Origin: Gammaproteobacteria bacterium
GTDB lineage: Bacteria > Pseudomonadota > Gammaproteobacteria > Pseudomonadales > Azotimanducaceae
DNA length: 64,000 nucleotides
Assembly (NCBI GenBank): GCA_018656865.1
Contig: JABHYO010000031.1
Coordinates: 1 to 64,000 of the forward strand
Direction: 5' to 3'
The position numbers and the translations under genes were made by a program. The notes below the pieces were generated by a model. The model searched no databases. It was not told the DNA's origin and saw only the letters and a program-made list of their open reading frames with translations. Below are positions 1 to 64,000 of this stretch, piece by piece (within the stretch, counting starts at the first letter, position 1; every line of letters starts with the position of its first letter).

Positions 1-1094
1 CGGGTATTGACCAGTGTCGTTGGACTTGGGGAGAAACTGCTGTAGGTTTTGCGTGCCCCGGTACTATAACTGGAGTTGTCCCCGTGTGGATTAGAGCGCG
101 GTGTTGTTAGGAAAATTTCGTTCCCCTCCAGAAAGAACATGCGCTTCTCTCTGAAGAAAGTTTCGAAGGCAGTCAGATTGACCACGACATTGTCGCTTTC
201 CACGGTACCGAAATCCGGCCTCAGTGTTGCCGTCAACTGTAGGTTCGACGACGGACGCCAGAATATGTCCATACCGGTTCGATAGTCGATTTTGGATTCT
301 ATGTGATCGTATGTGGAGGTACTGAAAGGGTAGAACGCATACTGCTGACGTGGGCTGACACCTTTCAGCTCAACCTGCTGCATAGCTGACATATACTTGG
401 CTGCGGTGAAGGGTAGTGCCGGCCACCCCCAGGTCTCATCGCGGTTGGCGACTCGGCGCATCAGGAGAACGCCCATATTGCGAGTGCCATCTGTCTCAGG
501 CATGGCCATCATTGACCAGGGTAGAAAGTACTCGGTGGAAAACCCGTCTTCAGTCTCAAATGAATTACCACGCCAGGGACCATCCCACTGGCTGGTGAAT
601 GTCTTCTCCGGCAGAAACGTACCGTCTGCCTTGGAGCCACCGAGATTGACATCCATCCACAGGCCGTAGCGTGACTCGCCCGAGGTATCCAGCATGACGG
701 TGTTGCCGTCGCGGTTGATATACATATCCCGTTTAGTCAGACGCCGCAACATGGTGCCGGAAGGCTGTTGGTTCCAGACTCCAACATAGAGTCCTTTCGG
801 GGTGTAGAGAAATTTGGCGATGGTATCGTAGACCGTGTCTTCGAGCGTGTCCGGTTCGATGACCACCATCTGGTTTACGCCATTGACCTGAGACCAGACC
901 GGTTCGTCCAGCCTGCCGTCAATCCTGATATTCGCTTCTTCCTCAGTGAACCGATTCAGTACGATAGGTTCGGCAGTGGCATGGATAGCGCCAAGACTGG
1001 CCTGCCGGACAGGTTCCTGGTCGGACGCGAGGGCGGCCTGTCCCATCAACAGGGCGAGGCCGATAATTGGTCCAGTGAAGGTGGTACTTGTCAT
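1..1094 (-). CDS. DUF5916 / CBM9-like domain outer-membrane-associated protein, truncated by window edge (C-terminus missing)
   Basis: Manual translation of the minus strand from ATG at 1094: MTSTTFTGPIIGLALLMGQAALAS... signal peptide, then ...IRIDGRLDEPVWSQVNGVNQMVVIEPDT... typical of CBM9-like N-termini of DUF5916 proteins. Open to the window edge. Confidence 0.75.
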   Translation of the reverse strand, partial: MTSTTFTGPIIGLALLMGQAALASDQEPVRQASLGAIHATAEPIVLNRFTEEEANIRIDGRLDEPVWSQVNGVNQMVVIEPDTLEDTVYDTIAKFLYTPKGLYVGVWNQQPSGTMLRRLTKRDMYINRDGNTVMLDTSGESRYGLWMDVNLGGSKADGTFLPEKTFTSQWDGPWRGNSFETEDGFSTEYFLPWSMMAMPETDGTRNMGVLLMRRVANRDETWGWPALPFTAAKYMSAMQQVELKGVSPRQQYAFYPFSTSTYDHIESKIDYRTGMDIFWRPSSNLQLTATLRPDFGTVESDNVVVNLTAFETFFREKRMFFLEGNEIFLTTPRSNPHGDNSSYSTGARKTYSSFSPSPTTLVNT

Positions 1095-1313
1095 AGTTGG
1101 GCTTTTCAGATTCGAGCTTTCAACACGGTTGGTCAGTAACGGTGCGTTGGTGAGGTTTGCTACGAATCACTCAGAGTGCAAATATATAACGCGTGATAAT
1201 ATCTGGTCGTATTTTCATTGTTGAGCATCCGGGAGTCAAGGTCACGGACAGATGTTCATCGCGTATTCCTGCTCGCCGAACAGAATTGAGAGGTATTGCT
1301 AAGACTCTTCCTG

Positions 1314-3116
1314 TCAGGCAGCAGCCTGTTTTGCTGCTTCGAGGCGCTGCTTCAGGTCTGCCAGTTCCTGCGTCAGTTCTGCAGGGACGTGACCGTCATA
1401 GCTGGCGTAATATTCTTCGATCAGCGGGATCTCCGCCAGCCAGCCATCGACTTCGACTCGCAACAGTTCAGCGATCTGATCATCTTTGAGGCCAAGTCCC
1501 GAGAAATCGAGCGCATCAATAGAAGGCAGATTGCCGATAGGCGTCTCGACAGCTTCAGCCGAACCCTGGCAGCGTTCGAAGACCCACTTCAGTACGCGTG
1601 AGTTCTCACCGAAACCAGGCCACATAAATTTGCCGTCGTCATCCTTTCGGAACCAGTTGACGTAGTAAATCTTCGGCAGATTGACGCCTTCGGTTTGCCC
1701 GGTTCGGATCCAGTGGCCCCAGTAATCAGCCATGTTGTATCCACAGAAAGGCAGCATGGCCATAGGATCGCGGCGCAGTTCGCCGATTTTCCCGGCGGCA
1801 GCAGCGGTCTTTTCTGACGAGATGATCGACCCGAAAAAGGTTCCCTGTTGCCAGTCTCTAGCCTCATTGACAAGTGGGACGACGGTGGCGCGTCTGCCCC
1901 CGAACAAAATGGCACTGATGGGTACACCTTTCAGATCTTCCCATTCTTCGGCGATGACAGGACATTGCGCGGCGGAAACGGTAAATCTCGCGTTAGGATG
2001 GGCCGCAGGCGTGGTGGAGTCCGGGCTCCAATCGTTGCCCAGCCAATCGATCAGATGGTCGGGGGGAACATCCGTCATTCCTTCCCACCATACGTCACCA
2101 TCGTCGGTTTCGGCGACGTTGGTAAAGATGCAATCGCCAGTAAGACTGAGCATGGCGTTGGCATTGGAATCCATACCGGTGCCGGGTGCGACACCGAAAA
2201 ACCCTGCTTCTGGGTTGATCGCATTGAGTTGGCCGTCATCCCCAAATTTCATCCAGCAGATATCGTCGCCGACGGTTTCAACCTGCCAGCCTGGGATCGT
2301 TGGGATCAGCATAGCGAGGTTGGTTTTGCCGCAGGCACTGGGAAAAGCACCTGCAATATATTTCGATTCACCTTCAGGATTTGTCAATTTGAGAATCAGC
2401 ATATGCTCAGCGAGCCAGCCTTCATCGTGGGCCATATTGGAAGCGATGCGTAGAGCGAAACACTTTTTCCCTAGCAGGGCGTTGCCGCCGTAGCCGGAAC
2501 CAAAGGACCAGATTTCCCGGGTTGAGGGGAAATGTGCGATATAGAGATCTTCAGGATTGCAGGGCCAGGGGACATCTTCTCGGCCATCGTCCAGGGGAAA
2601 GCCGACGGAATGAATGCAGGGTACGAATTCGCCATCCTCACCCAATTCTTCGAGCACGGCCTGACCAACGCGGGTCATGATATGCATGCTGGTGACGACG
2701 TAGGGAGAGTCCGAGATTTCGACGCCGATATGTGCGATGGGTGAGCCAACCGGTCCCATGGAGAACGGGATGACGTACATGGTACGACCGCGCATACAAC
2801 CCTTGAAAAGACCAGTCAGGGTGCCACGCATCTCATCCGGTGCGATCCAGTTGTTGTTGGGTCCAGCATCCTGTTTGTTCTCAGAACAAATATAGGTGCG
2901 ACTTTCTACCCGCGCGACGTCGGCGGGATCAGACCGGACCAGATAGCTGTTCGGCCTCTTTTCTTCATTGAGTTTTTTTGCAACACCAGCGCTAACCAGA
3001 AGGTTCCACATGCGTTGGTATTCTTCTTTTCCGCCATCGCAAATAACAACGGCATCCGGCTCGCAGAGGGCTTTCATTTCATCAAGCCACGCCGCCAGCT
3101 TCTTATGTTTTAGCAT
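1314..3116 (-). CDS. pckG: Phosphoenolpyruvate carboxykinase (GTP)
   Basis: 600 aa ORF with GTP-PEPCK motifs ([34 protein letters not shown]). Confidence 0.95.
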
Positions 3117-3337
3117 TAGATCTGACCTTTCCTATACAAAATATCTGCTTTGGAAACACCCGCATTTTAGGCAAGGTGGGTTGCGGGTTTCGAGGCCGCC
3201 AGAATACATGAAAGAGATGACTTTTTACAGCCGTCTAAGCTGTTGCTTGCCCCGTTTTCGCTCTTCAGGTCCCTCTCGGTTGTACCAAGTGACGCTGAGG
3301 GCTCCTTTCTCTGTCTGAAGTATGGGAACATGCGCGG

Positions 3338-5353
3338 ATGTCCACTCTTCAGCCAACCAGATCTCTGACTGACTACCGCCCGTATTGGGCAGAGTGCTTT
3401 GGTGTAGCGCCATTTCTGCCGACCTCTCGGGAGGAAATGGATGCCCTGGGATGGGATAGCTGTGATGTCATTATTGTCACCGGCGATGCCTATGTCGATC
3501 ATCCCAGTTTCGGAATGGCGGTGATTGGACGGGTGCTCGAAGCACAGGGGTTTCGCGTGGGCATTATTGCCCAGCCAGACTGGCGCAGCGCAGAAGATTT
3601 CATGATGCTGGGACGTCCGAACCTCTACTTTGGCGTGGCGGCTGGAAACATGGATTCCATGATCAACCGGTACACGGCGGACAGGAAAATTCGCAGCGAC
3701 GATGCCTATACCCCCGGTAATGTCGGCGGCAAAAGGCCTGACCGGTCGGTCATTGTTTACTCGCAGCGCTGCCGAGAGGCGTATTCCGGTGTCCCTATCG
3801 TTATCGGTGGCATTGAGGCCAGTCTGCGCAGAATTGCGCACTTCGACTACTGGAGCGAGAAAGTGAGGCGTTCAATTCTCTTCGATGCCAGGGCGGATTT
3901 TCTGCTCTATGGTAATGCGGAGCGGGCCATTGTTGATCTAACTCACAGACTGGCGGCCGGTGAAGCTGTTGATCAGATCACCGACATAAGAGGAACCGGT
4001 TTTATCCTGTCTGAATTGCCGCAGGGTTTTCAGCGGATTGATGAATCGAACCTGCCTGAAGAACGTGATGACAAGGTGCGGATTGTGGGTGAGGCTGCCG
4101 ACACCGTTGTCGAATTGCCTACCTGTGAGCAGGTGGAGGCCGACAAGACGCTATATGCCCATGCTTCCCGAATTCTTCATCGGGAAACCAATCCGCATAA
4201 TGCCAGGGCAATGATACAGCGACATGGCGACAGACTGCTCTGGCTCAACCCGCCACCTATGCCGCTTACCACAGACGAACTGGACTGGGTCTTCGAGCGA
4301 CCTTTTCAGCGTCTGCCCCATCCTGAGTATGGAGATGCGAAGATAGCGGCATTCGAGATGATCCGCCATTCCATCAATATCATGCGAGGCTGCTTTGGCG
4401 GATGTACTTTTTGTTCGATCACGGAGCACGAAGGCAGGATAATTCAGAGCCGGTCTGAGGAATCGATTCTACGTGAGGTGGAAGAGGTTCGAGACAAGTC
4501 ACCGGCCTTTACCGGAGTAGTATCCGACCTGGGTGGTCCGACAGCCAATATGTGGAGGCTAGGCTGCAAAGATGCTGACACCGAGAAGCAGTGCCGACGT
4601 CCCTCCTGTGTCTATCCTGGAATTTGTTCGAATCTGAATACGGATCAGCTGCCATTGGTTTCGCTCTATAGGAAGGCCAGGCAGGTCAGTGGTGTAAAAA
4701 AAGTGTTGATTGCTTCCGGCCTTCGCTATGACCTGGCGGTGGAATCACCGGAATATGTCAGAGAACTGGTGACAGAGCATGTCGGTGGCTACCTGAAGAT
4801 AGCACCTGAGCACACGGAATCCGGTCCGCTTTCAAAAATGATGAAACCCGGAATAGGGAGCTACGATAAATTCAAGGCTTTGTTTGATCAGTACTCGCGA
4901 GAGGCTGGCAAGGAGCAGTATCTGATTCCGTATTTTATCGCGGGTCACCCCGGGACCACTGATGAGGACATGATGAATCTCGCCCGCTGGTTGAAGGCAA
5001 ACGGATTTCGTGCTGACCAGGTACAGACCTTCTATCCTTCTCCTATGGCGACGGCCACTGCCATGTACTATTCAGGTCAAAATCCTTTGAGAAGAGTCGG
5101 TCGGGATTCCGAGCAAGTTACGGTTGTTAACAAGGGGCGTCAGCGCCGGTTACACAAGGCTTTTCTTCGATACCATGATCCGGAAAACTGGCCCATGCTG
5201 CGAGAGGCGCTACGCAAGATGGGTCGTAACGACCTGATCGGCAACGGCAAGGTTCATCTTGTGCCGAGGACACAGTTTGCGAGACCGGGTGCCCGTGGAC
5301 GACAGATCCTTCGCACTCAGCATACGGGTCTGCCAAAGAACCCAAAAAGGTGA
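3338..5353 (+). CDS. YgiQ family radical SAM protein
   Basis: 671 aa; N-terminal YGIQ-type domain ([18 protein letters not shown]), radical SAM CxxxCxxC ([12 protein letters not shown]), C-terminal [16 protein letters not shown]. Confidence 0.93.
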
Positions 5354-5465
5354 GTGAGAGGGCTCCCGTGTCGAGGGATAAAAAAGACTGACAGATGTGA
5401 TGGCTTGGGTTTTCACAATCATGTAATGTTGTGCCGTTTAAAGAATCGGTTAAACGGACGATCAG

Positions 5466-6218
5466 ATGGAAGAAACATTCGAGGTCAACGAACAAGCCCG
5501 TACAGAGGCTTTCTCAGGCGTATGGGATCGTCAACTCAATAAGGTTTTTGCCGATGTGGCGGGCTATTACGATCGAGCGAACGTTATCGCCAGTCTGGGT
5601 ATGCTGGGTTTGTGGTTGAAAAAGTTCGTGGCTACGATTGATGTCCGGCCGGGCGATAAGATGCTGGATGTCTGTGCCGGTACCAACGTCATGGGCATTG
5701 CACTGTTGAAAAAGGAACCAACGCTCACTGTGCAGGCGATGGATCGAAGCCCCGATATGCAACGAGTGGGAGGTGAGAGAGCCGCCAAACATGGTTTTGT
5801 TATCCAGTCAGAAATCGGCGATGTGCACAAGTTGCCGTTTCCCGACGATCACTTCGATGTGGTAACGCTGCAATATGCATCCAGGCATCTGGGTATCCGC
5901 CAGGTCAGCAGCGAAATTCTGCGTGTACTCAAACCGGGAGGGGTTTTCTATCACTGCGATATGCTTCGACCGGCGAACCCGCTGGTTGAGAAAGCCTACT
6001 ATGGGTTCCTGTGGTATACCTTGTACTTCACTTCCTGGCTTTTTGACAGCAAGGAAGATGCATTGGCCTGCCGTAAATACTTCATCGACTCTCTGAAGAT
6101 GTTCTACTCTTCAGAAGAATTGAAGGATCTACTGGAAGACGTCGGTTTCACCGACGTCGGTTACCAGCAGGTATTCGCAGGTATGGTGGCCTTCCACAAG
6201 GCAGTACGACCCGCCTAG
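5466..6218 (+). CDS. UbiE/MenG-like class I SAM-dependent methyltransferase
   Basis: YYDRANVIASLGMLGLWLKKFV...DKMLDVCAGTNVMGIALL...HFDVVTLQYASRHL; UbiE-like architecture. Confidence 0.75.
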   Translation: MEETFEVNEQARTEAFSGVWDRQLNKVFADVAGYYDRANVIASLGMLGLWLKKFVATIDVRPGDKMLDVCAGTNVMGIALLKKEPTLTVQAMDRSPDMQRVGGERAAKHGFVIQSEIGDVHKLPFPDDHFDVVTLQYASRHLGIRQVSSEILRVLKPGGVFYHCDMLRPANPLVEKAYYGFLWYTLYFTSWLFDSKEDALACRKYFIDSLKMFYSSEELKDLLEDVGFTDVGYQQVFAGMVAFHKAVRPA

Positions 6219-6219
6219 C

Positions 6220-7428
6220 TTACAGGTGACTTGCACCGACGATGCTCAACACCTCGTTGCAGCCGTCCTCAATCATGGAAGCTCTGGCGTCCCGCATGAT
6301 CTTTTCGATTGGATATTCCTTGCTCAGACCATTGCCGCCAAAAATCTGCAATGCCTCACTGGCGACATCGAAGGAAACCCGGGTTGCATAGGTCTTTGCG
6401 GCGATAGCGAGGTGTAGTTGCCCCTCGGTTACGCTGTTAACTACCGTTGCCTTGCGTGCGAATGTGCTGGCGGTCTCGACCTTGCGAAACATGTCAAAAA
6501 GTCTCAGTTTGACGCTCTGATGCTGATTGATCGGCTTGCCCCCCTGGACTCGCTCTTTGGCGTACTGGTTCGCCAGATCGAAGGCTGATCTCGCGACACC
6601 AGCAAAGGTGGCACCCATCCAGGAATTTGCCATAGTCAGAGTGGCCCGCAGAACCTCGGCGTATTCATCCTGGCCGAACACCATGTAGTCCTTGGGAATC
6701 TTCACCTCGTCGAAAAAGATCTCACCCTGGGGCATGGCACGCTGACCGATCTTATTAAGCACCTTACCCCGGCTGACCCCGGGAGTGTCCAGGGGTAGGA
6801 TGGCAATACCCCCGCCTTCAAAACCTCTATCGCCTTCAATGGTGCAATAGAGCCCCATGACGGTGGCAATCGGTGAGGCGGATACCCAACTGGATTTCTG
6901 GCCTCGGATGACATAGCCGTCGCCATCGCGCTTGGCGATGCAGTTCGCCTTGATGTCTGGATCTTTGAAGTGGTCTTCGGTCATTGCAAGAGCATCGCTG
7001 CCGTGATCAGGTTCGGTGATAGCCCAGCAGCCGATCTCGCTGTTGCCGGGTCCAAATCGTTCGAGCAGCTCCGGGTTGCCCGTTGTACTGGCGAGCCAGT
7101 TAGCCATGCCACCGCCGTAGGAGCCTAAGACGAGCGCCAGACCTGCGTCTCCCCAACCCAGTTCTTCGTTGATCATGGCCTGGGTTCTCGCCATTTGAAT
7201 CGGTGTAAGTTCAGTTGCTGAAGCGGCAAACTCTGCGACACCGAGGGCGGCATATTGATCGATAACTCTCCACATTACCGAACCGGGTGCGATGGTGTCT
7301 TCCGGCGTGGGCATCTTGTCCAATTCCTGGCCTGCGGGTCGCATTACCTCTTCGGCGAATCGGTGAATAGTCTGATAAATCTCTCTTTCCACATCGGTTA
7401 GCTCCAGATCGAATGCGATGCTCGACAT
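6220..7428 (-). CDS. Acyl-CoA dehydrogenase
   Basis: 402 aa with ACAD motifs (GCWAITEPDHGSDALAM, ALQIFGGNGLSKEYPIEKIMRDARASMIEDG). Confidence 0.93.
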   Translation of the reverse strand: MSSIAFDLELTDVEREIYQTIHRFAEEVMRPAGQELDKMPTPEDTIAPGSVMWRVIDQYAALGVAEFAASATELTPIQMARTQAMINEELGWGDAGLALVLGSYGGGMANWLASTTGNPELLERFGPGNSEIGCWAITEPDHGSDALAMTEDHFKDPDIKANCIAKRDGDGYVIRGQKSSWVSASPIATVMGLYCTIEGDRGFEGGGIAILPLDTPGVSRGKVLNKIGQRAMPQGEIFFDEVKIPKDYMVFGQDEYAEVLRATLTMANSWMGATFAGVARSAFDLANQYAKERVQGGKPINQHQSVKLRLFDMFRKVETASTFARKATVVNSVTEGQLHLAIAAKTYATRVSFDVASEALQIFGGNGLSKEYPIEKIMRDARASMIEDGCNEVLSIVGASHL

Positions 7429-7576
7429 GATGTTCCCCTTATATAATTTCCGATGGTGAAGTTTCGTGGTTACGCGTATCGAAGTCCACCGCCTTGGTTC
7501 ACATCAATGGCGGTGCTTTTGCCGCCAGGTTGTGTTATTAAACTGCTCTTGAGATTGAATCGGATAGGAATATCAC

Positions 7577-8818
7577 ATGAAAGCGACAATGATCGGTGGT
7601 GGGATGACGGCCTTTGGCCGGCATGCGGACCGAAACCTGAAATCACTCGTGGAAGAAGCGGTCAACCTTGCACTGCAGGACGCCGGTATTGACAAGTCTG
7701 AGATTGAGGCTGCATATGTCGGCAATGCATCCCAGGGTGTGCTTCAGGGCCAGGAAAGTATCCGTGGCCAGGTGGTTTTGCACAATATGGGTATAGGTGG
7801 CATCCCGATCATCAATGTTGAAAATGCCTGTGCATCTTCGGCGACCGCGTTGAATGGTGCCATGGCGATGGTTGCACTGGGTGAAATCCAGTGCGCACTT
7901 GTCGTTGGTATGGAAAAGATGTATTTCGACGACAGGGCGAAGGTACAACCAGCCTTCACTGGTTGTATGGATGTCGAAGTGCTTGAGGAAAGCCTTCGTA
8001 AAATGAAGGAGTCCGAAGAGAAGGCGAAAGCCGCCGCAGAGAGCGGGCAAAACGAGCCAAAGAAAGAAAAATCCGGACAGAGAACTGTGTTCATGGACGT
8101 ATACGCTCAGGCCGCCCGGGCACATATGGACAAGTACGGTACAACCCAGAGACAACTGGCTGCGGTAGCGGCCAAGAACCACTTTCACTCATCGATGAAT
8201 CCGCTGGCCCAGTATCAGCAGGACTACTCCATTGAAGAGGTTCTGGCATCTCCGGATGTAGCTTTCCCGCTGACACGCCTGATGTGTTCGCCGATTGGCG
8301 ACGGGGCAGCGGCGGCAGTTATCTGTACGCCGGAGTTTGCAAAAAAACATGGCGCGGCCCAGGACGTGGAGATTTCCTCCTGTGTGCTCAGTAGTGCTGC
8401 CATTGGTCGGCATGATGAGAGTAACCTGACGATCCTGGCGAAGAAAGCCTATGAGCAGGCCGGTATCGGTCCAGAGGATATCGATCTTGCAGAGGTACAT
8501 GACGCGACCGCTCTGGGAGAAGTCACTTGCGTAGAGAGCCTGATGTTCTGCGGTGAGGGCGAAGGAGGAGTATTCGCCGAGGCCGGTCATTCGAAACTGG
8601 GTGGTAGACTCCCCGTCAATCCGTCGGGTGGTCTGGAGTGTCAGGGACACCCCATTGGTGCAACTGGTATCAGACAGGTAGTAGAAATCTTCAATCACCT
8701 GACAGATAGGGCTGGAAAACGACAGGTTGAAGGCGCAAAAGTCGGGCTTGCCCAGAATGCTGGTGGCACCACCTCAACGGGTGAAGGTGCAATCTCAGTC
8801 ACTATTATGAAGCGTTAG
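7577..8818 (+). CDS. Thiolase family protein (acetyl-CoA acetyltransferase / SCP-x type)
   Basis: Thiolase motifs (NVENACASSATALNGA, LEVHDATALGE-type, NPSGGLECQGHPIGATG). Confidence 0.92.
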   Translation: MKATMIGGGMTAFGRHADRNLKSLVEEAVNLALQDAGIDKSEIEAAYVGNASQGVLQGQESIRGQVVLHNMGIGGIPIINVENACASSATALNGAMAMVALGEIQCALVVGMEKMYFDDRAKVQPAFTGCMDVEVLEESLRKMKESEEKAKAAAESGQNEPKKEKSGQRTVFMDVYAQAARAHMDKYGTTQRQLAAVAAKNHFHSSMNPLAQYQQDYSIEEVLASPDVAFPLTRLMCSPIGDGAAAAVICTPEFAKKHGAAQDVEISSCVLSSAAIGRHDESNLTILAKKAYEQAGIGPEDIDLAEVHDATALGEVTCVESLMFCGEGEGGVFAEAGHSKLGGRLPVNPSGGLECQGHPIGATGIRQVVEIFNHLTDRAGKRQVEGAKVGLAQNAGGTTSTGEGAISVTIMKR

Positions 8819-8924
8819 TCATTTTCGGCGTTAGCTGAAATCCAGAATCAATAGCGCCTTTTGTCAGGCGCTGTTGGTTGACGCTACAATCAAATCAACT
8901 TTTAGCCAGATAAGTGGAGTATGT

Positions 8925-9722
8925 ATGGAACTTCGGGAAGCCATCGGCAGACGCCGTTCAATAAGATTTATTAACCCCTACAAGCCGGTTGAGCCGGAAA
9001 AAATTCAGGTTATGTTCGAGGCGGCCCGCATCGCTTCCCATTGGGGCAATGTGCAAAGTCTTCGTGGCATAGCCATTTTCAGGGATACTGCAAGCAAGGA
9101 ACAGCTGGATGCGCTGCAGGGCATCATCCTCGGATGGCAGATCAAGATCGCACCCTGTGTCATCGTCTGGTACCTGGACACCAATGCGGTGGATGGTCAG
9201 AGTGATCGCTTGATGAAGCTGGCAGAAGTCGGCGCTCTGGGTGTTGGCACGAAGGAAGTCAGAGAAGACGGCGTCAAGAATACGCTGCTACCCATATTCA
9301 CGGGTATGGGTGAGGTTTTGAAAACACCAGGCATCAGTGAAGTGGATTGTGGTCAGGGAATTGCGCAGGCAACACTGGCGGCATACGAACAGGGCCTTGG
9401 CACCTGCTGCCTGGGTGCAGGACCTGGAGGGACTGCCCTGATGGAGTCACTGGGTGTGCCGGAAGGAAGTCGATTACTACTGCTGCAGACCGTCGGTTAT
9501 CCGCTGGAGCATTGGGAAGCAGGTGGTCAGCGACCTCGCCTGCCGTTCGATGAGCTGTTTCACATGAATAGTTATGGCGAAAGTTTTCCACGTAGTGAGG
9601 AAGTCGTTGAGGAGCTTACGCGGGATGGCATGTTCACTCGCCCAGCACCTTTGCCGGAGCGTGATGAGGAACTACAGTTCCTGAGAGACGCGCTTGGCCT
9701 CAAGGAACCCGCAGTACTCTGA
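8925..9722 (+). CDS. Nitroreductase family protein
   Basis: ORF 8874..9722; preferred internal ATG at 8925 (MELREAIGRRRSIRFINPYKPVEPEKI) preceded by AGTGGAGT; nitroreductase fold motifs. Confidence 0.82.
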   Translation: MELREAIGRRRSIRFINPYKPVEPEKIQVMFEAARIASHWGNVQSLRGIAIFRDTASKEQLDALQGIILGWQIKIAPCVIVWYLDTNAVDGQSDRLMKLAEVGALGVGTKEVREDGVKNTLLPIFTGMGEVLKTPGISEVDCGQGIAQATLAAYEQGLGTCCLGAGPGGTALMESLGVPEGSRLLLLQTVGYPLEHWEAGGQRPRLPFDELFHMNSYGESFPRSEEVVEELTRDGMFTRPAPLPERDEELQFLRDALGLKEPAVL

Positions 9723-9765
9723 CAAAGTGCACGACCATTTTGCTACAGAGATTTAAGGAGCCGTC

Positions 9766-11361
9766 ATGGCAGAACGCAATGAATTGATCCTGGCTGACTT
9801 CTTCCTCGGCCGGGCCGAAACGAAACCGGATCATCAGATCCTCACTTTCGAAGGGGCCGGTGTCAGGGAAGACGAAGTCCGCACCTACCAGGAAATCTGG
9901 ATCAATGCTCAGAAAATAGCAGCGGCTATGATAGACCGTGGTCTTGAGCCCGGCGATCGATTTGGGTTGCTCATTATGAATCACCCCGAATTTGTCGAAA
10001 TTATGGCGGCTGCTTCTCTACTGGGATGTGCCTTTGTACCGATCGATCCCCGAACCCGTGGAGCTAAGCTGGCGTATACGCTCAACAACTCCAGCTGCAA
10101 GGGAATCATCTGTGCAGACTACAGCGTTGCACAGCTGGAAGATGTGCGAGATCAGGTGCCAACCCTGAACTGGGTGTTGTTGCTTGAGACCGATGAACCA
10201 GGAAGCGATACAACAGCGGGTGATATCAGAGAATGTGGTTCTCTCGGTGAGGTTCTTGGTGGTCCTGAAGTCACTTTGGATCGGCTTTTAAAGGATCCAA
10301 ACGACACGGTGCAGATCATCTATACATCCGGTACAACCGGAGATCCTAAAGGTGTCACTATTTCCAACCTGAGGTTGGGTAGCAGTACGATATTCGGTCC
10401 GGCCCTGAAGATGGAGCCCGGTGACAAACCGTATACCGGTTTGTCGTTAACCCACGGCAACGCTCAGAGCCTGACGCTGTTGCCGGCCATCGGTATGGAT
10501 CTGCCGGTCGTATTTTCACGCAAATTCACAAAGTCGAGATTGTGGGATGTGACTCGAAAGTATGATTGCACCATCTTCAATCTGTTGGGTGGAATGACGT
10601 CTGCAATCTACAGTGAGCCGCTCAAGGAAAACGATACAGATAATCCGGTACGAATGGTTATTTCAGCGGGGATGCCTGCGATTATCTGGAAGAAGTTTGA
10701 AGAGAGATTTGACCTCAAGGTGATCGAGCTATATGCAGCTGTCGATGGCTACGGGCTGTTTATCAATTACGGTGATGGTCCGATCGGAAGCTTCGGCAAG
10801 ATGCCGGAAGAGTCCGAGTTCAAGATCGTCGATGACGACGGCAATGAGTTACCTCACGGCGAGATGGGTGAGCTGATTGGCCGACCACAACAGGGTGAGG
10901 TCAAAGTAGAGTACTTCGAGAATGAAGAAGCCTCGGAAAAGAAAACCGCAGGGGGCTGGGTGCGCACGGGTGATGTCTGCCACCGTGATGAAGAAGGATG
11001 GTTCTATTTCGATTATCGAAAGGGTGGTGGTATTCGTCACAACGGTGATTTTGTTAATCCTGGGTTTGTCGAACAGGTATTGGCGGAACATCCACAGATT
11101 GACGACGTCTTTGTCTATGGGGTGCCCGCTGCGAGTGGTGCGCCGGGCGAAAGCGATGTGGTCGCAGCCATTGTGGTCTCCGAGGGCTTTGATCCCGGGT
11201 CCGCATTTGATCTTTGTCGTAAAGACTTGGAAGCGAACTTTATACCGAGCTATCTGCAAGTCGTTGACGCGATTCCGAAGACTGCCTCTGAAAAACCGCA
11301 GACCCGGTTTCTGCTGGAGCAGTTTACGCCAGACGGTGAGGGGATATATCAGCAGAGCTGA
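9766..11361 (+). CDS. AMP-dependent acyl-CoA synthetase/ligase
   Basis: AMP-binding motif IIYTSGTTGDPKGVTISN; GGWVRTGDVCHRDEEGWFYF; PKTASEKPQTRFL. Confidence 0.92.
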   Translation: MAERNELILADFFLGRAETKPDHQILTFEGAGVREDEVRTYQEIWINAQKIAAAMIDRGLEPGDRFGLLIMNHPEFVEIMAAASLLGCAFVPIDPRTRGAKLAYTLNNSSCKGIICADYSVAQLEDVRDQVPTLNWVLLLETDEPGSDTTAGDIRECGSLGEVLGGPEVTLDRLLKDPNDTVQIIYTSGTTGDPKGVTISNLRLGSSTIFGPALKMEPGDKPYTGLSLTHGNAQSLTLLPAIGMDLPVVFSRKFTKSRLWDVTRKYDCTIFNLLGGMTSAIYSEPLKENDTDNPVRMVISAGMPAIIWKKFEERFDLKVIELYAAVDGYGLFINYGDGPIGSFGKMPEESEFKIVDDDGNELPHGEMGELIGRPQQGEVKVEYFENEEASEKKTAGGWVRTGDVCHRDEEGWFYFDYRKGGGIRHNGDFVNPGFVEQVLAEHPQIDDVFVYGVPAASGAPGESDVVAAIVVSEGFDPGSAFDLCRKDLEANFIPSYLQVVDAIPKTASEKPQTRFLLEQFTPDGEGIYQQS

Positions 11362-11369
11362 TTGCGACG

Positions 11370-13127
11370 CTAGACGGCGTCTGTTATATCCAGCACTTCT
11401 CTGAGCTCCCGCTTGAGAAATTTGCCATTGGCGTTCCGCGGTAGCGGTTCAGAACTGAACCAGATGTATTTCGGTATCTTGTGCTTGGCCATATGATCCA
11501 GGCAGAAGGAGCGAATTTCGTCAGCTGAAATGTGACTGCCTTCGTTCATGTAGATGGAGACACCGACTTCTTCGCCCAGGCGGTCGTCGGGCACGCCGAA
11601 AACAGAGCACTGTTGAATGTCGTCGATTCGATGTAGGCAGGACTCGACTTCGGAACAATAAATGTTCTCTCCACCACGGATCACCATATCCTTGATCCGG
11701 TCGACAATGAAGATAAACCCATCCTCGTCAAGAGTGGCGACGTCGCCGGTATGTAGCCACCCATTGGTAATGGTTTCGGCCGTTGCTTCCTCCCGATTGA
11801 TATAGCCTTTGATGACGGGCGCACCCCTGACCCAGAGTTCACCAGCCTGTCCCTGCGGCAGAGCATCGCCATTGGCATCGACGACCTTGGCTTCGAAGGT
11901 CGGCATGGCGGGACCGGCGCTCGCCGGTTTGTCGACGAAAAATTTGCCGTTAATCGAGGTGATAATGCCGCTGGTTTCTGTCATGCCATAGCCGGTGGCA
12001 GGGCGGGCGGTACTGATCGTCTCATCAATTTTACCAACAAGGTCGGGTTGAAGCTGGGCTCCTCCACCGCCGACCTGGATGAGGCTGGATGTATCGTATT
12101 TGTCGAAGTCGGGATGGCTGATCAATTCTCGTGACATGACCGGGACACCGGTGATATTGGTGATTTTTTCAGCTTCAACCAGCTTCAATGCTTCACCGGC
12201 ATCCCACCGGTACATGTGCACCAGTTTACCACCGACGGCGGTGGTGCCCTGGGCAAGGCAGTTATTGGCGGTAACATGGAACAGTGGTGTCGTTACGAGG
12301 GCAGAGCCAGTAGGTAAATCTTCAGGATCAGGTGGCTCCACATTGTCGATTCGACAGTGTGACAGCATGTGTAGATTGCTCGCAAAGGACAGGTTCATAA
12401 TGTTGTGGACACAACCACGGTGAGTTAGCCGCGCTCCCTTGGGTTTGCCGGTCGTACCAGAGGTGTAGAAGATGCATGCGTCTGTATCGGGGTCTACAGT
12501 CAGTTCTGGGAGATCTCCGCCGGTTGCTAGAACTTCATCGAATGGGATGATCCCTTCCACAGGTTCGGGCAGGCGAATTCCCACTGTAGTGAGGTCGGGA
12601 AATTTGTTCTGGATGTGAGTGAAACGATTTAGTCGTTCCTGGTCGCAAAGTAGTACCTTTGGCGCTGAATCGTCCAAAGCATAGTCCATTTCATCTTCTA
12701 CCCACCAGGCGTTCATGCCAACGGTGGTGATGCCGGTGGTTACGCAGGCCCAGTAACAGAGCATCCACTCAGGATAGTTGCGCATCGCGATAGCGACCCT
12801 GTCTCCGGTCTGGATCCCTTGTTGCCGCAGCCAGTTGGCGATGGAAGCGACCTGAAGATGGGCTTCCTGGTAGGTCCAGCGTTCATCCCCGTAGACGAGG
12901 TATTCGTTATCGCTGTAGGCTGTGGAAAGAAGCCAGATTTCTCGCAGGCTGGGTGGTGCTTCGGAGTAGATCCGCATGGGTGAGCCGCGCACTTCGATTT
13001 CTTCTACATGAAAAGGTGCACCCTTTGTGGTCAGTTCCTCCCAGACCTGGCGATAAATGTCGTACACTCGCGATGCTCCATGGTGAAGAAGTTTGGGTAA
13101 GATAGGGATTCTGTCTTCAGGTTGCAA
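11370..13127 (-). CDS. AMP-dependent acyl-CoA synthetase (class I adenylate-forming)
   Basis: IFYTSGTTGKPKGARLTHRG; GWLHTGDVATLDEDGFIFIVDRIKDMVIRGGENIYCSEVE; LPRNANGKFLKRELRE. Confidence 0.95.
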   Translation of the reverse strand: MQPEDRIPILPKLLHHGASRVYDIYRQVWEELTTKGAPFHVEEIEVRGSPMRIYSEAPPSLREIWLLSTAYSDNEYLVYGDERWTYQEAHLQVASIANWLRQQGIQTGDRVAIAMRNYPEWMLCYWACVTTGITTVGMNAWWVEDEMDYALDDSAPKVLLCDQERLNRFTHIQNKFPDLTTVGIRLPEPVEGIIPFDEVLATGGDLPELTVDPDTDACIFYTSGTTGKPKGARLTHRGCVHNIMNLSFASNLHMLSHCRIDNVEPPDPEDLPTGSALVTTPLFHVTANNCLAQGTTAVGGKLVHMYRWDAGEALKLVEAEKITNITGVPVMSRELISHPDFDKYDTSSLIQVGGGGAQLQPDLVGKIDETISTARPATGYGMTETSGIITSINGKFFVDKPASAGPAMPTFEAKVVDANGDALPQGQAGELWVRGAPVIKGYINREEATAETITNGWLHTGDVATLDEDGFIFIVDRIKDMVIRGGENIYCSEVESCLHRIDDIQQCSVFGVPDDRLGEEVGVSIYMNEGSHISADEIRSFCLDHMAKHKIPKYIWFSSEPLPRNANGKFLKRELREVLDITDAV

Positions 13128-13156
13128 TCCGAAGCGATGAAAAAAGAGGAGTTTTC

Positions 13157-14371
13157 GTGGCCTATCTATTGGATGGGATAAAAGTAGTTGATCTCGCCAG
13201 TTTCCTGGCCGGCCCAGGTGCGGCCACGCTGATGGCTGACTATGGTGCAGAGGTCATCAAAATTGAACCGCCCGGCGGCGATGGTTACCGCCGTCTGCAT
13301 GGTGGCTGGGATATCGACTACAACTGGCAGCTGACTTCGAGAAACAAGCGCGGCATATCTGTTGACGTGAAAACCGGTGAGGGCCGTGACGTCCTATTGA
13401 AGCTACTGGAAGATGCCGACGTGCTGATCACGAATTTTCGCAATGATCAGATGGAGGATCTTGGACTTGGTTGGGACGAGCTTCATCAAAAGTTTCGAAA
13501 GCTCATCGTCGCTCAATTAACTGGATACGGCAATGTAGGCCCGGATCGAAAGCGTCGTGGCTATGATACGACCGCGTGGTTCGCGAGAACGGGAATTATG
13601 GAGCTGGCAAAAAAACCGGGGGAAGCGCCGCCATTTCCTGCTGGCGGTGTCGGTGATCATGCCTCTGCGATGTCGCTCTTTGCAGGAATAATGATGGCTC
13701 TCTACAAACGAGACCGGGAAGGTAAAGGTAGTTTCGTCGAAACATCCCTGGTTGCAACGGGTTGTTGGGCGAATGGTATGCAACTGCAAGGTGCGATCTC
13801 CGGTTATGATATCGCGCAGGCGCTTGAAAAAGCTGGTGAGCGCAGCCCTTTCGCCATGGTTTATACGACTCGGGATGATCGTCATATCTGCCTTGTTCTG
13901 ACCAATCCTGAAAAGGAGTTTCAGGAAATTGCAGAGGCTTTGGGTCACAAGGACTGGTCCCTGGAAGATAGGTTTTCCGGTATCAGATCTATCATGCGAC
14001 ATCGCGATGAGATTCGGGATTTATTCAGGAAGACCATTGCCGGCATTAGCTTGAAGGATCTGTGCCTGGCTCTGGATGAACATCATTTGACCTATGGCGT
14101 AGTTGAGGGGCTGATGGAAGTCGTGAATGATGCCCACCTGATCGAAAACGGTGTAATTGTTCGCACGGAGTCTGAAGATCCTCGGTTTCAATGGACCATC
14201 GCCAACCCTATCAAGATCTCTGATGAGGAGACGAGGTCTGCAATTGATCCACCGGTACTTGGTGAAGAAACAAGAGAGATTCTGGCGGAACACGGATTCA
14301 CTGCGGATGACATCGAGCGGCTCGTGACCGATAAGATTGTCTTTGCCGCTGAAAACAGCGAACAGGAGTAG
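13157..14371 (+). CDS. CaiB/BaiF family CoA-transferase
   Basis: MAYLLDGIKVVDLASFLAGPGAATLMADYGAEVIKIEPPGGD...; class III CoA-transferase motifs. Confidence 0.95.
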   Translation: MAYLLDGIKVVDLASFLAGPGAATLMADYGAEVIKIEPPGGDGYRRLHGGWDIDYNWQLTSRNKRGISVDVKTGEGRDVLLKLLEDADVLITNFRNDQMEDLGLGWDELHQKFRKLIVAQLTGYGNVGPDRKRRGYDTTAWFARTGIMELAKKPGEAPPFPAGGVGDHASAMSLFAGIMMALYKRDREGKGSFVETSLVATGCWANGMQLQGAISGYDIAQALEKAGERSPFAMVYTTRDDRHICLVLTNPEKEFQEIAEALGHKDWSLEDRFSGIRSIMRHRDEIRDLFRKTIAGISLKDLCLALDEHHLTYGVVEGLMEVVNDAHLIENGVIVRTESEDPRFQWTIANPIKISDEETRSAIDPPVLGEETREILAEHGFTADDIERLVTDKIVFAAENSEQE

Positions 14372-14374
14372 AAA

Positions 14375-15397
14375 TTGATCGAAGGGATTAATGAAGTCGA
14401 GGTCACCAGGTTTTTGGAGACCCATGTGCCAGTATTGGCACCGCCGGTTCAGTATTCACTGATCGCGGGCGGCCATTCCAATCTGACTTATCGGTGTGAG
14501 GACAGTGCCGGCAATGCCTACGTATTGAGGCGGCCACCACTTGGTCATGTTCTGCAATCTGCCCACGACATGAGCCGAGAGCACAAGATCATTCATGCAT
14601 TGAAGGACTCGGCAGTACCGGTCCCAGATAACTTTGGGCTGTGCCAGGATGAATCTGTCAATGATTCGGATTTTTATTTGATGAGCTTTGTTGATGGGCT
14701 GGTCCTCAATAATTCGAACGATGCCGAAAAGGTGCCGGACGGTGAACGTCGAAGTATCAGCGAGCACGTTGTCGAGATTCTTTGTCAGCTTCACGCCATT
14801 GATCCTGATGAAGTTGGTCTAGGCGATCTCGGTCGTAAGGAAGCTTACCTTGAACGGCAGTTCAAGCGCTGGACTACCCAGTGGGAAGCATCCAAGACTC
14901 ATGAGATCCCAGAGATGGAAGAGAGCTGCAGGATACTGAAAGAGCGCATGCCGGAGCAGATAGGAGCGACCATTGTTCATGGAGATTATCGGCTGGGTAA
15001 TATGATTGTCGGTGATGGTGAGGTTAAAGCCATTCTGGACTGGGAGCTTTGTACACTCGGTGATCCGCTTGCCGATGTTGGCTATATCCTCAACAACTGG
15101 GTCAGCCGGGAAGAAGTCCCGGAGTTGGGTGAGAGTGATCAGGCCCCAACGGCAGCAGGCGGTTTTTTCTCAAGGGATGAGGTCATTTCAATCTATGAGA
15201 ACAAGACCGGGCGTGATCTGTCCGGAATCAACTACTACCGCGCCTTTTCTCATTGGCGACTCGCTGCAATTGGGCAAGGCGTATACAAACGCTATCTGGT
15301 TGGCGCAATGGGGGAAAACCGGGATGTTGACCTGGACCGCCAGAAAGAGAATGTGTCGGTTAGAGCCCGCTCGGCATTGCAACTGCTTAGTAGCTAG
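14375..15397 (+). CDS. Phosphotransferase family protein (APH/ACAD10-11 kinase-like)
   Basis: TTG start 3 nt after the CoA-transferase stop; VHGDYRLGNMIVGDGEVKAILDWELCTLGDPLADVGY. Confidence 0.92.
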   Translation: MIEGINEVEVTRFLETHVPVLAPPVQYSLIAGGHSNLTYRCEDSAGNAYVLRRPPLGHVLQSAHDMSREHKIIHALKDSAVPVPDNFGLCQDESVNDSDFYLMSFVDGLVLNNSNDAEKVPDGERRSISEHVVEILCQLHAIDPDEVGLGDLGRKEAYLERQFKRWTTQWEASKTHEIPEMEESCRILKERMPEQIGATIVHGDYRLGNMIVGDGEVKAILDWELCTLGDPLADVGYILNNWVSREEVPELGESDQAPTAAGGFFSRDEVISIYENKTGRDLSGINYYRAFSHWRLAAIGQGVYKRYLVGAMGENRDVDLDRQKENVSVRARSALQLLSS

Positions 15398-15523
15398 TTT
15401 TCGTCCGAGAAAGGCAGTTCTCAAGGATGTTAGGCGCGACTGCCTAATATTGTTAGTTTAGAAATCAACGGGTTATCAGGAAACTAGCACCGCGGTTTCG
15501 ATTTCTCGGACACGAACTAGCTA
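15391..15523. repeat. MITE-like element with 22-bp imperfect terminal inverted repeats
   Basis: TAGCTAGTTTTCGTCCGAGAAA (15391-15412) versus TTTCTCGGACACGAACTAGCTA (15502-15523), inverted and matching except for two central positions; outer TA on both sides. Confidence 0.5.
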
Positions 15524-15533
15524 ATCGGTCTAT

Positions 15534-16352
15534 TCAGTGAATTGTTCTGGGCCCGTCGGCGAGAGCCAGTAGTCTCTTTGAAGCCAGTTGCCGCAGCTTT
15601 TCGTCGGTTGCCGCCTGCAGAACCTGGTTGTAGGCGAGATGTGCCATTGCAGTATTGCCCTGCATTTCATAGACGGCGCCCAGTTGAACATTGAATTCTT
15701 CACGGTCCGGCAACAACAGTAGTTGGCGGTCGATACACGCTTTACTTTCATCCCATTCTTTCGCGCGCCAGAAGATCTGTTTCAGATTGTCGAGTATTCG
15801 AATCAGCACATCCCGTGTGCTGGCCGAATCGAAATATTCTTCCTTGAGCGTGGCTCTCGGTCCGGCAATCTGTCTAAGTAGATTCTGGCAATCGGCATGA
15901 CTTAGTTCACGGCCGGAAAAGGGGTCAACGATAGCGCCTGGTTCCTTGCCGTAGCGAACCAGGAAGTGGCCGGGAAAGGATATTCCGGATACTGGGATAT
16001 CCAGTCTTCCGCCGATGGAAATGTGAATCAGGGCGAGGCTGATAGGGATTCCACAGCGGCTGTCGACAACTCGATTCAGGTAGCTGTTACGGGGATCATA
16101 GTAATCGGAGACATTGCCGCTGAAACCCAGATCTTCGTGAATGTAGTTGACCAGAGATGTAACTGGAATACCGTATCCCTGTCGTTGCCGCTGGAAATCG
16201 ATGGCGAAATTCTTGAGCTGCGATAGATAGTCATCTATGACAATATCGGGTTCAGCCTCGGCGGCGATGAGCAGCGCTGCCTCGTCCAGAGGAATTGCTT
16301 CATCCGGTTGCGCCACGATTTCCGCAAATCTCTGCCTGATATCAACAGCCAT
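15534..16352 (-). CDS. SirB1 family protein (transglutaminase-like plus TPR)
   Basis: SRCGIPISLALIHISIGGRLDIPVSGISFPGHFLVRYG; C-terminal TPR-like segment. Confidence 0.88.
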   Translation of the reverse strand: MAVDIRQRFAEIVAQPDEAIPLDEAALLIAAEAEPDIVIDDYLSQLKNFAIDFQRQRQGYGIPVTSLVNYIHEDLGFSGNVSDYYDPRNSYLNRVVDSRCGIPISLALIHISIGGRLDIPVSGISFPGHFLVRYGKEPGAIVDPFSGRELSHADCQNLLRQIAGPRATLKEEYFDSASTRDVLIRILDNLKQIFWRAKEWDESKACIDRQLLLLPDREEFNVQLGAVYEMQGNTAMAHLAYNQVLQAATDEKLRQLASKRLLALADGPRTIH

Positions 16353-16417
16353 GCAGCAACTTTACGCCCCTGAGTTGGATATGCAATATACGGCTTTTTT
16401 TAGGGGCTGCAGGTGCG

Positions 16418-17716
16418 TTACCAGGTTGCCACATCCTGCTCGATCAGGTGCCCGTACAGCGCTAGCGCTTCTTCCTGCCTTCTGGGTAGGGTGTACTTCG
16501 GAAACAGATCGTCAGTTGGCTCGTAATCACGTAGAACCTGTCTTGCAACAGTGATCTTATGCACCTCAGTTGGGCCGTCAGCAAGTCCCATGGAGTAGGC
16601 GCCAATCAACATGCCGGTAAAAGGCAGTTCGTTCGATACGCCAATAGATCCATGAATCTGTAGTGCTCTTGAAGCTACGTCGTGATACACCTTTGGCATG
16701 GCTGCCTTAATGGCCGCGATATCTTTTCTGACCTTAAGGTAATCGTTGTATTGGTCGATACGCCAGGCGGTACGGAGGACCAGAAGACGAAACTGTTCCA
16801 TTTCGATCCAGGAATCGGCGATCTTGTCCTGCACCATCTGCTTGTCTGCGAGAAGTTCTCCCTTTGTTGTTCTGGAGAGTGCCCGTTCGCACATCATGTC
16901 AAAAGCCTTGCGGATCTGACCGAGGGTGCGCATGGCATGGTGAATACGGCCTCCACCGAGTCGTGTCTGGGCGACGGCAAACCCTTCACCCCTGCCGCCC
17001 AACATGTTTTCCTTGGGTATCCTTACGTCCTCATAGCGGATGTAGGCATGGCTGCCATGACCGGGTGGTTCGCCGCCAATACCGACATTTCTGATGATAT
17101 TGATACCCGGAGTTTCTGCGGGGACTATAAATTGGCTGATACGTCTGTGAGGTGGAGCATCGGGGTCGGTGACACACATGACAATGAGGAATGATGCATT
17201 TTTCGCGTTTGACGAGAACCACTTTTCACCGTTGATGACGTAGTCGTCACCGTCCTCGGTTGCCAGACACTTGAACATGGTCGGGTCGGCACCGGCATGG
17301 GGTTCAGTCATAGAGAAACAGGAAACGATTTCTCCATCGAGGAGCGGTTGCAGATATTTCCTCTTGTGTTCTTCGGAACCATAGTGCGCAAGGATTTCCG
17401 CATTACCGGAGTCAGGCGCCTGACAACCGAAGGTGATAGGTGCGAATCGAGATGTGCCGAGAATCTCGTTGAGGAGCGCCAGTTTCAGTTGGCCGTAGAC
17501 AGGCCCTCCCAGTTCCGCGCCCAGGTGGCAAGCCCAGAGACCTCTGTCCTTAACCTCCTGCTGCAGTGGGCGGACCAGCTTGATGAAATCGGGATCGTCG
17601 ACCTTATGGCTTTCTCCAAGTATGAGATCCAGTGGTGCGACTTTCTTCTCGACAAATTCACCGGCCCAATCCAGGACCGTTTGATATTCAGGATCGGTAT
17701 CGAAACCCCATGCCAT
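16418..17716 (-). CDS. Acyl-CoA dehydrogenase (ACAD10/11-like)
   Basis: ACAD motifs (CFSMTEPHAGADPTMFKCLA, RALQIHGSIGVSNELPFTGM, GLADGPTEVHKITVARQVLRDY). Confidence 0.93.
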   Translation of the reverse strand: MAWGFDTDPEYQTVLDWAGEFVEKKVAPLDLILGESHKVDDPDFIKLVRPLQQEVKDRGLWACHLGAELGGPVYGQLKLALLNEILGTSRFAPITFGCQAPDSGNAEILAHYGSEEHKRKYLQPLLDGEIVSCFSMTEPHAGADPTMFKCLATEDGDDYVINGEKWFSSNAKNASFLIVMCVTDPDAPPHRRISQFIVPAETPGINIIRNVGIGGEPPGHGSHAYIRYEDVRIPKENMLGGRGEGFAVAQTRLGGGRIHHAMRTLGQIRKAFDMMCERALSRTTKGELLADKQMVQDKIADSWIEMEQFRLLVLRTAWRIDQYNDYLKVRKDIAAIKAAMPKVYHDVASRALQIHGSIGVSNELPFTGMLIGAYSMGLADGPTEVHKITVARQVLRDYEPTDDLFPKYTLPRRQEEALALYGHLIEQDVATW

Positions 17717-17963
17717 AGCTTTTCTCCCTTACGTGCAGTGAAGGGCCACTGTAGCGTCTGAGCAGGTATTCGGCAAACCAGGGACTGGATACCGGTTTCA
17801 CATCGGTCAGGACACGAAGATAGCGAAAAGTGTTGTGGCTGACTTTGCAATTAGGCATCACATCCAATTTATAGATCAAGTCGTTGAAGATCGGGGGGAA
17901 TACTGACAAGACCCTGTCAGTAGAGGTTGGGTAGAATGCACCCAACCTTGAGGGAGATATCCT

Positions 17964-18356
17964 ATGGAAAACCCATCAATCTTGAATCATGTGTCGATAG
18001 CCGTATCTGACGCTGACATATCCCTGCCTTTCTACGACAAAGTGCTGGCAACAATAGGCGCAAAGCGACTCGCTGAGCATGAGGGAACGGTGGCTTATGG
18101 CAAGATGTTCCCTGAATTTTGGGTACACCCGGCCCCTTTTAATGGCGGTAAGGCCGAGGTTGCGAACGGCGTTCATTTTTCTTTTTCCACCAGTTCCAAG
18201 GAAGAAGTACAGGCGTTTCATGCAATGGCGCTGGAGGCAGGAGGAATCGACGACGGCGCGCCGGGACCACGACCGGAGTATGGTGAACCGTACTATGGCT
18301 CTTTTGTCAGAGATCCTGATGGCCACAAACTGGAGGCGACCTTCTGGGATGAGTAA
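17964..18356 (+). CDS. VOC family (glyoxalase/dioxygenase-like) protein
   Basis: NHVSIAVSDADISLPFYDKVLATIGAKRL...YYGSFVRDPDGHKLEATFWDE. Confidence 0.9.
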   Translation: MENPSILNHVSIAVSDADISLPFYDKVLATIGAKRLAEHEGTVAYGKMFPEFWVHPAPFNGGKAEVANGVHFSFSTSSKEEVQAFHAMALEAGGIDDGAPGPRPEYGEPYYGSFVRDPDGHKLEATFWDE

Positions 18357-18366
18357 GTGAAAGTAT

Positions 18367-18420
18367 CAGGCCCAGGCCCAGGCCCAGGCCCAGGCCCAAG
18401 CCCAAGCCCAAGCCCAAGCC
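18367..18420. repeat. Hexanucleotide tandem array: 5x CAGGCC followed by 4x CAAGCC
   Basis: 54 nt read directly as nine consecutive 6-mers in the convergent intergenic region. Confidence 0.97.
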
Positions 18421-18439
18421 TGGCTGATTCTACTTCAAC

Positions 18440-19696
18440 TTACTTTTTAGGGTGTAGAACAACCGGCAGGTGCGTATAACCTTTTACAAATGTGCTATAG
18501 ACCCTTGATGGCTCACCGACGACTTCTACCGTCTCGAATCGTTTCAGGATTTCTTCCCAGACAATCTTGAGCTGCATTTCACCGAGCCGATTACCCATGC
18601 AGCGATGAATACCGAACCCGAAGGAAAGGTGTTGCCTTGGTTTGGCCCGATCGATGATGAAATCATTGGGCGATTCTATGGCTTCTCCATCCCGGTTGCC
18701 CGAGACATACCACATCACTACTTTGTCGCCAGCCTTGATTTGCTGGCCGCCTAATTCGATGTCTTCGATGGCTCGTCGGCGCATATGCGCAAGCGGCGTT
18801 TGCCAGCGGATAATTTCGGGGACCATGTTGGGAATCAGTCTGGGGTTTTCTTTCAGCTTTCGATACTGATCCGGGTTCTCGTTGAGGGCCAGGACACCAC
18901 CTGAAATTGAATTTCTTGTGGTGTCATTGCCGCCGACAATGAGGAGGATGAGGTTGCCCAGATACTCCATGGGTCGGTCCAACAGATCCCTGGTGGACTC
19001 ACCGTGGGCGAGCATCGTGATGAGGTCGTTTTCACCGGGATTCTTCTGTCTGTCCTTGAATATCTCGGTGAAGACTGTGAGACACTCAATCAATTCTTCC
19101 CGCCTCTGTTCCTCCGATTCGATCAGACCGGTCTCCGGACTCGCTGTGGCCACATCGGACCAGCGGGTCAATTTACGACGATCCTCGAATGGAAAGTCGA
19201 ACAGGGTTGCCAGCATTTGAGTGGTCAGCTCGATGGAGATGTTGTCGACCCAGTCGATTTCCTCTCCCACCGGTAGCGCATCGAGCAGACCGGCTGCCCG
19301 GGTTCGGATCGTTGATTCCAGTTTAGCCAGGTTCATGGGAGCGACAACGGGACTGACGACACGCCTCTGATCATCGTGCTTGGGGGGATCCATGGCGATG
19401 AACATGGGTAACTGAAAATCCTCGTCCTGGTCGCCGATGGTTATGCCACCTTCTGAGGAAAACACCTGATGGTTTGTATCAACCGACATGATGTCCTTGT
19501 ACTTTGTGACTGACCAGTAGGGACCGAACTCGCTCTCCTCACAGAGGTGAATTGGTGCCTCGCTGCGCAGGCGTTCGAAGTAACCCCATTGTGCATCCTG
19601 TTGAAAGAGCTGCGGCTGGGCTACGTTAAACGAGCCATCGAGCGGGATTTCCCAGGGATCCAGGATGTTATCGTCTGAATTGTTTGCTTCGCTCAT
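18440..19696 (-). CDS. Cytochrome P450, CYP153-like
   Basis: Heme motif SFGFGIHRCMGNRLGEMQLKIVWEEIL; CYP153-like blocks LPMFIAMDPPKHDDQRRVVSPVVAPMNL and SIELTTQMLATLFDFPFEDRRKL. Confidence 0.92.
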   Translation of the reverse strand: MSEANNSDDNILDPWEIPLDGSFNVAQPQLFQQDAQWGYFERLRSEAPIHLCEESEFGPYWSVTKYKDIMSVDTNHQVFSSEGGITIGDQDEDFQLPMFIAMDPPKHDDQRRVVSPVVAPMNLAKLESTIRTRAAGLLDALPVGEEIDWVDNISIELTTQMLATLFDFPFEDRRKLTRWSDVATASPETGLIESEEQRREELIECLTVFTEIFKDRQKNPGENDLITMLAHGESTRDLLDRPMEYLGNLILLIVGGNDTTRNSISGGVLALNENPDQYRKLKENPRLIPNMVPEIIRWQTPLAHMRRRAIEDIELGGQQIKAGDKVVMWYVSGNRDGEAIESPNDFIIDRAKPRQHLSFGFGIHRCMGNRLGEMQLKIVWEEILKRFETVEVVGEPSRVYSTFVKGYTHLPVVLHPKK

Positions 19697-19709
19697 TTTT
19701 TACTCCTCC

Positions 19710-20030
19710 TCAGTATTGAAATTCAGGGAGCTTTACAACGAGACCGTCTAAATCTTCCGACATGGTGATTTGACAGGAAAGACGGGAATTGGCCTCGCGA
19801 TCGGGATTCAGATCCAGCATTGAGTTTTCCTGCTCACCGGCGCCGCCGGTTTTCTCCACCCACTCATCTGAAACCAGAACGTGGCAGGTTGCGCAGGAAC
19901 ATTCACCACCACAATCGGCATCAATGCCGGGTACGAGGTTGTCAATTGCTGCTTTCATTACGGATACGCCGGTATCGACGTCAACGGTATTTTGGTCACC
20001 GGAAAATTGAATAAAGGTCACTTTCGCCAT
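19710..20030 (-). CDS. 2Fe-2S ferredoxin
   Basis: CGGECSCATCHVLV cluster-binding motif; likely P450 redox partner. Confidence 0.93.
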   Translation of the reverse strand: MAKVTFIQFSGDQNTVDVDTGVSVMKAAIDNLVPGIDADCGGECSCATCHVLVSDEWVEKTGGAGEQENSMLDLNPDREANSRLSCQITMSEDLDGLVVKLPEFQY

Positions 20031-20151
20031 GTTTTTTCTCTCCCACCAGAAAACAGGGCGAAATTACCAATTTACTCTGACCTGATAAAGGTGGCATCTG
20101 GCCGGGAAAACATCATTTCAGGCCATCATTTCAACCAGGCTGACGGAAACT

Positions 20152-20168
20152 GGATCCAAGTTGGATCC
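20152..20168. repeat. 17-nt perfect inverted repeat GGATCCAAGTTGGATCC
   Basis: GGATCCAA-G-TTGGATCC directly downstream of the 20170 gene stop; possible weak terminator. Confidence 0.5.
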
Positions 20169-20169
20169 T

Positions 20170-21147
20170 CTACACGGAAGGATTGATCACGATCTTGCCG
20201 ATTGCCTTTCGGTCTAACATTTTCATCATGGCCTTTCCGGCATCAGCCAGCGCGAATGCCTCGCCGGACAATGGCCTGATTTTTTCCTCTGCGACCCATT
20301 CCATAAGCGTTGTCATCACTTCCCGGTAAGTTGAGGGATTCTCTGCGATGTGCCCGCCCCAGTTAACACCGACGATTGAGCATCGTTTAAGCAGTACAAG
20401 ATTAATGGGGAATTTGGGGATATCCCCCGAGGCAAAACCCACTACGAGATAGCGCCCGTCCGGACCCAGGGACCTCAGTGCTGGTTCGGCGTAGTCTCCA
20501 CCGACAGGGTCGTATACGACATCCAGAGGTTCTCCCGCGAGAATTTCCTTCAGCTTGTCTCTCCAGTTCTCCTTGGTGTAATCGATGACATGTGTCGCGC
20601 CCGCTTCAAGACAGGCATCTCGCTTCTTTTTGGTAGAGGCGGCTGCGATAACCATTGCTCCCATTGCACGGGCTACGTCGATGGCAGCAATGCCGACACC
20701 GCCGCTGCCTCCAAGAATCAGAACCCTTTCTTTCTCTTTCAGTTGGCCCCAGTAGGAAAATCCCTGAAAAGCTGTGCAGTAGTTGACGAGGAAGCCCGCT
20801 GCCGCATCATGACTTAACGATTCAGGTATGGGCGTACATTTGCTTTCATCGACCACGGTGTATTCTGCGAGACCACCATTAGCGGATGCCAGAATGCGTT
20901 GGCCAATGCGCAGGTGTTTAACGTTGTTGCCGATCTGTTCGATGACTCCGGAAAGCTCGTTTCCCGGGACGAAGGGCAGATTCGGCTTTATCTGATAGAG
21001 GCCTGCGACCGTCAGGGCATCGACATAGCCGAGGCCTGTTGATTCAATTCGGACCAGAACCTGGTTGTCACCCGGTTCCGGTTTCTCGACCTCTGTAACA
21101 GTCAGATTTTCGGGGCTGTCAAATGATTCACAAACAACTGCACGCAT
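20170..21147 (-). CDS. NADPH:quinone oxidoreductase family (zinc-free MDR) protein
   Basis: MRAVVCESFDSPENLTVTEVEKPEPGDNQVLVRI...RVLILGGSGGVGIAAIDVARAMGA. Confidence 0.92.
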   Translation of the reverse strand: MRAVVCESFDSPENLTVTEVEKPEPGDNQVLVRIESTGLGYVDALTVAGLYQIKPNLPFVPGNELSGVIEQIGNNVKHLRIGQRILASANGGLAEYTVVDESKCTPIPESLSHDAAAGFLVNYCTAFQGFSYWGQLKEKERVLILGGSGGVGIAAIDVARAMGAMVIAAASTKKKRDACLEAGATHVIDYTKENWRDKLKEILAGEPLDVVYDPVGGDYAEPALRSLGPDGRYLVVGFASGDIPKFPINLVLLKRCSIVGVNWGGHIAENPSTYREVMTTLMEWVAEEKIRPLSGEAFALADAGKAMMKMLDRKAIGKIVINPSV

Positions 21148-21270
21148 ACGATTGAGCTTTGAGTAAGGAGCGTTGGATATTAAGTGAAATCTTGCAAGCG
21201 TGCTACATGGTCAATGGGTATGACTATGACTTATGATCGTCTGCTTGTGGAAATGTTGTCCGTGTAAATT

Positions 21271-21492
21271 GTGATGAAAGATTTCATAAAGATCTGTTTT
21301 GGGCTGATGATTGTTTCGGGATGCGAGACCAACCCATACGAGGATTCGGCCGTGGATATCAGGCCTGCCCAAAGTGGTGAGGTGCTTTCAGTCGAGTTAG
21401 AGGAGGGCAATATGATCTGCGTAACGGAGCGGAGTGATCCAGAATCTAGAATGTGCGTGCCCCGCGTACACGTAGAAGCTGGGGAGTCCTGA
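21271..21492 (+). CDS. Small predicted lipoprotein
   Basis: MMKDFIKICFGLMIVSGCETNPYED... with lipobox VSGC; GTG start. Confidence 0.55.
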   Translation: MMKDFIKICFGLMIVSGCETNPYEDSAVDIRPAQSGEVLSVELEEGNMICVTERSDPESRMCVPRVHVEAGES

Positions 21493-21494
21493 CG

Positions 21495-22412
21495 GTGGCG
21501 ACAGGGATTGGCCTGGGGGTTTCACGCTTTCCATTTGATTCTGCGAGAGATTACTGGCGCTGGATTGATTACTGCGAAGAAAGCAGGATCAATTCCATCT
21601 GGCAGACTGATCGGCTGGTGTCGTCAGAAGCAATGCTCGAATGCCTGTCGGCGATGGCGGCCATCGCTGGTCACACGGAACATATTCGTTTCGGGATGAA
21701 TGTGGCGTCGATCGCTCTAAGGGACCCGCTGTTGACTGCAAAACAGTGCGCGACGATTGATTTTCTCAGCGACGGGAGGATGTTGCCGGCGTTTGGGTTG
21801 GGTAGTGCCTTTTCAAGGGACTATGTGGCGACGGGGACACCGACGAAGCGGCGAGGTAAGCGTGCCGATGAAGCTCTGCAACTGCTCAGCCGACTGTGGT
21901 CCGAGGACAGCGTCTCGTTTCAGGGCGAGTTCTACCAGTATGACGATGCCCGCATTGAGCCGAAACCGGCAAATTCGAATATGCCACTCTGGATAGGCGG
22001 TTCAAGCAAAGTGGCGATGGAACGCACCGCAAAGTACGGTACAGGCTGGCTCGGTGGTATTGATACACCGGAACAGGCGAAGTTGGTAGTACAGGGGGTC
22101 AAGCGTGAACTTGAAAAAACCGGTCGATCAATCGACGAGGATCACTACGGTGCTTCATTCATGTTCCGTTTCGGCAGCTTCGAAGACCCGATAGTAACCT
22201 CGACCGCAGAAGGGCTCGTATCAAGGTTAAAGGAAGAGCCCTCGCGCTACCTTGTTGCCGGTACCGGGGGGGATATGATTACCCGCATTCGGGAGTTCAT
22301 CGATGCGGGTTGCGATAAATTCGTGATGATGCCAATGGCGAGTGGCACCCGGGATATGATGGAGCAGACCAGGTTGTTTGTGGAGGAGGTCTTGCCCGAG
22401 TATCCGGGTTGA
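21495..22412 (+). CDS. LLM class flavin-dependent oxidoreductase
   Basis: Likely GTG start inside ORF 21453..22412; luciferase-like motifs (LSDGRMLPAFGLGSAFSRDYVATG, RRGKRADEALQLLSRLWSEDSVSFQGEFYQ). Confidence 0.9.
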   Translation: MATGIGLGVSRFPFDSARDYWRWIDYCEESRINSIWQTDRLVSSEAMLECLSAMAAIAGHTEHIRFGMNVASIALRDPLLTAKQCATIDFLSDGRMLPAFGLGSAFSRDYVATGTPTKRRGKRADEALQLLSRLWSEDSVSFQGEFYQYDDARIEPKPANSNMPLWIGGSSKVAMERTAKYGTGWLGGIDTPEQAKLVVQGVKRELEKTGRSIDEDHYGASFMFRFGSFEDPIVTSTAEGLVSRLKEEPSRYLVAGTGGDMITRIREFIDAGCDKFVMMPMASGTRDMMEQTRLFVEEVLPEYPG

Positions 22413-22492
22413 ATTGTTATCCGGGACAACCGGAGTCGCGCATCAGTGAAGTATCTCTCTGAGATTCTCCGTTCAGAATGCCGCCTTCTTAT

Positions 22493-22873
22493 TTACTCCA
22501 GATGGTCGACAACATCCTGAAACTGCTCGTAAATTTCATCCTCCAGGTAGTCGCGAAACTCCCCGGCATCGAAGTACACGCCCTTGCATGCTGAGCAGCA
22601 TTCAAATTTGATCTCAAACGGATCCGTGTGCACAACATGGTCCATTTTGGTCTTACACTTTGGACAGGGGACATCGAGGATCTCATTGTAGGTGGCGCCA
22701 ACGAATTCATCGCCGACATCCAACTCTTCAGATCCCTCCATCTTCTTTAGCATTTCTTTTTCGAGATGATCGAAAAATAGACCGTAACACTTGGTGCATC
22801 GATCAACTTCCACATCGTTGAAAGTAAGGGGTTGCATTTCCCCCAGGCATTTCGGGCATTGCATGGGATCCAC
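22493..22873 (-). CDS. Zinc-ribbon (zf-TFIIB-like) protein
   Basis: Several CxxC pairs: CPKCLGEMQPL...CTKCYGLFFD; CPKCKTKMDHV...CSACKGVYFDAGE. Confidence 0.85.
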   Translation of the reverse strand: MDPMQCPKCLGEMQPLTFNDVEVDRCTKCYGLFFDHLEKEMLKKMEGSEELDVGDEFVGATYNEILDVPCPKCKTKMDHVVHTDPFEIKFECCSACKGVYFDAGEFRDYLEDEIYEQFQDVVDHLE

Positions 22874-22930
22874 CTGAATGACGCTTGAATGTCAGGTTAA
22901 GCATAGCACAGCGAAGCAGATTCCCGGATG

Positions 22931-25195
22931 TCAGAAGTCGGGTGTGTATATGATCTCGAGACCGGTATAACGTGGCTGGTTGTATTCCGTTAGCGTGATC
23001 AGTGCAGGAACGGATGTGCCACCTGCGTTGACCGGGAGGATGGCTGTCTGCGTGATCTGTTGAATATTTTGAATAAATTCTTTGTTCTTGACGTTATTGC
23101 TGAACAACCGGAACACCCAGTCTTTCCATTCGTAGCTGATCGAAAGGTCCCAGGAAGTCCAGTTCTTAACCTCGCCTTCTGGCAGCAGCGGATAGGTCTG
23201 ATAGTCGCTGAGCAGCCGATAGCCTGCGTAGGTACGCATGGTTCCGGGTCCTATCGGCAGGGAGTAGAGTGCGGATACAAAGAGATTGTCGTCAGGTGCA
23301 TAGGCCGGTGTCAGGCTGGACAGGCTGAGGATGCCACCTGGGGTCGTTAGAGCGGGAATAGAGTACTTGTCGTAGTCTTCGTTAATGTGGCTGTAGATCA
23401 ATCGTAGCTGCAGGTTGTCGATAGGAATACTTTCGACTTCGAGTTCCCAACCGGCGATTTCGACTTGCGAAACATTGTCGAGAATGGATTCGATGCGGCC
23501 ACTGTCAACGACTGCATCGAATCGTTCAACCTTGTTGTCGAGTTCTGTTCGATAGTAGGCGAAGTTCACTCTAAGCCGGTCACTCCACCAGTCGCTTTTT
23601 AGCCCGATTTCAGCACTTCTGGTGGTTTCGGCTCCGTATGAATTACCTGCCGCAGCGGACATGGCGTTTTCGTCAAAGCCGCCTGGAAGAAATCCCTCCG
23701 AGTAGCGCATGTAGATTAGGGCTTCATCGTCTACCTTGTAGGAAAGTCCACCCGAAAGGAGCATTTGTTTGGTGGTTTCTTCACCAACAATAAAGGTCCT
23801 GAGCGGACTGACTACGCTGCCAAGCCTTATTCGAGATGGGCTGTGCTTGAAATCACGGTCTACCTCGGTCCACCGGGCAGATGCATCGGCGATCCATTGA
23901 TCGTTTATAACGTAGTTAACCCCGGCAAAAATGGATTGCAGATCGCTGTCCTGCGAAGAAGTCAGTTCCTGAATTTCGTTGGCTGCATGTCCCTCTGTGA
24001 AACCGGCGTCACCAAGCTGTTTCAGGATGTCGAGTTCCTGCTGAAAGATGTCATATTCTGTATTGAGGAAGTAGGCACCAAACTGATAGCTGAGATTCTC
24101 GGAGTATTCACGACTGAGACGGAACTCCTGACTGAACTGTTTGTATTTCTGAGCTTGGTTGACGTGGTAAAAGTCGGCATTGGATGCGTCGAGATCGAGA
24201 GCAGACTGTTCATCGGTTTTTCGGTGGCCGGTGATGCTTGTGACATCGTGTCCGGCGACTGAAAAGTCGACCCGGAGGGTATGATAGTCACCGTCGAATT
24301 GGCGATCGTTGCTGAAGTTCTGCGCAGTGGTATTTAGCGAATCCAATTCAGGGTTGCCAACTCCTCTGCGACAATTGGGGAACTGAAGTGATCTCGTCGT
24401 TGTGCACAGTAGATCCGTTGGTGCGCTGATATTGAGGAGCGCTGGCGTTGTCTCGTCGCTGTTTTCGCTGTCATAGGTATAAGTGAGAGAAAATAGATCC
24501 CTAAAGTCCCAGCTAATGGTCGTTGAGAACAGCGAGTAGTCTTCTGTGTTTTCATCACGCTCTGAGAATACATTTTTCATATAGTCCCCGCCGCGGTCGC
24601 GGAGGTGACCTGCGATCTTGGCGTTCAGACCGTCAACAATTGGGAAGTTTACGACCACATCGGTTTGCCGGCGTTTGTGTGTGCCGACACTGGCGCGGAG
24701 GTCGACGTCGAACTCTCCAGTTGGCCTGGTTCTCTCGATATGGATGCTGCCAGATAGATTCGGATCGCCGTCAAGTGTCCCCTGCGGGCCTCTTGCAACC
24801 TCGATTTTGTCGAAGTCGAAAAGAACCTGAAGCCTGCCGGTATGTGTTCCGACATAGACACCGTCGATATTGACGGCTACTGCAGGATCGAATGACTTCG
24901 CCGCATTGTTGGAACCAAGACCTCTGATGGCGATAGCGGCGCCCCTGGGCGTCGTGTTCATCCGATCGACGATGAGTCCCGGCACGCGGCTTTCAATATC
25001 CTCAAGATCAGATCGATAGCTGGATTCCATTTCTTCCTTGGTCAGCACGGTGACAGAGTGGGGTACCCACTGAACCTGCTCCTCCTCGAAACGTATCTTG
25101 GAAGTCAATTCATCCAGTTTCTGGAGTTCTTCTTCTGCCACTGCTGACAGGCTGATCCATGTTATCGCCAGCGCGATTGATGTAATTGGTCTCAT
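22931..25195 (-). CDS. TonB-dependent receptor
   Basis: Plug motif (VPGLIVDRMNTTPRGAAIAIRGLGSNN...VDGVYVG-like, KIEVARGPQGTL) and beta-barrel to terminal F. Confidence 0.93.
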   Translation of the reverse strand: MRPITSIALAITWISLSAVAEEELQKLDELTSKIRFEEEQVQWVPHSVTVLTKEEMESSYRSDLEDIESRVPGLIVDRMNTTPRGAAIAIRGLGSNNAAKSFDPAVAVNIDGVYVGTHTGRLQVLFDFDKIEVARGPQGTLDGDPNLSGSIHIERTRPTGEFDVDLRASVGTHKRRQTDVVVNFPIVDGLNAKIAGHLRDRGGDYMKNVFSERDENTEDYSLFSTTISWDFRDLFSLTYTYDSENSDETTPALLNISAPTDLLCTTTRSLQFPNCRRGVGNPELDSLNTTAQNFSNDRQFDGDYHTLRVDFSVAGHDVTSITGHRKTDEQSALDLDASNADFYHVNQAQKYKQFSQEFRLSREYSENLSYQFGAYFLNTEYDIFQQELDILKQLGDAGFTEGHAANEIQELTSSQDSDLQSIFAGVNYVINDQWIADASARWTEVDRDFKHSPSRIRLGSVVSPLRTFIVGEETTKQMLLSGGLSYKVDDEALIYMRYSEGFLPGGFDENAMSAAAGNSYGAETTRSAEIGLKSDWWSDRLRVNFAYYRTELDNKVERFDAVVDSGRIESILDNVSQVEIAGWELEVESIPIDNLQLRLIYSHINEDYDKYSIPALTTPGGILSLSSLTPAYAPDDNLFVSALYSLPIGPGTMRTYAGYRLLSDYQTYPLLPEGEVKNWTSWDLSISYEWKDWVFRLFSNNVKNKEFIQNIQQITQTAILPVNAGGTSVPALITLTEYNQPRYTGLEIIYTPDF

Positions 25196-25262
25196 GAGTT
25201 ACGGCGCAGATTTCTACAGGAACTCATGGTAGGCTGCTTTCAGAGAAAATCAACTGCTGCAC

Positions 25263-25493
25263 ATGGTGGATTCAAAACGCACAGGTGTCTTTTACAGCAA
25301 GTCAGGTGATGACTACGTTGTTCTATGGCAGGGCAGGGAGATCTACCGTTATCAGACCATGCAAGAGTTCGTCAATGCTCACAAGGCAGGGCTGGATGCG
25401 CTGGAGGATAATCAGGCAGACCTCTTAGAGAATTACTATCGCAGTATCGGTATCCATTCAGGGAAAAACCCCGGTAGAAGCGGTCTTCCCTGA
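25263..25493 (+). CDS. Small hypothetical protein
   Basis: 76 aa ORF with plausible composition. Confidence 0.45.
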   Translation: MVDSKRTGVFYSKSGDDYVVLWQGREIYRYQTMQEFVNAHKAGLDALEDNQADLLENYYRSIGIHSGKNPGRSGLP

Positions 25494-25517
25494 CCACGGG
25501 CTGAGGGTGGGCCCGCT

Positions 25518-25760
25518 TTATTCTACCGGTACAACCCTGATGCTGACCGTATGTTCCAGATCGTCTTCGTCCCAGAACAGATGTCGTACATCCTCAACTT
25601 TGACCTTTAACTCCAGCGCTGCACCCGGCGTGGAGAGCAGTCCGAGCCAGTCTTCTCTGCTGATTTCATCGCCGATACTGACGGAAAGGGTTCGTTTCAT
25701 TTCGTGAACGATGGGAATCGTATTGTAGGACTCCATGTAGACTTCTAATGTGTGGCTCAT
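25518..25760 (-). CDS. Hypothetical protein
   Basis: MSHTLEVYMESYNTIPIVHEMKRTLSVSIGDEISREDW...; internal ATG at 25760 preceded by GGAGAA, preferred over the 25826 start. Confidence 0.6.
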   Translation of the reverse strand: MSHTLEVYMESYNTIPIVHEMKRTLSVSIGDEISREDWLGLLSTPGAALELKVKVEDVRHLFWDEDDLEHTVSIRVVPVE

Positions 25761-25828
25761 AATTTTCTCCTGCTGCGCACTGCGCCTTGCTGCTGAGAGG
25801 CATTTAACGACAGACAGCGAGCCCATTA

Positions 25829-25844
25829 TGTGAACACAGTCACA
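25829..25844. promoter_or_regulatory. Candidate CRP/FNR-family binding site (TGTGA-N6-TCACA)
   Basis: TGTGAACACAGTCACA, perfect dyad half-sites, in the divergent intergenic region 25761-25995. Confidence 0.6.
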
Positions 25845-25877
25845 GTTTTTCTGCAGTCGACAGATTTAGTCAAAATT

Positions 25878-25893
25878 CGTGAACCGTGTCACA
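25878..25893. promoter_or_regulatory. Candidate second CRP/FNR-family binding site (CGTGA-N6-TCACA)
   Basis: CGTGAACCGTGTCACA, 49 bp centre-to-centre from the first site. Confidence 0.55.
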
Positions 25894-25995
25894 AACAGAG
25901 TGTGATCCAATCAGCACCAGCACCGGACTCGAGTGACAGGGTTCGATTGTCTGCAGAAGCTTGACAGGCTTTGTCGAGTCAACTAAAAAGCGTCC

Positions 25996-26274
25996 ATGAT
26001 GTCCCGCCGATCAATGCGAACTCTTACTGCAATAGTGCTCAGTGTGCTGATCAGCATGCCCTTGTTGCTGGCGGATGGGCATATTCATGAATTCCCGGCG
26101 AGCGAGGTTAGCTGTGACTATTGCAGCTTCTCGCAAGTTGACTGGGTCGATGTAGAACATGCAGCTGTACGTATTGAAGTCGGGCCGGAAATACGGCTGT
26201 TACTTGATCTGCCTGTTGTTACAAAGCGATTTTTCTATCGAAGGAAACCCCGGGGTCCGCCGTTCCTCTGTTGA
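25996..26274 (+). CDS. Small secreted CxxC protein upstream of a TonB-dependent receptor
   Basis: Signal peptide (IVLSVLISMPLLLADG) then SCDYCSF; 33 nt upstream of the receptor. Confidence 0.65.
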   Translation: MMSRRSMRTLTAIVLSVLISMPLLLADGHIHEFPASEVSCDYCSFSQVDWVDVEHAAVRIEVGPEIRLLLDLPVVTKRFFYRRKPRGPPFLC

Positions 26275-26307
26275 TTAAAATTTTATCAACCAAGAGGGAT
26301 TACTCCA

Positions 26308-28443
26308 TTGAAGATTCAAAGTCTGGCCATCTGGCTAATGGCGATCGGCTCAACTGCCGTCGCCGATCATCATAAAAATACAAATCATCACGTCGAAGAA
26401 ATTGTCGTCAGTGCACCATTTCAAAAGACAAGCGCTGAATCGGCCATGCCGGTGGGTGTGCTTTCGGGGGAGGATCTCCGTAAAGCTGTTGCCAACAATC
26501 TTGGTGACACGCTGAATACTCAGCTCGGTGTACACAGTGCTTCATTTGGACCCGGCGTCGGTCATGCCGTGATTCGGGGTCAGTCCGGTAACCGGGTTCA
26601 GGTGATGCAAAACAGTGTCAACACGACTGATGCTTCGGCCATCAGTCCCGATCATGCAGATGGCATCGAACCGCTCCTGGCAAAACGGATCGAAGTCGTG
26701 CGCGGTCCGTCGACCCTGCTATATGGCAATGGCGCTGTGGGCGGCATAGTCAATGTTGTGGATGACAGGGTACCGGAAGAGCTCCATGACGGTCCTGAAT
26801 TGATCGCGGAGCAAAGTTATGATTCCGTCAGTCATGAAAACAAGACCGTGTTCAGGCTGGAAGCTTCGGCACGATCAATCAGTCTTTATGCTGCAGGTAC
26901 TTATCGTTACAACAACGATGTGAAGGTTCATGGGCTCGCCATCGATGAAGCTGCCTTGTTTCCGAGGAGTGAGTTTCCGAGGAGTGAGTTCCCGGTGGGT
27001 GATCAGGGAGAGGAAGTCGACAACACAGATGGCTTTATAGCCAATTCAGATGGCCTGTCAAAGAGCGGTACCGTGGGGTTGTCCTGGATTGGCGGTCGGG
27101 GATTTATTGGATTGTCAGTGAGCCATCAGGACAGTGGCTATGGACTGCCGCCGGGAGCTCATGAACATGAAGAGGAGCACGAAGAGGGTGAAGCTGACGA
27201 GATCCATGATGAAGAATTTGACGAGTTTGTACGAATTGAACTTGGTCAGCGCAGATACGATCTGACGGGAGAGTATCGATTCGAAGAGGGGTTTCTGGAT
27301 AGCGTTCGTGGCACGGTCAGCTACACGGATTATGACCATAGGGAAGTAGAATTCAGTGATACTGTCAATCCTGGGACAGTTTTCGAAAATGACGGTATCG
27401 AAAGCCGAATTGTATTCAGGCAGGTACCCCGTGGTATTTGGGACGGGGTGCTGGGTCTGCAGCTGACCGATACGAAGTTCAGTGCATTGGGTGACGAAGC
27501 CTTCATTCCGGAAACGGACAAAGAAGCCATAGCCTTGTTTACTGTTCAGAGGTTCGAGCTGGACCGGTGGATCTGGGAACTTGGTGCCCGGGTTGAGCGT
27601 AATCGCCTGGACCTCGGTGGCGGGTGCGACTCCAGCGAAACAACAACCAGCCTGGGTGTCAGCCTGCTCTACGACATATCCTCAGAAGACAACTTATCGT
27701 TTAGCGTGTCCAGATCGGAACGTGCTCCAACGATAGAAGAGCGTTATTCCAATGTGAGCGTGACGAATTGTAGTGTACCGGCGATCGACGAAATGCTGGT
27801 ATTTCATGCGGCCACGGCGCTGGTTGAGATTGGTAATCCCGATCTGGTCAAGGAAACTTCATTCAATCTTGAGCTGGGATACAGTAAGTACGTCGGTGAC
27901 TGGACAGCGGAGCTGAATCTCTATTACAACCGGGTTGATGACTATATCCTGCTGGCGTCTACAGAGATTGAAATCAACGAGCGGCCCGTCAACCTCTATC
28001 GTTCGACAGATTCGACCTTCTACGGTGTCGAGGCGCAGTTGTCATGGTTCATAGCCTTGCCAAAGGGCAATGAATTGATCCTGAGATTGCAGGGAGATCT
28101 GGTCCGGGCTGAGTTCGATGATGGAGGTAATCTGCCACGAATGCCGCCTGCAAGAGTGAGCGCTGGCATTGCGTACGATGAACACAACTGGTCTGTCGAT
28201 CTTTCTCTCATGCGCGTCTTCGATCAGTCACGAATAGCACCTCGTGAACGGGAGACTGACGGCTACACCAGCCTCGGTCTGTATGGTGACTATCATTTGG
28301 AAGTAGGCGACAGTGAATTTTTGTTCTTCATCAAAGGCAGTAATCTGCTGGACGAGGAAATTCGTAACCACACATCGTTTCTTAAAAATTTCGCACCAGG
28401 AGCAGGGCGAAGTATTCGATTTGGAGTTCGCTTTACCTACTGA
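26308..28443 (+). CDS. TonB-dependent receptor, candidate zinc receptor (ZnuD-like)
   Basis: Plug/barrel motifs (IEVVRGPSTLLYGNGAVGGIVNVVDDRVP; ends GVRFTY), His-rich N-terminus DHHKNTNHH and acidic/His-rich loop HEHEEEHEEGEADEIHDEEFDEF; TTG start. Confidence 0.88.
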   Translation: MKIQSLAIWLMAIGSTAVADHHKNTNHHVEEIVVSAPFQKTSAESAMPVGVLSGEDLRKAVANNLGDTLNTQLGVHSASFGPGVGHAVIRGQSGNRVQVMQNSVNTTDASAISPDHADGIEPLLAKRIEVVRGPSTLLYGNGAVGGIVNVVDDRVPEELHDGPELIAEQSYDSVSHENKTVFRLEASARSISLYAAGTYRYNNDVKVHGLAIDEAALFPRSEFPRSEFPVGDQGEEVDNTDGFIANSDGLSKSGTVGLSWIGGRGFIGLSVSHQDSGYGLPPGAHEHEEEHEEGEADEIHDEEFDEFVRIELGQRRYDLTGEYRFEEGFLDSVRGTVSYTDYDHREVEFSDTVNPGTVFENDGIESRIVFRQVPRGIWDGVLGLQLTDTKFSALGDEAFIPETDKEAIALFTVQRFELDRWIWELGARVERNRLDLGGGCDSSETTTSLGVSLLYDISSEDNLSFSVSRSERAPTIEERYSNVSVTNCSVPAIDEMLVFHAATALVEIGNPDLVKETSFNLELGYSKYVGDWTAELNLYYNRVDDYILLASTEIEINERPVNLYRSTDSTFYGVEAQLSWFIALPKGNELILRLQGDLVRAEFDDGGNLPRMPPARVSAGIAYDEHNWSVDLSLMRVFDQSRIAPRERETDGYTSLGLYGDYHLEVGDSEFLFFIKGSNLLDEEIRNHTSFLKNFAPGAGRSIRFGVRFTY

Positions 28444-28468
28444 ACTTCAAATCGACTCATCAAAGCGA

Positions 28469-28783
28469 CTATTTGGTTCCAATAGCGATAGCAATGAGAT
28501 CGTCTTCAACCTTTACGGGGAAGGTCTTAATCGGCGCAAAGGCAGGGGAGCTCAAAGCTTCACCTGTGGTGAGGTTGAATTCCGCGCCGTGGTAGGGACA
28601 GGTAATGCATCTGTTGACGATTGAACCACCCTCCAAGGCTAAGGCTTCGTGGGAACAATAGTAGGAGACAGCGAAATATTCATCTCCATCCCGGCAGAGC
28701 AATATCTCCTCCCCTTCAAGTTCGATGCGGAGCTGGGTTTTGGATTCCAGCTCCGAAACTGCGGCAACAACGTGAAAGATCAT
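28469..28783 (-). CDS. Rieske 2Fe-2S domain protein
   Basis: YCSHEALAL...CPYHGAEFNL Rieske CxH...CxxH motif. Confidence 0.92.
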   Translation of the reverse strand: MIFHVVAAVSELESKTQLRIELEGEEILLCRDGDEYFAVSYYCSHEALALEGGSIVNRCITCPYHGAEFNLTTGEALSSPAFAPIKTFPVKVEDDLIAIAIGTK

Positions 28784-28959
28784 TCGTCTGGTGGAGTTTG
28801 GGAAGACGGTATTTAAGCAGTTTCCCTAATTACCTGCCACGGTCATGCAATGGAAAATCGTGAAGATGCGTTGAAAAAGGTGACCGAAAGATGCGTGATC
28901 ACTCGAATCTGAATAGACTGCGTGTATGCTTCAGGATTGGCGTCTAAAAGGAGAACATT

Positions 28960-29337
28960 GTGTCTATTGAAGAAAACAAGGAATTGGCAAAAAAGGTTCT
29001 GGCCAGCGGTCTGGATCTTGTGGAATTCCTGGCTGAAGATGCGGAGTGGGTTATTCCGGGGTTCGGCACCTATCGGGGAAAGGATGAGATTAATTCCAAA
29101 CTACTGGCTCCAACGGGGGGAATGATTGAGAGTATGGGCAGCTCGGTTATTACCAATATTGTTGCCGAGGGGGATTGGGTCGTCGTTCAGTCCTATGCGA
29201 AAGACAGAAAGCTCAAGAACGGTAAGGAATATAACAATACTTACTGCCAGGTCTTTAAGATCGTAGATGGCCTGGTTCAACACATCACCGAGTACGCAGA
29301 CACTGCATATGCAAAAGAAGTTTTTGCCGGAGGTTAA
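28960..29337 (+). CDS. NTF2/SnoaL-like protein
   Basis: LAEDAEWVIPGFGTYRGKDEINSKLL...FKIVDGLVQHITEYADTAYAKEVF. Confidence 0.85.
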   Translation: MSIEENKELAKKVLASGLDLVEFLAEDAEWVIPGFGTYRGKDEINSKLLAPTGGMIESMGSSVITNIVAEGDWVVVQSYAKDRKLKNGKEYNNTYCQVFKIVDGLVQHITEYADTAYAKEVFAGG

Positions 29338-29463
29338 TTGCGTTTACTCGGGGAAACTCCGCCGCAGGGCCAGGCCTCAATTTTATGGGTCAGAACTGGG
29401 TGGCTCGCATCCACGGGTAGCATGGGGTAATGTAGCCCGCTCTATGTATTTCGGCCATTCACT

Positions 29464-31767
29464 TTGAGCGAGCGACAATTTGCCGAAGCGGTAATACGGT
29501 TTCGCTGGCTGATCATCTTTCTTACCCTCATGGCCTGTTTCAGTGCAGGCTACGGCGTACAGTTCATAACAATATCAACCGAGCCGCGCGACAATTTCGG
29601 TCCGGACAATCCACAACTCCAGGCTTTCGAGGATCTTGAGGAAACCTTTACGCGCGTGGAGAACCTGCTGTTTGCGATTCAGCCAAAGGAAGGCGACATC
29701 TTTACACGCGAGGTGCTTGCCGTTATTGAAGATTTGACGGAAGAAACCTGGCGTACTTCCAGCGTCAACCGTGTTGATTCCATCACCAACTATCAGCATA
29801 CGGAAGCCGATGGTGATGACCTGATTGTCAGCAACCTGGTGGAATTCCCGGCACAACTGACCGATGAAGACCTGGATCGGATCCGAAATATTGCGTTGAA
29901 CGAGCCATTGGTGGTCAATCGTCTCGTGTCGAAGGACGGTCGGATTGCGGGTATCAATATTGACCTTCACCTTGAAGAGGGCGAAAAAGATCAGAACATC
30001 GTAAAAGCCCACTGGGCCTGGGACAAGAAAGCTGAGTTGATGGAAAAGTATCCGAATCTGGATGTTTATGCCACGGGCTCGGTCATCATTTCTTCCAGCT
30101 TTTCGGAGACCGCCGTACGGGACATGACGACCCAGACACCAATGATGTACGTGTTCGTCATCATTGTGCTTGGGTTGCTGCTGAGATCGGTCACGGGAGT
30201 CGTTGGTATAGTCGTGACGACCCTTATGACCATGGCTGCGGGTATGGGCATGATCGGCTGGTTTGAAATGAGCATCGCGACCTCCGCATCTTCTATCCCG
30301 GTCATTATTCTGACCGTTGTCATCGCACATGGCGTTCACCTGATGGTGAGCTACTATCACGAGCTCCGCGATGGTGTGCCTAAGTACGAAGCGATAATTC
30401 ATGCGGTTGAAATCAATATCCAGCCGGTATTTTTGACCAGTCTTTCCACGGCAATCGGGTTTTTCAGCCTGAACCTGATGGCCGATCAGCCGCCGATTCA
30501 GCAGCTCGGTAACATTGTCGGGACGACCGTCTGCTTTGCGCTGGTGACTTCGCTGACGTTCCTGCCGGCACTGGTTTACGTCATGCCGAATCGGGTCCAA
30601 GAGAAGCCCTCGATAACTGCAGATATTATGGGTCAGTTCGCCGAGTTTGTGATTGCTAATCGCACCAGATTGCTGATCAGCAGCAGCACTGTTGCCGTGG
30701 TTCTTGTGTGCCTGGCTCCCCTCAACGTGGTGTCTGATCAGTTCAGCAAGTACTTTTCCGAGGAGCTGCCCATTCGAACCGACACGGACTTCACAGATGA
30801 GAATCTCGGTGGGCTCTACAGAATTGAATACTCTCTCGATGCTGGCATATCTCAGGGTATTTCGAATCCGGAGTATCTGAAAACCATTGACGAGTTCGCC
30901 GAGTGGTACCGGTCTCAGGAACATGTTGCTCATGTGAGTACGTACACTGACATTATTAAGCAACTGAACCAAACGTTACACGGAGGCGATGAAACCTTCT
31001 ATAGACTGCCGGAAACTCAGGAGTTATCGGCGCAGTACCTGTTGCTTTATGAACTGTCGTTGCCGTTAGGTCTCGACCTGACCAATATGCTTAGTTTCGA
31101 TAAGTCTGCTTCCCGGTTTATTGTCTCCCTACCGAGTTTGCAAACATTCCGCTTTATCGAACTGCAGGAACGTGGCAGAGCCTGGCTGGAAGAACATGCG
31201 CCGAATCTGGCTCAGGAGGGTTCGTCACTTTCGCTGATGTTCACACATATCGGCAAACGAGCCATGATTGGAGGCGTAAAGGGAGCGAGCGTAGCTCTTG
31301 TTCTGATTGCCATTGCGCTTATCTTCGCGTTTCGATCGGTGAAAATGGGTTTGATCAGCATCGTGCCTAATCTCCTGCCAGGAGCCACCGGTTTCGGGGT
31401 CTGGTATCTCCTGTCAGGCGAAATTGGAATGTCGTTGTCGATGGTGCTCAGTATCACCATGGGTATCGTTGTTGACGACACCGTGCATTTCCTCAGCAAA
31501 TACCTTCGGGCCCGCAAGACCCAGTCCGCAGAAGATGCAGTACGGTATGCCTTTCGTAGTGTTGGCGTTGCGCTCTGGGTAACAACCCTGGTTTTGGTGG
31601 TCGGATTTCTGACGCTGGCAAGTTCTGACTTCAAGCTCAATAGTGATATGGGTACGTTAGTCAGTATCGTCATTGCCATTGCGCTGGTATTCGATTTTAT
31701 CCTGCTGCCGCCACTCCTTATCCAACTGAATGCCGGTGAGTCTGAATACCAGGCGAATACCGCCTGA
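29464..31767 (+). CDS. RND/MMPL family transporter
   Basis: 767 aa, two sets of TM helices (VVIAHGVHLMVSYYHELRDG; SMVLSITMGIVVDDTVHFLSKYLRAR); TTG start. Confidence 0.92.
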   Translation: MSERQFAEAVIRFRWLIIFLTLMACFSAGYGVQFITISTEPRDNFGPDNPQLQAFEDLEETFTRVENLLFAIQPKEGDIFTREVLAVIEDLTEETWRTSSVNRVDSITNYQHTEADGDDLIVSNLVEFPAQLTDEDLDRIRNIALNEPLVVNRLVSKDGRIAGINIDLHLEEGEKDQNIVKAHWAWDKKAELMEKYPNLDVYATGSVIISSSFSETAVRDMTTQTPMMYVFVIIVLGLLLRSVTGVVGIVVTTLMTMAAGMGMIGWFEMSIATSASSIPVIILTVVIAHGVHLMVSYYHELRDGVPKYEAIIHAVEINIQPVFLTSLSTAIGFFSLNLMADQPPIQQLGNIVGTTVCFALVTSLTFLPALVYVMPNRVQEKPSITADIMGQFAEFVIANRTRLLISSSTVAVVLVCLAPLNVVSDQFSKYFSEELPIRTDTDFTDENLGGLYRIEYSLDAGISQGISNPEYLKTIDEFAEWYRSQEHVAHVSTYTDIIKQLNQTLHGGDETFYRLPETQELSAQYLLLYELSLPLGLDLTNMLSFDKSASRFIVSLPSLQTFRFIELQERGRAWLEEHAPNLAQEGSSLSLMFTHIGKRAMIGGVKGASVALVLIAIALIFAFRSVKMGLISIVPNLLPGATGFGVWYLLSGEIGMSLSMVLSITMGIVVDDTVHFLSKYLRARKTQSAEDAVRYAFRSVGVALWVTTLVLVVGFLTLASSDFKLNSDMGTLVSIVIAIALVFDFILLPPLLIQLNAGESEYQANTA

Positions 31768-31772
31768 TCTCA

Positions 31773-33998
31773 CTAGGTCTTGACGACACTCAGTTCCGCC
31801 TGGTTTTCGCCATAGCCATGATAATCATAGTAATCCTGATAGCGCCCATAGTTGTGAGCAGCCTCCAGATCAATTTGATTGAGCAGAACGCCGGCTATTT
31901 CCGTATCGATACTGGAAAATCTATTCAGACAATTTCTGATTACAGGCACTGGAACTTCATTGGCCTTGCTGACGAAAATAATTGAGTCGACCTGCGTTGA
32001 CAGAACATAGGCGTCACTGACCGATATACAGGGGGGTGAATCGATAATGACATTGTCATACCGGTTTCCCAGTTCCTCCATTAGCTGTGTGAACTGCAGG
32101 GAAGAAAGCAATTCAAGCGGTTTGATAGTTCTTGAGCCTGAAAATATTACGTCTATGTTCTTGTCGGGGAAATGCTGAATAGCTTCATCCAGTGTAACCG
32201 TATTGGCAATGACATCTGCTAAGCCGGGGAATCTGTGATTGGATGTGTTGAGTATCCGTTCAAGCGATGGCTTGCGTAGATCTCCATCAATGATGACAAC
32301 CTTGCTGGTCTGCCCGAATGCAGCAGCGAGACTCAGCGAAACGGAGGTTTTCCCCTCTGAACTCTGGCTTGAAGTGATAAGGAAGTTGTTAGCGTTTTTC
32401 TGGCTAAGAGTCGATAGCGTGATTGAGGTGCGGACAGTTCTCAATGCTTCAGAAAATCGGGACTCGGGATTGTTGAGATATTCGTCCAGGGTCATTCCGG
32501 GCTTCTGAGCTTCATTTTTAATCAGAGGTAGATATCCCAACAGTGGTACACCCAGTTTTTTCTCGACATCGTCACCGGTACTGATGGTGTTGCTGGTGAG
32601 TTCGAACAGCAGGCCGATGCCTACTGCGAAACCAAAACTTAGTAGCAAGGCGACAAAACCGGCTCTGGAAAGGGGAGTTCGCTGTCCGTGCTTTGGGACT
32701 ACAGCTGGATCGGCAACCCAGAGATTGTCGTTACGGACTGGGCCCGACGCACCATCCTGGTTCAACCTCTCCAGGAAGATGGCATAAACTTGACGCTTCG
32801 CTTCTACTTCCTGTGTCAGTTCGTTGAACTCGAAACCTTTTCGGCCCTGTTCCTGTTTTCGGTCACGGACACCGTTTAGGGTCTGTTCGGCGGCAACTTC
32901 CAGTTTTCTGGTTAATTCATATTCGCTACGAATACCTTCAATGATGTCTCTCACCTGGTTGTTAAGCGCTCGGGTTGCTGACTGGATCTCAGACTCAAGC
33001 GCTATCATTTTGTTGTGTCTTGACCCATAACGTTTGCTTAGTTCGCCTCTCCGTTGGTTCAGCGTAAAAAGATCCGATTGGATCTCAGAAATACTGGAGT
33101 GGTTGGAAATCGCAGGCAGGTTCTCCCAGGACTTCCTGGATCCGTTGATGTTTCTTACCTGCTGATAAAGACTTTCCTGCCGCAGCCTGTTTTCTCTGGC
33201 TTCGAAAAAACGATTTGATAGCGATGTCAGTTCCTGATCCAATTCGTTTTGCCCCGATGAATTGGTGAGGATATTTTCTTCTTCCCTGTAATCCTGAAGG
33301 CGCTGTTCTGCTAGCCTCAGATCTTCCCTCAGGATGGAGAGTCGATCAGTCAGAAACTGCTGGTTCTTCTTCGCGTTCTCTATCTCGTTTTCAAAAACGA
33401 GATTCATGTACTTGTCTGCCATGATATTTGCCGTTTTGGCCGACAGTTCTGGGTGTGTCGTCTGTACTGTGACATTGAGCAGATTCGAGTACTCCCTGCC
33501 TAGTGGTTTGGCAATGGAAATCAAAGTGCCGAGTTCCCATGCGGCGGATGCAATCTGCTCTTCTTCCGAAGTGTCGTAGAGCTCTACTTTTTCCGCCTTC
33601 AGAGTTGCAAGCCAGTCTTTGACGATCGCCGCGATACCGGCGTCGAACGATGCAGGTGTCAGCTTTTCCACCTTATGCAGATCCAATTCGCGTACGACCT
33701 GCCTCAGCAGTTTCTTGCTTTGAAGAACACCTATCTGCGTATCCTGAAATTTGTCATCGTCCGAGAACATCCATTTTTCAAAACTGAACATGGCAAGATC
33801 GTTTGGTGCGATATGCAGGGTAACTGTCGCTAAATATGCGGGCGCCTGGGATTGCACGTACAGGACTGAAAGCAGCACGCTGGCAAAACAGAATCCGACG
33901 ATTGTTCGGTAGTTCTTGAGGAGAACCGTTCGAATCAGGTCGATATAGTATCGATAGTCGATGATATCGTCATCGTAGAATTCAGCCGGGGTTGACAT
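31773..33998 (-). CDS. Polysaccharide biosynthesis tyrosine autokinase (Wzc-like)
   Basis: N-terminal Wzz domain, Walker A SSQSSEGKTSVSLSLAAAFG, VIIDGDLRKP, Tyr-rich tail YGRYQDYYDYHGYG. Confidence 0.93.
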   Translation of the reverse strand: MSTPAEFYDDDIIDYRYYIDLIRTVLLKNYRTIVGFCFASVLLSVLYVQSQAPAYLATVTLHIAPNDLAMFSFEKWMFSDDDKFQDTQIGVLQSKKLLRQVVRELDLHKVEKLTPASFDAGIAAIVKDWLATLKAEKVELYDTSEEEQIASAAWELGTLISIAKPLGREYSNLLNVTVQTTHPELSAKTANIMADKYMNLVFENEIENAKKNQQFLTDRLSILREDLRLAEQRLQDYREEENILTNSSGQNELDQELTSLSNRFFEARENRLRQESLYQQVRNINGSRKSWENLPAISNHSSISEIQSDLFTLNQRRGELSKRYGSRHNKMIALESEIQSATRALNNQVRDIIEGIRSEYELTRKLEVAAEQTLNGVRDRKQEQGRKGFEFNELTQEVEAKRQVYAIFLERLNQDGASGPVRNDNLWVADPAVVPKHGQRTPLSRAGFVALLLSFGFAVGIGLLFELTSNTISTGDDVEKKLGVPLLGYLPLIKNEAQKPGMTLDEYLNNPESRFSEALRTVRTSITLSTLSQKNANNFLITSSQSSEGKTSVSLSLAAAFGQTSKVVIIDGDLRKPSLERILNTSNHRFPGLADVIANTVTLDEAIQHFPDKNIDVIFSGSRTIKPLELLSSLQFTQLMEELGNRYDNVIIDSPPCISVSDAYVLSTQVDSIIFVSKANEVPVPVIRNCLNRFSSIDTEIAGVLLNQIDLEAAHNYGRYQDYYDYHGYGENQAELSVVKT

Positions 33999-34001
33999 GG
34001 G

Positions 34002-34538
34002 CTAGAACAGACCTTCGAGTATGGTCACAGTATCGCCGGGCCTGACCGGTGTATTATTGTTTGCAGCATTGGCTTTGCCCTTACCTTCACGGAGGATTTC
34101 GTACTTGGACGATGAGGCCCATTCGGTAGAGCCCCCGGCGAGCGTAATGGCCTGCTTTACCGTTAATCCGGGCTGATAGGCGTAGCCCCCTGGGTTTTTT
34201 ACCTCGCCATCTATGTAAAAGTCGCGGTAATTCAAGATGGATACGTTGACGCTGGGATTAATCAGGATGTCCTGAAGGAGTCCGGTTGTGATTTCATTCT
34301 TCAGTTTCTTGACGGTCTTACCATTGGCTTCCATCGCGCCAAGGTAGGGAAAGTCGAAAGCGCCGCTCTCGTCCAGTTTCAGAGTCATGGAAAGATCGTC
34401 TTCTTCGTAAACCTTGATGCTAATTTCATCGCCCGCCCCAAGGCGATATTCAGAATCCGCCAGCAGTTCAAAGGGCAATATCATTGCCGACAGAAATAAA
34501 ACAAGGGCGCAGGTCATGCTATTCATCGTAAACCTCAC
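34002..34538 (-). CDS. Polysaccharide export protein (Wza-like, SLBB)
   Basis: YRLGAGDEISIKVYEEDDLSMTLKLDESGAFDFPYLG...FYIDGEVKNPGGYAYQPGLTVKQAITLAGG. Confidence 0.93.
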   Translation of the reverse strand: MRFTMNSMTCALVLFLSAMILPFELLADSEYRLGAGDEISIKVYEEDDLSMTLKLDESGAFDFPYLGAMEANGKTVKKLKNEITTGLLQDILINPSVNVSILNYRDFYIDGEVKNPGGYAYQPGLTVKQAITLAGGSTEWASSSKYEILREGKGKANAANNNTPVRPGDTVTILEGLF

Positions 34539-34630
34539 GTTGGTAGTTTACCCAGTTTGTCAGCACAATGCATAACGTCAGCTGAACCTGGTTAGCCTTT
34601 TGAATTCATGGGGTTAGAGCCAGAGGTAGG

Positions 34631-36127
34631 CTAGAGGGAGTAGTCGGTCCTGAATGTGAGTGTGCGTCGTATCAGGTCGTTTCTCAATGTGGAGTCGTGG
34701 CGGGTGAAGGCGCCGTCCAGAACAAATTTAAGTTTGTCGCTGAGGCGATAGGCTGCAGAGATAACGAGTTGCTGCGCCTTATCACTACCGCCGGTGCCAC
34801 CGATGACCGAGGTATCGCGATAGGTATATGAAGCTTCGGTGCTGAGTTTATCCGACCAGGCTTCGCTCCAGCCTGTTGTTATCCAGTCACGAACATTAAA
34901 TTGCTCGGCATCCTTGAGTTGTTCGGTGCTCGCCACTTCGTAGACTTCGCGTCCGGTTTCAAATTTGACCGTTGTTTTTCGTCTGAGTGCCCACTCCATA
35001 GATCCCCGCCAGACGGATTCCTGTATGGAGGCATTGGCGACGTCACCATCGAACTTCTTACCCTCGTAACCGACGCGGATTCTCGCTCGGATGCGTCGAC
35101 CGAAAATCAGGTCAGGTCCGGCGAGCGCCCGATAGTGATTGTTGTCGAGAAAGCGACCATCGTAGTCAAAGTGCTGGTAGTGGCCTTCGGCAACCCAGGC
35201 CAATTGCCGCCTTGCCTGCCAGGCAAACTCACCGCCCATACTTTGTCGGTCAAGGCTGTAGCCTTCACTGAAAACATCTGGTGTATCCACGTCAGAGGCT
35301 TCGGTGGTGTAGTACAGGTTGTACCGGGATCTGTCCTTCGGTGAACCGCGCCTGTAGGCCACGTTTACGAGACGGCGGTTCTGCTGCAATTCTTCCGATT
35401 GCAGCGTGGAGTCGAAGTCTTCGATAGGATCCTGCCCATTGCGATCGTGGGTCCTGGCCACAATGGATGAGGCGCTAAACTCACTTTCACGGTTAATTTT
35501 CAGTTTGTAGTCGACGTTGACAGTATGGTCGTTGAGCGTGGTCTTCTGGTTATCTAAATAACGCCGCCTGTTGTAGTCATAGGTAGCGGTCAGATTCCAT
35601 TTGCGACGGTCGTGGGTGTACCGGAAGGTGGGATTAACCGAGACCAGCAGGTTAGAGGTGTCATCGTCACCTGAGGCAGAGATGTCGTCCTGTCGGATTG
35701 ATGATGTGATCTTTGGTACGAACCGGCGAACCTCTCCAGAGAATTCCTGAACCCTGTCGACGATTCTGTCTCTCAGCGTTGCCTCAGCAATTAGCTGCCC
35801 CGGAATTTCCTCCTCGGCCATGGTGAAAGGAGGCAGTGCCTCGTATCGTTTTTCCAGGGCTAGATAAAGAGGGTCTGGATGGCTTTGGATCAGCCCGTTA
35901 AAAGCGAGGCGACCATCGAAATTAGTGGCTGATTCCGTTTCGGAACGACTGGAGATAACATCGTCCAGGGCCAGTCGGATCTTGCCCCTGGGAACAGCCT
36001 CGGCATTAGCGTTGGCCATCGCGAGACCGATGGCGGAGGCTAGCACCGCTTTCTTTAGCTTGTTCCGAGGACCAGGCATATCGTGTTCAGGACCCTTCGC
36101 GTCATTCCACTTTTTTGGGCACATCAA
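34631..36127 (-). CDS. Outer-membrane beta-barrel protein of exopolysaccharide export locus
   Basis: Repeated amphipathic strands, terminal ...LRNDLIRRTLTFRTDYSL; adjacent to Wza/Wzc. True start may be M at about 36079. Confidence 0.75.
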   Translation of the reverse strand: MMCPKKWNDAKGPEHDMPGPRNKLKKAVLASAIGLAMANANAEAVPRGKIRLALDDVISSRSETESATNFDGRLAFNGLIQSHPDPLYLALEKRYEALPPFTMAEEEIPGQLIAEATLRDRIVDRVQEFSGEVRRFVPKITSSIRQDDISASGDDDTSNLLVSVNPTFRYTHDRRKWNLTATYDYNRRRYLDNQKTTLNDHTVNVDYKLKINRESEFSASSIVARTHDRNGQDPIEDFDSTLQSEELQQNRRLVNVAYRRGSPKDRSRYNLYYTTEASDVDTPDVFSEGYSLDRQSMGGEFAWQARRQLAWVAEGHYQHFDYDGRFLDNNHYRALAGPDLIFGRRIRARIRVGYEGKKFDGDVANASIQESVWRGSMEWALRRKTTVKFETGREVYEVASTEQLKDAEQFNVRDWITTGWSEAWSDKLSTEASYTYRDTSVIGGTGGSDKAQQLVISAAYRLSDKLKFVLDGAFTRHDSTLRNDLIRRTLTFRTDYSL

Positions 36128-36254
36128 ACGCCTGCCGTGCTTTTCATGCAGGCATACCCCTACAAAAGTTAGTTTAGCTGAAGAAACCTATATAAATGTA
36201 TGAATTTGTAGGATTTTGATTGCAGTTTGTTACAAGATAGACGGTAAAATTCGG

Positions 36255-36276
36255 CGAATAAGCGGCAATTTATTCG
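36255..36276. other. Stem-loop CGAATAA-(8)-TTATTCG in the intergenic region upstream of the export trio
   Basis: Seven-bp perfect stem; could be a terminator for the minus-strand 36341 gene or an operator. Confidence 0.4.
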
Positions 36277-36340
36277 TGCATTTTCTGTTTTTCGATCGGA
36301 TATGCCAATAAATATCCCGGTTTTGATAGATAATATGGAT

Positions 36341-36781
36341 TTATCGAAGGACTTCTTCCTTCCAGATTCTCAATTCTCCCTCTTCTCTCAGCAGAAAGAG
36401 CCGTTTTCTGACCTCATCCTCATAGGTGGCTGATTGATATTGCTGCTTAAAGATGACATCGAATATACCGGAGTTCTCCAGCCCCATACTCTCAAGTTTC
36501 AGGTTTATCTCAACAGATTTTTCCGGTGCGATCCGGGCGCGTCTATGCTGTACCCATTCAGGTCGGCTCAGACCTTCTCTGGGAGATCTGGAACGCGTAT
36601 AGAGAGTGAGATAGGTCTCGATGTCCCCCTCACCCCAGGCACGTACCCACTGGCGCAGGAATTGTTTGACTTCACCGGCATGACACTGGAGTAGTTCTTC
36701 CGTAGTACCGGAACAGATGTCAGAAGCCTGAACGTAGGCAGCGAACAAGGTCATCACAAGAATCGAGAACGTCTTTTTCAT
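36341..36781 (-). CDS. Secreted Cds6/NTF2-like domain protein (as found C-terminal in L,D-transpeptidase-type proteins)
   Basis: Signal peptide; VRAWGEGDIETYLTLYTRSRSPREGLSRPEWVQHRRARI...EEVLR. Confidence 0.7.
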   Translation of the reverse strand: MKKTFSILVMTLFAAYVQASDICSGTTEELLQCHAGEVKQFLRQWVRAWGEGDIETYLTLYTRSRSPREGLSRPEWVQHRRARIAPEKSVEINLKLESMGLENSGIFDVIFKQQYQSATYEDEVRKRLFLLREEGELRIWKEEVLR

Positions 36782-38421
36782 CAGGCTGTGCGGAGGTCGG
36801 GCAATTGGTAACTCTGCTCGTCCAACTGTGCTCTTATTGTCTTCTTGTCGATTTTACCAGTTGACGTCAGTGGGATGGTATCGACAAAAATTACATCATC
36901 AGGTAACTGCCATTTGGCGAATAACTCAGCACAGTGTTCAAGAATCAGTTCTTTGGTGACGTTGGCTCCCTCGATGAGTATGACCAGTGCGACCGGCCGT
37001 TCGTCCCATTTGGGATGGGGTTGGGCCACAACTGCGGCCTGAACGACACCTTCCAGTGCGACGATGTGGTTTTCAAGATCGACGGAGGAAATCCATTCAC
37101 CGCCAGATTTAATCAGGTCCTTGGATCTGTCGGCGATGATCAGGTATTGCTCAGCATCGATCCTAGCGACATCCCCGGTAACCAGCCAACCATCATGGAA
37201 TTTGTCAGGTTGCGGGTCATTGTAGTACTCGGCACAGATCCATGGTCCTCGAATGAGCAACTCTCCTACGGCTTCTCCATCGTGGGGCAATTTGTTCCAG
37301 TGTTCATCGACGATTTCAATTTCGAGCCCCGGCATCAGCAGGCCGGCCTTGGCTATGTTTTCAAATTGTTGATCTTCTGTCAGGTTGATATGCGATCGTT
37401 TTGCCACCTTACGGCTTAGAGATCCAAGGGGGTTGGTTTCCGTCATACCCCAGCCCTGAATCATTTCGACACCAAGTTCTTCTGCATACCATCGCATCAG
37501 AGAAAGCGGTGGTGCACTACCCCCACAGGTCAGTCTCGACAGGTTACTTAGGTCGTATTTGTCCGGATTGTTCTCGACTATCCCTTTAATTCCCTGCCAA
37601 ATCGTCGGGACACCAGCCGAGAGAGTGACTTCTTCGGTCGCCATCAATCCTATCAGGCGTTCAGGATCCATAAAACGATGCGGCATAATCTGCTTGCATC
37701 CGAGCATGGACGCCGCAAAAGGCAATCCCCAGCCCATAGCGTGGAACATCGGAACGATCCCGCAGACCGCGTCCCTAGCCGAAAGATTCATGGAATCTGT
37801 CATAGCCTGGGTAATGGTATGAAGATACGTGGATCGATTTGTATACATAACCCCTTTGGGCTTGCCTGTGGTGCCGCTTGTGTAACAAAGACCCATAGGA
37901 GAATTTTCGTCTATTTCCGGCCAGGCGTATTCTGTGTCGTGACCTGCGATGAAGTCCTCGTAGTCAACCTGGTTGGGGAAGCTCGATTCACCGCCTTCAC
38001 CATGGCGGGAAATCACCAGAAGTTCGACGGTCGGAATCTTGTCTATAATCGGCTCAAGCAGGGCCAGCAGATCTTCGTCGACGAAAATAATGCGATCGCC
38101 GGCGTGGTTGATGATGTACTCAAGATCATGTGGGCTGAGCCGAATATTGAGTGTGTGCAGAACACAGCCCATGGATGGTACACCCTGGTACAACTCGAGG
38201 TGGCGATAGTTGTTCCACATAAAGCTGCCGATGCGATCACCGATCTCGATGCCATGTCCGGCGAGAGCCCCGGCCATTTGTGCTGCTCGTGCTGCTGTGG
38301 CTCCCAGGGTCTGGCGATGGGTGCCGTCTGCAAGCAGTGTCACTATCTCGACGTTTGGATCCAGTTTTGCACCACGGCCGAGAATGCGTGAAAGCAGAAG
38401 AGGTGTTTGTTGCATTGTCAT
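36781..38421 (-). CDS. Long-chain-fatty-acid--CoA ligase (AMP-binding)
   Basis: LCYTSGTTGKPKGVMYTNRS; GWLVTGDVARIDAEQYLIIADRSKDLIKSGGEWISSVDLEN; likely start MTMQQTPLL at 38421 inside ORF to 38532. Confidence 0.94.
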   Translation of the reverse strand: MTMQQTPLLLSRILGRGAKLDPNVEIVTLLADGTHRQTLGATAARAAQMAGALAGHGIEIGDRIGSFMWNNYRHLELYQGVPSMGCVLHTLNIRLSPHDLEYIINHAGDRIIFVDEDLLALLEPIIDKIPTVELLVISRHGEGGESSFPNQVDYEDFIAGHDTEYAWPEIDENSPMGLCYTSGTTGKPKGVMYTNRSTYLHTITQAMTDSMNLSARDAVCGIVPMFHAMGWGLPFAASMLGCKQIMPHRFMDPERLIGLMATEEVTLSAGVPTIWQGIKGIVENNPDKYDLSNLSRLTCGGSAPPLSLMRWYAEELGVEMIQGWGMTETNPLGSLSRKVAKRSHINLTEDQQFENIAKAGLLMPGLEIEIVDEHWNKLPHDGEAVGELLIRGPWICAEYYNDPQPDKFHDGWLVTGDVARIDAEQYLIIADRSKDLIKSGGEWISSVDLENHIVALEGVVQAAVVAQPHPKWDERPVALVILIEGANVTKELILEHCAELFAKWQLPDDVIFVDTIPLTSTGKIDKKTIRAQLDEQSYQLPDLRTA

Positions 38422-38476
38422 ATTTGTTGTCCTTTCCTGCGGATAGTCCCCTGGGCTTTGACCGGCGCTAGGATAA

Positions 38477-39373
38477 CTAAAAATGCTGCATTTTTCTCTG
38501 GTGGTGCCAGGTTTCCACTGAGAAGACGACAAGCGCCACCCAAATGAAACCGAAGCTGATCATTCTGCCCATGTCGAACGGTTCTCCGTAGAGGTAAATT
38601 GCCAGAACAAGTGACATGGATGGTGAAATGTACTGGAGGAGTCCGATAGCAACGAGGGAGAGGCGCTTAACAGCGGCTGCAAAGCAGAGCAGTGGGAAAG
38701 CAGTGACAAGGCCGCCCAGCATCAGCAGTCCATCTATTGCATGATCGTCACCGAACGTCAGCACACCCTGTGCCAGTGACCAGATGAGGTAGGTGAGGGC
38801 GAAGGGTACGATCATTGCAGTTTCGATGGCGAGACCGGCTACAGCATGGAGGTTGAGGCTTTTTCTGAACAGACCATAGAAACCGAAAGTGAAGGCGAGA
38901 CCGAGTGCCAGCCAGGGTATTGCCCCGAACAACAGCAGCTGCAGAATAATTCCAGATGCGGCGATCATCACGGCAATCCACTGCAGCGGGCGCATATGCT
39001 CTTTAAGAAAGACAACACCCAGAAACAGGGTGACCAGCGGATTGATGAAGTAACCCAGGGCCGCCTCGGTGATCTGATTGTTCAGAACGGCGTAGATAAA
39101 CACAAGCCAGTTGAAACAAAGGAGCATGGCCGTCACCAGTATCTTCGGCAGTATCCTGAGGGGGACTTTCAGGCGGTCAAGATCGCCAGTGTAAGCAAGA
39201 ATTGCGATCAGCAGGATAAACGCCCAGATAATACGGTGGCTCAGTATCTCCTCGGCTGAAACGTGGTTGATCCACTTGAAGTAAATGGGCGAAACACCCC
39301 AGAACAGGTAAGCGCCCAGGGCGAAATAGGTTCCGTGCAGGGTCGTTCGATCAATCAAGTCGATTACCTTCAA
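38477..39373 (-). CDS. rarD: EamA family transporter RarD
   Basis: GTYFALGAYLFWGVSPIYFKWINHVSAEEILSHRIIWAF typical RarD start; 10-TM EamA composition. Confidence 0.92.
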   Translation of the reverse strand: MKVIDLIDRTTLHGTYFALGAYLFWGVSPIYFKWINHVSAEEILSHRIIWAFILLIAILAYTGDLDRLKVPLRILPKILVTAMLLCFNWLVFIYAVLNNQITEAALGYFINPLVTLFLGVVFLKEHMRPLQWIAVMIAASGIILQLLLFGAIPWLALGLAFTFGFYGLFRKSLNLHAVAGLAIETAMIVPFALTYLIWSLAQGVLTFGDDHAIDGLLMLGGLVTAFPLLCFAAAVKRLSLVAIGLLQYISPSMSLVLAIYLYGEPFDMGRMISFGFIWVALVVFSVETWHHQRKMQHF

Positions 39374-39571
39374 GGTGGTTGCAGAGCCGATTCATTAGAT
39401 GGAAGCCGCATGGTGTAAAGCAGGCGGGCAATTTAGCCATGAAATACTTCTCTGAATATATTAGCGCCAAGTATGGCCTCACCGGTTATAACGCCCAGGT
39501 AGCTGATGATTTTCGTACCGTCCACGGTTTGAGTAGTTGTGATAATCATAGTGGTCGCCCAGAATTGTCGA

Positions 39572-40285
39572 ATGATGATATCAAAAGCATCCGCTTTGCT
39601 CGTGCTGATGATGCTGATCTATGATAGCCGGGCAGAGGACTGGCAGAGTCAACGCATGGGTATGGTCGAAGAAGTTCAGGCAGATATGAGAGCCTTCATC
39701 GGCCACCCTTTGTCTGAACAGATAGAAAAAGCACTTCGACAGGTCGAGCGGCACGAATTTGTGCCGGTTCATCTGCAGAGGAGTGCCTACGAAAATAGAC
39801 CGCTGCCGATTGGCAGTGATCAGACTATTTCTCAACCTTTTATCGTCGCTCTGATGACGGAACTGCTGTCGCTGGGGCCGTCATCGAGGGTGCTGGAGGT
39901 CGGTACCGGGTCCGGTTATCAGTCTGCGGTTCTGGCTGAGATATGTGAGCAGGTCTATTCGATTGAGATAATCGGTTCCCTGGCGTCAGAAGCCTCTCAG
40001 AGACTGCTGAAACTCGGTTACATAAATGTCTCGGTCAGGCATGGTGACGGCACTCAAGGCTGGCCACAAAAGGCACCATTTGATGGGATCATCGTTACGG
40101 CTGCAGGACTGGATATTCCTCAGGAACTGCTGAATCAGCTAAAGCCCGGTGGCAGCCTGGTGATGCCTGTCGGTAGTGTTTCATCAGTACAGCAGCTCAA
40201 AGTTATAAAGAGAAATGCGGGTGGATTCTCTGAACGTGATGTTCTGCCTGTCAGGTTCGTGCCGATCACACACGACGTACGCTGA
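39572..40285 (+). CDS. Protein-L-isoaspartate O-methyltransferase-like, with N-terminal hydrophobic segment
   Basis: [33 protein letters not shown]...[18 protein letters not shown]; preceded by [22 protein letters not shown]. Confidence 0.88.
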
Positions 40286-40306
40286 CCTGTCTCCGTAAGA
40301 AAGCAG

Positions 40307-40918
40307 CTAGCGTACGATTAGGATTTCACCGGACGCGTTGACAGGTCGCTTGAGGAACTTTTCGACAACTTCGACATTGTCGAATTTCTCCTCACATTTT
40401 TCGCTAAGTGCTGTAAACGGTGGTCTACAGGGGTCCGAAATCATCGACTGGCGAATCCCGGCTTTTTTGCCGCGGCGGATTAAGTTGTAGAGCTCAGTGC
40501 TCATTTCATCCCAGAAGCAGATGTCGGCACCGAGAATGACGTCAAACCCGGAAAGATAATCTACAGTGAGTTGATTAAACCGCTTTTTTTCCCCGGTCAT
40601 CCTGACGCCATTGATCTTTGCATGCAGCTCGAGATAAGGCAGAACATTCTCATCGGCGTCGATACCGTGAACACGATTGCCAAATTGTTTTGCGCAGAAA
40701 AGACCCAGTAGCCCCCAGCCGCATCCTATTTCCAGTACCCTTGCCTTTTTTGGCAGTGGGTTTTTCTTTAGGTAGTCCATGATCAGATAGCTGGAATTCC
40801 AGAACTTGTTGCCATGAATTTCGGCCACATGACCCTCACGTTTCAGTTGTCTGATGTCTGGGTGACCTGCTTTTAGGATCTTCAGACCGAAGGCCTGGCG
40901 GGAAGTTCTGGCTGTCAT
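40307..40918 (-). CDS. Class I SAM-dependent methyltransferase (lysine-methyltransferase/METTL-like)
   Basis: KNPLPKKARVLEIGCGWGLLGLFCAKQFGNRVHGIDADENVLPYLELHAKIN...DVILGADICFWDEM. Confidence 0.82.
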   Translation of the reverse strand: MTARTSRQAFGLKILKAGHPDIRQLKREGHVAEIHGNKFWNSSYLIMDYLKKNPLPKKARVLEIGCGWGLLGLFCAKQFGNRVHGIDADENVLPYLELHAKINGVRMTGEKKRFNQLTVDYLSGFDVILGADICFWDEMSTELYNLIRRGKKAGIRQSMISDPCRPPFTALSEKCEEKFDNVEVVEKFLKRPVNASGEILIVR

Positions 40919-40953
40919 GGAGTACTTCTTAGACTGTGGAAGGCCGGTATTGT

Positions 40954-41010
40954 AGGGAACCTCTGATCAAGTATCCACAGAGTCTATGGATACTGGTTCA
41001 GAGGTTCCCT
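40954..41010. repeat. 57-bp near-perfect palindrome
   Basis: AGGGAACCTCTGATCAAGTATCCACAGAGTCTATGGATACTGGTTCAGAGGTTCCCT; outer arms AGGGAACCTCTGA/TCAGAGGTTCCCT and inner arms AGTATCCA/TGGATACT. Confidence 0.9.
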
Positions 41011-41043
41011 AGAATGTGATTTAACTTATCTCGGTTTACCAAC

Positions 41044-42444
41044 ATGCTCATGAAGTTTTCTATACCCGTTGTAGTCCTCATGTTGATCAGTGACGTCCTG
41101 CTCGCTGAAGGTCATTTCGAACTGTCTGCGGCGGATAGGGTCGACCTTGGCCTGACCGTATTCAACGACAACTTTGCAGTGATCATGGATCGCCGGAGGG
41201 TGGCCATGGCGAAAAATGAGATTCGGCTGGAGTTCTCTGACGTCGCTCGGACTATCCAGCCGGAGACGGTTACGCTTCGCACCGACAGGAAAAAAGGGTT
41301 TGTTGCGATACAACAGAATTATCGATATGACCTGCTGAACCGGGAATCGCTACTTGGACGGTTTGTCGGTCGCAAGGTTAAGTATTTCCGGTCACTATTG
41401 GAAAATGGCACTTACGAAAAAGTACTTCGGGAGGGCGTCCTGCTGTCGATCAACCCGGAGATTGTCATGTTCGGTGATGTCATTGAGATCCAGCCTGAAG
41501 GTACGATTTCACTGCCATCTCTGCCGTCAGACCTCAGAACCAAACCGACACTGGTTTTTCTGGGCCACAATTCGCATCAGGGAGCGCAGGAAGTCACCGT
41601 CAGGTACCACGCCCGTGATATTAACTGGGCAGCGGACTATACGCTGACGCTGGCGAAAAAAGGAATGCTCAATGGCTGGGTCACTATTCATAACCGCAGC
41701 GGCTCCGACCTGGCGGTTGACGATTTGAATCTGATTGCAGGCGAAGTCGGGCGAGAGGTGTCATCCCACGCGCCAAAGTCATTGCAACGAGCCATGGTAT
41801 CCGAGATGGCGGCAGATGTGATGGCGCCTGGACGTGCGAAAGCTGGCGACTATCATCGCTATCATTTCGACGGCCCCGTAAATCTACTCAAGAACGACCT
41901 GACCCAGATGCGTCTCGTCACAGCCGACGGCATCAAGGTAGACAAGAGTTACCGTCTGATTTCGAACGTACAAAGATTCCCTGCCGATGGTGTTGAGGAA
42001 CGGTCGCCGGCGGTGGTTCTGACCTTTGCCAACGACAAACGCAACAATCTCGACGTGCCCATTCCAGCAGGTATTGTCCGGGTCTACGAAAGAGATGGTG
42101 TTGACGAGAACTTTATCGGTGAAGCCAGGGTAGGGCACACACCTGCCGGTAGCGAAGTGGAGCTGGTGACGGGGCGGGCATTTGATCTATCCGCGAAACG
42201 TGTACAGAAAGGCTATCAGCGTCGCGGTGATCGTGCTGCCGAGGTTGCCTATAGCATTACGCTGAAGAATGCGACCGACAAGCCGGTAAAGGTTCGGCTG
42301 GTAGAAAAATTTTCAGGCCAGTGGAAAGTGACACAGCAGTCGGGTGAGGGGAGTCGCCTTGATGCCAGAACTCTCGTATTTGATCAGTCCGTTCCGGCAA
42401 AAGGAGAATCACAGTTGGACTATTCCGTCAGGATGAACTGGTAG
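41044..42444 (+). CDS. DUF4139 domain-containing secreted protein
   Basis: Signal peptide, then VTVRYHARDINWAADYTLTLAKKGMLNGWVTIHNRSGSDLAVDDLNLIAGEV...; ends SQLDYSVRMNW. Confidence 0.8.
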   Translation: MLMKFSIPVVVLMLISDVLLAEGHFELSAADRVDLGLTVFNDNFAVIMDRRRVAMAKNEIRLEFSDVARTIQPETVTLRTDRKKGFVAIQQNYRYDLLNRESLLGRFVGRKVKYFRSLLENGTYEKVLREGVLLSINPEIVMFGDVIEIQPEGTISLPSLPSDLRTKPTLVFLGHNSHQGAQEVTVRYHARDINWAADYTLTLAKKGMLNGWVTIHNRSGSDLAVDDLNLIAGEVGREVSSHAPKSLQRAMVSEMAADVMAPGRAKAGDYHRYHFDGPVNLLKNDLTQMRLVTADGIKVDKSYRLISNVQRFPADGVEERSPAVVLTFANDKRNNLDVPIPAGIVRVYERDGVDENFIGEARVGHTPAGSEVELVTGRAFDLSAKRVQKGYQRRGDRAAEVAYSITLKNATDKPVKVRLVEKFSGQWKVTQQSGEGSRLDARTLVFDQSVPAKGESQLDYSVRMNW

Positions 42445-42448
42445 AAGC

Positions 42449-43474
42449 TCAGAGGGGATTGGTCATGTCGTCGAGAGTACGGAAATCGTTCAATCCCACG
42501 AACGTGCCGCCATTTCTCTCGCACAGGGTTCGCATCAGTATGGAGAACTTGATACCTGTTTCCTGATAACGGGGTGGGTTGGCGAATTGTACGGGGAAGC
42601 CAACTGCGTGAATTCTCACCAATCGTTCTCCCTCGTCGTCCGCTCGGTTGATCCTGTCGACAACCTCGACTACGCGCTGAATCGAACGACCGCTGAACTC
42701 GTCGCCAAATACATATAGGCTTATTTTCCTGTCCGGCCGATAGTAAGTGGAGATGGCTTTGGTAATGCCCTCGACCGGTGAAGAGTTGGAGAAGACATTC
42801 CAGGTTTTGAGACGATTGATAATGGCCCTTCTGCGCGTTTCCGTATCAGGAATCCATGAGTTGGCATACTGCGTAAACATATAGTTCCCCATGTCGTTCA
42901 TGACCTGGATTCCCTTGAGGCGTGGGTAGACAGCCAGGGTTTCGGCAACTTTCTGCAACACCAGCGGCCAGGCGTAGTTATACATGCTACCGCTGGTGTC
43001 GATAATGAAGATGACGTATTCGCTATCGACAGGTACACCACCGATCTTGTTGTCATCGCTCCGCTTGTAGTCTGCAAGAAGTTTCGCCATTTCATCGGTC
43101 AGGGACTGCTTTGCATTGGCAAGTCGGCCTTCGATGAGGTTTGCGACCCGAGTCTTGTCCAGGGTGTGCTCATGTTTAGCTTTCAGCGCCTCCAGTTCGG
43201 CATTGAGCAAGACGAGTCGCTCGAGCTGTTCCTGCTGAACGTCTTCCCGGCGCAACATTCTGCGATTGATATCGCGTGTCTCGCCGCGCAGATCAAATAG
43301 ATCCTGTTGCAGCACTGCGAGGTAGCCCTCGAGGTTTTCGATGGATTCTTCAATGACGATGGGTTCGAAAACCTTGGTTAGCACGAGTAGGAGGATGATG
43401 GCACCAAAGCCACAGCTGATAACATCGAGAAAGGAAAGGCTAATACCTTCGATATCGCGCCTTTTGGTCCTCAT
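42449..43474 (-). CDS. VWA domain protein with TolR/ExbD-like N-terminal TM helix (paralog 2)
   Basis: MRTKRRDIEGISLSFLDVISCGFGAIILLLVL..., coiled coil, MIDAS VIFIIDTSGSMYNY; start 43474 gives 4-nt ATGA overlap with the upstream gene. Confidence 0.88.
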   Translation of the reverse strand: MRTKRRDIEGISLSFLDVISCGFGAIILLLVLTKVFEPIVIEESIENLEGYLAVLQQDLFDLRGETRDINRRMLRREDVQQEQLERLVLLNAELEALKAKHEHTLDKTRVANLIEGRLANAKQSLTDEMAKLLADYKRSDDNKIGGVPVDSEYVIFIIDTSGSMYNYAWPLVLQKVAETLAVYPRLKGIQVMNDMGNYMFTQYANSWIPDTETRRRAIINRLKTWNVFSNSSPVEGITKAISTYYRPDRKISLYVFGDEFSGRSIQRVVEVVDRINRADDEGERLVRIHAVGFPVQFANPPRYQETGIKFSILMRTLCERNGGTFVGLNDFRTLDDMTNPL

Positions 43475-44565
43475 GGCCAATCCTCCGGCGGAGACAGAAA
43501 CGAACCACCTGTTATCTGTGCCAGGCGCCAATAGGAAGGTGTGGAGATGGGGTCACCTTCCATCGGGAACAGAATGACATTAACGGGACTTTCGAAAGGC
43601 AACAGTTCAATACTTTCGGTGAAGAGTTCTACCCGTTCTCTGCTGTCGATAACCGTGCGCTTTGGCTCCTCAAGTCCCATGGTAGGCAGACTGTCGACGA
43701 TGAGAAAGATGTTGTCCGGCAGGGGTTCCATACCGGAAGCCAGGTTGAAGGCATGGTGTAGTGAAGTGCCGCCCTGTGGAATTTCCTTCCTTAGGGCTTC
43801 CAAGGCGCCATCGGTATCGGCTCGTTCAGTGGCTCTCAGCCAGCTTGATTCCGTTCCGGCGATCACGGGTTTTGCCTGTTCGTTGAATAGAGCTAATTGA
43901 AAGTAGGATTCCTTTGGCAGGTTGGCGAGAATCCAATCGACAGTGGCGATAGCGCGCTGCCACTTCTTTGATTGCAGTTTTTGATCATCGGGTAGGTTTC
44001 TGCGCCTGATGACATTGACGATTGTCTTATCGAGCATGCTTGCGGAGGCATCAAGCATGATCAGAATATGCTGGCCACCGACCTTCATGCCGGTGAGATA
44101 CTGGCGATCGCCCTCGCCGATAACCGTTCGAAGGGCTGTGCCGGTTGACTCGTCGGCGCCGACGCTACCTTCGAGGTTCGCCGCTTCAAGTTCCAGCTCT
44201 TTTAGTTCTGACTTCAAGCTGTCGATCGTCTGATCCTGGCTGGCACCTTCTGTTTGCAGTGCAGCTAGCACGGCCTCAATTGATCTGATAGTTTCGACCA
44301 GTTTCTGCGCCATATCCTGCGTTGTGACAATCTCGTCATCCTGTTCTTTGACGGTATTTCGGAGAACGATAAGGTTCTCTTTTTCGTTGGTGACCAGCTC
44401 TTCGAGTCGTGTGACTTCCGCCATCACCTGGGCGCTGACTTCTTGAGTGGTGGCTTCGGTCGCGTGGTTAATAACGATATAAATGAGGATGACTGCACCA
44501 AAGCCACAGGACATGATGTCGAGAAACGAAAGGCTGAATATGTTTGCCTCTCGTCTTTTAGCCAT
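43471..44565 (-). CDS. VWA domain protein with TolR/ExbD-like N-terminal TM helix (paralog 1)
   Basis: MAKRREANIFSLSFLDIMSCGFGAVILIYIVI..., coiled coil, MIDAS HILIMLDASASMLDKT. Confidence 0.88.
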   Translation of the reverse strand: MAKRREANIFSLSFLDIMSCGFGAVILIYIVINHATEATTQEVSAQVMAEVTRLEELVTNEKENLIVLRNTVKEQDDEIVTTQDMAQKLVETIRSIEAVLAALQTEGASQDQTIDSLKSELKELELEAANLEGSVGADESTGTALRTVIGEGDRQYLTGMKVGGQHILIMLDASASMLDKTIVNVIRRRNLPDDQKLQSKKWQRAIATVDWILANLPKESYFQLALFNEQAKPVIAGTESSWLRATERADTDGALEALRKEIPQGGTSLHHAFNLASGMEPLPDNIFLIVDSLPTMGLEEPKRTVIDSRERVELFTESIELLPFESPVNVILFPMEGDPISTPSYWRLAQITGGSFLSPPEDWP

Positions 44566-45868
44566 CGGCTGATACCGAGATTGTGATCAGACTTTCACCG
44601 AGTACTTCAATACGATCGCCTGGTTGTAGCTTGTTTGAGTGTTCCGGCGGTTGATCGTTGATGCGAATTCCATTCGGCTCATGGCAGTCCATGATGAGTT
44701 CCTGGTTTCTTGGATAGAACGTGCAGACTGGCTGTTCACTCTGACGCGGCCCCTTCGACAGGTCCGAACCGAGTTTGAAACCGGATCCGATTGCATACGC
44801 ATGGTTCTGCCAGAGTAGATGTGTTGGCGCCCTCCGCAGTGTGCCCATATCTGTGCTCAACTCACCGGAGTCCAGCTGAACGATATGAGCGATGGAACCT
44901 GTCTCACTGGTGAGTTTTTCTCGGTGCAGTTGTGCTGAACCGATCGATTTCATCTCATTCAGATCAAAGGCTTCAACTTCGGGTATCAATTTCAGGGAGT
45001 CCTTCAGTCCGGGAAATCCGCTGAAGTGATGTGACACTAACAGGCTGGCTTCCTCTCCCGCAGGCACTTCTGATCGAATAGCCTGGACGATCTGTGGGTA
45101 GAGGGGTGTGCATGCACGCAGCAGGCTGTCATGTGATACGGCAACAGTGTGTTCCGCGCTACCGGTGGCGAGTTCGAACGAGTGCATGTTGTCCTGTCCA
45201 AGTTTGCCGATCCAGTCAGGCAATTGATTAAAAAGCTGCTGCTCGCTGTCAGCGTCGTGCATAGGGTCGAATCTTGTGGTCTGAATAAACTGGTTGGCGA
45301 TGATGGCTGCCCATCTGTCCCAGAGAGTCGCGAGCCCGGTTTCAAGAATGGTTTTAACGTCCTTCCTGACAAGGGACCCGGTATTGCTCAATCTTGTCAA
45401 CGTTATTGAGTGAAGGTGTATATCAAGGTGCAGCACCACCTGTCTTAGTGGCAGGTTGCTGGCGACCATCACGGAGTTATCGACGACACCTTTCACAGGC
45501 AGGCGACATTCTTTCGCCATACCCAGAAGAAGACCCAGATTTTCCGCCGTGTAGTATCCGGGAACGATGAAAATAACCTGATCTGTCTGTTCCGCCAGGG
45601 GCAGCCAGACATCCTCAAGGTGGGCAAAGGCAAGATCAGCGTGGTGCCTGATATCAGGGGTGCCGTTGCTGAGAGGCGTTGTTGTGAGCTGGCTCCAGAA
45701 ACGATTGTTAGTCCAGCGCGGCAACAGTTTCGCATGCTGAACGGCGGCCTCACCAACCATGAGTTTGTCAACATCCAGTACGGCGAAACCGGGACTGGTT
45801 CTCATCAGGTCTCCGTCCACAGCGATCTGGATTCCTGCATCGTTGATATTAATAACTGCCAGGCTCAA
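44558..45868 (-). CDS. Degenerate actin/Hsp70-like protein with C-terminal FHA-like segment
   Basis: N-terminal MSLAVININDAGIQIAVDG...LMVGEAAVQHA resembles the Hsp70/actin fold start; C-terminal LIMDCHEPNGIRINDQPPEHSNKLQPGDRIEVLGESLITI resembles the second half of an FHA domain. Confidence 0.6.
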   Translation of the reverse strand: MSLAVININDAGIQIAVDGDLMRTSPGFAVLDVDKLMVGEAAVQHAKLLPRWTNNRFWSQLTTTPLSNGTPDIRHHADLAFAHLEDVWLPLAEQTDQVIFIVPGYYTAENLGLLLGMAKECRLPVKGVVDNSVMVASNLPLRQVVLHLDIHLHSITLTRLSNTGSLVRKDVKTILETGLATLWDRWAAIIANQFIQTTRFDPMHDADSEQQLFNQLPDWIGKLGQDNMHSFELATGSAEHTVAVSHDSLLRACTPLYPQIVQAIRSEVPAGEEASLLVSHHFSGFPGLKDSLKLIPEVEAFDLNEMKSIGSAQLHREKLTSETGSIAHIVQLDSGELSTDMGTLRRAPTHLLWQNHAYAIGSGFKLGSDLSKGPRQSEQPVCTFYPRNQELIMDCHEPNGIRINDQPPEHSNKLQPGDRIEVLGESLITISVSADG

Positions 45869-45890
45869 CTTTTTTCTCCTGTATCGCTGA

Positions 45891-46685
45891 TCATGTCTGC
45901 AGATGCCGGACTAGCCGGACGTCGCAGTATTCTTCCGAGTCAAGCGTCAGCCTTTCCTGGGCAAGTTGCAGCTGGTGCAGCAGGAACATGACGATAATGC
46001 TGATAAGGAGTGCGACGAAGGTTGAATTGAATGCCACGCCGAGTGCCTGGGTGACACCGGCGATGTCACCTTGAACGGCTTTGTGGGCCTGGCCCAGCGC
46101 CTGACCGATTCCGCGAACGGTGCCGAGAAAGCCGATAGAGGGTATTGCCCAGGCGATATATCGAATCATGGCGAGTTCGGAATCCAGCCGCTCGGATTCG
46201 GATTCACAGACGGCCCTGACCGCATTGGATACATCCTGAATATTCCTGGTCGATCTGAATCGGTGAAGGGCGGTCAGGAGGGCTCGGGGCAGCAGAAAGC
46301 TCTGCTGTATTTCCGGCAATGCCTGAACCGGGCGGGAAAACTCCCGGGCATCCTCCGGCAGGATGCTGGTTCCCTGATTGATCGGTATCAGGTCAAGCTG
46401 CAGTACGCGCCCTTCCTGAACCGTCTGCATGGTTTTGTAACCCATGAGAGACATTGCCCAGAGGGCAAGGATAAAACAGGCTTCCTGTTCAAAGTCCCTG
46501 ATGACCACGTAGACGGAACGTTCAGGGACATAGTCCGGGTTGGTATTTATCTGCACGGCCTGCTCCTCCAGGATGGCTGTAGCATTGGGCCTGATGATAG
46601 AGACGTAAATGGCGTGAATAATTATCACGGCGATGATGAGTGAGAACAGCTGAAAGATAAATTCAACTGGTAGTTGTTTTTTCAT
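45891..46685 (-). CDS. MotA/TolQ/ExbB family proton-channel subunit
   Basis: AWAIPSIGFLGTVRGIGQALGQAHKAVQGDIAGVTQALGVAFNSTFVALLISIIVMFLLHQLQ; start at the internal Met MKKQLPVEF (46685). Confidence 0.9.
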   Translation of the reverse strand: MKKQLPVEFIFQLFSLIIAVIIIHAIYVSIIRPNATAILEEQAVQINTNPDYVPERSVYVVIRDFEQEACFILALWAMSLMGYKTMQTVQEGRVLQLDLIPINQGTSILPEDAREFSRPVQALPEIQQSFLLPRALLTALHRFRSTRNIQDVSNAVRAVCESESERLDSELAMIRYIAWAIPSIGFLGTVRGIGQALGQAHKAVQGDIAGVTQALGVAFNSTFVALLISIIVMFLLHQLQLAQERLTLDSEEYCDVRLVRHLQT

Positions 46686-46704
46686 GATCTTGTAATCTCC
46701 TCTC

Positions 46705-46935
46705 TCAAATATCGACCGGAAAACTGACGGCGTTGTCGGCGCTGATTTCTTCACTGGGCCGGAAATCCTTGAAGGCCGAACCGAGTTTGCGAAACTTGAG
46801 TTGATCCGCTTCGGGTTGTTTTTCGTCTTCTTCTTCTATCGTTTCAACGGCTACGGTCGCAGGTTCGAGTTCAGTGTCCGCCTCTTCAGCCCAGGTCAAA
46901 AAGGGGAAAAAAAACAGCAGTGGTAGAAATCTCAC
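46705..46935 (-). CDS. Small acidic secreted protein
   Basis: GTG start overlapping the upstream stop (GTGA); VRFLPLLFFFPFLTWAEEADTELEPATVAVETIEEEDEKQPE... signal peptide plus acidic tail, 76 aa. Confidence 0.7.
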   Translation of the reverse strand: MRFLPLLFFFPFLTWAEEADTELEPATVAVETIEEEDEKQPEADQLKFRKLGSAFKDFRPSEEISADNAVSFPVDI

Positions 46936-48992
46936 TCCAAATACCTCGCGATACGGAAACCTACGTCGGGACGGCCATCCGAACCATAGTCCCTGAAGGT
47001 CCATCTTAGCTCGCTAAACCTGCCGTGGGTGTAGTTGGAGCCCCGAATGGCATGATACTCACCGGCTTCGGGACCGACAGGGTCAGTTAACTTCTGTCTG
47101 ACCAGGTCTACACCGTAATAGTCATGCATCCATTCGGACACATTTCCAGCGAGGTCGTACAGGCCGAGTTCGTTGGCGGCGTAGGTTCCCGATGGAGCAG
47201 GTCCGCGGAAGTTGTCGTTGTAGCCTCGTATGCTGTAGGGAACCATGTTCACTGCCGATTCATCTGCGAAGTTGCCCGAACCCTCTATCGGCGGCATGTT
47301 TTCTCCCCATGGAAAACGGGAAGCATCGGTTCCTCCAGCGTAACGTGCGGCCCAAACCCACTCAGCTTCCGTCGGCATACGGTAACCAGTAGTGAAAGGC
47401 CGCTTCAGAATCCATCTGCCGTCCTTTTGTTCATAGGCGGCAGGTAGCTTGTCCTTATCACTGAGCCAGAGGCAGTAGCGAACTGCCTGGTCCCATGAAA
47501 TATTGACGACGGGTCTGTCTTCCTCGGAAAGTAGAGCGCGACCGAGGACGCCTGAATCATGTCCGGGGTCGAACTCGCTAAATAGCTTGTTACTCACTTC
47601 CCGTTCGCCCAGGTAAAAAGCCCGTGTCAGTTCAATTTCCTTCTCAACCTCATTGGAACGTCGACCCGGTTCCCGTCTACCGGCTCCCATTTTCAGAGCA
47701 CCGGGCAAGATGAAGCGGATAGTGTCCCCCTGGGCCGTGGTCAGACGCTGTGGAATAGCGGAAACCTTCGCCGCCTCTTCAGTCTGCATGATGATGTTCA
47801 GCTGTTGTGAGAAACCCGGCTGGGGGATGACCTCTGTCTTGTAGGTGGCGTAGCCGGGTAGTTCGACTTTGATTTTGTGGTTTCGAGCTGTCAGCTCGAG
47901 GGTCTGGTTGGGATCGCCGAAGGGCCTGTTATCCACGAAAAGCTCCCCGCCATCAGGCGATACGCTCAGCTTGATCAGGCCAACGACCGGCTTCAATGTG
48001 AGTCTCAGACTCTGATCCTCTTCGGGAGCGACAGCCAGCTTCCGGGTGAGGTTCTGATATCCTGCCCGGGTCGCAATCAGTTCGTAGTTGCTTGCCGGTG
48101 CGAGTGCGATGGAGAGCGGTGTCTGACCATAGTATTGACCCGATATCGTGATATTGACCAGGTCGGGTGAGGAGCTGACGGTCAGTTTGCCATCCGATTT
48201 TGCCAGGATAATCTCCTCAATCGTCTGATTCTCGCCTGCAATGATGTTGAGGCGCGATTCCCAGGATTTGTATCCTGGATGTTTCAGCAGGATGGTTCTA
48301 TCCCCCTGTAATACCTCCACTGTAGCTGGTGTCCTGGCAAGTTCCTGCTGATCTACCAGAATACTTGCTCCTGACGGATGCGAACTGATTTCCACCATCG
48401 CCCAGGCAGGTTTCAGGCTGACACTCTCTGTTTGCTGCTGGCGTCGACCCTCGACCTTGATTTCAGTCTGGTAGGGTAAGAAGCGGGCGTGGTGGACATA
48501 GAGATCGCGAAGACCGGCTTCAACGTTATCGACAATGAGCGGGGTTGTGCCGACCCGTTCCTGATCGATATAAACGTCAGCACCCTCAATGGCTTCATCG
48601 TCGTAGGTCGTTGTCACCTCGATAATGCCGGGTAGTTTGATCATCGTGAAGGCCAGATCCTGTTCGGGTTCTCCGCTGACTTCTACAGTAGTGCTCAGAG
48701 TCCTGTAACCTTCCAGTTGTGCTGTGATCTCGTAGCTACCCTGCAGCATGAGATAGCGTTCGCCAAGCTGGTATGTGGGCGGACCACCGGAGATTTCCAG
48801 ATTTTCTACGCCTGGCGTGAAATCGAATCGCACGGCTCGTGCGCTAAACATAAAAAGGGCAGCCAGGGTGAGGAGCAGAAAGACAAAGGCGACTCCAACA
48901 ATGACGGGATTCAGGATCAGAAGCGGCTTGCCCGCTGACGCCTTGGCCCGGCTGAAATCAGCAGGTTCGATAAACTTGTTATCGTCAGCCAT
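46932..48992 (-). CDS. TM-anchored multi-PEGA protein with C-terminal FGE/SUMF1-like domain
   Basis: TM (PVIVGVAFVFLLLTLAALFMF), repeated PEGA segments (SSHPSGASILVDQQELARTPATVEVLQG..HPGYKSW), SUMF1 motifs (YRMPTEAEWVWAARYAGG, GLYDLAGNVSEWMHDYY, DVGFRIARY). Confidence 0.9.
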   Translation of the reverse strand: MADDNKFIEPADFSRAKASAGKPLLILNPVIVGVAFVFLLLTLAALFMFSARAVRFDFTPGVENLEISGGPPTYQLGERYLMLQGSYEITAQLEGYRTLSTTVEVSGEPEQDLAFTMIKLPGIIEVTTTYDDEAIEGADVYIDQERVGTTPLIVDNVEAGLRDLYVHHARFLPYQTEIKVEGRRQQQTESVSLKPAWAMVEISSHPSGASILVDQQELARTPATVEVLQGDRTILLKHPGYKSWESRLNIIAGENQTIEEIILAKSDGKLTVSSSPDLVNITISGQYYGQTPLSIALAPASNYELIATRAGYQNLTRKLAVAPEEDQSLRLTLKPVVGLIKLSVSPDGGELFVDNRPFGDPNQTLELTARNHKIKVELPGYATYKTEVIPQPGFSQQLNIIMQTEEAAKVSAIPQRLTTAQGDTIRFILPGALKMGAGRREPGRRSNEVEKEIELTRAFYLGEREVSNKLFSEFDPGHDSGVLGRALLSEEDRPVVNISWDQAVRYCLWLSDKDKLPAAYEQKDGRWILKRPFTTGYRMPTEAEWVWAARYAGGTDASRFPWGENMPPIEGSGNFADESAVNMVPYSIRGYNDNFRGPAPSGTYAANELGLYDLAGNVSEWMHDYYGVDLVRQKLTDPVGPEAGEYHAIRGSNYTHGRFSELRWTFRDYGSDGRPDVGFRIARYLE

Positions 48993-51250
48993 TATCGAAT
49001 CCGCTCTCTGCTGGTAACCGTGATTTCAGGTGCGGGGCGGCCAGCGATCAGGGTCAGGTTCTCCCTCACATCACGGTATCCTGTTCGCTCACCGGTAATG
49101 GTATAGCGCCCCGGTATCAGGTAGACCACTTGATTCTCAACGGTACCGAGGTGTGCATGTTTGCGAACAGTAACCGAAGTTTTACCGTCCGAAAGAATTG
49201 TCACCGGGATTTCTACTCTCGCCGTGGAAATCAGCCTGGCCAGGATGTCGAGACGTCGCTTCAACTCATCCGACGGTTGTTCGACACGCATTGCGTCCCG
49301 GAGCAAGGCAGATGCGGACTGGAGTTCCCTGTCGCTTTGTAAGAGAGGTGGGTCACTCAGGTACTTATCCAGACCCAGGTCGAGCCCAAGTCGCCATTTA
49401 GCCTGTTTCAGTCCGGCCCTGGCAAAATCAAGACTATCGCTGATTGTCAGCGCGGCTTCGTAGCTGGATATCGCTTCCCGCCAGGCACCGTCAACCATAG
49501 ATGCTTCGGCCTTTTTGCGAACATCGGTTATCGCATCACTGGTTTCAGCCTGGGTGACCTGTGACAGACCATCTGCCGGTTCCGTGGAGTCAGGCAAGAT
49601 CTTTTGGGCAGTCGTGAAATGTGAGCGGGCAAGTTCATAATCCTTCACGCTAATGGCCTGAAACGCGAGTGACATAGCCTGTTGAAACTGACTGTGGCGA
49701 ATGGTCTCCCGTACTCGCCCGATGCCGTTAGCGGCAGGCTCCCAGAGTTCATCCATGTCGTGAGCTTTTTCATAGGTTGAAAGCGCGTCATCGAGACTGG
49801 CTTCCTGCTCCAACATCTCTGCACGTCTGACGAGCCTTAGCACTTCGTCAAGATTTTCCGCTCGAATAAGTTTTTTCTTAAGGTCTGCGTTACCTGGTTC
49901 TATTGCGGTAGCGATAGTAAATGCTTCGAGGGCTGCGCGATGGTCGGCATCAGCAAGCGCCTGATCACCGCGTTCAATCTGTGTGGCCAGTTCACCGGGT
50001 ATGCGAGCTAACAAGACTTTGAGGGAGGCTTGAACGGCATTGTAAGTCTCGAGTGATTTTTCCAATTGTCGTTCACGGAACAATTCTTCGGCGGCGTCGA
50101 GCCGGTTCGTGATCACCGTAAAATCATCGTTACCCCAGAGCAGCACACCCTGGTCCTCAAGATCCAGCTGAAGACGCAGGATCTCACGGGCAACTTTCTC
50201 ACCCTCCTGTTGCATAAATTCCAGCCGTGCTGCTGCGAAAGGCGAGACTCCAGGTTCGGTGGACGCTGTATTACTTTGAGCGGGTTGGTTCTGGCTATGG
50301 TCCTGAACGGTGGTATGCGTTTTAGTCGGCACCGTTGTCCTGTCGCTTTCTGGTAGTAGAAAAAAAGTCAGGATAGCCACGACAAGCAGACCGGCTAGTC
50401 CGATCGCTGCGAGTCTGGGGGACACGCCCCGTGATTGGCGAGCTGTCACTGGTGTTTGTAACGAGTACTCAGCAGAAGTTGACTTCGGTGCAGTGAAGTC
50501 GACAGTGGCGATGTGGCTGTCGTCGTCATCAAAATAGCTGGCAAGTTCAGAACGGATGTCCGTCAGACTGACGTTCCGATCAAAAGGTGACTCACTCATC
50601 ATCCGGTTTAGAAGCGGCTCGATCACAGGAGGTAAGGGTGACTCGGCCTGCATGCCAGGCTCCCAGAACCGTCCTGTAAGTACGCTGTAGATCAGGCAAC
50701 CCAGTGAATAGATGTCGTCTGTCTGGTTGGCGGTGCCACGGGAAACGATCTGAGGGCTGAGAAAGTCCCGGTGCCGAGAGTCAGATGACCAATTTGCCGA
50801 GACACCCATACCTGTCAATTTCAGGGTGCGGGAGTGATCGACCACCAGGTTATGTGGGTGAATATTACCGTGGGCAAGACCCAGACCATGAATGTAGTGA
50901 AGCGCTTCGATGGCCTGTTTTAAAATGGACCAGGCATCGTCATCAGTCGCGGAAAATGGTTTTCCACTCGAGATATAGGGTTCAAGCAAATAGGAGAGCC
51001 CGGATTCCAGGCCATAGGAACTCACCAGGTTTATGTTTTCGTGTACAAGACCTCTGGCGGCGTCAACGGACGTCGTCAACTTTTGCCAGTCATCCTCTGT
51101 TGGTGTTGAGAGCAGGACTCTGACGAATACTCGATCACCGGTTTGTTCATTGGTGGCAACCCAGGCTTCACAGCCCGGTGAACTCGAGATCTTTCTGTCG
51201 AGTTTATATCGTGGCGGGAAGGATTGGCCTTCGATGAGATTCGATGTCAT
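48992..51250 (-). CDS. Ser/Thr kinase-fold protein (predicted pseudokinase) with TM, TPR/coiled coil and PEGA-like C-terminus
   Basis: Kinase-fold N-terminus with HGNIHPHNLVVDHSRTLKLTGMG and DDIYSLGCLIYSVLTGRFWEPG; TM RLAAIGLAGLLVVAILTFFLL; TPR-like repeats. Confidence 0.88.
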   Translation of the reverse strand: MTSNLIEGQSFPPRYKLDRKISSSPGCEAWVATNEQTGDRVFVRVLLSTPTEDDWQKLTTSVDAARGLVHENINLVSSYGLESGLSYLLEPYISSGKPFSATDDDAWSILKQAIEALHYIHGLGLAHGNIHPHNLVVDHSRTLKLTGMGVSANWSSDSRHRDFLSPQIVSRGTANQTDDIYSLGCLIYSVLTGRFWEPGMQAESPLPPVIEPLLNRMMSESPFDRNVSLTDIRSELASYFDDDDSHIATVDFTAPKSTSAEYSLQTPVTARQSRGVSPRLAAIGLAGLLVVAILTFFLLPESDRTTVPTKTHTTVQDHSQNQPAQSNTASTEPGVSPFAAARLEFMQQEGEKVAREILRLQLDLEDQGVLLWGNDDFTVITNRLDAAEELFRERQLEKSLETYNAVQASLKVLLARIPGELATQIERGDQALADADHRAALEAFTIATAIEPGNADLKKKLIRAENLDEVLRLVRRAEMLEQEASLDDALSTYEKAHDMDELWEPAANGIGRVRETIRHSQFQQAMSLAFQAISVKDYELARSHFTTAQKILPDSTEPADGLSQVTQAETSDAITDVRKKAEASMVDGAWREAISSYEAALTISDSLDFARAGLKQAKWRLGLDLGLDKYLSDPPLLQSDRELQSASALLRDAMRVEQPSDELKRRLDILARLISTARVEIPVTILSDGKTSVTVRKHAHLGTVENQVVYLIPGRYTITGERTGYRDVRENLTLIAGRPAPEITVTSRERIR

Positions 51251-51276
51251 GGAAACAACCTGATCAAAGCTCGCCC

Positions 51277-52473
51277 TTATTCTACACCGGTCTCTTCAGC
51301 ATATATGTCCCGTAGGATCTGACGCCATTGGGTGTATTGTTCCTCGGCGGTGCCAACCAGTTCAATGGTTCTGCCTTCGATATCGAGAACATAAGGAGTG
51401 ATTTCAGTACCCAGGGACTGGCTCAATTCCCGTAGAGACTCGGCGTGGATCTCTGCTTCCTTACGTCTATCAAGGCCGCTTTTGATGGAACCGATACCGC
51501 CGACCACGGCACCTGCCGCAGCAGCATCACCAGCCCAGGTATCGCTTTCACTACCTGCGGCCAGGCCACCAGCGATTAGCAGTGCTCCACCCAGGAGGCG
51601 GTTCCTCGACTGTCTCTGCATCTCCCTCAACCTGATGGCTTCCTCGTAGGTTGCCTGTCGCCATTCATCATAGGAAGGTTTCATTTCTCGATGAAACCTT
51701 GAGTAATAGTCGTCTAGCGTATCGACAAACAGATACTCCTGTTCCTTGATCCGATCAACGCGCTTCAACATTGTGTCATTCACAGCGGGCAGTTGGGTGA
51801 TGCTGAGCTGACCGCGTTTTGAAGCTTCCAGATAGCCATCGAAAGCGTCAGGTGCCAGATCATTTGCAAATTTTAAATTGGCGATGGTTTTGATGTTGAC
51901 AATCTGGCCCCGTGACATCAGTTCTCGCGCCTCAAGCAGATCGTCTGCGATCTTGTTGTACAGGTCCTGAAAAGGGTCTTCCACGGGTTTCTGATAGGAG
52001 AACTTGCTGGCCAGGTCGTCGTAGGTACGGCGGTACCAGAGTTTCCCGGTAGCGTCATGGGCGCTAATGGACACCTTGATCAGTTCCCCGTCAGACTGAA
52101 CGATACGTCCGGAAATGTGCAGATCTACGGCGTTGGAAGGCTCTGGCGTCACCCTGACGGCACCCCAGTTGCCAGTCAGCTCCAGCGTATCCTTGAGATG
52201 GTAAGCGATGTAGCTGGATTCTGCGCGCCGGACGTCGGGAACGATTAAAGCTTTGTCGATAGCGTCAGGATCGTCAGGTATACCGGGTTCAAGGGGTTCG
52301 ATGCCGATATCCAGCAATTCATCCAGGGGGATCAATGTGCTTGACTGCTTTGCGGGGGTTGAGTTTGAACTAACCACCTGGGTGGTAGTACAAGCGCTTG
52401 AAGTAGCCAGCACAAATACGATGGCGATCACCATTCGCGGCAATTTTAAAAATTTAGTCATCACAGTATCCAT
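51277..52473 (-). CDS. Predicted lipoprotein, conserved hypothetical
   Basis: Signal peptide with SSAC lipobox (VFVLATSSACTTTQ); 398 aa, glycine/alanine-rich hydrophobic stretch near the C-terminus. Confidence 0.75.
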   Translation of the reverse strand: MDTVMTKFLKLPRMVIAIVFVLATSSACTTTQVVSSNSTPAKQSSTLIPLDELLDIGIEPLEPGIPDDPDAIDKALIVPDVRRAESSYIAYHLKDTLELTGNWGAVRVTPEPSNAVDLHISGRIVQSDGELIKVSISAHDATGKLWYRRTYDDLASKFSYQKPVEDPFQDLYNKIADDLLEARELMSRGQIVNIKTIANLKFANDLAPDAFDGYLEASKRGQLSITQLPAVNDTMLKRVDRIKEQEYLFVDTLDDYYSRFHREMKPSYDEWRQATYEEAIRLREMQRQSRNRLLGGALLIAGGLAAGSESDTWAGDAAAAGAVVGGIGSIKSGLDRRKEAEIHAESLRELSQSLGTEITPYVLDIEGRTIELVGTAEEQYTQWRQILRDIYAEETGVE

Positions 52474-52480
52474 TCTCTAC

Positions 52481-53968
52481 CTACAGACCTGCCTTGTAGC
52501 GTTTGTATTCCTCCCAAAGCTTGTTGCGAAGCTCTGGGTTGGTTTCTGCGATTGCTGCTTCTCTCAGTTGCTGGGCGACGATATCGTCTCCCTGGGGATC
52601 GGGGACATCTTCCGGGATTAGCGGTTGTGCTTCATTGTCGGCAGACGCCAGGTCGGCTCCTTCGGGCATTCTTCCCTGCTCAATAACCTGCGGGTCTTCG
52701 AGCATGGTTTCGCCTGTTTCATTTTCGGCAAAGGTACCTTCGTCGTCCCCATTTCCAACATTACCGCCAAGAACGGCGACACCGGGAATGTTCTCTCCGC
52801 TGGTCGGAGCGGGTGTGCTCCCCAGAACTTCTGTTCTTGCCTCAAGGATCTGGTTTTCGAAAATGACGATGGAATCGTTCAGCTCTTTGTCCAGTTCGCT
52901 TTCACCACTATTGGTTCCGCCGCCTCCCTGTCGCCGGCGGCGATCGAACTCAGGCAGTTCTATTCTTGAGTTAAAAATCGAGTCAGTCGCAATAACGATA
53001 GCAACATTGGCATCGTTCAGGGCGCCTTCCGCCTCGTCGATGATCCAATCTTCCTCAGTACTTTCAAATATCTCCCGAACCTCCAGCAGATCCTGTCCGG
53101 CAATGATAATGGCGACCCTGGCGCGAGCTAGCGTGGCCTCCGCTTCTGCAAGTTCGTCATCTGTGGTTGCTGTCTCGAGGATCCCACCTGCGGTCTGTAG
53201 CGATATCCCCGCCTGTTCGAGTGCTTCCTGAGCTGCCCGGATCTCCTCATTGAGGTTGCCCGTCGAACCACTATTGCCGGATTCTGCCATCTCAGCGCTT
53301 TCTTGCTGGCTGCCGCTGGCAGATTCTTCTTCCATCATCATGTCATCAGGCTCACGCATGTTCCCGGGATCGTTCATATCCCCGTCTTGATTGGAGGGTG
53401 AGCCAGCCGATGCGGATTCAGTTGGTTCCTCGAAAATATCTGACTCGGAGTTCGAACTGCTCTCATCTGGTGGCATCATCGGATCTGATTCGCCTCCAGC
53501 CTGACTACTTGCTGATCCAGCGGGTTCGGAAGATCCAGGTATCTGCAGACCGGCATCGGCTACCTTTTTTCCGGCTTTTTTCAGATTCTCAGCGGCTTCC
53601 TGCTGACCCTGTCTATCGGAAGATGTTGTTTGCGGTTCTCCTTCGCCGGAGGGAGTAGACGGCGAAGGCATGGATGGTGATGGCATAGACGGAGATGGCA
53701 TGGACGGAGATGGCATGGACGGAGACGGCGTGGACGGAGACGACGTGGACGGAGAGGGCATGGAAGGTGGAGTTGATCTTGAATCGGATGTTGGGCTGGG
53801 CATCGAAGGCGATGAGGATCGGGAATCCGAAGGCGGGCTTGGCATCGAAGGCTGCGAGCTGGGCGTTGATGGTTCCGCCGACGGTGGTGGTGTGCGGTTG
53901 GGGGAAGAACAGGCCTGCAACAACAGGACCAGGACGCCGATTGGAACTATTCGATTCATAACTGTCAT
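52481..53968 (-). CDS. Predicted lipoprotein with Ser/Pro/Met-rich repeats and acidic low-complexity region
   Basis: Lipobox LLQACSS; repeats PSMPS; acidic/Ser-rich central region; C-terminal coiled coil. Confidence 0.8.
   Translation of the reverse strand: MTVMNRIVPIGVLVLLLQACSSPNRTPPPSAEPSTPSSQPSMPSPPSDSRSSSPSMPSPTSDSRSTPPSMPSPSTSSPSTPSPSMPSPSMPSPSMPSPSMPSPSTPSGEGEPQTTSSDRQGQQEAAENLKKAGKKVADAGLQIPGSSEPAGSASSQAGGESDPMMPPDESSSNSESDIFEEPTESASAGSPSNQDGDMNDPGNMREPDDMMMEEESASGSQQESAEMAESGNSGSTGNLNEEIRAAQEALEQAGISLQTAGGILETATTDDELAEAEATLARARVAIIIAGQDLLEVREIFESTEEDWIIDEAEGALNDANVAIVIATDSIFNSRIELPEFDRRRRQGGGGTNSGESELDKELNDSIVIFENQILEARTEVLGSTPAPTSGENIPGVAVLGGNVGNGDDEGTFAENETGETMLEDPQVIEQGRMPEGADLASADNEAQPLIPEDVPDPQGDDIVAQQLREAAIAETNPELRNKLWEEYKRYKAGL
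53655..53770. repeat. 15-nt tandem repeats encoding (PSMPS)n
   Basis: Plus-strand GGCATGGACGGAGAT-type units repeated with minor variants within the 52481..53968 gene. Confidence 0.85.
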
Positions 53969-54175
53969 GGAAGATTCCCGGATCTTGCCCTGATTTTCGC
54001 TGGAACAAGCTGAAGTTTAACTGAATAGGCTCCTACCGTATTCAGGCCCTGTAATGTTTGACCCGAACCGGAGTCTAAATGTTCAATTCATACGGACGAA
54101 ATCCTTGTAAAAGCCGGTCTTTAGAGGGGACGGAGAAGGCTGGGCATACGGGGAAATGGCGAGTAGGATGAAGGA

Positions 54176-54871
54176 TTGTTCTTATCAAATCGAGGGCGGG
54201 CGTTGATTAGAGTATGGCTGGCAGTATTGGTACTGCTGCTGCAGGCATGCACAACCAGCGTGGTTGTTGAAGGAACCGTGCCCACGCCGCTTGTCAGTAA
54301 AATACCTGCACGTATCGGCGTCTACTATTCCGATGAATTTCGGAATTTTCGCTATCGGGAGGTCATCCAGGATGCCGGAACCTGGAATATCGATCTGGGC
54401 AGCCAGAACCTGACGTTTTTTCGTCATCTCATGGGCTCACTCTTCAGAGGTGTGCAGGAGGTTCATGAGCCGCCCCTGACTCGGGATGAAATGACAGAGC
54501 TCGATGGGGTCATCATTCCACGAATTGAGAAGTATGGTTTTCTTACGCCGCGTATTTCGGGATTGAAATTCTATTCGGCCTCCATCGAGTACCGTATTGC
54601 GTTGTACGACAAAGCCGGTAAGAAAGTTGGTGATTGGAATATCATTGGCTACGGCAAAAGTGAGGGCGGCATGTTCAGTACTGAAGAAGCCATTAACGAA
54701 GCGACGGTATTGGCGATCAGGGATGGTGGAGCGCGAATCGCCATTGAACTGATTGATCAGCCTGCGGTGCGAGATTGGATTAATAGACTTGAATCAATTG
54801 AACCAAAACCCGGTCTAAATGCTACTAAACAAACAGATATCTCCGTAGATGAGGAAGAGGACCAGTCATGA
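54176..54871 (+). CDS. Predicted lipoprotein
   Basis: TTG start, RVWLAVLVLLLQACTTS lipobox; 231 aa. Start could also be the TTG near 54203. Confidence 0.75.
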   Translation: MFLSNRGRALIRVWLAVLVLLLQACTTSVVVEGTVPTPLVSKIPARIGVYYSDEFRNFRYREVIQDAGTWNIDLGSQNLTFFRHLMGSLFRGVQEVHEPPLTRDEMTELDGVIIPRIEKYGFLTPRISGLKFYSASIEYRIALYDKAGKKVGDWNIIGYGKSEGGMFSTEEAINEATVLAIRDGGARIAIELIDQPAVRDWINRLESIEPKPGLNATKQTDISVDEEEDQS

Positions 54872-55521
54872 AACGACTGTCTTTCCTGCTGGTTGCGCTA
54901 TTTTCTGTCAGTGGTTGCGTGTCTTCACGCATTGAACAGTCTCGGGAAGCCACCACTGGAATAACCAGCGAGGAGGCTATGGTGCTTCTGGGACGTGCCA
55001 GTTACAACGAAAAACAGACTGAAGATAGTTTTACGGATTGTATCGCCCAGGCACTGAATCAGGGTAGCAATCCGATTCGACTGATTCCGCAGGAGAAGTT
55101 CAAAGACGATCTGTACCCCTGGTTTGAGCCGAGAACAGCGCCAACATCAGCAGATGAACTTGGTCGCTTGTTTGCGCAACCCGGCGTTAAGAATCAGATT
55201 GATACCGCTAAGGTGCGTTACCTTGCGTGGATTGATGGCGACACTGTAAAAATCGACAGCGGTGGTTCTATGAGTTGCACGATCAGCTCGTTCGGTGGTG
55301 GATGTTTTGGTATGAGCTACTGGGAGGAAGACGCTTCCTACGAGGCCTCCATATGGGATCTCCAGTCCATGACATCGACGGGCCAGATAAGTGCTGACGC
55401 CACCGGTACGTCATACATTGCAGGACTTATTGTACCTATTCCCATATTGGCGAGACCCGGAAATGCAGCATGCAAAGGGTTGGCGAACCAGCTTCGAGAG
55501 TTTATAACCGGCGAAAGCTAG
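54868..55521 (+). CDS. Predicted lipoprotein
   Basis: ATG overlaps upstream stop by 4 nt; MKRLSFLLVALFSVSGCVSS lipobox. Confidence 0.78.
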   Translation: MKRLSFLLVALFSVSGCVSSRIEQSREATTGITSEEAMVLLGRASYNEKQTEDSFTDCIAQALNQGSNPIRLIPQEKFKDDLYPWFEPRTAPTSADELGRLFAQPGVKNQIDTAKVRYLAWIDGDTVKIDSGGSMSCTISSFGGGCFGMSYWEEDASYEASIWDLQSMTSTGQISADATGTSYIAGLIVPIPILARPGNAACKGLANQLREFITGES

Positions 55522-55530
55522 GCTTCTTTA

Positions 55531-55822
55531 ATGGACGTCTACGGGGCATTTGTACCCCGTTTTCGTTGATCAGGTCCCATGTTCATTAAACCAGGTATCG
55601 CTGAGGGCTCTTTATCAAGACGCTGAAGGCTCTTTATGGACGTCTACGGGGCATTTGTATCCCGTTTTCGTTGATAAGGTCCCATATTCATTAAATCAGA
55701 TACCGCTGAAGGCTCTTTATGGACGTCTACGGGGCATTTGTACTCCGTTTTCGTTGATCAGGTCCCATATTCATTCAACCAGGTATCGCTGAAGGCTCTT
55801 TATCAAGACGCTGAGGGCTCAT
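55531..55822 (+). repeat. About 83-bp direct repeat, three copies, with a 22-bp spacer after copy 1 and a partial spacer copy at the end
   Basis: ATGGACGTCTACGGGGCATTTGTAYCCCGTTTTCGTTGATMAGGTCCCAT... begins at 55531, 55636 and 55719; TATCAAGACGCTGARGGCTC after copy 1 and after copy 3. Confidence 0.92.
55541..55564 (+). terminator. Rho-independent terminator in repeat copy 1
   Basis: ACGGGG-CATTTGTA-CCCCGT followed by TTTTCGTT, 20 nt downstream of the 54868..55521 stop. Confidence 0.75.
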
Positions 55823-57252
55823 TGCTCTGTTGGGACGTCCGTGGGTCCTTCTATGGGTTCCTCTATGGGTTCCTCTAAGTCTGCTACGGGCTCAGGGGCT
55901 GGAGATGATGTTTCCTTCGCAAGAACCTGAAAGGGTTGATAGAGCATCAATCCTTCGGTTGCAATGATTTCTGCATCGATGATTCTGGGTCTGTATCTGG
56001 CGCCGCGGATGCGCAGACGCAGTGATTTGACATGTTCGTTAGGCACGTTTCTTTCCAGGATCTTGACCTGGCTGACCTTTCCGTCCGATGTCACCGAATA
56101 TTCCAGGCTGACGAAAAGAGGCTCGCCTTTCTCGGCGGCATCTGGATACCTGCTCAAATAGAATACGGGGTTAGATCTGGGAAAGAGCCTGACCGGTGCA
56201 CCAAAAAGAGCAACGGCGACTGCCTGGGTTTCGGGGCTTTCCTGGAGTAGATCCCAGGCCCGCAAGTAAGTTTCCGAAGCCCGTTGATCCGATGTGATGA
56301 TGTATAGATCGCCTAGATCAACTAGAGCCTGAGCACGATCTGTCGTGTCTGAATCCGGATTCGACTGGACGATCTCAAGCGATCGTTCGAGAGCAGCCTC
56401 GGCCTCTTTCCGGTTTGTAAATTGCAGCATTCTTGCACTCGCCAACCCACGTAGTGGTTGAACCAAACGCAAATCGTTCTCGCCGAAATTCTGTTCTATG
56501 ATCCGGACTGACCGGTAGTACATGTCGACCGAGTACTTGAATAGAAGGTCCCTCTGAAGGCGAAATTCAGTCTGGGCCACTGATGGCGCATTGCTTCCAC
56601 GGGATGCAAAGTAACCGCCTAGATGATTCAGAATAGGTAGCAGCTCTGTCGAGTCTGGTCCGTAAACCTGTTCGGCTACCCGGAGGCCGAATCTCTGTTC
56701 GCGATCTGCTGCAGCGAGATTCCCCTGTTTCAGGTTTAATTTCGTCAGCCAGTCGACAATAGCGATCTGATCGGCTGCATAAACGCCCTCATTGCGATGC
56801 ATGATGTGCTGTGCGCGACGGAAGCTATCCTGAGCTTCTGTTGTCATTTCTAATGAAAATTCAGTCAGAGCCTTGGCCATGACAGCACTGATCAGCACAG
56901 TCGAAAATGGATTGTTGCCCTGTTCCATCAATGACAAGCCGCGCTCTATGGCAGAGAGTCCCAGGTCGTAGTCTTCTGCTGCGCTTTGTATGATGCCGTG
57001 GTTCACAAGAATCTGGCCAAAAGTATTGATTTGGGATTCTCTGAGTGGTTCAGCCTGTTCGAGTAATGTTTGGGACAGGGTCAGGGCATAGTTGAATTCG
57101 GCGTTGCGGGCATGTGTGACAATCCGGTCCGCTAGCAACTGTTGTTTATGTTCGAGTTTGGGTTCATAGAAATATGCGAGAGTATCCTGTTCGGCAGATA
57201 GCGGCAGGCATACCAGGCAGGTCAATGCGAGTGCCAGGAGGGTTTTATTCAT
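55819..57252 (-). CDS. Secreted TPR protein with TonB C-terminal-like domain (paralog A)
   Basis: Signal peptide; RRAQHIMHRNEGVYA; VSLEYSVTSDGKVSQVKILERNVPNEHVKSLRLRIRGARYRPRI resembles TonB_C. Confidence 0.75.
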   Translation of the reverse strand: MNKTLLALALTCLVCLPLSAEQDTLAYFYEPKLEHKQQLLADRIVTHARNAEFNYALTLSQTLLEQAEPLRESQINTFGQILVNHGIIQSAAEDYDLGLSAIERGLSLMEQGNNPFSTVLISAVMAKALTEFSLEMTTEAQDSFRRAQHIMHRNEGVYAADQIAIVDWLTKLNLKQGNLAAADREQRFGLRVAEQVYGPDSTELLPILNHLGGYFASRGSNAPSVAQTEFRLQRDLLFKYSVDMYYRSVRIIEQNFGENDLRLVQPLRGLASARMLQFTNRKEAEAALERSLEIVQSNPDSDTTDRAQALVDLGDLYIITSDQRASETYLRAWDLLQESPETQAVAVALFGAPVRLFPRSNPVFYLSRYPDAAEKGEPLFVSLEYSVTSDGKVSQVKILERNVPNEHVKSLRLRIRGARYRPRIIDAEIIATEGLMLYQPFQVLAKETSSPAPEPVADLEEPIEEPIEGPTDVPTEQ

Positions 57253-58541
57253 TCAGCTCTCCCGCTTCGCGGTCCAAATGTTTGGACGAGGGACACATTT
57301 CTGGTTGCGATTGGGATGCCGTTCTCGAGGGCTGGCCGGTAATAGGCTCTCTTCAAGGCGTTGGTTACAAGGCGGTTGAGTCTGACAGGTGCGTTTGAAT
57401 CTATCACTTCGATATCCTCAAGATTACCGGTTTCCGAAACAGTAAAGCTGAATTCTATTTTCAGGTCTTCCTTGTTTTTTTCGAGGCGCAAGGGCAACGC
57501 GAAATTCAGTTGATCCTCATTGAAGAGAATCGGGTTACCGACCAATTTGTAGGTTCGCTTTGCTCTCTCATAGGTTTCATGCACATCTCGGGTGGAAAAA
57601 CCGAGATGCGAATTATCGGGATCAAAAATAAACCAGTGAGGTTCCTGCTCAGGTTCTTGCTGGAGCTCCTGTTCCGTCATCCGTTCCAGGCGTCTCGTGG
57701 GCAATCGCGAATCCTGAGAGAGGCGGTAGATTTTAACCTGTGCGGATTGGGGTCGATCAAGCGCCCGCCGTATAGTCAACGGATGAGGGTCCGTTGACTG
57801 CTTTAGAGGTGAGAGCTGGTGAGCTTTCATAAAGAAGGTCGCAGCTTGTTTTGACCTCCCACCCAGGGTCAGGGTATCCGCTATCTCGAGATAGATTGCC
57901 GTCAGGGTTTCAGGCTGATGCTCGAAGTCTATTTTCTCGACGACTTCTAGCAGGCGCTTCGGGTTGCAGCATATGCCTTCGAGTCGTTTTGCCCGGTTTT
58001 CCATGATGATAAAGGGGGAGGCATCCTGTCCCGTTTCTTCCGCCAGGGATCCAGCTTTCTTTAGTAGCTTTCTGGCTCTGCGCGGCTGACCCGTATTCAT
58101 ATACCAGTCAGCCAGTTCGGAAAAGGCATTGAAGACATCAGGATGACTGTCTTCATAGGCGTGACGGGTTACGAAAAAGGCAAATTTTTGCTGACGGTTG
58201 GCATCGTCATACTCTTCGGCCTGAAGGGCGAGATCAGTCATGAGTTCAACAATCTGGAGCTGCCTTGGTGTGTAAACACCTTCATTTCGATGAGCGACGT
58301 TTTGGGCTCGCTGCAGCGAATCGATGGCATCTTCCGTCGTGCCGAATTCAAGTTGTAACCTGGCCAGTTGCATCAGCGGTTCGAACAGATCCTGTGAAAA
58401 AGGACCACGTTCGCGCGCGAGGGACTCAATGGAGTCTCGCGTCGTTTCTATGGCTTCCAGGTTTTCCCTGTCATCTGCTCTAAGCGGTAAGGCAGCGATC
58501 AGGAGCAATACCCAGAGCCCAATAAATTTCCTGAAAGGCAT
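57249..58541 (-). CDS. Secreted TPR protein with TonB C-terminal-like domain (paralog B)
   Basis: Signal peptide; RAQNVAHRNEGVYT; IEFSFTVSETGNLEDIEVIDSNAPVRLNRLVTNALKRAYYRPALENGIPI = TonB_C-like. Confidence 0.8.
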   Translation of the reverse strand: MPFRKFIGLWVLLLIAALPLRADDRENLEAIETTRDSIESLARERGPFSQDLFEPLMQLARLQLEFGTTEDAIDSLQRAQNVAHRNEGVYTPRQLQIVELMTDLALQAEEYDDANRQQKFAFFVTRHAYEDSHPDVFNAFSELADWYMNTGQPRRARKLLKKAGSLAEETGQDASPFIIMENRAKRLEGICCNPKRLLEVVEKIDFEHQPETLTAIYLEIADTLTLGGRSKQAATFFMKAHQLSPLKQSTDPHPLTIRRALDRPQSAQVKIYRLSQDSRLPTRRLERMTEQELQQEPEQEPHWFIFDPDNSHLGFSTRDVHETYERAKRTYKLVGNPILFNEDQLNFALPLRLEKNKEDLKIEFSFTVSETGNLEDIEVIDSNAPVRLNRLVTNALKRAYYRPALENGIPIATRNVSLVQTFGPRSGRAE

Positions 58542-58741
58542 ATGGGGCTGGCTGGTTGCGCAATCTTTAGTTTATGCATGTCTTGATATGTTTGACCAGT
58601 CGGTGTGGCCGATAGTTTCGGCTCTTGAACCCTTTGCGGCGATTGGCGGTCTAATTCTGCAATGAGGTCATGACACTGTTCAGCTTTACTTCAGTATCGG
58701 GCCCTAGGATAGTGACAGGTGACTAATATCAGATTCCGGAC

Positions 58742-60175
58742 ATGAAGACTAACCCTATACAGCTGATTCTGCTGGTCGCGGCGACAGCCCTGGCCGGTGG
58801 AGCCTTTGCCATATCCGTAGAGGAGGAGGTCGAGCTGGGTCGGGAAGAGCATGCCAAGATCGTGGGTCGGTTCGGTATCTATCGTGATCAGGAACTGCAG
58901 GCGTATATCAACAAAGTCGGGCAGCGGGTTGCGGCGGAAAGCAGCCGGGAAGAAATTGAATACAAATTCACGATCCTCAACGATGAAATGATCAACGCGT
59001 TCGCACTACCGGGGGGCTTTATCTATGTTACCCGCGGCATTCTGATGCATATGAACTCCGAATCGGAGCTGGCGGCTGTCCTGGGTCACGAGATAGCTCA
59101 TGTAACGGAGAAGCACGCGCTGCGAAGAGAGAACAGAAGTAAGGGAATTAGCGTGCTGAATACGGTGCTGGCTGCGGTTTCGGGTCAACCGGCCCTTTAT
59201 GAACTCGGTAATATGTTCGGTGGCGTTCTGCTATCGGGCTACAGCCGAGAATTTGAACTGGAGGCGGACGAGGTGGGTGCCACGTATATGGCGAAGGCGG
59301 GCTATTCGCCGCTCGCCATGCTCGATACCATCGAGATTCTTAAAGCCAAGGACAGGATAGAAATCGAGCAGGCAAGGCTGGAGAGCAGGGAGCCCAAGGT
59401 ATACCACGGTTTTCTGTCCACACACCCGGATCATGACACCAGATACAAGGAAGCCATCGAGGCTTCAGAAAAGCTCATTAGTGACTTCGATGAATTTATC
59501 AAGACGGATGAATTCCTGCAGAAGTTGAATGGGCTGGCATTTGGAGCGACACGACAGGTAGGAGTGGTTCGTAAGAGTACGTTCTACCACCCCAGACTTG
59601 GTATCAAGTTCACCTTTCCAAAGAACTGGCGATATGAAGCCCAGTCGAGAGGAGTGATGGTCGTCAGCCGGATTGGCGATGCCAGTTTTGCGATTTCCAC
59701 CGCCCGGCTGTCCAGGGGAGACACACCAGAGGATTTTACGCGAGAGCGACTCGGGATGAAGGTGAGGGAGGGACGGGAAATCACGATTGCGGGTATGCCT
59801 GCCTTTCTTGGTATTGCTGACAAGGTAGATTCGCCCTTTGGGCCAAGACCGGTGCGATTTGCCGTGATTTTCGACCAGAGAAAACGTCTGGCCTATGTGC
59901 TTCGAGGAGCGGGTAAACACGACCTCAGAAAGCTGGCCAGGGACAAGGATTACATTGCCAGCATTTTCAGCTTTGACCGCATGAATCGTGAAGACTTCCA
60001 GCTTGCCAAGCTGCCGAAGGTGCAGGTTGTACGAGCCGAGAGTGATACGACGATGGAACAGTTGGCTGAAGAATCCCCAATCACCAATTATGCGCTGGAC
60101 CAACTCAGAGTGATGAACGGGCTTTACCCCGATGGTCAACCGGAACCCGGCCAGTTAATAAAGATCATCAACTAG
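58742..60175 (+). CDS. M48 family metalloprotease with LysM-like C-terminus
   Basis: HEIAHVTEKH zinc motif, EADEVGATYMAKAGY, C-terminal YALDQLRVMNGLYPDGQPEPGQLIKII. Confidence 0.93.
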   Translation: MKTNPIQLILLVAATALAGGAFAISVEEEVELGREEHAKIVGRFGIYRDQELQAYINKVGQRVAAESSREEIEYKFTILNDEMINAFALPGGFIYVTRGILMHMNSESELAAVLGHEIAHVTEKHALRRENRSKGISVLNTVLAAVSGQPALYELGNMFGGVLLSGYSREFELEADEVGATYMAKAGYSPLAMLDTIEILKAKDRIEIEQARLESREPKVYHGFLSTHPDHDTRYKEAIEASEKLISDFDEFIKTDEFLQKLNGLAFGATRQVGVVRKSTFYHPRLGIKFTFPKNWRYEAQSRGVMVVSRIGDASFAISTARLSRGDTPEDFTRERLGMKVREGREITIAGMPAFLGIADKVDSPFGPRPVRFAVIFDQRKRLAYVLRGAGKHDLRKLARDKDYIASIFSFDRMNREDFQLAKLPKVQVVRAESDTTMEQLAEESPITNYALDQLRVMNGLYPDGQPEPGQLIKIIN

Positions 60176-60263
60176 ATCGCGCGAATGGATTTGCGATTGG
60201 CCGCAAGGGCGTGGCATGCTCCGTCCGTCGAAAACCTATTAGCAATATGAAGGAGGATCAACA

Positions 60264-60695
60264 ATGTCGTCTACTGAAGAACGTGACGCTAGGAGAATTA
60301 AACTTGCAGAGGAGCTATTTGAGGCCTGGTCGAGTGGGGATGCGGACGCGCCCGAGAAATATTTTAAGCCAGAGGGCACGCTCTACGATGTAGTTGCCGG
60401 TAAGCTCCATGATGGTTGGCCAGAGATACGTGAATTCTTCGCCGGTGGATTGACGCCAGGCAGGGACTTAAGATTGATTCCAGAACGTTACTGGGTCAAT
60501 GATGAAGGGGTGGCACTTACCTGGATTATGTCGATGACCATTACTGACGACAGTATGGGGCCGGAAATCAAAGGCAAGCGCACCAGGGTTATGGGTATGA
60601 CCGAGCTTGACTACAACGATGACGATCTTGTGGTCAAAGAAGTGGACTACTGGACTGCCGACGATATTCCCAGGTCGCTGGGTCTGAAAGACTAG
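60264..60695 (+). CDS. SnoaL/NTF2-like protein
   Basis: AEELFEAWSSGDADAPEKYFKPEGTLYDVVAGKLHDGWPEIREFF; GGAGGATCA upstream. Confidence 0.85.
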   Translation: MSSTEERDARRIKLAEELFEAWSSGDADAPEKYFKPEGTLYDVVAGKLHDGWPEIREFFAGGLTPGRDLRLIPERYWVNDEGVALTWIMSMTITDDSMGPEIKGKRTRVMGMTELDYNDDDLVVKEVDYWTADDIPRSLGLKD

Positions 60696-61642
60696 CCAAT
60701 CAGCCCGGACAGTTGTCGAAGAAAACTCTGATGAATCGCCGTGCCCACAATCGCAAGATTGGGGGCCGGGTTCTTTCCGCCGCAGAATACAGTTAACGAG
60801 GTTGTGTTAGCACAGGCACCTTTGAACAAATTGAATATCTGCCAGTAATGCCACTCCTCTTCCGTCAGACGGACCCCAAGCTGATCACTGTAGAGTTCAA
60901 TCCAACCCTCGGTCGGAAGTGATCGTGGGCCGCGCATATCCGCACAGAAGACGAAGTCCTCGAACGGATGACCCAGGTGGCAGAACTCGAAATCGGTTAG
61001 TGCCAGAATCTTGCCGTTCTGATGAACCAGATTGCCGGGCCCGGGGTCACCATGCACAATGCCAAAAGGACCATCGGTCGGCGCGTGATGGTGTAGCCAG
61101 GCTGCTCCCTCCTCAAGTAGAGGAATAGGCAGGCTGCTCGCAGAACGGTAAATATTCGCCCAGCGATCGATTTGCATATGCGTCGCTTCGTTGACGTTTG
61201 AGGGCTTGAGGTCGAACTCAATCCCCGCTTTCTGCCAGTCCAGATTATGGAGTCGAGATAACACGGAAAGGAATTCGTTCAACGTCTCGCCGACCGGGAA
61301 TTCCGGCTCGCCATCGACATATTCCATCACGAAAAATGGTTCCCCGAGCAGATCTTTTCCCGTCTCGAGCCAGAGGACTCTGGCAACCGGGAAGTCGAGC
61401 TTGTGGAGGGCACCCATAATGCGAAATTCTTCAGCACTCGAGGTGCCAAAGATGCCATCCTGTTCGACCCTCAGAACATACTGCAATTGCTGATCATCTG
61501 TTTCGACAAAACAGTGCAGCATTTCTCTGGAATGACCTTCGGCGAGGCGGTTTAACTGGGTGACACGCGCTTCCTGTCCCAGCTTGTCAGAAAAGTATCC
61601 ATTCAATGGTTGAATGTAATCGTTGATATCATTTGCGCTCAT
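60692..61642 (-). CDS. Phosphotransferase family protein (APH fold)
   Basis: GIVHGDPGPGNLVHQNGKILALTDFEFCHLGHPFEDFVF. Confidence 0.9.
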   Translation of the reverse strand: MSANDINDYIQPLNGYFSDKLGQEARVTQLNRLAEGHSREMLHCFVETDDQQLQYVLRVEQDGIFGTSSAEEFRIMGALHKLDFPVARVLWLETGKDLLGEPFFVMEYVDGEPEFPVGETLNEFLSVLSRLHNLDWQKAGIEFDLKPSNVNEATHMQIDRWANIYRSASSLPIPLLEEGAAWLHHHAPTDGPFGIVHGDPGPGNLVHQNGKILALTDFEFCHLGHPFEDFVFCADMRGPRSLPTEGWIELYSDQLGVRLTEEEWHYWQIFNLFKGACANTTSLTVFCGGKNPAPNLAIVGTAIHQSFLRQLSGLIG

Positions 61643-62075
61643 TCAGACCCCCTGCAAACGAGACGATCAGGGGGCTGGTTACCGCCAGCTCTTCGTCGAG
61701 TTGTCGAAGTAACAATGGTTTGAGTTCATCCCTCACGGCTTGCGACTGTGCAGAATCGTCACCGACTGCATCAGTCAACAGCTTGCTACAAAAGTCCAGT
61801 ACTGTGGTCGCGCCTTCTCCGGGCCAGTCCGCAGGCAGGGTTTGTTGCAGTGGCTTAAATTTTGCCACTAGTGCGTCGACACAACCTGCCAGATCCCGGG
61901 TTCGCTGCTTAGTAGGGTCATCGCCACGTCGAGGCGCATATTCAGCCAGCCCAATCAGCCGGATCAGAGCGATTTTGGCCCAGGGGTCGTCGATGGTGGG
62001 GAGAATGACTGATCGCATGGTCTCCGACATGCAATGCCAGAGATCGTTGTCTGTGGGTAATCGCTGATCACTCAT
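61629..62075 (-). CDS. Small helical protein (DUF6285-like), APH partner
   Basis: Overlaps the downstream APH gene by 14 nt; composition and context resemble DUF6285 neighbours of APH/ACAD genes. Confidence 0.5.
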   Translation of the reverse strand: MSDQRLPTDNDLWHCMSETMRSVILPTIDDPWAKIALIRLIGLAEYAPRRGDDPTKQRTRDLAGCVDALVAKFKPLQQTLPADWPGEGATTVLDFCSKLLTDAVGDDSAQSQAVRDELKPLLLRQLDEELAVTSPLIVSFAGGLNERK

Positions 62076-63088
62076 GATGCTGCCTGAATTTGCGCTGCAA
62101 TTTCCGACTCATAGTCAAAATTCCAGGAGCTCATCCACATTGGGTCTGCAAGAGGTTCGGTCCTTCCTGACCAGCCCTGTTCCTTAAACCAGGCATAGGT
62201 ATGTTCGTGGCCGGATTTGAAATCATAGGATGGCTTTACACCCAGCAATTTCTCCGCCTTGTCGATACCCAATACACCGTGATGCGCTGTTCCAAAGAGG
62301 TGACCATAGGCCGGTTGTGTCAGGGTCGACACTACCGGTGCCGGTACATTCACGATATTCGGGGTTTCGCCGACAATCTCTGCGAGGACCTTGACATACT
62401 CGTTGACCGTCACCCCTTCGGCGGTGATGTTGAATATCTCACCCCTGGCTTTCTCATTTCCGACACAGGCGATCATGGCGTCGCAGAGATCGTCCACATG
62501 ACCGTAGGAGCAGGCGACAAGCCCTTCATGGGGTATCAGGATTGGTCTTCCCTGTTCCAGTCGCAGGAACATGGGCGTTTCCATATCGTAAATATTGTTG
62601 TTGGGTCCGTAGATCGCAGCCGGGCGGACGATGGAGACGGGAAACCCTGTCTTCTTATGCTGGCTCAGCAACTCGTTTTCCATGACGGCTTTGAAGCCGC
62701 CGTAGGTTACTGGCCCTTCCGTTGAGGAAGGAGCATCCTCACGCCAGGGGAATACACCGCTTCCCTGATCGTAGGCCATAATAGAACTGGTATAGACGTA
62801 GTCGCCAACCTGGCCATCCAGTAGTTCAATCAGCGATCCCGCGTCAGCACCACCCGCGACCATGATAAACCCCGAAATATCGAAGACAGCATCCCAGCTG
62901 GTATTGGTGAGGGCTGCCTTCATGGATTCCTTGTCAGTGCGGTCGGCGACGATGAGCTCGACACCCTCTGGCAATTGCGCGGGTGTTTTACCGCGATTTA
63001 GGACGCTGACTTCATGTCCGGCTTCAACCAGAGCCTGGACCATTTGCTTACCAACAAAAACTGATCCACCTAGTATCAGTGATTTCAT
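62072..63088 (-). CDS. NAD-dependent epimerase/dehydratase family protein
   Basis: MKSLILGGSVFVGKQMVQALVEAGHEVSVLNRGKTP Rossmann start; IVRPAAIYGPNN. Confidence 0.92.
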   Translation of the reverse strand: MKSLILGGSVFVGKQMVQALVEAGHEVSVLNRGKTPAQLPEGVELIVADRTDKESMKAALTNTSWDAVFDISGFIMVAGGADAGSLIELLDGQVGDYVYTSSIMAYDQGSGVFPWREDAPSSTEGPVTYGGFKAVMENELLSQHKKTGFPVSIVRPAAIYGPNNNIYDMETPMFLRLEQGRPILIPHEGLVACSYGHVDDLCDAMIACVGNEKARGEIFNITAEGVTVNEYVKVLAEIVGETPNIVNVPAPVVSTLTQPAYGHLFGTAHHGVLGIDKAEKLLGVKPSYDFKSGHEHTYAWFKEQGWSGRTEPLADPMWMSSWNFDYESEIAAQIQAAS

Positions 63089-64000
63089 ATACTACCCCTT
63101 GTCTTCATGGTCGCTTTCTCTCCTATCAGCCCGTAGGGTTCGTACTCACCCATGGTTACACACTCGAAATGGGCATATCCGACCTGATCGCCACACGTCA
63201 GACGCACAAAGCTTTCGGCCCAGGCATGCCAGAGGATTTCCTCTTTGCCTTCTTCGGTGACGATCTTAACCGGGTGGCTGGCATCCCAGACTTCACCTTC
63301 CTCATGATATTCACCTCGCCAGGCACCTTGGCCTAGCGTGTCATCGAATCCACCGAAATAGCCACCGCCGTGACAATAGACCCAGCCGAGATCTTCTATC
63401 TCGTAGGTGCGCTCCACCTTGTTCTCGTCCACCAGGGTAAAACTGCCGCCGGAAATTCGGCTGGTCCCTTCATAAAATTTGAGATCGTGACTGATCGACA
63501 GAACATCAAGCTGGCCTTCGGGCATTAGCATGGCAGTGTGTGTGGACAGCCGCTCGCCGATTTTGTTTTCCTGAAACTGGTAGAAGCCTGCATATTCAGG
63601 CATGCGAAACAGTACCCAGTTGCGCAGCCCACTCCATGGATCCGGATCCTTAGGCGGTGCGCCGTGTTCTCTCGGGCCGCCTCTACCAGGCATGGTACCC
63701 CATGAGTGATTGCGGAAAACGGTGGAGTGATCGTGGGTCAGCTTGATTTCCTCACCGTTAACGCTGACCGTGCCCTCGCAGGTCCCGACAAGCTCATAGA
63801 CGGCACGTTCACCGAACAGGATGTCGTCGCGGCGTGTTATCAGGACTTCGTCTTCATAGGGCTCGATGGTACTTTCACAGACCAGATCGCAGGTGATACC
63901 TATGTCGTTCTCCTCAAGCACCAGGCGGAGGGTCTGCATCGGATCCAGAAGTTCTATGCGCAGGGGGCCGACACCGAAAAAATCGATATCCGTTCGGAGC
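63085..64000 (-). CDS. Conserved hypothetical protein, 5' end beyond window
   Basis: Frame stays open upstream of the Met at 63939 (...DFFGVGPLRIELLDPMQTLRLVLEEND...) to the window edge; 4-nt overlap with the downstream epimerase gene. Confidence 0.65.
   Translation of the reverse strand, partial: LRTDIDFFGVGPLRIELLDPMQTLRLVLEENDIGITCDLVCESTIEPYEDEVLITRRDDILFGERAVYELVGTCEGTVSVNGEEIKLTHDHSTVFRNHSWGTMPGRGGPREHGAPPKDPDPWSGLRNWVLFRMPEYAGFYQFQENKIGERLSTHTAMLMPEGQLDVLSISHDLKFYEGTSRISGGSFTLVDENKVERTYEIEDLGWVYCHGGGYFGGFDDTLGQGAWRGEYHEEGEVWDASHPVKIVTEEGKEEILWHAWAESFVRLTCGDQVGYAHFECVTMGEYEPYGLIGEKATMKTRGSI

Follow-up and report, generated by a model that had tools for sequence, protein, structure and literature searches.

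A conserved nine-gene operon around a TolQ-like subunit and a pair of VWA proteins, a candidate proton-driven envelope machine

Described motor systems and the present locus

Few rotary motors driven by ions are known; what these motors do is determined by their partners, and the protonatable Asp is normally supplied by ExbD, TolR or MotB. Literature searches for a named system resembling the present locus gave PMC12204202 (Mol Biol Evol 2025, section 8, Fig. 4c-d) as the only match. That study, using Idiomarina as the query for the system of Fig. 4c-d, describes tolQ-like genes that occur with heterologous TPH-vWA pairs and no tolR, and assigns no function to them. The vWA proteins carry a TolR-like helix with a conserved proton-binding Asp, and AF3 models of tolQ with TPH-vWA pairs put the Asp pair inside the threonine ring. 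Kinase, PEGA/FGE, Hsp70 or small-protein partners are not mentioned in its main text.

The window (the whole stretch of 64,000 nucleotides that was analysed) contains an operon of nine genes, given here in the order of transcription:

LP1, 52481..53968, minus strand: lipoprotein with a Pro/Ser-rich low-complexity region and a conserved C-terminal motif
LP2, 51277..52473, minus strand: lipoprotein with a predicted fold like the TolB N-domain and, after it, a long coiled-coil hairpin
PK, 48992..51250, minus strand: N-terminal pseudokinase (Pkinase 2.9e-15), TM helix at residues 280-298, C-terminal part with TPR and PEGA-like regions
PEGA, 46932..48992, minus strand: TM-anchored protein with five PEGA repeats (9e-45) and a C-terminal FGE-fold domain (FGE-sulfatase 3.4e-36)
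SML, 46705..46935, minus strand: exported acidic protein of 76 aa ending in EEISADNAVSFPVDI, start codon GTG at 46935
TOLQ, 45891..46685, minus strand: MotA/TolQ/ExbB-family proton-channel subunit (MotA_ExbB 1e-15)
HSP, 44558..45868, minus strand: cytoplasmic protein of Hsp70-NBD/actin fold, phosphate loops degraded, tail possibly FHA-like
VWA1, 43471..44565, minus strand: TM helix carrying an ExbD-like Asp16, a coiled coil and, in the periplasm, a MIDAS-bearing VWA domain (VWA_2 1.5e-5)
VWA2, 42449..43474, minus strand: TM helix carrying an ExbD-like Asp17, a coiled coil and, in the periplasm, a MIDAS-bearing VWA domain

Like the TPH-vWA system of PMC12204202, the operon has a tolQ-like gene without tolR or exbD, two different vWA proteins and an Asp in the transpore helix, and it is by these described features that the Idiomarina locus is likened to it. 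The published text covers the motor and the vWA pair only, whereas LP1, LP2, PK with its TPR part, the PEGA-FGE protein, the SML tail, HSP and the neighbouring LPa, LPb and M48 genes are unmentioned. A sequence-only reading of this DNA had called the locus a candidate undescribed machine, which is not fully supported, as a motor with such a vWA pair had already been reported; the other partners are absent from that main text. To our knowledge there is no earlier description of the whole machine with its very small exported protein, whose tail is almost invariant.

The Tol-Pal system (TolQRA-TolB-Pal-CpoB) also has a TolQ-family motor, and its likeness to the locus extends to a TolB-N-like domain in LP2 and to TPR and TonB-C domains encoded nearby. 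However, no ExbD/TolR gene was found near the operon on the window contig, the four ExbD/TolR genes of the genome all being located on other contigs, and the nine proteins have no TolB propeller or Pal/OmpA domain by Pfam, the genuine ones being encoded on another contig. The TolQ/ExbB genes outside the window are on contigs that also carry an ExbD/TolR gene. Since the genome has a separate and complete tol-pal operon (contig C99), a role as replacement for Tol-Pal was rejected. Zorya ZorAB likewise pairs an A subunit of the MotA family with a B subunit that is not ExbD, but the window set lacks the Zorya effector genes, shows only a weak match to ZorA, is core chromosomal and bears a VWA domain on its B subunit. 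In type IX secretion and gliding, GldKLMN has a 5:2-type motor with an FGE-fold partner, whereas here there is no GldM among the Pfam matches, the FGE protein is TM-anchored and the axle would be formed by VWA proteins.

Organization and conservation of the operon

ORF coordinates and gaps were recomputed, and the nine genes form one tight series on the minus strand (53968-42449) with gaps of 7, 26, -1, -4, 19, 22, -8 and -4 nt, in exact agreement with the sequence-only reading. Among the 66 related loci with enough flank the median intergenic gaps are -4 to 25 nt, the gene order is kept in 65, and all nine genes are present in 64, which answers with a yes the question from that reading whether they co-occur. 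Because the same nine genes are found in 64/66 loci, the clustering is far beyond chance; they are inherited as one unit, and the gene-to-gene distances of the set correlate at 0.80-0.93 (79 loci). The reading of a conserved unit whose basis is a motor like TolQ and whose VWA and PEGA parts are periplasmic is supported. VWA1 is found in 104 of the 107 good genomes of the family, indicating that the system is core and not patchy. The set is also carried by Alteromonadales relatives (Pseudoalteromonas, Thalassomonas and Thalassotalea), and a shorter version is seen both in another class and as second copies, here called paralogous operons. Counts of promoters and terminators showed no clear excess over shuffled sequence.

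The encoded proteins

TOLQ, with its start at 46685, scores 58.1 bits against PF01618 (cut-off 22.9), which places it in the MotA/TolQ/ExbB family as first proposed. Its channel threonines, the T of GTVRG and the T of AFNST, are invariant in 106 sequences; they correspond to T190 and T223 in a numbering that counts one residue ahead of the start Met, and in an alignment to the genome's own TolQ and ExbB the second (T223) is shifted relative to both. VWA1 and VWA2 have one N-terminal TM helix each with a protonatable Asp, as in the B subunits of 5:2 motors. In VWA1 D16 and the MIDAS residues D172, S174, S176 and D291 are all invariant (109-114 sequences), and so are D17 and the MIDAS residues D159, S161, S163 and D258 of VWA2 (116 sequences). 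The latter matches VWA_2 at 0.14 only, and it is the invariant MIDAS residues that back its assignment. By hhalign D17 of VWA2 is placed on the ExbD Asp with modest significance (P 0.005), and the helix of VWA1 matches ExbD weakly (P 0.04). PDB searches with sequence profiles of TOLQ, VWA1 and VWA2 gave nothing, or coiled coils and chance matches only. The invariance of the TM Asp in VWA1 and VWA2 and of the TOLQ threonines was counted in favour of a motor.

SML had been noted as a small secreted acidic protein, and it proves to be a core part of the set. Its conserved part is the C-terminal tail, mostly FPVDI: a tail [FY]Px[DN]I-COOH is encoded between PEGA and TOLQ in 92/95 loci, and the paralogous operons have LPxDI in 7/7, the chance of the tail pattern being 1.3% per 500 bp. 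The SML tail is the sole FPVDI-stop in the genome.

The kinase region of PK is degraded, with HGN in place of HRD and TGM in place of DFG, and the window protein has R, N and G at the positions of the VAIK Lys, the HRD Asp and the DFG Asp. The kinase region is present in 32 of 88 sequences and absent in 56; of the 32 sequences aligned there, 3 keep the HRD Asp and 8 the DFG Asp. The TM pseudokinase of the earlier annotation is an optional part. The multi-PEGA protein with an FGE fold also stands, without the catalytic cysteines: the stretch RGSNYTHGRFSELRWTFRD, which corresponds to that of the FGE active-site cysteine pair, contains no Cys, and in 95/96 sequences the domain has no more than one. 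Since the active-site residues are lost, catalytic activity was rejected for both the kinase and the FGE domain.

The AlphaFold2 model of HSP (pLDDT 94.1) matches the nucleotide-binding domains of Hsp110 and DnaK in Foldseek (E 2e-16, TM about 0.57-0.59), confirming the proposed actin/Hsp70-like fold, while the FHA-like tail has weak sequence matches to FHA chains (E 0.013-1). The Gly-rich phosphate loops are replaced by NDAG and DIHLH, Asp makes up 96% of the D10 column, and the gene is missing from distant and paralogous versions of the set.

LP1 has a signal peptide with the lipobox LLLQAC, a lipobox-like site is found in 51/82 sequences, and the C-terminal motif DD..A.Q.REAA..E.P...KLW.EY..Y is conserved in 82 sequences. 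C28 of LP2 is invariant (52 sequences). The AlphaFold2 model of LP2 (pLDDT 84) has TolB 4r40_A as its best Foldseek match (prob 1.00, E 1.2e-3, TM 0.17, one domain covered), followed by many more TolB entries and LptE; the modelled protein thus appears to resemble the TolB N-domain, a fold also present in LptE. A domain search found no peptidoglycan-binding domain of known type in any of the nine proteins.

Proposed mechanism, alternatives and adjoining genes

We give about even credence to the view that the set encodes a 5:2-type rotary motor that spans the envelope, is driven by protons and works on the outer membrane or wall. In this model, whose stoichiometry, rotation, contacts and outer-membrane task we infer, the wheel would consist of five TOLQ subunits, and one VWA1 with one VWA2 would make a mixed axle, each of the two supplying a protonatable Asp. 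Proton flow would turn or tilt the axle, and the coiled coils would transmit the movement to both VWA domains, which might grip partners via their MIDAS sites. The likeliest partners are LP1 and LP2, as lipoproteins of the outer membrane, on which the motor would pull. The two PEGA proteins could be a periplasmic scaffold and SML a peptide that docks with its FPVDI tail, while in the cytoplasm HSP and the pseudokinase could be regulators or an assembly platform. The work would most likely concern outer-membrane or wall organisation, parallel to Tol-Pal. Somewhat more tentatively, we suggest a complete unnamed machine, distinct from Tol, Ton, Mot, Gld and Zor, a proton motor in which the axle is an obligate VWA1/VWA2 pair and output occurs via docking of the secreted FPVDI tail on a VWA MIDAS or the inactive FGE-fold domain. 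If true, an axle can be a heterodimer bearing adhesion-type domains, and the SML tail would be a defined handle on the coupling step. The motor system belongs to the core of a large family that is mostly marine, beside an intact Tol-Pal, and its fixed part list makes an anonymous motor testable by deletion and structure.

A system for secretion or surface assembly like the type IX core, in which the motor would move an FGE-fold ring protein and thereby export or move a surface component, seems unlikely. The FGE domain matches GldK at 5e-25 at the domain level, and a motor with an FGE-fold protein and lipoproteins may recall GldK-GldLM-GldN, but FGE is a broad superfamily, the set has no outer-membrane channel, and the PEGA protein has an N-terminal TM helix, unlike GldK and GldJ, which are outer-membrane lipoproteins. 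A search for the SprA/Sov translocon gave no match, and none for its control either. We consider a surface adhesion or gliding motor, with the VWA domains acting as in known bacterial adhesins, improbable: the MIDAS is intact and PMC12204202 raises gliding as a possibility for a related vWA transducer family, but the set has no large surface adhesin and its VWA domains, preceded by a TM helix and coiled coil, are predicted to lie in the periplasm. A static scaffold, with TOLQ and the VWA proteins as a dead ExbBD relative, is rated slightly lower still; in its favour, other catalytic folds of the set have lost their active sites (the kinase, the FGE domain with its missing cysteines and the Hsp70 fold, whose phosphate loops are degraded), but a scaffold would need neither the invariant Asp (109 and 116 sequences) nor the invariant channel threonines (106). 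A Zorya-like role against phages, in which a motor resembling ZorA/ZorB would sense damage to the envelope, is very improbable in spite of a weak match of TOLQ to ZorA (4e-4) and matches of PK to defence-system kinases, which are generic and concern the degraded, often absent domain, as the set has no nuclease or helicase effector, and it was rejected because of the core distribution and the absence of VWA2 homologues from 72,556 plasmids and 50,697 phages.

The conserved unit proposed earlier holds for the nine genes, but others beside them also belong to it:

LPa, 54176..54871, plus strand: lipoprotein, divergent in the window
LPb, 54868..55521, plus strand: conserved lipoprotein adjoining LPa
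Two TPR genes, 55819..58541 (55819-57252 and 57249-58541), minus strand: Pfam TPR_12, the second with TonB_C (6.8e-6)
M48 metalloprotease, 58742..60175, plus strand: Peptidase_M48 (5e-34)

In the loci of Halieaceae and Alteromonadales, LPa is the next gene downstream of VWA2 and an M48 homologue comes after LPb, and in other genera a related TPR gene is the first gene of the operon. The M48 protein of the window is 32-36% identical to the operon M48s and shows a partial match to BepA (1.8e-33). That LPa, LPb and this BepA-similar protease travel with the set was counted in favour of the proposed machine.

Gene organisation and neighbourhood

The nine minus-strand genes form a real and deeply conserved unit that very probably encodes a trans-envelope machine, a variant among the 5:2 motors of the MotAB, TolQR and ExbBD kind. 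Recomputed ORF coordinates reproduced exactly the positions and gaps of the sequence-only reading, and the features of the region are as follows.

42449–53968 (-), operon, transcribed in the order LP1, LP2 (lipoproteins), PK (pseudokinase), PEGA (PEGA repeats and an FGE-fold domain), SML (76-aa exported protein), TOLQ (TolQ/ExbB-like), HSP (Hsp70 fold), VWA1, VWA2 (TM helix and VWA domain)
46705–46722 (-), FPVDI-stop, the tail of SML
54176–60175, beside the operon, LPa, LPb, two TPR genes (one with TonB-C) and an M48 protease
41044–42444 (+), DUF4139-like protein gene, convergent with the operon

The host genome comprises 3.7 Mb in 221 contigs, the window being part of contig C208. Among named genomes its closest relatives belong to uncultured Gammaproteobacteria/Pseudomonadales, and one of them bears the label K189A clade. 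In Halieaceae and Alteromonadales the order is TPR-LP1-LP2-PK-PEGA-SML-TOLQ-HSP-VWA1-VWA2-LPa-LPb-M48. Several genera of the clade to which the window belongs keep the DUF4139-like gene at this place; Halieaceae do not.

Probable motor subunits

TOLQ is a MotA_ExbB protein with a score above the cut-off, and two of its threonines, those in GTVRG and AFNST, show no variation across 106 sequences, the AFNST residue being displaced relative to its TolQ/ExbB counterpart in an alignment with the genome's own paralogues. VWA1 and VWA2 each start with one TM helix, SLSFLD[VI][IM]SCGFGA[IV]IL in the window. The assignment of this pair as the B subunits of the motor is well supported, since the Asp of the helix is invariant in both proteins (109/109 and 116/116 sequences) and is matched by hhalign to that of ExbD, the support being modest (P 0.005 for VWA2 and 0.04 for VWA1), the MIDAS residues DxSxS and a downstream Asp are invariant in both, and none of the four ExbD/TolR genes of the genome is located on the operon's contig. 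A motor mechanism is likely; for the TOLQ/VWA motor we infer stoichiometry and rotation, and we hypothesise a task that probably concerns the outer membrane or the wall. The machine had been proposed as undescribed, but its motor core is already published, since PMC12204202 (2025) reports tolQ-like genes with heterologous TPH-vWA pairs, a conserved Asp, no tolR and no known function, and models their complex with AF3. Its main text nowhere uses the words kinase, sulfatase, PEGA or Hsp70, a search for citing papers gave one review and one unrelated paper, and the remainder of the operon appears unpublished within the open-access literature searched. Replacement of Tol-Pal is rejected by a full tolQRAB-pal-cpoB operon on contig C99 of the same genome. 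Elsewhere, at locus L205 (G000:C121), ExbB and ExbD genes directly precede a 966-aa ORF with an ABC transporter-like (MsbA-like) start.

Partner proteins and the SML tail

The predicted structure of HSP (pLDDT 94) matches Hsp70 ATPase domains (E 2e-16), as had been proposed, with degraded phosphate loops. The FGE domain suggested for PEGA is present but its cysteine pair is absent, and the kinase domain of PK is degraded in the window as anticipated but is missing in 56 of 88 relatives, so that a pseudokinase is not general. For LP2 (pLDDT 84) the best PDB matches are TolB structures (E 1.2e-3, prob 1.00, TM 0.17) and LptE; as TolB is matched through its N-terminal domain and LptE is also found, the modelled likeness is that of a shared domain fold and no proof of TolB function.

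The C-terminal end of SML is nearly invariant, [FY]Px[DN]I in 92/95 loci (66 of the 92 with exact FPVDI) against a chance rate of 1.3% per 500 bp, with ISxD shortly upstream in most loci and LPxDI in 7/7 paralogous operons. FPVDI-stop occurs only once in the genome. Complete SML can be as short as 52–66 residues in another class and in a distant group of gammaproteobacteria, where it consists of a hydrophobic segment and then the tail; such short versions may well be missed by gene callers. The natural reading of the tail is a docking peptide, and one guess for its receptor is the VWA MIDAS or the FGE-fold domain.

Distribution and core set

VWA1 was detected in 138/151 family genomes, and in 104/107 with at least 90% completeness and little contamination, representing 36 of 37 genera. 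Joint conservation of the nine genes was borne out, the full set being present in 64 of the 66 loci whose upstream sequence reaches 9.9 kb or more, with median gaps of -4 to 25 nt and a single rearrangement (L048, HSP relocated ahead of SML and TOLQ). Gene order is almost identical in 20 loci from diverse genera, and for six of the genes the pairwise distances are correlated (0.80–0.93 over 79 loci), as expected under co-inheritance. A named collection gave 539 VWA2 relatives, and the 80 kept include Halioglobus, Parahaliea, Pseudohaliea, Seongchinamella, Pseudoalteromonas denitrificans, Thalassomonas and Thalassotalea. A defence system is rejected, the operon being core in the family and VWA2 having no homologue in the plasmid and phage collections searched.

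In the phylum sample, one family of another class (13 genomes) carries LP1-LP2-PK-PEGA-TOLQ-VWA1-VWA2 without HSP; the SML encoded between PEGA and TOLQ is very short there. A diverged second operon of the same design (L207–L213), likewise without HSP, is present in a subset of genomes from the family of the window; its VWA1 is 28–36% identical to that of the window. The core set is LP1, LP2, the TPR/PEGA protein, PEGA-FGE, SML, TOLQ, VWA1 and VWA2; the kinase domain is an addition, as is HSP, given its absence from both these operon types.

Of 274 genomes sampled evenly across the class, 24 matched the TOLQ profile at E 1e-20, the four weakest matches lying in other gene contexts. The more distant TolQ-like genes at L164–L167 (82–94 bits) lie in other gene contexts and may represent a further branch of this type of motor; a weak VWA match is located close to two of them, L165 and L166. 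A same-family TOLQ relative at L172 (G363:C39) has no VWA pair; large ORFs (657, 922 and 1592 aa) are found in its vicinity.
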